Shown here in pieces: positions 1-24,766 of a stretch of DNA of 24,766 nt. Position 1 is the first letter of the stretch; each line of letters begins with the position of its first letter. The position numbers were made by a program, and so were the translations under genes. The notes beneath the pieces were generated by a model. The model worked only from the letters and a program-made list of their open reading frames with translations. It did no database searches and was not told the DNA's origin. The stretch lies in IMG/VR virus record IMGVR_UViG_3300047493_000068, positions 1 to 24,766 of that record. One strand, 5' to 3'. This stretch comes from a virus.

Positions 1-32
1 CCGTGCATAACTCGCTTCGTCCACACCTTGGA
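1..32. repeat. 32-bp terminal overlap showing the molecule is circular
   Basis: The first 32 bases are identical to the last 32 (24735-24766). The iteron cluster continues smoothly across the join, with copies at 24674-24737 and another at 34-52. The simplest reading is a circular replicon of 24734 bp written with a short assembly overlap. A genuine phage terminal repeat is less likely because the overlap is so short and sits inside an origin. Confidence 0.88.
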
Positions 33-33
33 T

Positions 34-52
34 GGGGGGGGGTGATCCGCCG
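34..52 (+). repeat. Iteron copy 4 of the origin cluster
   Basis: This is a run of G followed by TGATCCGCCG, the same unit as the three copies at 24674-24737. It lies 5 bp beyond the stop codon of repA. On the circle it is 49 bp from copy 3, about twice the 23-24 bp spacing of the other copies. One slot of the array is therefore degenerate or missing. Confidence 0.7.
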
Positions 53-56
53 AACG

Positions 57-989
57 CTATTCCGCCGGGTCAGCGATCTGCACCATCGTCTTCGGCACCG
101 GCGAACGCGACGGCAGCAGCAGCAGGCCGCCCGTCACCTGCTCGATCCTGGCGTCCGGGTAGACGGCCGAGACTGATCGCAGGGCCTTCACCATCTCCCG
201 CTTGAAGTCCTTCGCCTCGCGATACTCCTGGCCGAACTGGGAGCGCAGGTTCGCCCAGGACAAGCGCGTGCCGCTGGCGCTCTTCACGCGATGCAGGCGG
301 TGGGCGAGCCAGGAATACACGTCCAGGGCCAGAGCGGAGTGCTTCAGGGCGCTCAGTGCCCGCGCATCGAGCGGGACGGCATATTCGATCAGGGAGGCAT
401 AAAAGTCGGGCGTCAGCTCGATCACGCCCGGCCAGAGGGCGCGCTGGTTCGGCGAGGCGCTCATCCAGGCGGAGAAGCGCTTGATGGGCTTCGTGTCCAG
501 CGTCTCCAGCCCGACGCCGAGGCTCATCCTGCAGGCAGCCAGGGCGCGCATCTGGCGGTTGAAGTTGGCGTATTCCTCGCCCCCGGTGCTGATCCCGAGG
601 TGCAGGAGGAACTCGCGAACGGAATGGCCGACCTCGACCACCGGCGACCGGGTCCTGACGGCCTCGCTGCTGACGTGGACCAGCGCGAGCCGCGGCCGGG
701 TGCCATAGGGCAGAGGCTGCTGCTGCCACACCTTGCCGTTCCAGAGCTTCCCGGCCTCGATCAGGAGGGAGACGTTGCCGCTGGTCCTCTCGAAGGTCTC
801 GCCGTCCACACGCCGGCGGGGCAGCCCAACCTGGCAAAGCACGGAGTGGAGGAAGTCGGCCCGGCGCGGGGGTTCGTCCGCGATCGTCTCCGCGGCGCGC
901 ACGATCCGGGCTACTGTCGGCGTGATAGCCGTGGCGACATCAAGCAGTTCCCCCTGCCCGGCCGTCTTGGGCTTCGGCCGCTTCGCCAT
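57..989 (-). CDS. repA: Plasmid replication initiator RepA (RepA_C family)
   Basis: This 310-residue protein resembles the plasmid-encoded RepA family (Pfam RepA_C) known from IncW-like and alphaproteobacterial plasmids. It should bind the iterons just past its own 3' end and open the origin together with DnaA. The C-terminal half carries the family's hallmark helix ALDVYSWLAHRLHRV (residues 221-235), followed by a winged-helix-like stretch. The N-terminus is basic (MAKRPKPK). The ATG is preceded by GAGGAA at good spacing. The gene is divergent from the recombinase gene, and their shared 165-bp gap holds palindromic operator-like sites, so its expression may be tied to the partition proteins. 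A truncated second copy of the C-terminal half lies at 24052-24455. The family call is by recognition, not by search. Confidence 0.85.
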   Translation of the reverse strand: MAKRPKPKTAGQGELLDVATAITPTVARIVRAAETIADEPPRRADFLHSVLCQVGLPRRRVDGETFERTSGNVSLLIEAGKLWNGKVWQQQPLPYGTRPRLALVHVSSEAVRTRSPVVEVGHSVREFLLHLGISTGGEEYANFNRQMRALAACRMSLGVGLETLDTKPIKRFSAWMSASPNQRALWPGVIELTPDFYASLIEYAVPLDARALSALKHSALALDVYSWLAHRLHRVKSASGTRLSWANLRSQFGQEYREAKDFKREMVKALRSVSAVYPDARIEQVTGGLLLLPSRSPVPKTMVQIADPAE

Positions 990-1070
990 GGGCTTCCTCG
1001 GCTGGTGACCGGCCTACGTTACCGGGCCGGGCTGAGTCGCGGCAATGTCGGGTATCACGTCCAAACCGAA

Positions 1071-1109
1071 TTGATGATCCATCATAAAACGCCATTGACG
1101 CCAAGATGG
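1071..1109. promoter_or_regulatory. 15-bp palindrome plus half-site in the repA/recombinase promoter gap
   Basis: TTGATGATCCATCAT at 1071-1085 is a palindromic site matching those before parA (2190-2204) and after the partition genes (3187-3225). Exactly 24 bp on, at 1095, the left half TTGAC recurs but the right half is degenerate. The site lies between two divergent genes and could repress repA and/or the recombinase gene when bound by the ribbon-helix-helix partner of ParA. The match is visible; the binding protein is inferred. Confidence 0.55.
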
Positions 1110-1114
1110 TGCAT

Positions 1115-1150
1115 CATTACTCCTGAGAAGAGGAAGTATCAGGAGTAATG
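1115..1150. promoter_or_regulatory. lox-like inverted repeat next to the recombinase gene (candidate recombination site or SD-sequestering hairpin)
   Basis: Perfect 12-bp arms CATTACTCCTGA (1115-1126) and TCAGGAGTAATG (1139-1150) flank 12 bp. Allowing one mismatch gives arms of 14 bp around an 8-bp centre (1129-1136), the geometry of loxP and other simple tyrosine-recombinase core sites. The right arm also contains the AGGAG ribosome-binding sequence of the downstream gene (ATG at 1156). The same repeat could therefore fold in mRNA and hide the start signal. Confidence 0.5.
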
Positions 1151-1155
1151 TTGCC

Positions 1156-2115
1156 ATGGGTGGCGAGATTGTCCCTGCCGCCGATGCCGGCCTCGTGCTG
1201 ACGCCCGCGGCCGTCGCGCGAGCCCAGGCCTATCAGCGCGCCTCGCGGTCCAGGGGCACGATGAGGGTCTACGCGGGCGACTGGCGCCGCTTCGCCGCCT
1301 GGTGCGAGGAAGCGCGCGTCCCTCCCCTCCCCGCTCAGCCGGCTGCCGTGGTCGCTTTCCTTGCCTCTGAGGCTGACAGCGGCATCAAGGCGGCAACCAT
1401 AACCCGCCGTGCCGCAGCCATCAGCTACATGCACGAGATCGAGCGTCTCCCTTCCCCGACGGCCGATCCGGCTGTGAAGGCTGTCCTCGGCGGCATCCGG
1501 CGCACGCTTGGGACCAGGCCAGAGCAGAAAGCCCCGGCGACCGCGAGCAGGCTTCGGGACATGCTCGCTCACTGCCCGGCCACGAAGCGCGGAAAGCGCG
1601 ACCGCGCTCTCCTAGCGCTGGGCTTCGCCGGAGCATTCCGCCGTTCCGAGCTGGTGGCGCTGACGGTCGAGGACATCACCGAAACCGCGCATGGGCTGCG
1701 CGTGCTGATCCGCCAGAGCAAGACGGACCAGGAGGGCAAAGGCCATGAGATAGCCATCCTCCGCGGCGCCAAGCTGCGCGCTGTCGAGGCGCTCCGCGAT
1801 TGGCTGGCCGCGGCCGAGATCACGACAGGCCCTCTCTTCCGGCGCGTGAACAAGGCTGATCGCGTCATGGATGCTGCTCTGGAGCCCGAGAGCGTCGCTG
1901 ACATCGTGAAGCGCTATGCCGTGCTGGCCGGCTTCGATCCGGCCTCCTATGCGGGCCATTCACTGCGGGCGGGCTTCCTGACGAGCGCCGCTGAGGCGGG
2001 GGCAGACGTGTTCCGCATGATGGATGTCAGCCGGCACAAGCGCGTTGAGACGGTTCGCGGCTATATCCGGCGGGCTGACGCCTTCAAGAACCACGCAGGC
2101 GCTGGCTTTCTATGA
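1156..2115 (+). CDS. Tyrosine recombinase/integrase
   Basis: This 319-residue tyrosine recombinase has an N-terminal SAM-like core-binding domain (about residues 25-110) and a C-terminal catalytic domain (about 130-312). The full catalytic set is visible: Arg162 in GAFRRSEL, Lys189 in SKTDQEG, His268 and Arg271 in GHSLRAG, His294, and nucleophile Tyr303 in RGYIRR. It should cut and rejoin DNA through a 3'-phosphotyrosine. On a plasmid such enzymes resolve multimers or mediate integration; no substrate is shown here except the lox-like repeat 6 bp upstream. AGGAG lies 10 nt before the ATG. An excisionase-like gene at 23771-23989 is a possible directionality partner. Assigning it to a resolvase or an integrase role is not possible from sequence. 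Confidence 0.9.
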
Positions 2116-2141
2116 GGGCAGGGCATCATCCCATCGCAGAT

Positions 2142-2229
2142 ATGACGGGGTGTCATGTTGCCGAATTGACTTACCGTCATACGCATGAATTGATGATCGA
2201 TCATATCCGGCAGATGGTGACCCACCAAT
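2142..2229. promoter_or_regulatory. Array of palindromic sites at 24-bp steps upstream of parA (probable centromere/operator)
   Basis: Three 15-bp palindromes start at 2142 (ATGAC-N5-GTCAT), 2166 (TTGAC-N5-GTCAT) and 2190 (TTGATGATCGATCAT), each exactly 24 bp from the last. A weaker member (ATGGT-N5-ACCAA) begins in phase at 2214. The array ends about 20 bp before the parA start. Type Ib partition systems typically place centromere and autoregulatory sites for a small ribbon-helix-helix protein directly upstream of parA. Confidence 0.68.
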
Positions 2230-2245
2230 CGCCTTGGGTGATGAT

Positions 2246-2911
2246 ATGATAATCGTGGCGATTGGCAACCTGAAGGGTGGGGTCGGAAAGTCGACCTTGG
2301 CCGTCAACTTGGCCTGCGAGCTCGCGGCTCGCTGCACGGTTCGCCTCATCGATGCTGACGTTCAGGAGACGGCCACGGAATGGCTCGCAGGCGGCCGCCT
2401 GCCCATATCAGGCGAGGCTCTGCCGCTCGAGGATGAGCGCAAGGCGCCGATGTGGCTGCGGCGCGTGAGAGGGCAGGGGGCTGACCTGGTCGTCATCGAC
2501 CTGCCTCCGCAGACCGGAGCGTCCACGGCCGCGGCGCTCATGGTGGCGGACCTGTTCCTCATCCCCGTGGCGCCGTCTGGGCTCGACCTCCGGGCAGCGG
2601 TGAAGGCGCTGGACCTGCTGAAGGAAGCGCGAGAGGCGAGGGGAGGGGGCGAACCCAAGGCTCTCCTGGTGCCGTCCCGTGTCGATCGACGGACTGGCGC
2701 CGGACGCGAGATTGAGGCGGCCCTGCACGAAATGGGCGAGCCAGTAGGGCCGGCGATCGGCCTTCGGTCGGCCTTCATCGACAGCGCAACCTCGAGAGAA
2801 TGGGTCGGAGGCTTCGCGCCCCGGTCAGTTGGGCATCAAGAAATCCAGGCCTTGGCCGCGGTGGTGGATAGGCTGACACGGAAGAAGGTGGCGGAACATG
2901 GCGCAGCGTAG
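2246..2911 (+). CDS. parA: ParA-family partition ATPase (short, type Ib-like)
   Basis: This 221-residue deviant-Walker ATPase moves plasmid copies apart by forming dynamic ATP-bound patches on the nucleoid. The deviant Walker A motif KGGVGKST is at residues 10-17, an aspartate-rich segment LIDADVQ follows at 34-40, and the Walker B-like VVIDLPPQ is further on. It has no N-terminal helix-turn-helix extension, so it belongs with short ParA/ParF-type proteins rather than the long P1-type. I chose the ATG at 2246 because the P-loop then sits at the usual distance; an in-frame TTG at 2234 adds four residues. It overlaps the partner gene at 2898 by 14 bp, which suggests translational coupling. Upstream palindromes probably serve as operator and centromere. 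Confidence 0.92.
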   Translation: MIIVAIGNLKGGVGKSTLAVNLACELAARCTVRLIDADVQETATEWLAGGRLPISGEALPLEDERKAPMWLRRVRGQGADLVVIDLPPQTGASTAAALMVADLFLIPVAPSGLDLRAAVKALDLLKEAREARGGGEPKALLVPSRVDRRTGAGREIEAALHEMGEPVGPAIGLRSAFIDSATSREWVGGFAPRSVGHQEIQALAAVVDRLTRKKVAEHGAA

Positions 2912-3179
2912 GGGAAGCCTGATCGGCTCGATGAAGGCGGCGGTGGATGTCGTGGAAGCCGAGGCCGCCACGGCGGCCGTCATCCCCCGCACGGCGCTGC
3001 CGGCCGGCGAGATGACCACAACCGCCATCCACATCCCCAAGGCCACCTTGTCGCTCCTGCGGCGCGTGGCGGTGTCAAGGGCTGACAGTCAGGGCGGCCG
3101 CCCGTCCGTCTCGGCCGTTCTGGCGGAGCTGGTGGAGCGCGCACGGGCAGAGCTGGAAGCAGAGGCCGCACGGCGATGA
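2898..3179 (+). CDS. Small ribbon-helix-helix protein, probable ParA partner (ParG-like)
   Basis: This 93-residue protein is encoded directly behind parA, with overlapping ends. Residues about 40-90 read as a ribbon-helix-helix fold: a short beta strand (TTTAIHIPKATL), a basic first helix, a turn with GGRPS, and a second helix (VSAVLAELVERARAELE). The first 40 residues look flexible and alanine-rich, as in ParG-type centromere-binding proteins, whose mobile tail stimulates ParA ATP hydrolysis. It would dimerise on the 24-bp-phased palindromes around the locus and repress the operon. Position and fold support this; sequence identity to a named family is not evident. Confidence 0.7.
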   Translation: MAQRRGSLIGSMKAAVDVVEAEAATAAVIPRTALPAGEMTTTAIHIPKATLSLLRRVAVSRADSQGGRPSVSAVLAELVERARAELEAEAARR

Positions 3180-3186
3180 ACTATAA

Positions 3187-3225
3187 TTGACGATCCATCA
3201 ACATTTGGAATTGATGGTCTATCAC
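3187..3225. promoter_or_regulatory. Two palindromic sites at a 24-bp step, downstream of the partition genes
   Basis: TTGACGATCCATCAA (3187-3201) and TTGATGGTCTATCAC (3211-3225) begin exactly 24 bp apart. They match the palindromes at 1071 and 2142-2204. They start 8 bp after the stop of the partner gene, where no downstream gene on the same strand needs an operator. That favours a centromere role. Confidence 0.58.
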
Positions 3226-3254
3226 TTCATTGCCTACGCTTCCTGCCCGAGGGC

Positions 3255-3428
3255 CTACTCCTCCAGCGCCCGCCGCATCGTCCTGATCCACATGGCTGTC
3301 TCTCGCTACACCTCGCTGCGATCGGCCAGACGCGACGGCAGAGTCTCGCCTCCCTCCATCGTGTGCAAGCGCTCCCGGATCGCCTCTTTCCGCTGGTGCT
3401 GGAGCGTCGGCAGGAGAGCTGGCTTCGT
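3255..3428 (-). pseudogene. Remnant of a small minus-strand gene with an internal stop
   Basis: In one minus-strand frame the sequence reads as plausible protein from about 3428: QHQRKEAIRERLHTMEGGE, then LPSRLADRSEV, then a TAG (3306-3308), then RETAMWIRTMRRALEE, and a final TAG at 3255-3257. Codon use fits coding DNA on both sides of the internal stop, and a single change from CAG would restore one reading frame. No good start or ribosome-binding site is visible upstream. The gene family is not recognised. Confidence 0.4.
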
Positions 3429-3442
3429 GAGTTGGGTTGGTT

Positions 3443-3474
3443 CGGGATAAATGGGGAAGTAGCGGGATAAATGG
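3443..3474 (+). repeat. Short direct repeat CGGGATAAATGG, two copies 20 bp apart
   Basis: CGGGATAAATGG occurs at 3443-3454 and 3463-3474, with a partial third TAAATGG just after. The stretch is AT-richer than its surroundings and lies immediately past the 3' end of the fic gene. No function can be assigned. Confidence 0.4.
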
Positions 3475-3490
3475 TGTAGTAAATGGTAGT

Positions 3491-4570
3491 TTACGCCCCA
3501 TTCCCTCGCGCCCCACCCCTTTCTCCTCCGATCTTGCGCCATCGCGCGCCGCGTCCACGACCGCTAACCTCAAGCCGACCTTCACGCTTGAGCTGCTCAA
3601 GAATAGCCTTGATCCAATCCCGGCTGACGTTCGGGCAAACCGTTTCGAGCTCTGAAATGCTGAAGCTCCCCAGCATCCGCTCGATGGCGGTCACGACGAT
3701 ATCAGTCTTGCTGCCGTGGCCGGTGGAAAGCTGGCCGATCCGGCTTTCAAACTCGCGATAGGCGGCGAGGATCGTGCCAAGCCAATAGTCGATCCATGGC
3801 ATGGGATCATGGCGATTCTCGTGCCATCCCTGCGAAGCGCGATAAAGCGTGTCGTAGTAGCTTTCCTTCGTCTGTTCGATCACCCGTTCAAGGCTGATGT
3901 AGCGGCCGATTTCATAGCCCTGGTGGTAGAGCGCCAGCACTGAAAGCAACCGCGCCATGCGACCATTGCCGTCGGCGAATGGATGAATGCACAGGAAATC
4001 GAGGACATAGAGCGCAACCAGAATGAGCGGCTCATACCGGCCATCTTTGAGGTTCTGCCTGAAAGCCTGATGCAGTTCCTGCATCGCACTTGGCGTCAGA
4101 TGCGGCTCTGTCGGTCGGAAACGGATGAAGCGAGTTCCGTCTGGTCTGACTTCCTCAATCTCGTTCTGGACAGGTTTCCACATGCCACCTGGCACGGTCC
4201 CGTATTGCATGAGGTCGCGATGAAATTGCAGGACAACACGCTCGCTGAAGGGAATGTCAGAAGCGGCGCCATGGATGGTGGCCAGCACATCGCGATAACC
4301 GGCAATCTCGGCTTCCGACCTGTTTTGTGGTGCCGTCTTCTCGCGAATCAGCGCCTCGATTCGGCCACGCGAAGCCGTTACGCCCTCGATCCGGTTTGAC
4401 GACTCGACGCTCTGAATCAACGCCACCTGGCGCAGATTTTCCAACTTCTCTGGCGCCTGGATACGGAAGAGGTCTTGCCGTCCTTTGTTCTCGCCAATCT
4501 GCCGGATGGTCTGAACAAGCGTCGGTGGCAGGACCAACTGGGCGAGAAAGTCGGGAGAGAATGACGACAT
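3491..4570 (-). CDS. fic: Fic-domain protein (probable AMP transferase) with built-in inhibitory motif
   Basis: This 359-residue Fic protein carries a complete active-site motif HPFADGNGRMAR (residues 196-207; catalytic His196). Family members transfer AMP or related groups from nucleotides to target proteins and often act as toxins or regulators. The N-terminal Fic_N-like region contains SNRIEG (residues 58-63), matching the S/T-x3-E-G/N inhibitory helix, so this is a class II Fic whose Glu62 should restrain its own active site. The C-terminal 90 residues look like a winged helix with a basic glycine-rich tail. It is last in a minus-strand run: XRE regulator, a 30-residue ORF, fic. The ATG at 4570 is 3 bp past the 30-residue ORF's stop. 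Base composition is lower in GC than its neighbours, hinting at separate acquisition. The target is unknown. Confidence 0.88.
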   Translation of the reverse strand: MSSFSPDFLAQLVLPPTLVQTIRQIGENKGRQDLFRIQAPEKLENLRQVALIQSVESSNRIEGVTASRGRIEALIREKTAPQNRSEAEIAGYRDVLATIHGAASDIPFSERVVLQFHRDLMQYGTVPGGMWKPVQNEIEEVRPDGTRFIRFRPTEPHLTPSAMQELHQAFRQNLKDGRYEPLILVALYVLDFLCIHPFADGNGRMARLLSVLALYHQGYEIGRYISLERVIEQTKESYYDTLYRASQGWHENRHDPMPWIDYWLGTILAAYREFESRIGQLSTGHGSKTDIVVTAIERMLGSFSISELETVCPNVSRDWIKAILEQLKREGRLEVSGRGRGARWRKIGGERGGARGNGA

Positions 4571-4573
4571 AAC

Positions 4574-4666
4574 CTATTCCATGGTCGGCGCGGCCGCCAC
4601 AACGACCACCATGTGGGCGGTCCAGCCGCCGCCGTAGTGATAGGCGAGGGGGATGAAGTCGGTCAC
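4574..4666 (-). CDS. Short ORF (30 aa) between the XRE regulator and fic
   Basis: A GTG start overlaps the stop of the XRE gene in the arrangement GTGA, and the ORF runs 30 codons to TAG, 3 bp before the fic start. The protein begins MTDFIPLAYHYGGGW and ends in a hydrophobic valine-alanine stretch. Nearly all codons end in G or C, as expected of real coding in this genome. It may be a functional leader that couples fic translation to the regulator, or the stump of a longer gene cut by arrival of fic. It lacks the S/T-x3-E-G motif, so it is not a Fic antitoxin of the known kind. Confidence 0.5.
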   Translation of the reverse strand: MTDFIPLAYHYGGGWTAHMVVVVAAAPTME

Positions 4667-4902
4667 GCGCCCGGCTTCCTCATCCGCACGCCCGCACCGC
4701 CGCCGTTCTCGGGGATGAATTCGACGCCGGCGGCTTCAAGGGCGTCCTGCAGCGCGTCCAGCGTCCGCTCGTAAGGCTGACGCATCCCTCGTTCAAAGTC
4801 GGCAATCGTCTTCTTCGCCACCTTGGCGGCAGCCTCGAGGTCGTTCTGCGACCACTCAAGTAGCGCGCGGGCAGCCCGGCTTTGCGCCGGAGAAAGAGCC
4901 AT
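4663..4902 (-). CDS. XRE-family transcriptional regulator (79 aa)
   Basis: This is a small helix-turn-helix protein of the Cro/C1 (XRE) type. The DNA-binding fold covers about residues 4-60 (ALLEWSQNDLEAAAKVAKKT is the scanning helix region). It ends with the segment EFIPENGGGAGVR, a tail common in alphaproteobacterial prophage and plasmid regulators. The second XRE protein here (8173-8646) has the same tail, so the two are paralogues. It is the first gene of the minus-strand run leading to fic and is divergent from the small-protein operon at 4988. Two palindromic sites in the gap are likely targets, so it may control both its own operon and the opposite one. Confidence 0.85.
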   Translation of the reverse strand: MALSPAQSRAARALLEWSQNDLEAAAKVAKKTIADFERGMRQPYERTLDALQDALEAAGVEFIPENGGGAGVRMRKPGA

Positions 4903-4905
4903 TAT

Positions 4906-4970
4906 GGTGTAACCTTACATCTTTGATGTTGACTATGGGTCGATGAAAGGTTACATCATAAATGTAACCT
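4906..4970. promoter_or_regulatory. Operator-like palindromes between the XRE gene and the plus-strand operon
   Basis: AGGTTACAT-N5-ATGTAACCT (4948-4970) has perfect 9-bp arms. A related weaker site lies at 4908-4919 (TGTAA-CC-TTACA), 6 bp upstream of the XRE start codon. Both share the GTAA/TTAC core. Sites of this kind on either side of a divergent promoter gap are typical of autoregulating XRE proteins. Confidence 0.65.
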
Positions 4971-4987
4971 AACGCCAAGGCAACCCA

Positions 4988-5323
4988 ATGCATTACATCG
5001 GCACCCGCCACCCACTCGCTGAGCACAACCCCCTTCGGTCCGTCCCCTTCATGCGCACCCGCGCCGAGGTGTTCGGCCCGACGCCGCTGGAGGCGGCCCA
5101 GATCAAGCTGGCGCAGCTCCGGAGCTACCTGCCGGGCCTGATCGAGGGCGTCGCCTATTCCTGCAAGACGACGCTGGCTGCGGCTAATCGGATGCCGAAG
5201 GTCACGCGGCGTCGGTGGCAGGCAAACGCCATGCGCCAGGTCAACGCGGCCCGTGCCCGCGTGCATGCCTGCCTCAAGGACATCGCGGCGGCCGAGGCCG
5301 AGCTGCGTGCCCTGACGCATTGA
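4988..5323 (+). CDS. Conserved-looking hypothetical protein (111 aa)
   Basis: This is the first gene of a plus-strand operon. CAAGG lies at good distance before the ATG. The protein is mostly helical and basic, with many alanines and arginines from residue 30 onward and no membrane segment. Its last third (ARARVHACLKDIAAAEAELR) could be a short coiled coil. I do not recognise the family. Its promoter gap contains the palindromes described for the divergent XRE regulator, so it is probably repressed by that protein. Confidence 0.68.
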   Translation: MHYIGTRHPLAEHNPLRSVPFMRTRAEVFGPTPLEAAQIKLAQLRSYLPGLIEGVAYSCKTTLAAANRMPKVTRRRWQANAMRQVNAARARVHACLKDIAAAEAELRALTH

Positions 5324-5330
5324 GGCCGCC

Positions 5331-5513
5331 ATGCAGACCCGTGCAGCCCACTACCACGCCGCCGCCATGGCCTTCGGGCGCGTCCCTGCCGGCACCAGCC
5401 GCGCGGCGCTCGTCAGGCTCCATCGTGACCATTGCTGGCGCGCCAGCCGTGGGGATGCCGCTTGGCACCTGCGGCAGGCCGCCCGCCTGCGGATGCTGAT
5501 CGCCGCCGCGTAA
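5331..5513 (+). CDS. Small basic hypothetical protein (60 aa)
   Basis: It starts 7 bp after the previous stop, with GAGG 5 nt before the ATG. The product is short, rich in Ala, Arg and His, and likely helical. It has no recognisable domain. Its position in an operon-like run and its good ribosome-binding site are the main support. Confidence 0.52.
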   Translation: MQTRAAHYHAAAMAFGRVPAGTSRAALVRLHRDHCWRASRGDAAWHLRQAARLRMLIAAA

Positions 5514-5604
5514 CCGTCCCGCGCCGGGCGGTTCCCGGCATCCAGGCGGCACGAAGGAGATGGCCGTCCCCTCCGCGCCTCACCAAGAACAAGGAAATCC
5601 CCCC

Positions 5605-6051
5605 GTGTCCAAGGCTACATCCAGAACTATCCCGATCGTCGCCGCTTCGCCACCGAAGGCCGCGGCGATGGAACGTCCCGCCACCCGCCGCGACATCGCT
5701 GCCGGCGGCATCGCTATGCTGGTGCTCGCCGCCGCGGCGACCGGTGCGGCCAAGGCCGAGGAGTTGGACGGGCCGCTGCTCGCCCTCTGCAACGAGGCCT
5801 GCGACATCCACGCCGGCAGCATCCGCATCGAGGACGAATACGAGAGCAGGGGCCTCTCTATCCCCTATGAGACCGTCATCTGGCCGCGCACGGCCCGTTG
5901 GCACGACCTCTGCGCCGAGATCGTCGACACCCCAGCCCGGACGCCGAAGGGTATCCGCGCCAAGGCTCGCGTCCTGGCCGATGTCATCGCGCTCGACGAG
6001 CCGATGGTGGCCTCGCTGTGCGCCGATCTGCTGGGGAGGGCATCAGCATGA
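5605..6051 (+). CDS. Hypothetical protein with a Tat-like signal segment (148 aa)
   Basis: The GTG at 5605 is chosen because AAGGA precedes it at normal distance; the in-frame ATG at 5560 touches its GAAGGAG directly and would add 15 residues. Residues about 28-55 contain ATRRDIAAGG, then a hydrophobic stretch, then AKA before EELDG. This resembles a twin-arginine or Sec signal with an AxA cleavage site, so export to the periplasm is possible. The rest (about 95 residues) is a mixed acidic helical domain with cysteines at CNEACD and near the end. Its stop overlaps the next start as ATGA. No function is recognised. Confidence 0.62.
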   Translation: MSKATSRTIPIVAASPPKAAAMERPATRRDIAAGGIAMLVLAAAATGAAKAEELDGPLLALCNEACDIHAGSIRIEDEYESRGLSIPYETVIWPRTARWHDLCAEIVDTPARTPKGIRAKARVLADVIALDEPMVASLCADLLGRASA

Positions 6052-6503
6052 GCAACCGTGCGCAGTCGGCGCGCCCTACTCTGACGCCGAGCCTCTACGA
6101 CATCGGGCGCCAGATCGTCGCGCTGGAGAACATCCACGACGCCTACGACACCGAGGAGCTTAAGCGGGATCTCCCCGGCGACAAGCGCCATGCCCTCGAA
6201 CGGGCGAAGTCGCTCGTCTTCGCCCAAACGGAGGCCTTGGTCGACCTCGGGCTCGCCATGGTCCCGGAGACGGTGCCGGATGTGGTCGCGCAACTGGTGA
6301 TGGTCGACCGGCGGCTTGACTGGCTTGTGGCGTGCGACATGCCGGCCGAGGAAATGAAGGCGATCGCGGAGGACGTTCTCCACGTCGTCCGCGCAGCCTT
6401 GCCATTGCTGGCCCGGGCCGGCGGGATTGCCCTGGACGACGTTTCCAACGCGGGCGGCAATTTTAGCGCGTGGGAACGCCTAGAGATGGTGGAGGTGCGC
6501 TGA
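6048..6503 (+). CDS. Hypothetical helical protein (151 aa)
   Basis: The ATG at 6048 overlaps the previous stop (ATGA), indicating coupled translation. The protein is acidic and almost wholly helical, with no membrane segment or known catalytic motif. Residues about 10-90 could form a helical bundle. Much longer upstream starts in this frame would overlap the preceding gene and are rejected. Family unknown. Confidence 0.68.
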   Translation: MSNRAQSARPTLTPSLYDIGRQIVALENIHDAYDTEELKRDLPGDKRHALERAKSLVFAQTEALVDLGLAMVPETVPDVVAQLVMVDRRLDWLVACDMPAEEMKAIAEDVLHVVRAALPLLARAGGIALDDVSNAGGNFSAWERLEMVEVR

Positions 6504-6820
6504 TGCCCCGCCGCAAGTCCGCCGCCGGCGCCACCCATAGCGGCGGCGCGTTCCCGTCTCCTCCCGCAATCCCTGAGCCGCCGGAGACTGACCGAGATCG
6601 GGCACTCAAAGCTGAAACCATGCGGCTGCTGGCAGAAATCAAGGAGAACCTCTACCAGCAGCATCTTGCCCGGGCGGTTAATCTCGCGCTGATGGCGCAG
6701 CGGCGCCAGGGACCGTTGGTCGAGTTCTTCGTGCAGCTTGGGCGCAAGTATGCCGATCTCGCAGACAATGGGCCGCAGAAGCCGCGGCTCCGCATCATTG
6801 ATGGAGGCGGGGACCGATGA
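6503..6820 (+). CDS. Hypothetical protein (105 aa)
   Basis: The ATG at 6503 overlaps the previous stop as TGATG. The first 35 residues are basic and proline-rich and probably disordered. The remainder is helical (ETMRLLAEIKENLYQQHLAR) and ends in a glycine-aspartate tail. Its stop overlaps the next ATG. It is kept as real because of the unbroken chain of coupled genes; no family is recognised. Confidence 0.62.
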   Translation: MPRRKSAAGATHSGGAFPSPPAIPEPPETDRDRALKAETMRLLAEIKENLYQQHLARAVNLALMAQRRQGPLVEFFVQLGRKYADLADNGPQKPRLRIIDGGGDR

Positions 6821-7014
6821 CCTGCGTCTCTGGCGCCCCGCCCCGCATCACCCGCGCCGACATCCGCAAGCTGGCGCCTACGCTCCCCGAGCTGGTGGGC
6901 ATCCTTGCCCGTAATTTCCCGCGCCTGCCATGGGCGGAGCGGATGAGGCTGCTAAGGCTGGCCGGGCGCGTCGTCCGCATCCGGGTCCAGTTGCTTTTGC
7001 TGGTCTGGACGTAG
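6817..7014 (+). CDS. Small basic hypothetical protein (65 aa)
   Basis: The start overlaps the preceding stop (ATGA). The protein carries a basic helical core and ends with a short hydrophobic stretch (VQLLLLVWT) that may touch a membrane or pack in a complex. It is the last gene before a strong terminator at 7038, so it closes the operon that begins at 4988. Function unknown. Confidence 0.55.
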   Translation: MTCVSGAPPRITRADIRKLAPTLPELVGILARNFPRLPWAERMRLLRLAGRVVRIRVQLLLLVWT

Positions 7015-7037
7015 CCGCGGCATCCGATCGGCTACGG

Positions 7038-7063
7038 AACCCCGCTTTTAAAGCGGGGTTTTT
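7038..7063 (+). terminator. Rho-independent terminator after the small-protein operon
   Basis: AACCCCGC and GCGGGGTT form a GC-rich stem with a short TTTTAAA loop, followed by a T run (TTTTT). It lies 24 bp after the last stop of the operon. Confidence 0.85.
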
Positions 7064-7126
7064 CTTGCCGACACCGCTCTCCCCGAGATGCTTGCCACCC
7101 GGGCCGGGCATGGCCATGCTGACGGG

Positions 7127-7336
7127 ATGTTCGCCATCACCGAGGCCGATGCTGCTGCGATTCGCGCCATCTTCGATGAGGAGGGCGAGCTGTCGGCGGC
7201 GATAGAGGTGCGCCGTCGGTTTCCGGGCATCACCGACAATGCGAAGGCGCGGGACTGCGCCAGGACGATCGCCGGATGGGCCCCACTGCCGCCGCCGAGC
7301 ACGGTGACGCGGCTGCATCCCCGGAAGGGCGCATAG
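7127..7336 (+). CDS. Hypothetical protein (69 aa)
   Basis: The preferred start is the ATG at 7127, giving MFAITEADAAAIRAIFDEEG; an upstream in-frame ATG at 7088 adds 13 less plausible residues. The protein has an acidic helical first half and a basic second half (ARDCARTIAGW). Similar short ORFs occur on plasmids and prophages of alphaproteobacteria as I recall, but no function is known. It stands alone between two hairpins, so it has its own transcript or read-through. Confidence 0.65.
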   Translation: MFAITEADAAAIRAIFDEEGELSAAIEVRRRFPGITDNAKARDCARTIAGWAPLPPPSTVTRLHPRKGA

Positions 7337-7364
7337 CGGGGCTTCCGGCAGTGCGAAACCCCGC
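7336..7364 (+). terminator. Possible terminator hairpin
   Basis: GCGGGG (7336-7341) pairs with CCCCGC (7359-7364) around a 17-nt loop, directly at the stop of the 69-residue ORF. No clear T run follows, so termination is less certain than at 7038. Confidence 0.35.
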
Positions 7365-7423
7365 CCTCACAGCTGGCTTTTAGAACTCACGCGCCCGTTA
7401 CCTTCCGGAAGCCCGACCCAAAA

Positions 7424-7453
7424 GCACCGGGGATGCATTGGTCCATATATCCC
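7424..7453. repeat. Left arm of a perfect 30-bp inverted repeat
   Basis: All 30 bases are the reverse complement of 8067-8096. The arms enclose 613 bp carrying one minus-strand gene (7570-7938). The arm contains ATGCAT and CCATATAT. No target-site duplication is visible outside the arms. Confidence 0.8.
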
Positions 7454-7454
7454 G

Positions 7455-7520
7455 CTTACCTCCGTCGTTGCTCCGTCGCCTCTCTGGCGTTGCCCCGGCG
7501 CTGCTCCGGCGGTAGCCACC
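7455..7520 (+). repeat. Degenerate 11-bp periodic repeats inside the left arm
   Basis: Six successive 11-mers share a pyrimidine-rich pattern: CTTACCTCCGT, CGTTGCTCCGT, CGCCTCTCTGG, CGTTGCCCCGG, CGCTGCTCCGG, CGGTAGCCACC. They begin 1 bp after the left inverted-repeat arm. The period is half that of the 22-bp array beside the right arm. The signal is weak and could be low-complexity drift. Confidence 0.35.
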
Positions 7521-7569
7521 GCCGAAGGCGCGGGGGTGTAGCCCTTGGCCTGCCGCATGAAGGGTCCGA

Positions 7570-7938
7570 CTATTGTCCGGCTGCTTTTGCGCTCTCCCGT
7601 TTCGCCCGCTCCGCCTTGTTCCGCTGAACCCGCGCCCAAACCCGGCGCACCGAGTTCCCGTTGGGTGGCAAGCCGCGCGATCCGACAACCCCGTCCTCGG
7701 CCATGATCTTAGCCAGCTCATCCCAGCCAACGCGCGCCAAGCCGGTCCCGCGCCAGTTCCGCAGCTCGTCGACCTGCTCATGGTTGTCCCAGAGCCAGCA
7801 AAAGACCGGCTCGCGTGTCAGATGGGGGTATTGCGCCGAGAGCTTGGCGAAGATCGCCTTGTCGGCGGCTGAGGGCCGGTCAGCCCGCTCGATATCTGCC
7901 GCGAGGGCCTTGAGCACCTTGGATCGTCGATCGGGCAT
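7570..7938 (-). CDS. Hypothetical protein (122 aa) enclosed by the 30-bp inverted repeat
   Basis: The ATG at 7938 has AGGAG 8 nt upstream; a longer ORF back to 8082 would run through the repeat array and is rejected. The protein starts MPDRRSKVLKALAADI. It has a tryptophan-rich middle (VFCWLWDNHEQVDELRNW) and a glycine-rich turn (VGSRGLPPNGNSVRRVW), and ends in a basic alanine-rich tail. The last 60 residues could hold a helix-turn-helix (GWDELAKIMAEDG, then NSVRRVWARVQR), so DNA binding to the adjacent 22-bp repeats is a reasonable guess. Family not recognised. Confidence 0.68.
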   Translation of the reverse strand: MPDRRSKVLKALAADIERADRPSAADKAIFAKLSAQYPHLTREPVFCWLWDNHEQVDELRNWRGTGLARVGWDELAKIMAEDGVVGSRGLPPNGNSVRRVWARVQRNKAERAKRESAKAAGQ

Positions 7939-7972
7939 GAGGCCGTCTCCTGGCGGATCGCAAATGGACGCT

Positions 7973-8060
7973 TCACCGTCCATGACACGCCCGTCTGGCG
8001 ACCATTGAACGCCCGTCGATAGTCCACCGAAGTGCCGTCCAACGTCCATCGTGGTTCCGT
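7973..8060. repeat. Four tandem imperfect 22-bp repeats
   Basis: Units start at 7973, 7995, 8017 and 8039. Each has CCA at unit positions 8-10 and ends in CCGT, with the rest variable. Since 22 is not a multiple of 3, the pattern is not a protein repeat. The array sits 34 bp upstream of the 122-residue gene's start and 6 bp from the right inverted-repeat arm. It resembles an iteron or multi-site operator array. Confidence 0.55.
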
Positions 8061-8066
8061 CATCGT

Positions 8067-8096
8067 GGGATATATGGACCAATGCATCCCCGGTGC
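8067..8096. repeat. Right arm of a perfect 30-bp inverted repeat
   Basis: This arm is the exact reverse complement of 7424-7453. Together they bound a 673-bp unit (7424-8096). Confidence 0.8.
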
Positions 8097-8172
8097 CGGC
8101 GCCTCCCAGTGCCTCAACAGTTCATGCGCTCGCGCGCGATGCTTGGCAGGGGCGCTGCCGGCATTCGCAGGT

Positions 8173-8646
8173 TCAGAGGGCGTCGGCTTTGGCCTCAGCC
8201 TGCAATGCTGACGCCAAGCCCTTCAGCCCGGCTTGCGCCTCGTTCCACAGATCATCGGGAATCAGCTCGCCACGCACCGTGATCAGCCTTTCACCCTCAA
8301 TCACGACATCCGCGCCCGCCGCACGGATACGGCGCAGTAGATCGGCGCCGGGCTCTACCAGCGGTGGGACTACGGGCGTCACCGGTGGGGCGGCCGACCG
8401 GCTCTCTTCTACCTCGGGGCGTCGCTTCAGCCTGACGCCGAGACCCCCACCATTGTCAGGGAGAAACTCGATGCCAGCCGCTTCAAGGGCTGCCTGCATC
8501 GCAGCCAGCGTCGACTGGATCGGAACTGCGCGTCCTCGTTCGAAGCGGCGGACCGTTGCCTCGCCTACAGCCGCGGCCGTCGCCAGAGTTTCCACCGACC
8601 AGTTTAGGGCACCGCGTGCCATCCGAGATTGCTCAGGTCCGATCAT
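8173..8646 (-). CDS. XRE-family transcriptional regulator (157 aa)
   Basis: The N-terminal Cro/C1 helix-turn-helix covers residues 4-60 (LNWSVETLATAAAVGEATVR), followed by EFLPDNGGGLGVR, the same tail as the regulator at 4663-4902. A proline-rich linker then leads to a C-terminal helical domain of about 60 residues that the smaller paralogue lacks. Its ATG overlaps the stop of the terminase-like gene, so it is second in a two-gene minus-strand operon. A perfect palindrome (8648-8664) lies immediately before its start, inside the upstream gene's coding end. It is probably an autoregulator. Confidence 0.83.
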   Translation of the reverse strand: MIGPEQSRMARGALNWSVETLATAAAVGEATVRRFERGRAVPIQSTLAAMQAALEAAGIEFLPDNGGGLGVRLKRRPEVEESRSAAPPVTPVVPPLVEPGADLLRRIRAAGADVVIEGERLITVRGELIPDDLWNEAQAGLKGLASALQAEAKADAL

Positions 8647-8885
8647 GTGACCGAAATACGGTCATTCTTCAATCGGTGCAACTTGATGAGGTATCCAGCC
8701 TCGCGCGCGCGGGCGCACTTGGCGCGGAAATCGGGGTCAGCATCCATCCACCCCTCGACGGTCCTTCGCCCAGGCATATGCTCGTCCTGGCAGATCCGCC
8801 GCATGCTCTCGCCACTCGCCAGCCGCTCGCAGATCTCCTCGGCAATTTCCGGGGAGTAAAGACTAGGGCGACCGCGCTTGGGCAT
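8643..8885 (-). CDS. Terminase small-subunit-like DNA-binding protein (80 aa, short)
   Basis: The N-terminus MPKRGRPSLYSPEIAEEICERL, with a following helix-turn-helix (GESMRRICQDEHMPGRRTVEGW) and DADPDFRAKCARARE, matches the DNA-recognition part of phage terminase small subunits. Typical members run to about 140-200 residues; this one stops at 80, before the oligomerisation region, and ends in the XRE gene's operator. GGAG lies 7 nt before the ATG. No large terminase, portal or capsid gene is present, so it may now be a DNA-binding regulator or a remnant. Alternatively it marks the packaging site for a helper phage. Confidence 0.68.
   Translation of the reverse strand: MPKRGRPSLYSPEIAEEICERLASGESMRRICQDEHMPGRRTVEGWMDADPDFRAKCARAREAGYLIKLHRLKNDRISVT
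8648..8664. promoter_or_regulatory. Operator-like palindrome at the XRE start
   Basis: TGACCG-N5-CGGTCA is perfect and lies 1 bp upstream of the regulator's start codon, within the last codons of the preceding gene. The position fits roadblock or autorepression by the XRE protein. Confidence 0.5.
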
Positions 8886-8924
8886 TGGCGTTCTCCGCAG
8901 CCATCGCGCACGCGCGCAAGGGGA

Positions 8925-8938
8925 TGTCCCGCGGGACA
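8925..8938. promoter_or_regulatory. Perfect 14-bp palindrome upstream of the terminase-like gene
   Basis: TGTCCCGCGGGACA is a perfect palindrome 40 bp upstream of the terminase-like gene. A related sequence (GTCCCGCGTGTCC) follows shortly after. It is an operator candidate; the binding protein is unknown. Confidence 0.4.
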
Positions 8939-9030
8939 CGACGCGGAAGTCCGAACCAAGTCCCGCGTGTCCGAGGCGTGAGGCGGGCTGAGGGCAGTGT
9001 GGTGCTGGCGGCGGGCGACCACCGCGTTCC

Positions 9031-9195
9031 CGGAACCTGTTCGTCAACCTCCACACAGGCGCCTCCATCAACCTCATCGTGCGGAAGCGGCAGCTTGGCG
9101 TTGCCGTGCTGATGAACGGCACCATCGTGACGACGAATAAAATTGGCGCTTTCGTTGCGGATTCGTGGCGCGTCAGGTTCCTTGTAAGTCATTGA
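9031..9195 (+). pseudogene. Orphan coding-like fragment without a start
   Basis: In frame from 9031, about 54 codons read as well-formed protein (NLFVNLHTGASINLIVRK, then VAVLMNGTIVTTNKIGAFVA, then DSWRVRFLVSH) ending in TGA at 9193-9195. The first 35 codons nearly all end in G or C. There is no start codon with a ribosome-binding site, and an in-frame TGA at 8989 limits the frame upstream. It looks like the 3' end of a lost gene. Family not recognised. Confidence 0.33.
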
Positions 9196-9293
9196 AATCA
9201 TTATGCGTCAGGTCTGCGTTAGGTGCTCTGCGTCAGGTGCGTCAGGTGCATTCTAAGCGCTTGATTTCATTGTGCGCTCGGTCTGCGTCGGGT
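9170..9293 (+). repeat. GCGTCAGGT short repeats within a 69-bp duplication (iteron-like)
   Basis: GCGTCAGGT occurs at 9170, 9205, 9230 and 9239, with variants at 9216 (GCGTTAGGT), 9274 (GCGCTCGGT) and 9285 (GCGTCGGGT). The block from 9170 is repeated imperfectly from 9239 at an offset of 69 bp, keeping the paired sites 11 bp apart in both copies (9205/9216 and 9274/9285). Such direct repeats ahead of a replication operon are typical of origin or initiator-binding sites. Confidence 0.62.
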
Positions 9294-9321
9294 GCGCGCG
9301 CGCTGTCCCCCATACCCCCTA

Positions 9322-9359
9322 TACGTAAGCGCGCCCTTTTGGGTCGACGCGCTTACGTA
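9322..9359. repeat. Long perfect hairpin with an inner hairpin
   Basis: TACGTAAGCGCG (9322-9333) and CGCGCTTACGTA (9348-9359) are perfect 12-bp arms. The loop begins with CCC-TTTT-GGG, which can form its own small stem. No T run follows on the plus strand. It lies between the GCGTCAGGT repeats and the replication operon, so an origin or attenuator role is more likely than simple termination. Confidence 0.6.
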
Positions 9360-9516
9360 ATGAAGGGGAAGAGAGATAGCCCGCGCAAAAGAGGGTTGCA
9401 GCCGTGGTGCCCGTCGTGACCGGCATACGGGCTCTATTCCGCTCGCCCGCACAAGCCACCCGAACAAGGGTAAAAAAGAATTGCGGCACGATGCCGTGTT
9501 TGGTATTCTGCGCGTC
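9360..9516 (+). promoter_or_regulatory. Leader region before the phage-type replication operon
   Basis: From the hairpin to the next gene I see no other ORF. A purine-rich stretch AAGGGTAAAAAAGAA lies just before TTG at 9481. It could serve as the ribosome-binding site if translation starts there rather than at the ATG at 9517. No convincing sigma-70 promoter can be assigned by eye. Confidence 0.3.
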
Positions 9517-10389
9517 ATGGCAACCAGTGGCCAAGTGATCGACCGATTCGCAACAGTGTTAGGGCTGGCGCCGTCCGCGCTGGACCGAGTACTGCGCCCT
9601 CTGCGGGAGGGCGGGCTCGCGCCAGCCGGATCGCCAGGCCGCAAGAGCCTGCAGGGTCACTATGAGCCCGTGCACCTCGTCAACGTGGTTTTGGGTCTTG
9701 CTGGCGCGCAGCTGAGCGAGGCAGCGGGCGCTGCTGCGGCACTCCGGCCGCTTGCCTGGACCGGCTCTGCGCCTTCGGCAGACTTCACTGGCCCGTTGAT
9801 CCAGGGCGACCTGGGATCGGTCCTGGAGAACCTCATCACCACCGAGGACCAGCGTTTGGTGACCGCGCTTCCGCGGTTGGAAATCACGCTCTGCCTCAAT
9901 CCGGTCGAGGCGATTCTGGACTTTCCTCCCATCGAGCCGGAGGGCAGTCACCACTCCGACTTTTACCAACTGCCGCAGGCCGAGCTTGACTACGGAATAC
10001 CTGAAGCGCCTCCGAACCTTCGGCGCACCACGACGATCCGCGGTCCCGTGCTGATGGCCGCGCGTGATCTCTGGCGGGACACGCGGGAGTGGCTTGCGCT
10101 GAAGGCAATTGGCGAGAGCTTCAACGAACTCTTCGCCATCGACGACGCGCAGCGCGCGGCGAATCGCAAGTCCAAAAACGAAACCGGCGCAACCCCTGGC
10201 AGGGCGGCGCCGGCTAAACGTGCCCAAACCGTCGAGACGGAAAGGGGTGGCCCTGAACAAGCGCACCCTACGGAAAAGAGAAAAAACTCTCAACCGCTTT
10301 CCAGCTCGACGGCTCACTCATCCTCCACATTTAGGAGCCGAACCCGTGCTGAGCCCCGACATGAGGCCGATTACCGAGCTGCCCTCTAA
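9517..10389 (+). CDS. Phage-type hypothetical protein, probable DNA-binding N-terminus (290 aa)
   Basis: This is the first gene of the replication operon. The ATG at 9517 gives MATSGQVIDRFATVLGLAPS, but it lacks a good ribosome-binding site. The TTG at 9481 has AAGGG upstream and adds 12 residues. The first 70 residues look like a winged helix (VLGLAPSALDRVLRPLREGG, then GRKSLQGHYEPVHLVNVVLG), similar to regulators that respond to their own DNA sites. The middle is a globular domain, and the last 80 residues are basic and low-complexity. Its place just after a repeat-rich noncoding block suggests it may bind those repeats. I recall similar unnamed proteins in alphaproteobacterial prophages but cannot give a family. 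Confidence 0.72.
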   Translation: MATSGQVIDRFATVLGLAPSALDRVLRPLREGGLAPAGSPGRKSLQGHYEPVHLVNVVLGLAGAQLSEAAGAAAALRPLAWTGSAPSADFTGPLIQGDLGSVLENLITTEDQRLVTALPRLEITLCLNPVEAILDFPPIEPEGSHHSDFYQLPQAELDYGIPEAPPNLRRTTTIRGPVLMAARDLWRDTREWLALKAIGESFNELFAIDDAQRAANRKSKNETGATPGRAAPAKRAQTVETERGGPEQAHPTEKRKNSQPLSSSTAHSSSTFRSRTRAEPRHEADYRAAL

Positions 10390-10582
10390 GCTCACCGCGT
10401 ACGCAGGCAAGCCGTCGCCGCCGTATCGCAAGCTTTGGGAAATGGTCGTCCAGGGGGCAATTCCCGCCGAGCGACATAATGGCCGATGGCACTTCGCCGA
10501 AGCCAATGTCCCCGCCATCGCGACGGTAATCGGGCTGACGCGGGGCGAAGAAGCACCCAAGAAGCGCGCGCGAGCCGCATAG
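10346..10582 (+). CDS. Small excisionase/MerR-like DNA-binding protein (78 aa)
   Basis: The GTG at 10346 is chosen because AGGAG lies 8 nt upstream; the alternative ATG at 10361 shortens it by 5 residues. The gene overlaps the end of the preceding one by 44 bp in another frame. The protein (YRKLWEMVVQGAIPAERHNG, then RWHFAEANVPAIATVIGL) matches the winged-helix pattern of phage excisionase and MerR-like proteins, in which a helix-turn-helix is followed by a small wing reading R-x-G-R-W. It ends with a basic tail. A role as regulator of the replication operon or as a recombination factor is possible. Confidence 0.7.
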   Translation: MLSPDMRPITELPSKLTAYAGKPSPPYRKLWEMVVQGAIPAERHNGRWHFAEANVPAIATVIGLTRGEEAPKKRARAA

Positions 10583-10586
10583 AAAA

Positions 10587-10622
10587 CCCCGCAACAGGCC
10601 GGCAGCAACGGCATGTGCGGGG
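10587..10622 (+). terminator. Possible attenuator/terminator stem in the replication operon
   Basis: CCCCGCA (10587-10593) pairs with TGCGGGG (10616-10622) around a 22-nt loop, right after a stop codon. There is no T run, so it is more likely an attenuator or mRNA-stabilising hairpin than a strong terminator. Confidence 0.35.
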
Positions 10623-10722
10623 CTTGGAGCTTTGCAGATTAGGACTAGGACGAAAGTCTTACTACCGCAGTTCGCTCCTCTGCTCAAGCGCTGCTTCGCC
10701 GGCTCCGACTAGGAGTCGTCTA

Positions 10723-10899
10723 TTGTCCAAGAGCTTCTCGGTTTCAGATCGCCAAGGGGGTGTTCCGCTCTATGCGCGCCCGCGAGATGAGCCTTCTCGC
10801 CTTGATAGACTTGCGGATGCGGAACTGCAGTTCGGCCATCACACCGCCGCTGAGCGGCTGTCTCGGCTTGCTGCCGAGCTGCGGGAGGCGCACGCATGA
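10723..10899 (+). CDS. Small acidic hypothetical protein (58 aa), TTG start
   Basis: AGGAG lies 7 nt before TTG at 10723, giving MSKSFSVSDRQGGVPLYARP. The second half is a clear amphipathic helix (SRLDRLADAELQFG, then AAERLSRLAAELREA). Its stop overlaps the next start as ATGA. It is likely real because of the strong ribosome-binding site and coupled overlap. Function unknown. Confidence 0.58.
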   Translation: MSKSFSVSDRQGGVPLYARPRDEPSRLDRLADAELQFGHHTAAERLSRLAAELREAHA

Positions 10900-11411
10900 A
10901 CCGCGCTCAGAGACGCGCGTCGAAGGCACGCAGCACGCTTCAGGCCTGCACACCCGAAAACTTGGCTCAGGCTGCGGTAGCAGCTGACCAAGCGGGCCAG
11001 CCAGGTGTCGCTGAACTGATGCGGCAGGTGCGCCGCGGCGGGTTGGCGCTGTTCTTCAATTCCGACCGCACGCAGACCGTCACTGTTGAGGAGCTGAACC
11101 AGGCGCAGAGGCCTACGATCGTCGTCGTTGGCGACGACGACTACCAATCAACTGGACCCGCCGGCTGGCGCTGCTCGGCAACCGTCGCTGAGTGGGCAGC
11201 CGCGGCCGTAATCCATGCCGCCGGCGCCACGGCGGACACCTATGCTGAGGCGGCGAAAGCGGCTCGGTTGCTCGGGCGCGCGGTGCTCATCGAGACCGAC
11301 ACTGCGAATGCATTGGCGTGGGCCAAAGTGTTCGAGCCGAAACGGGTCCTGATGGTCCTGCCGAAAGACGGTCCGCACCCGATCATGCCGCCGCGGAGTG
11401 CGGTGCATTGA
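10896..11411 (+). CDS. Phage-type hypothetical protein (171 aa)
   Basis: The ATG overlaps the previous stop. After a basic N-terminus the protein has a possible alternating beta/alpha layout with hydrophobic strands ending in acidic residues (PTIVVVGDDDYQS; RAVLIETDTANALAW; KRVLMVLPKDG). This layout is compatible with a Rossmann-like or Toprim-like fold that binds a nucleotide or metal. It lies directly upstream of the primase-type genes, so a role in phage-type replication is plausible. I do not recognise a named family. Confidence 0.68.
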   Translation: MNRAQRRASKARSTLQACTPENLAQAAVAADQAGQPGVAELMRQVRRGGLALFFNSDRTQTVTVEELNQAQRPTIVVVGDDDYQSTGPAGWRCSATVAEWAAAAVIHAAGATADTYAEAAKAARLLGRAVLIETDTANALAWAKVFEPKRVLMVLPKDGPHPIMPPRSAVH

Positions 11412-11713
11412 ACGCCCTCTATGACGGGTGCGGCGAGCCAATCTTCGCCGAACCGCTCCCGCCCGCGCGCTTTGCCGACACGGATCACTGCATAGTCACC
11501 TTCGATCGTTGGCAGCATCCGGTATGGGAAGGCGGTGGCATCGACCTGATCCTGCAGATCGAGGAGACGACAGAGCCTCTCCCACCGTACTATCTCGATC
11601 GTCTCTCGACCTGTCTGCGGTGCGGTGGCTTCATCGCGGTGCATGGCCCCGATGCTGAGGCCGTGGCTGAAGTGGTCGAGACAATCACTGCCGCTGCTGA
11701 GGTGACGCAGTGA
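11408..11713 (+). CDS. Hypothetical protein (101 aa), TTG start
   Basis: TTG at 11408 overlaps the previous stop (TTGA) and has GGAG 9 nt upstream. The protein begins MNALYDGCGEPIFAEPLPPA, has an acidic strand-rich centre (HCIVTFDRWQHPVWEGGGID), and contains CLRCGG followed by GFIAVHGPDAEA. The fold may be methyltransferase-like or a small Rossmann fragment, but this is a guess. It is coupled on both sides within the replication operon. Confidence 0.6.
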   Translation: MNALYDGCGEPIFAEPLPPARFADTDHCIVTFDRWQHPVWEGGGIDLILQIEETTEPLPPYYLDRLSTCLRCGGFIAVHGPDAEAVAEVVETITAAAEVTQ

Positions 11714-12813
11714 GCACATCTCAGCCCAGCATCGTGGCCGAACTGGTCGCGCGCTGCCATAGCAACCCGGCACCGCTCTCAGCCTGGGAACGCAAGTTCC
11801 TTGATGAGGCTGCCGAATGGGATCGGCCGCCCTCGCCGAGGCAGCTTGCGACGATGGAGCGGATCGCGAACCGTATTGCACCGTCCGAAATAGCGCTGAT
11901 GCTGGCGGAGCGCATGGAGGACGTGGCGATGGCGCTCCAGGGCGATCCGCCGACCTATCGGCACGGAAATCAGATCCGGTACGGCACCCACTTTTCCCTA
12001 TCGATTGAGGTCAGGGGGCAGAAGCGCGGAACGTGGTGCGCACATGACGATGACAAGAAAGGTGGAGACGCGCTCGGCCTTGTCGCTTACCTGCGCGGTC
12101 AGGGCGCGGCCGACGCAGTGCAGTGGGCGAAGCGTTTCCTCGGCATAGGCGATGGCGAGCCGTTGCCCCCGGTGTTGCCACGCGCAGCGAGACCCGAGCC
12201 AGAGGCTAAACCGACGCTTCCGCTGGCCCGCACCATGTGGGCCGAGGCCACATCGGCCGCCGGCACACTGGTGGAGCGCTATCTTCAGTCTCGCGGCCTG
12301 ACGCTGCCACTGTCGCCCGTCCTGCGGTTTCACCCGGCCTGCGCAAGGGGCAAGGAGCGGCTGCCGGCGATGGTCGCGCTCATGACCGATCCCGCTACGG
12401 CCGAGCCGGTGGGCGTGCATCGCACCTTTTTGCGCCCAGACGGCCTCGGAAAGGCTGAGGGCCAGGCGAAGATGATGCTCGGCGGCTCCGGCGTCGTCCG
12501 CCTCTCGCCCGATGACGAGGTGACCATCGGCCTGGGCCTGGCCGAAGGCATTGAGACGGCGCTCTCCGTCATGCAGGAGGCGGGCTGGTCGCCGGTTTGG
12601 GCATGCGGCAGCGCGGGCGCCATCTCCACCTTCCCCGCGCTGCCCGGCATCGAGGCCCTAACAATCTTCGCCGATGCCGATGCGAACGGCGCCGGCATCA
12701 AGGCCGCCGGGGCGTGCGCGGCCCGATGGGCGGAAGCCGGTCGGGAGGTCATCGTTCACTACCCGCGTGCTGGCGGGATGGACTGGAACGATGTCGCGCG
12801 GGGTGCCGCTTGA
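11710..12813 (+). CDS. Toprim-domain primase-like protein
   Basis: This 367-residue protein starts at GTG (11710), overlapping the previous stop. The middle (about residues 170-265) resembles the region preceding Toprim in phage and plasmid primases (DUF7146-like), with LVERYLQSRGL and the LRFHPAC segment. The C-terminal Toprim domain (Toprim_3-like) shows LAEGIETALSVM with Glu279 and IFADADANGAG with Asp322 and Asp324, the metal-binding residues that support phosphoryl transfer. It ends with GGMDWNDV, typical of these primases. There is a possible zinc-free DNA-binding N-terminus with HFSLSIEVRGQKRGTWCAHD. It is followed directly by a P-loop ATPase, which together make a primase-helicase pair for starting phage-type DNA replication. 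Confidence 0.82.
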   Translation: MSTSQPSIVAELVARCHSNPAPLSAWERKFLDEAAEWDRPPSPRQLATMERIANRIAPSEIALMLAERMEDVAMALQGDPPTYRHGNQIRYGTHFSLSIEVRGQKRGTWCAHDDDKKGGDALGLVAYLRGQGAADAVQWAKRFLGIGDGEPLPPVLPRAARPEPEAKPTLPLARTMWAEATSAAGTLVERYLQSRGLTLPLSPVLRFHPACARGKERLPAMVALMTDPATAEPVGVHRTFLRPDGLGKAEGQAKMMLGGSGVVRLSPDDEVTIGLGLAEGIETALSVMQEAGWSPVWACGSAGAISTFPALPGIEALTIFADADANGAGIKAAGACAARWAEAGREVIVHYPRAGGMDWNDVARGAA

Positions 12814-14054
12814 TGGACCGCGGCAGCCCCGAGGAATTCTTCCGCCAGCACGGGACCAGCGAGAGGTTCGTGCCGCAGGACGAGGCACCTGACGCCGATG
12901 CATCACCACGCCGTGGCCGGGCAAGGGGGCAAGGAGAGACACCGAAACCTCCGCCGCCCCCGATCGAGCCGAGGCTCGTCTTCCCGAGCTCGCTCCGTGG
13001 CCTGCCCATCCCCGAAATGGAGTGGATCGTCGACGGCTGGATACCCATCGGCGACGTGACGCTGCTCTACGGTGATGGGGGCGTGGGCAAGACCTTGCTC
13101 GCTCAGGAGCTGATGGCATCCACGGCGATCGGCGCACCATGGTGCACGCTGCCAGCGCGCCGCTGCAAGTCCCTGGGCGTTTTCTGCGAAGATGACGACG
13201 ATGAGCTGCACCGTCGTCAGGATAGCATCCAGCGCTTTCTAGGCACCGACTTTCACGACGACCGCATGGACAACATGTGCTGGTGGACGCGCAAGGGTGA
13301 GAACAACCTCCTCTGCACCTTCGACTATGAGGGCGTCATCCAGCTCACCCCGCTATATTTCGCTATCCTGGATGCGGCAAAGGATATGGGCGCGCGACTG
13401 GTCATCCTCGACACGGCGGCAGACCTCTTCGGCGGCAATGAAAACGACCGCGGCCAAGTCCGCCAGTTCATGGGCTCTCTGTCCCGCCTCGCCATGGCCA
13501 TCGGGGGCGCCGTCGTCATGTGCGCCCACCCCAGCAAATCGGGTATGGCGGTTGGCGGAAGCATGGACAGCGGCTCAACCGGCTGGAGCAATTCCGCCCG
13601 GTCCCGCCTCTCCCTGGAACGCCTCAAGGCCGATGGCGAAGAGCCGGTCGATACCAACGAGCGCATCCTGACGAAGCGGAAGGCCAACCGATCAAGCATC
13701 GGCGAGGTTATCAAGCTCCGCTGGCACGATGGTGTCATAGCCTCGCCACAGGTGTCGGGGACCGCCTCCTCGACCGTGCAGGCGGATGCTTTGGATGCGG
13801 ACAAGACGTTCCTCGCCATCCTGAACCGGTGCACGGGGCAAGCAGTCTACGTTACTCATTCGCGAAACGCGGGCAACTTTGCACCCAAAGTCTTCGCCAA
13901 ACAGCCCGATCGGTCCGGCTTCACGATCAGGGAATTTGATGCGGCGATGCAGCGGCTCATCGCGAATAACGTCATCCGGGTTGAGACTTACAGGAGTGCC
14001 AATCGTCACTTTCGCGACCGCCTGGCCGTGGTCACCAAGGACCACGACGATTAA
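12813..14054 (+). CDS. RepA/RecA-type P-loop ATPase, probable replicative helicase
   Basis: This 413-residue AAA_25/RepA-like ATPase has Walker A GDGGVGKT (residues 87-94) and Walker B-like LVILD (196-200). A later conserved stretch VVMCAHPSKSG fits the sensor region of RSF1010 RepA-like hexameric helicases. The first 55 residues are proline-rich and likely disordered. The last 110 residues form an added domain that may bind DNA (FTIREFDAAMQRLIANNVIR looks like a winged helix). The start overlaps the primase stop as TGATG. It would unwind DNA at the origin together with the Toprim protein. It is the final gene of the replication operon. Confidence 0.85.
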   Translation: MDRGSPEEFFRQHGTSERFVPQDEAPDADASPRRGRARGQGETPKPPPPPIEPRLVFPSSLRGLPIPEMEWIVDGWIPIGDVTLLYGDGGVGKTLLAQELMASTAIGAPWCTLPARRCKSLGVFCEDDDDELHRRQDSIQRFLGTDFHDDRMDNMCWWTRKGENNLLCTFDYEGVIQLTPLYFAILDAAKDMGARLVILDTAADLFGGNENDRGQVRQFMGSLSRLAMAIGGAVVMCAHPSKSGMAVGGSMDSGSTGWSNSARSRLSLERLKADGEEPVDTNERILTKRKANRSSIGEVIKLRWHDGVIASPQVSGTASSTVQADALDADKTFLAILNRCTGQAVYVTHSRNAGNFAPKVFAKQPDRSGFTIREFDAAMQRLIANNVIRVETYRSANRHFRDRLAVVTKDHDD

Positions 14055-14285
14055 AATCGGGCGCACGATTACCATCCAGAGAGAGCGCGTTGACCCTGTC
14101 TATCGTGATGGGTTCTGAAATATTACGGCAGTATTATGAGCAATTGGGGATTTTTCTGCGATCAATCTAAGCGTCGATATGGCGAAAAACCTAGTGCAGA
14201 ACGGTAACTGTCTTGTCGTTACTACCAAAATAAACGAAAATGTCGTTAGCAGCATCGTGTTATTATCACTTTTGAGGGTTTTTAT
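14055..14285 (+). other. AT-richer noncoding gap between replication and virion genes
   Basis: This 231-bp stretch is visibly richer in A and T than either neighbour and has no supported ORF. It contains AATATTACGGCAGTATTAT, a run ending TTATTATCAC, and GAGGG at 14274-14278, which serves the next start. It is the natural place for a promoter of the large virion genes, and possibly for a phage-specific promoter, but I cannot assign -35 and -10 boxes with confidence. Confidence 0.45.
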
Positions 14286-14570
14286 GTGATGATTAGCTTC
14301 AAGGTTAATCGGGCAGCGAACAACAACAAGAGGAACACCGGCTCCGCGCTGCAAGCTCGGGAAAACCGAGATTCTGCGGCCGAAGTCGACACGCTGATGA
14401 CGCTGAACGATGCTGTGCTGAGGGCCTATGGTTACACCTTGGGCACGAGCGAGACGGCTCAAGCGCGGCGATACACGATCGCAGACCGTGAGGCTGCCGC
14501 GGCGGCGCTGCTCGATCGTGTTGCGTCGATGGGCATCGGGCGGTCCGGCGACACACCGCGTGTGTCGTAA
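14286..14570 (+). CDS. Small hypothetical protein (94 aa)
   Basis: The GTG at 14286 has GAGGG 7 nt upstream; an ATG follows immediately at 14289. The protein begins with a basic asparagine-rich segment (FKVNRAANNNKRN) and continues as an alanine-rich helical domain. It stands 41 bp before the 717-residue virion gene and is probably co-transcribed with it. Function unknown; it may be a head-completion or scaffolding-like small protein, but there is no direct evidence. Confidence 0.55.
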   Translation: MMISFKVNRAANNNKRNTGSALQARENRDSAAEVDTLMTLNDAVLRAYGYTLGTSETAQARRYTIADREAAAAALLDRVASMGIGRSGDTPRVS

Positions 14571-14610
14571 TGAGAGACCATCTCGCGCCAGGTGTTGAGG
14601 GCGCCTACTG

Positions 14611-16764
14611 ATGGCCGCCATCCCTGACACAATCGTCCTGCCGTCCGTCACGCCGCGGATCGACGCGCCCGATACGCAACAGGACGTGCAGCCTCTTGCG
14701 GCGGAAGGGCTGCAAAAGATCGGCGATGCTTCACTCAAGACCGGCCAGTTTTTTGGCCAGCTTCAGACCACAGACGTGCTGAATCAGGCTGGCAGCCAAG
14801 CTGACGCGGTTCTCGACCACGTCATGCAGCTCCGGGGTCAGGATGCGTTGACCGCAATCCCCGCCGCGCAGAAGCAGGTTCAAGACATCTACAGCAAAGC
14901 TCGCTCTCAATTAGGTTCGCTTGACCAGATCGGACAATTTGACCAGACGGCTGGTCAGATGGTCACGCGCTATTATGGGCGGTATTTTGCGGAAAAGGGG
15001 CAGGAAGCTCAGGTTGAATATGCCGGCGCCACCAATCAGCAGCTCGTGGATACTTCCAATCATCAATCATACGCGGCGACGACCTTAAGCGATCCCGCGG
15101 CGTCGGATGCGAGCTTTCAAGATTCGCTCAAAACCGGCAGATCGGCAGCCGTTCAGGCAACCCAGCTCGCAGGAAATGAGAAGGACCCTGCAATCGTCAC
15201 CGACGCGGTGCGCCAAAGCGATAGCAGGCAGGCGTCGATTTTTATTGAGGGGTGGTTGAACAAAAACCCAACCGTTGGTGCGCAGTTCCTTCAGAAATAC
15301 GCGCCGATGCTTGACCCACAAGCATACCAGACGCTGTACCGGGCCGCGCGAAGCGCCACGTTGCCGATGGACTCCAATGCCATTGCGGACGGGGTTCTCG
15401 GCATTGCCGGGCCGCAGGCGACCAGCGGCGGAACTGCCGCGACGGGTGGTCAGCGTCCGGTAAACAACCCCGGCAATCTTCGGGTGCCAGGATCAAAGAC
15501 TGACTTTCAGCAATTCCCAACCCAGCAGGCCGGGGTCCAAGCGCTTCAGGATCAGCTTATCCTTGATAATAAGCCGGTCGCGCAAGGTGGCCATGGCTTA
15601 ACGACGCTGGCCCAGATCATAGGCGATCCAGTCCATGGATGGGCGCCTTCCACCGAGAACAACACTGCGGCGTATATTGCAAACGTCTCGTCGTGGACGG
15701 GTATTGACCCAAACAAACCGATCGACCTTTCTGACCCAGCAACACGTAATGCCGTGACTGCCGCGATCATCCGGCAAGAGGGTGGGAGCAGAAGCGCCGG
15801 CGGCGCCCAAGCGCTTCAGGAGATGGGTGCAAATTTGCCGGCTCTGATGGACCAAGCCGGCCAGCAGGCGATGAAGCTGCATCCGGACGATGCGGACAAC
15901 GCCTATCAATCGGCGTCCTATGCGGTCTATCGCAAATACCAATCGATGGTTGTGTCCAATGACGCGGCACAAAAGGCCAACCTGTTGACCGTGGCCAATG
16001 CGGTGACGCAAGGCAAGTTCACCGATCCGGATCAGATTTTTAAGGCGGGCGGTGCGACTGCGCAAGCCTGGGTCAACTTGGATCCTGACGCCCGAGCTAC
16101 GGTGTTCACGCTGATGAAGCACAATCTGCCGGGTGCCGATGTCGTTTGGTCGCCGCAGGCGCAGTCCATGAGCGATCAGCTTGTTGGGCTTTCGATCACC
16201 GATCCGGCGGCGTTTCGGAAGGTCAACCTGCTTGATCCGCATTACCTTGATGTGATGCCGCACGACATGATCAGCGCTCTGTCCAATCGGCAGACGGATG
16301 CGATGGCGACCGCGTCGAGAGGGGTAAGTGATGACGATATTCGCTCGGCGCTTTCCTTCGTTTCGCCGCTGGCAATTTCTGGTGGCATCAATCCCAAGGC
16401 GATAGAGGGCACGTCGGATTACCAGACGTATCAGCAGTTCGTGGGGGCCTTCACGGCCGATGTGAGCGCCTATTTTGATCAGCACAGCCGGATGCCGGAC
16501 GCCGCGACGCAACAGCAAATTGCACGCCGCCTTCTGATCAAGGGAACGGTCGCCGGAACAGGCAGCATGTTCTTCGGCCCAAAGTCCGAATATCTGTTCG
16601 AGGCCGAAGGTCAGGGCGGCAATTTGCCGGGCTTTCAGGCAATCATACCGCCGGATCAGCTATCGGCGATCAATACGGCCTACAGCAAGATGTACGGGCA
16701 CCCGCCAGACATGGCGACCGCGACGCAGCTGTATCTTGAGTCTCTGGCGCCCAAACCCCAATGA
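14611..16764 (+). CDS. Phage internal virion/ejection-type protein with lysozyme-like segment
   Basis: This 717-residue protein resembles internal virion or structural proteins of podovirus-like phages. Residues about 284-392 (PVNNPGNLR, then FQQFPTQQAGVQAL, then HGWAPSTENNTAAYI and SSWTGIDPNKPID) match the peptidoglycan-cleaving, lysozyme/transglycosylase-like segment often found in virion-associated proteins that open the cell wall during DNA entry. The first 250 residues are glutamine- and alanine-rich helices. The remainder is helical with many aspartates. No signal peptide or membrane segment is present, as expected for a protein packaged in a particle. Its stop overlaps the start of the 2301-residue gene (ATGA), so the two are made together. 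No catalytic residue can be assigned by eye. Confidence 0.72.
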   Translation: MAAIPDTIVLPSVTPRIDAPDTQQDVQPLAAEGLQKIGDASLKTGQFFGQLQTTDVLNQAGSQADAVLDHVMQLRGQDALTAIPAAQKQVQDIYSKARSQLGSLDQIGQFDQTAGQMVTRYYGRYFAEKGQEAQVEYAGATNQQLVDTSNHQSYAATTLSDPAASDASFQDSLKTGRSAAVQATQLAGNEKDPAIVTDAVRQSDSRQASIFIEGWLNKNPTVGAQFLQKYAPMLDPQAYQTLYRAARSATLPMDSNAIADGVLGIAGPQATSGGTAATGGQRPVNNPGNLRVPGSKTDFQQFPTQQAGVQALQDQLILDNKPVAQGGHGLTTLAQIIGDPVHGWAPSTENNTAAYIANVSSWTGIDPNKPIDLSDPATRNAVTAAIIRQEGGSRSAGGAQALQEMGANLPALMDQAGQQAMKLHPDDADNAYQSASYAVYRKYQSMVVSNDAAQKANLLTVANAVTQGKFTDPDQIFKAGGATAQAWVNLDPDARATVFTLMKHNLPGADVVWSPQAQSMSDQLVGLSITDPAAFRKVNLLDPHYLDVMPHDMISALSNRQTDAMATASRGVSDDDIRSALSFVSPLAISGGINPKAIEGTSDYQTYQQFVGAFTADVSAYFDQHSRMPDAATQQQIARRLLIKGTVAGTGSMFFGPKSEYLFEAEGQGGNLPGFQAIIPPDQLSAINTAYSKMYGHPPDMATATQLYLESLAPKPQ

Positions 16765-19700
16765 GCGGAAACGAAACCGATCTGCCTGACGTGGAGCCGG
16801 AAGCGCTTGTGCCGTCGGCCGGTTCTGGGGTGCCGTCGCCCGCGCCGGCTGCGGCGTCCGGTGGTGGTCTGCCGCCAAACATCACACCCGGGGATGCCGA
16901 AGAAGCGGGCTCTGCGGGTGCCACGCCGCCGCCGCCGCCGGCTAAACCGCAGGTGCAGCCAGCCGCACCGCCAAATGCCTTGGCCGCGTCGGGTGCGGGA
17001 GTGCCGCTACCGACCAGCCCTGACTTTTGGACTGCGCAGATCGCGCGCATGGCGGACCAGCAACGCGGTCAGGCGACATCGAACCTGGTCAGTGCGCAGG
17101 ACGTGGATCCTGACAAGGCGGCAGCTGCCCGCACCTTGGCGCCGTTGCTTGGACTGCCGGCAGTTGCCATGGAGGACAATCCATCATTCTGGCAGCAGCA
17201 GGCGGATTTGCGGGTTGCGCGGGGTGTCATGAGCACCGATCAGCAATTGCAGAAATGGCTGGCATCGGATCCAGGCAACGCCAAGGTTGCGCAAGGCGAC
17301 GTTCCGCAGCTTGGGCTGATCGGGCGGCTGTGGAACGGGTTCAGTGAAGGCTTCACGCAGTCAATGTTGGAGCAGCGCATCGGCGAGCTTGGGTTTTCGG
17401 AGCAGACTGGAACTGCTTCCCCAAGGCAGATAAACCTTCTCCAAACGTTCAAAGAGCAGGCCGCCGCGCAGCCCAAAGAAAAGGGCACGGCCGCGCATAT
17501 CGGTGGATTTTTGGGTGGCACTGCTCAGATGTTTGCCAACGCCCTGCCGGAAGCCGCTACGGGTGCCGCGTACGGCGGCGTCACCGGGGCTTTTGGTGGC
17601 GCTACGGCCGGTGGTGTCGGCGCGATCCCTGGCGCGATCGCGGGCGCGATTGGTGGCGGAGTGTTTGGCCTTACCGCCGGCATCGCTGGGCAAAGCGCCA
17701 TTGAAACTTCCGGTCAGACGTATGACACGCTCAACGATGCGAAGGACAAGCTCGGTCGGCCAATTCCGGAGTCCACCAAGCAGGCGGCCTCAGTGCTGTC
17801 TGGCGTGGTCACGGGCGCTTTGGCGCTGGCTGGCGGCAAAGTGCTCGGCGCGCCGGCCAAGGCGCTGGTAGCGCCTTTCGTGCGCGATGTTGCGGTTGAG
17901 GCGGCGACGCGCCCGACATTGGCGCGAGCGCTCGGCACCTTCGCCAAAAGCGCAGTCAAAGCCGGCGTGACGGGTGCGCTGGTCAACGGCGGGATGACGG
18001 CGACGCAGTTGATTGCGCCGCAGGTTGCGGAGGCTGTCACGTCGCCGGATTTCGAAACGGCCGCCAACGATCCCGAGATGCGCCAGCAGCTGATAAACCA
18101 GATTGTCGACTCCATGGAGCAGGGCGCGCTCGCTTTTCCGCTCATGGAATTGCCCATGCGCGGGGTGAGCCTCTATGCCGATGTGGTTCGGGCTCGCGCT
18201 GCCGCCCGCAGCGCCGGCCAATGGGCGCAGATGAGCGATGCTGCGGGCGCCAGCAAAACCCGCCAGCGCGCGCCGGATGCTTTTTCGGCGCTCATGCAGA
18301 TGCACGCTAGCGCCGGGGACGTGGACAGCATCTATGTCCCTGCCGACCGTGTGGCTGAACTCTATCAGGGCATGCAGACGCGGCCTGGCGATGCGCAAGA
18401 CCCGTTTGCCTTCGTGCCGGACATGCAGGAGCAGATGGACCAGGGTTTGCTGACCGGCGGGGATGTGCAGATCCCGACCGCGCAGTTTGTCGCGCACCTT
18501 GCCGGAACGGACATTGAGCGCAACTTGCGTCCTGATATCCGTTTTGCCCCGGATGGCTTTACGTTGCGTGAGGCTTTGGAGCTGCAAAACCATCCGCCGG
18601 CCGATCTGACTGGCTTGACGGATGAAGATGCCGGCGATGTGGGCGTCGATCATCGGGGCGCGGCAATCCAAGCGGTCAAGGCCGACATCACCGATCAACT
18701 GCGCCGCGCGGGGTTCACCCCAAACGTTGCCGAGCAATACGCCACGCTGATCGCAGCGCGGTATGGTGCGCGCGGTGATGATTTTGCTCAGTCGCCTCTG
18801 GATCTGTATCGACAGGAAGGCCTGCAGGTGCTGCGGGAGGATCAGCCGCGCGTTGGTCCCGCGACCTATAGCGGGATTGACGAGGCCATAGACAGCTTGC
18901 GGCGCGGCGACAGGCAGCCAAGCGACCGGCAACTCTATGGTCCCAGTCTGCTTGAATACCTGACCGGCGGCTCATCGGGCCAGGGCATGAACCGCGCTCA
19001 TGAGCTTTCCGAAGGCGGCCGGCGCGAAGCGGCCGGCGGTATCCAAGATACGGGCGGCGATATTGCCGCGATGGGCGGAAACGACTGGCACCGTGGCCAG
19101 CCGGGTCGGCGCAAGCTGATCAACCCGGAGGGCATGCGCATTGAGGAAGCAGCTCAGCGGGCCCATGACGCAGGTTATTTCCCGGACCATCCGGACGTGC
19201 CGGACATCAATGAGTTTTTGTCGGCGTTGCAGGATGAGCTGAACGGGCGGCAGCGCTATGTGCCGCCGGAAGGTGAGGCGCTGAAACGCGAGCAAGCGCG
19301 GGCCATTTCCGAGCAGCTGCGGCAGTTTTTGGATGAGCGCGGCATCAACATCAAGACCGCTACCAATGCCGAAATCAAGCGCGCGCTTGATGAGGCTCAA
19401 CAGGGCGGCGGCGTGCGTCGTGAAGGCATTGCCGAGCGTGCTGGTGAGCCCCCCGCCGCCGGCGCGCAGCGGCCGTCTGCGCCTCAAGCGCCGGCTGCCA
19501 CCAGGGCTGCGCCTCGCGTCATCACGCTCAAGGACCTGAAGGCGTTGAACCTGACCGGCGGCGCAAACGAGGAAGTGGACGGAGAAGGCATGGCGGCCGA
19601 TTTTGCGCGCATCATCAGGGAGGCGAACGAACGCGGCGAGACGGTAACGTGGCGTGAAGACGGCGAGCGGCCGCAGGTGTTGCACACCGACTCGGCGGGC

Positions 19701-22700
19701 CGGGTGCGCAATGATAAGGGCCTGCCCGTTGGCTGGATGGGCGCACTGACGCACCCGACTACGCGGCTTGAGATTACGCCGCGGGATGTCACGCTCAACC
19801 AGCCGGATGGCAGCTTTGGTATGCGGGGGTCGATCACGCTCGGCAGCGGTGAGCGGATCGTGCGTCTGTTCAAAGGTTCCGACCGTTCGACGTTTTTGCA
19901 CGAGATGGGCCATCAGTTCCTCGACGAGCTTCTGCGTGATGCGATGCGCGATGACGCGCCGGATGATCTTAAGGCCGACGCCGCAACGGTTCGGAAATGG
20001 CTCGGCCTAAAAGATGGCGAGATGCCGGGCGTCGATGGCCACGAGAAGTTCGCCACCGGGTTTGAAACCTACCTCATGGAGGGCAAAGCGCCGTCCGTTG
20101 AGCTTCAAACGGCTTTCCAGAAGTTTGCGGCTTGGCTGACGCGCATCTATCGAACAATTGTCGCCATCGGCTCTCCGATTACGCCGCAAATCCGCGGTGT
20201 CATGGATCGGCTGCTTGCTACCGATGACGCGATTGCCGAGGCAAAGCGCGGTTTGAATTTGAACCCGGTTTTCAAAACGGCAGAAGATGCCGGCATGACT
20301 AAAGGCGAGTTTGCCGCCTACACGGCCATTATACGCAAAGCGCAGGCTCAGGCCCATGATCAGGTGCTCAAACGCACGATGCGGACGGAAGCGCTCAAGG
20401 ACAAGCTGGCGTGGACAGCGGAGTCCGATGCTGTCCGACCTGAGATTGAACAACAGGTGAAAAGCCGGCCAGCGCTGCAAGCGTGGCATCTTCTGGCCTA
20501 CGGCCGCGACATCCTTGATCCTGACCGCGAGGTGGCAGCCACCAAGCTTGATCTGGCGGCAACGCGCAATATCCTGGGCGCGTCATTCCCGCGTCTGCCG
20601 CGCGGTTTGACGGCGAAGGAGGGCGGCATTCACCCCGATGCGCTGGCCCCGGCCTTTGGCTACGAGTCCGGCGAAGCGATGCTGCGTGACATCGTGAACG
20701 AAAATGTGGGCCGCGAGGACGCTGCGGTGCAAATGGGCCGCGCTCTGCCGCTGAACAAGTACATCGCGGCCCTGGTGGATCAGGGCATTGATGAGCAGCT
20801 GGAACAGTTGTTCGGGGATCCTTTGACCGATGGCACGGTGGAGGAAACCGCGCTTGCTGCCGCGCATAATAAGGGGCAGCGCGACGTTTTAGCCGCCGAG
20901 ATGCGCCAACTCGGAAAACAGGCTGGTCAGGAACCACCCTATACGGTGCAGCAGGTGACGCAGTGGGTTCGTGCGTCGCTCGCCGACACGCCGATCAAAC
21001 ACGCCATTAACGTCGCAAAATACCGAAAAGCTGAGGCGCAAGCCGGACTTGAGACGCAGCGTTTTCTGCTGGCTCGTAAGCCAATTGATGCTTTCAAGGC
21101 CAAGCAGCGCCAGATGATTGCTCACGTGTTTGCGACCGAAGCCGAGCGGCTTCAGAAAGATTGGCAAATTACGACGACCTATTGGCTAAACGTGGCCAAG
21201 GCGGCGACGCGGTCTGGGACTGCCCAGCCATTTGTTGATCAAACGCATGGCATCCTTGAACGGCTTGGGATCAATGTTCGGCGCGACCCGGGCGAGCTAT
21301 CGCGGGCTCTTGCGGGTAAGCCCTTGGCAGATTTCCAAGATGAGCAAAACCGACTTGGCGTCGATCTTGTAATTGCGGATTTCCTGCGCGATCAGGCATT
21401 TCGACAGCACTACCAGACCTTGACATCGGACCAATTTCAAGCCGCGCGCGATGCGGTCAATTCATTGTTGTACGTCGGCCGCCGGCAGAATTGGGCCGAC
21501 GTGGACGGCCGCCGCGTGGCCTTGAATGAGCTGGCGGATCAGATCGCGGATTCGACTGCCATGCTGCCGAATGTGGTGCGGCCCACCGCTTACATCACGC
21601 CGGGCGCCGTCGAAGGTGGGATGCGCGCTGCCAAGGATCTGCTCGCGAATGGTTTGGGCGGGTTGCGCATGGTGGAACATTTGCTGGTGCAGCTCGACGG
21701 CGGCAAACCGGGGCCGCTTCATGCCGCCCTGTTCGCGCCGATGAAGCGTGCGGCCGAGGTAAAGCGTGGGTTCATTGAGCTAAAAAACAGCCTCCTGAAA
21801 GAAGCGCTCGATGCGATGCCGGCCGACTACAAGGCCACGCTCAAGAACTTGGTTGAGGTACCCGGTCTGACCGACCCAAAGACCGGCAAAAACATTGTCC
21901 TGACCCGTGACAATTTGCTGGCCTTGGCGATGAACATCGGCAACGCCGGAGAGGATTCTAACCTCGAAAAGCTTGCCGCCGGCTTTGGCTGGGAACCTGA
22001 AGCCATCATTCCTGCGCTTAATGAGGTCATGACCAAGACCGACTTTGATTTTGTGCAACGTGTGGGCGACCTTTACGAGCGGTTCCGCGATCCGCTCGAC
22101 CAGATGAGCCGTGAAATGACGGGCGTTGGCCTAAAGTTCGTAGAGCCAACCCCGTTCTCGACCCAGTTTGGCGATTATCGCGGTTGGTATTTCCCGATCA
22201 TTTATGACCGGTTCGAAAACCCAGACGTGTTCATGAAAGAGGACCCGTCCAGCCCCTTTGGGGGGAGCCAGTACTTCCGTGCCACCACAAGGTCAGGCAG
22301 CACCATAGCGCGCACCGGATACAAGGGTCGGCTGGAGTTTGATTTGCGCAACGTCGCGACCAGGATCGACCAGACTTTGCACGATATCGCTTTCCGCCGC
22401 GCTGTGTCCGATGCCTATAAAGTGCTGACCCATAAGCGCATCCGGCAAACCATCATCGACAAGGCTGGTCAGCATTCGTACGATTACCTCAACGACTGGC
22501 TGCGTTCCGTCGCTCGCAGTTCGAATGTCGATGACAAGGCGGTTCAGGGTCTAAACCGGGTGATGCGCTATTTCAGGAGCGGGCTTGGCTCGACCTATAT
22601 CGCCTTCAACCCGATCACGGCATTGCTGCATGGGCCAACCGCATTTTTGCACGGTATGGGCGAGGTGGGGATAAAATACTGGACGGGCGCCGCGCGCGAT

Positions 22701-23666
22701 CTTATGGGCTCGCTGTTTTCGTCGGGAGAGTCGCAAAAATTCGTCCAGGACAACTCTTATGAGGTGAGGACATACACGCAGCACCTTGGCGAGCAGTCAG
22801 CTCAGAACATGCGTCGGTTGCTTGCTCAGGATACTTTGCTCGCTAAAGCGCGATCCAAGGGCGAGGTGCTCGGCGACTACGCACTGAGCAAAATGCTAAA
22901 TATGTCGGCGCATGTGGTCTTCTTGGCGCGCTATCGGCAGGCGATGGACGAAGGCATGACTAGCGCCGAGGCCGCGGCTGAGGGCGACCGCGCGGTGCGC
23001 TTCGCGCATGGCGGAAAAGACACGATGGACCAAGCGGCGCTCTTCCGCGCGAACAATGAGTTCGTGCGCAGCATGGTTCAGTTCGGCAGCTTCTTCAACA
23101 CGATGTTCAACCGATCGGTCGATATCGTCAATACTGGCGCGCGTGGCGTGCGCTCGTATCGGGCTGGCGATGTAAAGGATGCTCGGCGCGATTTTGCCGA
23201 CGTGATGGGCAAGGCGTTCACTTATTGGTTCCTGACCTCGGCGCTCGGTGCTGGCGTGCGCGGATATATCCAGGGACAAAAGCCTCAGGATGAAAGCTGG
23301 CCGGCCTACTATGCTGAGATGTTCGGCCTCGACATGACATCCATGGTGCCGGAATTGGAGCAGACGGCATCGCTCATGTTCGGCGTGCACAGAAGCACCG
23401 TTTCAGGAACTCCGGTGACGCAGGCGTTTGAAGAACTGGGCGGTGCGATACGGAATATGTATCACTTGGCTGAGGGCATTCCGATGTCAAAGCGCTGGCT
23501 CCAAAACGATATTGAGGCCGTTGGGACGTTCACCCATCTGCCGGGCGGCCTCGTGATTGGCCGCGCCGCCCAGTCCGTGCTCGATGATCTCGACGGCGAC
23601 GTTGACCCGCAAGGGTTCACTGGATTCGTGAGAGGCCTGCTCTTTGGGCCACCGAAGGGCAGCTAG
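16761..23666 (+). CDS. Giant phage polyvalent/ejection protein with zincin and LPD38-like regions (2301 aa)
   Basis: This is a very large protein of the phage polyvalent type, which is packaged in or injected with phage or conjugative DNA. Residues 1-85 are proline- and alanine-rich. Residues 246-312 and 344-372 are glycine-rich, repetitive and hydrophobic (GAIAGAIGGGVFGLTAGIAG), a pattern seen in segments that insert into membranes. Residues 1047-1051 read HEMGH, the zinc-binding motif of zincin metallopeptidases, with Glu1095 or Glu1102 as a candidate third ligand. Long helical stretches follow. The last 500 residues (around FRSGLGSTYIAFNPITALLH and VQFGSFFNTMFNRSVDIVN) resemble the large polyvalent-associated domain LPD38. 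Its start overlaps the preceding virion gene. The likely role is to enter the new cell with the DNA, cross the envelope and cleave host protein. The family call is by pattern; domain edges are approximate. Confidence 0.76.
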   Translation: MSGNETDLPDVEPEALVPSAGSGVPSPAPAAASGGGLPPNITPGDAEEAGSAGATPPPPPAKPQVQPAAPPNALAASGAGVPLPTSPDFWTAQIARMADQQRGQATSNLVSAQDVDPDKAAAARTLAPLLGLPAVAMEDNPSFWQQQADLRVARGVMSTDQQLQKWLASDPGNAKVAQGDVPQLGLIGRLWNGFSEGFTQSMLEQRIGELGFSEQTGTASPRQINLLQTFKEQAAAQPKEKGTAAHIGGFLGGTAQMFANALPEAATGAAYGGVTGAFGGATAGGVGAIPGAIAGAIGGGVFGLTAGIAGQSAIETSGQTYDTLNDAKDKLGRPIPESTKQAASVLSGVVTGALALAGGKVLGAPAKALVAPFVRDVAVEAATRPTLARALGTFAKSAVKAGVTGALVNGGMTATQLIAPQVAEAVTSPDFETAANDPEMRQQLINQIVDSMEQGALAFPLMELPMRGVSLYADVVRARAAARSAGQWAQMSDAAGASKTRQRAPDAFSALMQMHASAGDVDSIYVPADRVAELYQGMQTRPGDAQDPFAFVPDMQEQMDQGLLTGGDVQIPTAQFVAHLAGTDIERNLRPDIRFAPDGFTLREALELQNHPPADLTGLTDEDAGDVGVDHRGAAIQAVKADITDQLRRAGFTPNVAEQYATLIAARYGARGDDFAQSPLDLYRQEGLQVLREDQPRVGPATYSGIDEAIDSLRRGDRQPSDRQLYGPSLLEYLTGGSSGQGMNRAHELSEGGRREAAGGIQDTGGDIAAMGGNDWHRGQPGRRKLINPEGMRIEEAAQRAHDAGYFPDHPDVPDINEFLSALQDELNGRQRYVPPEGEALKREQARAISEQLRQFLDERGINIKTATNAEIKRALDEAQQGGGVRREGIAERAGEPPAAGAQRPSAPQAPAATRAAPRVITLKDLKALNLTGGANEEVDGEGMAADFARIIREANERGETVTWREDGERPQVLHTDSAGRVRNDKGLPVGWMGALTHPTTRLEITPRDVTLNQPDGSFGMRGSITLGSGERIVRLFKGSDRSTFLHEMGHQFLDELLRDAMRDDAPDDLKADAATVRKWLGLKDGEMPGVDGHEKFATGFETYLMEGKAPSVELQTAFQKFAAWLTRIYRTIVAIGSPITPQIRGVMDRLLATDDAIAEAKRGLNLNPVFKTAEDAGMTKGEFAAYTAIIRKAQAQAHDQVLKRTMRTEALKDKLAWTAESDAVRPEIEQQVKSRPALQAWHLLAYGRDILDPDREVAATKLDLAATRNILGASFPRLPRGLTAKEGGIHPDALAPAFGYESGEAMLRDIVNENVGREDAAVQMGRALPLNKYIAALVDQGIDEQLEQLFGDPLTDGTVEETALAAAHNKGQRDVLAAEMRQLGKQAGQEPPYTVQQVTQWVRASLADTPIKHAINVAKYRKAEAQAGLETQRFLLARKPIDAFKAKQRQMIAHVFATEAERLQKDWQITTTYWLNVAKAATRSGTAQPFVDQTHGILERLGINVRRDPGELSRALAGKPLADFQDEQNRLGVDLVIADFLRDQAFRQHYQTLTSDQFQAARDAVNSLLYVGRRQNWADVDGRRVALNELADQIADSTAMLPNVVRPTAYITPGAVEGGMRAAKDLLANGLGGLRMVEHLLVQLDGGKPGPLHAALFAPMKRAAEVKRGFIELKNSLLKEALDAMPADYKATLKNLVEVPGLTDPKTGKNIVLTRDNLLALAMNIGNAGEDSNLEKLAAGFGWEPEAIIPALNEVMTKTDFDFVQRVGDLYERFRDPLDQMSREMTGVGLKFVEPTPFSTQFGDYRGWYFPIIYDRFENPDVFMKEDPSSPFGGSQYFRATTRSGSTIARTGYKGRLEFDLRNVATRIDQTLHDIAFRRAVSDAYKVLTHKRIRQTIIDKAGQHSYDYLNDWLRSVARSSNVDDKAVQGLNRVMRYFRSGLGSTYIAFNPITALLHGPTAFLHGMGEVGIKYWTGAARDLMGSLFSSGESQKFVQDNSYEVRTYTQHLGEQSAQNMRRLLAQDTLLAKARSKGEVLGDYALSKMLNMSAHVVFLARYRQAMDEGMTSAEAAAEGDRAVRFAHGGKDTMDQAALFRANNEFVRSMVQFGSFFNTMFNRSVDIVNTGARGVRSYRAGDVKDARRDFADVMGKAFTYWFLTSALGAGVRGYIQGQKPQDESWPAYYAEMFGLDMTSMVPELEQTASLMFGVHRSTVSGTPVTQAFEELGGAIRNMYHLAEGIPMSKRWLQNDIEAVGTFTHLPGGLVIGRAAQSVLDDLDGDVDPQGFTGFVRGLLFGPPKGS

Positions 23667-23770
23667 GCCTGGGGCGTCATGATGCTCAGACCAGATCAGC
23701 CGCTATGGTCCAACGAACGCGCCGATATTCGCTACAACTGTTGCAGACTCATATTCACCAAGCGGGATTA

Positions 23771-23989
23771 ATGGAGATGGCGGAAAGCGATTGGCTGCGA
23801 CCAAAACAAGCGGCGAACTACCTGGCAAATCTCGGCTGCTTTTTTAGCCCCAGGACGCTGTCGAATCTCCGCAGCAACAACAATGCCGGGAAGGGGCCGC
23901 CGTTTGTCCGGTCGGGCTCGAAAACGATCCGCTATCTCAAGTCTGATCTGGAAGAGTGGGCACGGAAACAAGTGGTGAGGATCGAGTGA
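23771..23989 (+). CDS. Excisionase/AlpA-like helix-turn-helix protein (72 aa)
   Basis: The ATG at 23771 is preferred, with GGGAT at short distance; an earlier ATG at 23705 lacks a ribosome-binding site. The protein reads SDWLRPKQAANYLANLG, then FFSPRTLSNLRSNN, then GPPFVRSGSKTIRYLKSDLEEWA. This is the classic helix-turn-helix plus wing of excisionase and AlpA-like proteins (HTH_17 type), in which YLKSDLEEW is the conserved last helix. It may steer the tyrosine recombinase toward excision or act as a transcription switch. It follows the giant gene by about 100 bp. Confidence 0.77.
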   Translation: MEMAESDWLRPKQAANYLANLGCFFSPRTLSNLRSNNNAGKGPPFVRSGSKTIRYLKSDLEEWARKQVVRIE

Positions 23990-24051
23990 GGGGACGATGA
24001 ACCCTGGCCACATGGTGTGCCGCAGGATGTACTGCCATCGATACGCAGTCT

Positions 24052-24455
24052 CTACCCGCCCGTTCGGACTCTGGTGACACCCACCAGCCGGCGCTCAGGA
24101 ACGGGCGGGGCTGATGGAAATAGCTTTAGGCCGGCGTCGCTCGCCTCAAGGATAGCCTCAGGATAAGCGGCCAGGGCCAGCGCGAGCGGCTCCTTGAACT
24201 TGGCCTTGAACTGCCGAACGTGCTGGTAGCCGCCGCCGAACTGGTCGTGCAGCGCTTTCCATGTGATCGCCGTCGGCTTGGACAGCTGGTGCAGGCGGTA
24301 GGCCAGCCACACGTAGATATCCAATGCCATGCTGCGGTGCCCGATCTCTCGGATGGCCGCCTCGCGGACGGGCAACGGATGGTCGATCAGGCTCTGGAAG
24401 AAGCCCTCGTCCAGCCTGACGGCTTCGCGCCAGAATTGGAGCTGGTCGGTGTCCC
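24052..24455 (-). pseudogene. Truncated RepA C-terminal remnant
   Basis: About 134 residues match the C-terminal half of RepA: GFFQSLIDHPLPVRE, then SMALDIYVWLAYRLHQL, then ITWKALHDQFGGGYQ, ending in a proline-rich tail. They align with RepA residues about 185-305 but differ at many positions, so this is an old relative and not a recent duplicate. The frame stays open to about 24624, but that upstream part looks noncoding and its only far starts are TTG or GTG inside the DnaA box. The N-terminal domain is missing. It is probably a dead initiator from an earlier replicon; a shortened regulator is possible. Confidence 0.68.
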
Positions 24456-24614
24456 GGCTGGGCAGGATGGGGGGTCGGCGCACGATTTGTCCAGGTTGCC
24501 GCATCGCGGGCTGACAGTGGTGGTCCGGAGGTTCTCGGATGGAGCCAAGTTGCCAAACTAAGCTTGATTGGCGTGCGGATTGCGGTGAGCCGCCCTCTGG
24601 GCGCGATCTTGGAG

Positions 24615-24623
24615 TTATCCACA
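24615..24623 (+). promoter_or_regulatory. DnaA box
   Basis: TTATCCACA is a perfect consensus DnaA box. It lies beside the iteron cluster, as expected in a plasmid origin. Confidence 0.75.
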
Positions 24624-24648
24624 ACCCCTACCTCCCAACTACCGGAAA

Positions 24649-24672
24649 GAGTCTATCGGTGAGTCTATAGGT
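24649..24672 (+). repeat. Two tandem 12-bp repeats in the origin
   Basis: GAGTCTATCGGT and GAGTCTATAGGT are adjacent copies differing at one base. They are AT-richer than the flanking iterons and may help form the unwinding region. Confidence 0.55.
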
Positions 24673-24673
24673 T

Positions 24674-24737
24674 GGGGGGGTGATCCGCCGCACCTAGAGG
24701 GGGGTGATCCGCCGAACCAGGGGGGGGTGATCCGCCG
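24674..24737 (+). repeat. Origin iterons, copies 1-3 (G-run plus TGATCCGCCG)
   Basis: Copies of TGATCCGCCG preceded by 6-8 G residues have their TGATCC at 24681, 24705 and 24728, so the steps are 24 and 23 bp. A fourth is at 34-52 across the join. With the DnaA box and the tandem 12-mers they form a compact origin next to repA. RepA is the expected binder. Confidence 0.75.
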
Positions 24738-24766
24738 TGCATAACTCGCTTCGTCCACACCTTGGA

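Follow-up and report, generated by a model that had tools for sequence, protein, structure and literature searches.

Satellites remodel capsids and redirect packaging. Podoviruses are devoid of tape measure; in T7-like phages, its place is taken by a conduit of internal virion proteins. Besides their role in delivery, injected phage proteins carry anti-defence and host-modifying domains.

The PLE satellites of Vibrio cholerae assemble chimeric tails with a tape measure that they encode themselves (2026 Nature paper, PMC12987554), and tmp genes were also noted in cf-PICIs (PMC12987554). The element described here is a virus record of 24,766 bp (hereafter the window, i.e., the whole stretch of DNA that was analysed). 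Like a PLE, it is a headless element encoding a genome-delivery protein of the particle that it would use. However, PLEs are chromosomal and their tape measure belongs to a contractile tail and has a proven function, whereas the window is a plasmid with podoviral ejection proteins of putative function. By analogy, it could be the podoviral counterpart of the PLE tape-measure satellites.

The window also shares an integrase, an AlpA-like HTH protein, a Toprim_3 primase with a helicase and the lack of head genes with AH14b (PMC4936722) and the P4 group. However, no encoded virion protein was found in the particles of AH14b, whereas the window carries two virion-type genes and plasmid replication. 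Loss of phage genes by phage-plasmids has been described for P1-like elements (PMC10879196). Like the window, the resulting plasmids and the complete relative pACI-6db8 combine some virion genes of phages with a plasmid replicon; the window differs in keeping the ejection pair alone and in having a helicase of integrated-element type. The cf-PICI-like IMG/VR elements L007, L073, L076 and L136 have a related helicase, an integrase and a partial structural set, but they keep TerL, capsid and protease, none of which is kept by the window. Together with L085 and L119, they are elements of 10-13 kb from several hosts that carry an integrase, a related helicase, TerL, capsid and protease, and resemble capsid-forming PICIs.

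In Pseudomonas phage AF, as in Cobetia phage Carin1, one run of genes downstream of the connector, capsid and tail tubes encodes internal virion proteins (IVPs), a structural lysozyme of ~700 aa and a giant protein of >2200 aa. AF and the viruses like Bordetella phage BPP-1 share with the window the order IVP-A, lysozyme, giant protein (~2200 aa) and the homology of the giant protein. In these phages, the cassette follows the connector, capsid and tail-tube genes, whereas in the window those are absent and IVP-A is truncated.

The Circular Plasmid and Its Replicon

The ends of the window share a direct overlap of 32 bp, which falls inside an array of iterons found by repeat search (GGGGGGTGATCCGCCG; 24672-24766, running on at 1-57 over the circle joint). 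The Roseomonas mucosa plasmid pTT14-9, whose array lies directly after repA, has an identical RepA-iteron layout, unbroken across the equivalent of this joint. The overlap, the pTT14-9 layout and a RepA of Roseomonas type indicate a circular plasmid from an Acetobacteraceae host. This replication initiator (57-989, minus strand; RepA_C, Pfam PF04796, 1.1e-17) shares 80% aa identity with RepA of R. mucosa pTT14-9 and 77-78% with those of R. acroporae and R. rosea. A second RepA (24052-24624, minus strand), from another lineage (36% identity to pTT14-9 RepA), is N-terminally truncated, matching positions 107-169 only of the RepA_C profile, and is a remnant of a second replicon.

Besides RepA and the iterons, plasmid replication and partition genes include that of a ParA partition ATPase (2246-2911, plus strand; phrog_164, 3e-38; PF13614). 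The backbone also encodes a tyrosine recombinase/integrase (1156-2115, plus strand; Pfam PF00589, PF02899; phrog_1), a Fic/DOC protein (3491-4570, minus strand; PF02661, 6e-15) and an AlpA/excisionase-like HTH_17 protein (23705-23989, plus strand; PF12728, 1e-6; phrog_66). The latter is also found in G001, a complete podovirus described below (55% to G001 19264-19509). Two related XRE-type regulators are encoded on the plasmid (4663-4902 and 8173-8646, both minus strand), and their relatives occur in or near elements G089, G220, G167 and G448.

No relaxase, coupling protein, secretion or transfer gene was seen among the window ORFs scanned with Pfam/PHROG. No tRNA or Rfam feature was found in the window, and promoter and terminator scans gave nothing above chance. 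A plasmid near-identity search with the window returned matches limited to RepA and short pieces, with no sister plasmid, and no second circle with this backbone was found in IMG/VR with IVP-C, IVP-B, the helicase and RepA as queries.

Lack of Head, Packaging, Tail and Lysis Genes

The first-pass annotation saw neither a large terminase nor a portal, capsid, tail or lysis gene. None turned up in the window when 20 ORFs were searched with Pfam/PHROG, when every protein of a complete relative was used as a tblastn query, or when iterative HMMs were run for TerL, portal, capsid and tail tubes. As none of the essential phage functions (head, packaging, tail, lysis) was found, the window is not classed as a phage-plasmid. 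Its sole packaging gene encodes a truncated Sf6-type small terminase (8643-9125, minus strand; PF20901, 1.2e-19; phrog_1482) reduced to the DNA-binding half: it covers positions 1-55 of the 106 of the PF20901 profile, and it was also compared with the intact TerS of a complete podovirus, G428. This gene had initially been overlooked, as had an acetyltransferase remnant and a truncated IVP-A (see below). No non-coding site common to the window and G001 was found beyond the HTH and IVP regions, in a comparison that a short pac or cos site would escape.

The Ejection Genes and Their Edges

The two large genes of the window encode IVP-B (14611-16764, plus strand; phrog_873/2276), a protein of 717 aa with a lysozyme-like segment, and IVP-C (16761-23666, plus strand; phrog_9880, 1e-255; LPD22), a large polyvalent protein of 2301 aa with a zincin. 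Both frames are open, as first described, with a 4-bp stop/start overlap. In the smaller protein, for which a wall-cleaving segment had been proposed, residues 213-464 match PHROG endolysin/head-and-packaging and tape-measure families, and the lysozyme segment matches Gp29 of PDB 9vvp (1.8e-6). The zincin motif announced in the larger one is HEMGH at residue 1047; IVP-C gave no match in PDB. The very large size of this protein, its LPD22, its HEMGH zincin and the adjoining IVP-B are features that define large polyvalent proteins (PMC5512222). Furthermore, homology and the gene order of complete podoviruses identify IVP-B and IVP-C as podoviral ejection proteins; judging from their relatives, both are predicted to be located in the virion and injected.

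The block had been described as starting at 14286, but this is the start of a separate ORF of 94 aa and not of the 717-aa gene, which starts at 14611. This ORF is an N-terminally truncated IVP-A (14286-14570, plus strand; 49% to G001 37547-37822, E 9e-23) that retains the C-terminal half only, versus 198 aa in G001, the intact gene being phrog_418. Ahead of it lies a frameshifted and shortened acetyltransferase remnant (14053-14265, plus strand; tblastn 40% over 73 aa, E 1e-8, and alignment); an intact acetyltransferase gene precedes IVP-A in G001. On the left, the helicase stop codon marks the start of the phage homology; on the right, it stops 5 bp beyond the IVP-C stop, and the fibre and lysis genes are gone exactly after this stop. 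The joints leave the helicase, IVP-B and IVP-C whole, while the acetyltransferase and IVP-A are ruined.

Complete Podoviruses Carrying the Cassette

G001 (IMGVR_UViG_3300047175_000060) is a complete podovirus of 60,140 bp. Its ejection run (37.3-46.9 kb) has the same order as in the window and is preceded by TerL, portal, protease, capsid and tail genes. Window positions 14301-23671 align to it in two pieces with 94% and 87% identity. The 2.9 kb at ~14.6-17.5 kb are essentially 100% identical with rare single differences, and beyond ~17.5 kb identity alternates between 75-85% and 97-100%. IVP-B shares 99.9% aa identity with its G001 counterpart and IVP-C ~92-93%, one replaced segment excepted. 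This segment (residues ~884-1010; window 19397-19790), which sits just ahead of the zincin, has no nucleotide similarity to G001, while its flanks are 83-97% identical. In the divergent parts of IVP-C, dN/dS between the window and G001 is ~0.06-0.15, with ~0.1-0.15 in most of them. The selection proposed earlier for both genes is shown for the gene family (dN/dS ~0.1); the plasmid copy may be recently imported, and such an import instead of selection on the plasmid can explain the intactness of IVP-B and IVP-C.

The remnants of the acetyltransferase and IVP-A are about 70-75% (nucleotides) or 49% (amino acids) like G001, i.e., far less than IVP-B. This suggests that these remnants are older or come from another phage, and that exchange with a G001-like phage has renewed IVP-B and IVP-C. 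Judging from their sequence identity, the plasmid and G001 were presumably co-resident. A simple deletion of G001 can be rejected as the origin of the window, since the helicase belongs to another clade and the plasmid backbone differs.

G001 also carries Cas9 (1021 aa), Cas1, Cas2 and a CRISPR array at 55329-60140 plus 1-280 (loci L018 and L016). The array (at least 11 repeats, 66-bp period) runs across the two contig ends in a single orientation. This suggests that G001 is a circular phage-plasmid equipped with a type II CRISPR-Cas of its own. The stray repeat cores found at 1526 and 55226 are candidate tracrRNA anti-repeats, and one of two TnpB/OrfB-type genes (L017 14480-15616, minus strand; L018 13841-15028, plus strand) lies just before Cas9. 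The G001 spacers gave no match to the window.

The second complete podovirus, G428, carries primase, helicase, TerS, TerL, portal, MCP, tails and IVP-A-B-C in this order on one strand. Inspection of neighbouring genes, a check recommended by the first-pass annotation, revealed tail-tube or capsid genes upstream in every one of 57 other IMG/VR loci in which IVP-C is preceded by 7 kb or more, a count in which elements without head genes are under-represented since IMG/VR picks contigs by viral genes. Together with the gene order of G001, this indicates that the block derives from a full phage and was joined via old deletion scars. It had been pointed out that relatives could all carry full modules and that this copy could be a single assembly deletion: the relatives do carry them, but the edges look like biological scars and not like one clean assembly deletion.

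The Primase-Helicase and Related Integrated Elements

Upstream of the phage block, the window encodes a Toprim_3 primase (11710-12813, plus strand; PF13362, 7e-15; PF23639, 2e-28; 51% to element G099) and an AAA_25 replicative helicase (12813-14054, plus strand; PF13481, 7e-31). In the helicase tree, the latter groups with the Acetobacteraceae elements G089, G056 and G099 (local support 0.911), apart from the phages G001 and G428. Its identity reaches 44-48% with integrated elements without a full head set (44% for G099) versus 36% with G428.

G099 (C41, 12952-30855; L049/L050) spans 17.9 kb between 50-bp repeats at tRNA-Arg and carries an integrase, a primase, a helicase, a small terminase and one tape-measure protein of 532 aa with a lytic transglycosylase domain. 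G089 and G349 are bounded by 44- and 48-bp repeats at tRNA-Glu. In two elements of the helicase clade, G099 and G056, a tape-measure protein occupies the corresponding slot, which in G056 follows the helicase. TerL, portal and capsid were not found in G099, G220 and G167 among ORFs of at least 110 aa judged plausible (all Pfam matches; best 25 of 36 PHROG families), the ORF choice in comparison elements being mechanical. Among the matches listed for these three elements, there is one small terminase (phrog_57), apparently the Nu1-like gene of G099. G056, which also carries a prohead protease, may be an incomplete or decayed prophage, and G242 combines a tape-measure protein with TerS and TerL. 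The group therefore grades into incomplete prophages and capsid-forming satellites.

Among bacterial genomes, 2 of 397 Acetobacteraceae and 1 of 385 Alphaproteobacteria yielded relatives of IVP-C, not counting two weak short matches; a species-genome scan with IVP-C patterns gave no relative, while the family-level protein search gave two. No head gene was found near the three bacterial IVP-C-type loci (G220, G167, G448), which are not clean evidence since IS21 copies interrupt G220 and G448 is truncated. No head or tail gene is annotated on a 14.4-kb E. coli plasmid (NZ_CP061753.1, L138) that encodes a DUF927 protein, an AAA ATPase, a pair of recombinases and a lytic transglycosylase of 826 aa with relationship to the IVP-B segment.

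Origin and Possible Role of the Ejection Genes

Very probably, the window is an Acetobacteraceae plasmid that fuses a Roseomonas-type replicon (RepA and iterons, with ParA), a primase-helicase from the family of integrated elements without full head set, and the IVP-B plus IVP-C genes of a BPP-1/AF-like podovirus. This fusion would have occurred via deletions that wrecked the acetyltransferase and IVP-A and kept the helicase, IVP-B and IVP-C whole. As far as its sequence tells, this element is real and is either a satellite-like hybrid replicon or a decaying phage-plasmid derivative, two readings that are nearly equal in probability.

The decay reading, according to which a phage-plasmid, or a phage that had fused with plasmids, lost its head, tail, fibre and lysis genes and kept the ejection pair as a functionless leftover, was the null case of the first-pass annotation and has gained support from the 57 viral relatives with head or tail genes and from the scars of the left edge; it falls somewhat short of an even chance. 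The window reads like G428, from primase-helicase to IVP-A-B-C on one strand, with ~26 kb missing. The deletion scars at 14.05-14.57 kb, the truncated TerS and the second broken RepA fit such a decay, related complete phage-plasmids exist (Acinetobacter pACI-6db8), and loss of phage genes turns phage-plasmids into plasmids (PMC10879196). However, 9.1 kb of coding sequence stay open beside broken neighbours, the helicase is nearer to the integrated elements (44-48%) than to G428 (36%) or G001, and the loss of fibre and lysis genes falls precisely after the IVP-C stop. A misjoin in assembly between a plasmid contig and a podovirus piece from the same sample would explain why identity to G001 switches between blocks of 100% and of 75-85%, as in assembled strain mixtures, and why there is one contig only. 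It is nevertheless improbable, since the error would have had to create two independent, old-looking scars on the left (the frameshifted acetyltransferase and the truncated IVP-A, ~70-75% nt or 49% aa like G001) and, on the right, to end only 5 bp beyond a stop codon; moreover, the circle closes in an iteron array known from the sequenced plasmid pTT14-9. Polyvalent proteins serve phages and conjugative elements alike (PMC5512222), hence the earlier suggestion that the two proteins act in plasmid transfer or against competitors. This role is very improbable: the two proteins have the domains and the gene order of podoviral ejection proteins, and the transfer function was rejected because no relaxase, coupling protein, secretion or transfer gene was seen among the ORFs scanned.

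The other main reading, that the plasmid spreads as a satellite-like passenger, comes close to the decay reading in probability. It is favoured by edges that spare exactly the helicase, IVP-B and IVP-C, by the helicase clade without full head set and by the recent exchange with a complete phage whose 717-aa gene is near-identical. The window lacks the full virion gene set and carries an integrase, a Toprim_3 primase, an AAA_25 helicase and an HTH_17 protein, as satellites do. The PLE tape-measure precedent, the three bacterial IVP-C-type loci without head genes and the lack of relaxase or conjugation genes also count for it. The truncation of TerS and IVP-A, the single metagenomic contig, the lack of a sister plasmid and the presence of head or tail genes in 57/57 viral relatives count against it. 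The satellite idea of the first-pass annotation is thus partly sustained.

As a passenger, the plasmid would respond to infection by, or induction of, a resident G001-like podovirus and then replicate with its own primase-helicase. The helper would supply the capsid, tail, TerL, IVP-A and lysis. The plasmid-encoded IVP-B (wall-cutting) and IVP-C (polyvalent, zincin-processed) would enter the virion, replacing the proteins of the helper or beside them, and be injected together with the DNA; the resulting ejection apparatus would be chimeric. That the plasmid is such a satellite, supplying its own podoviral ejection proteins to helper virions with chimeric injection apparatus, is possible but rather doubtful. 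G099-like tRNA-integrated elements of Acetobacteraceae would then be siphoviral sisters of this plasmid satellite. In open-licence papers, text searches turned up no satellite described as carrying podoviral ejection proteins.

Biological Significance

If the ejection pair is a functionless leftover, the circle would be a clean example of a phage fragment persisting on a plasmid. If the plasmid is a satellite, injected proteins would be swappable by the passenger too, so that helper and satellite particles would deliver different effectors. This would also provide a route to spotting satellites, for example in Acetobacteraceae, as att-flanked headless elements that carry one genome-delivery gene.
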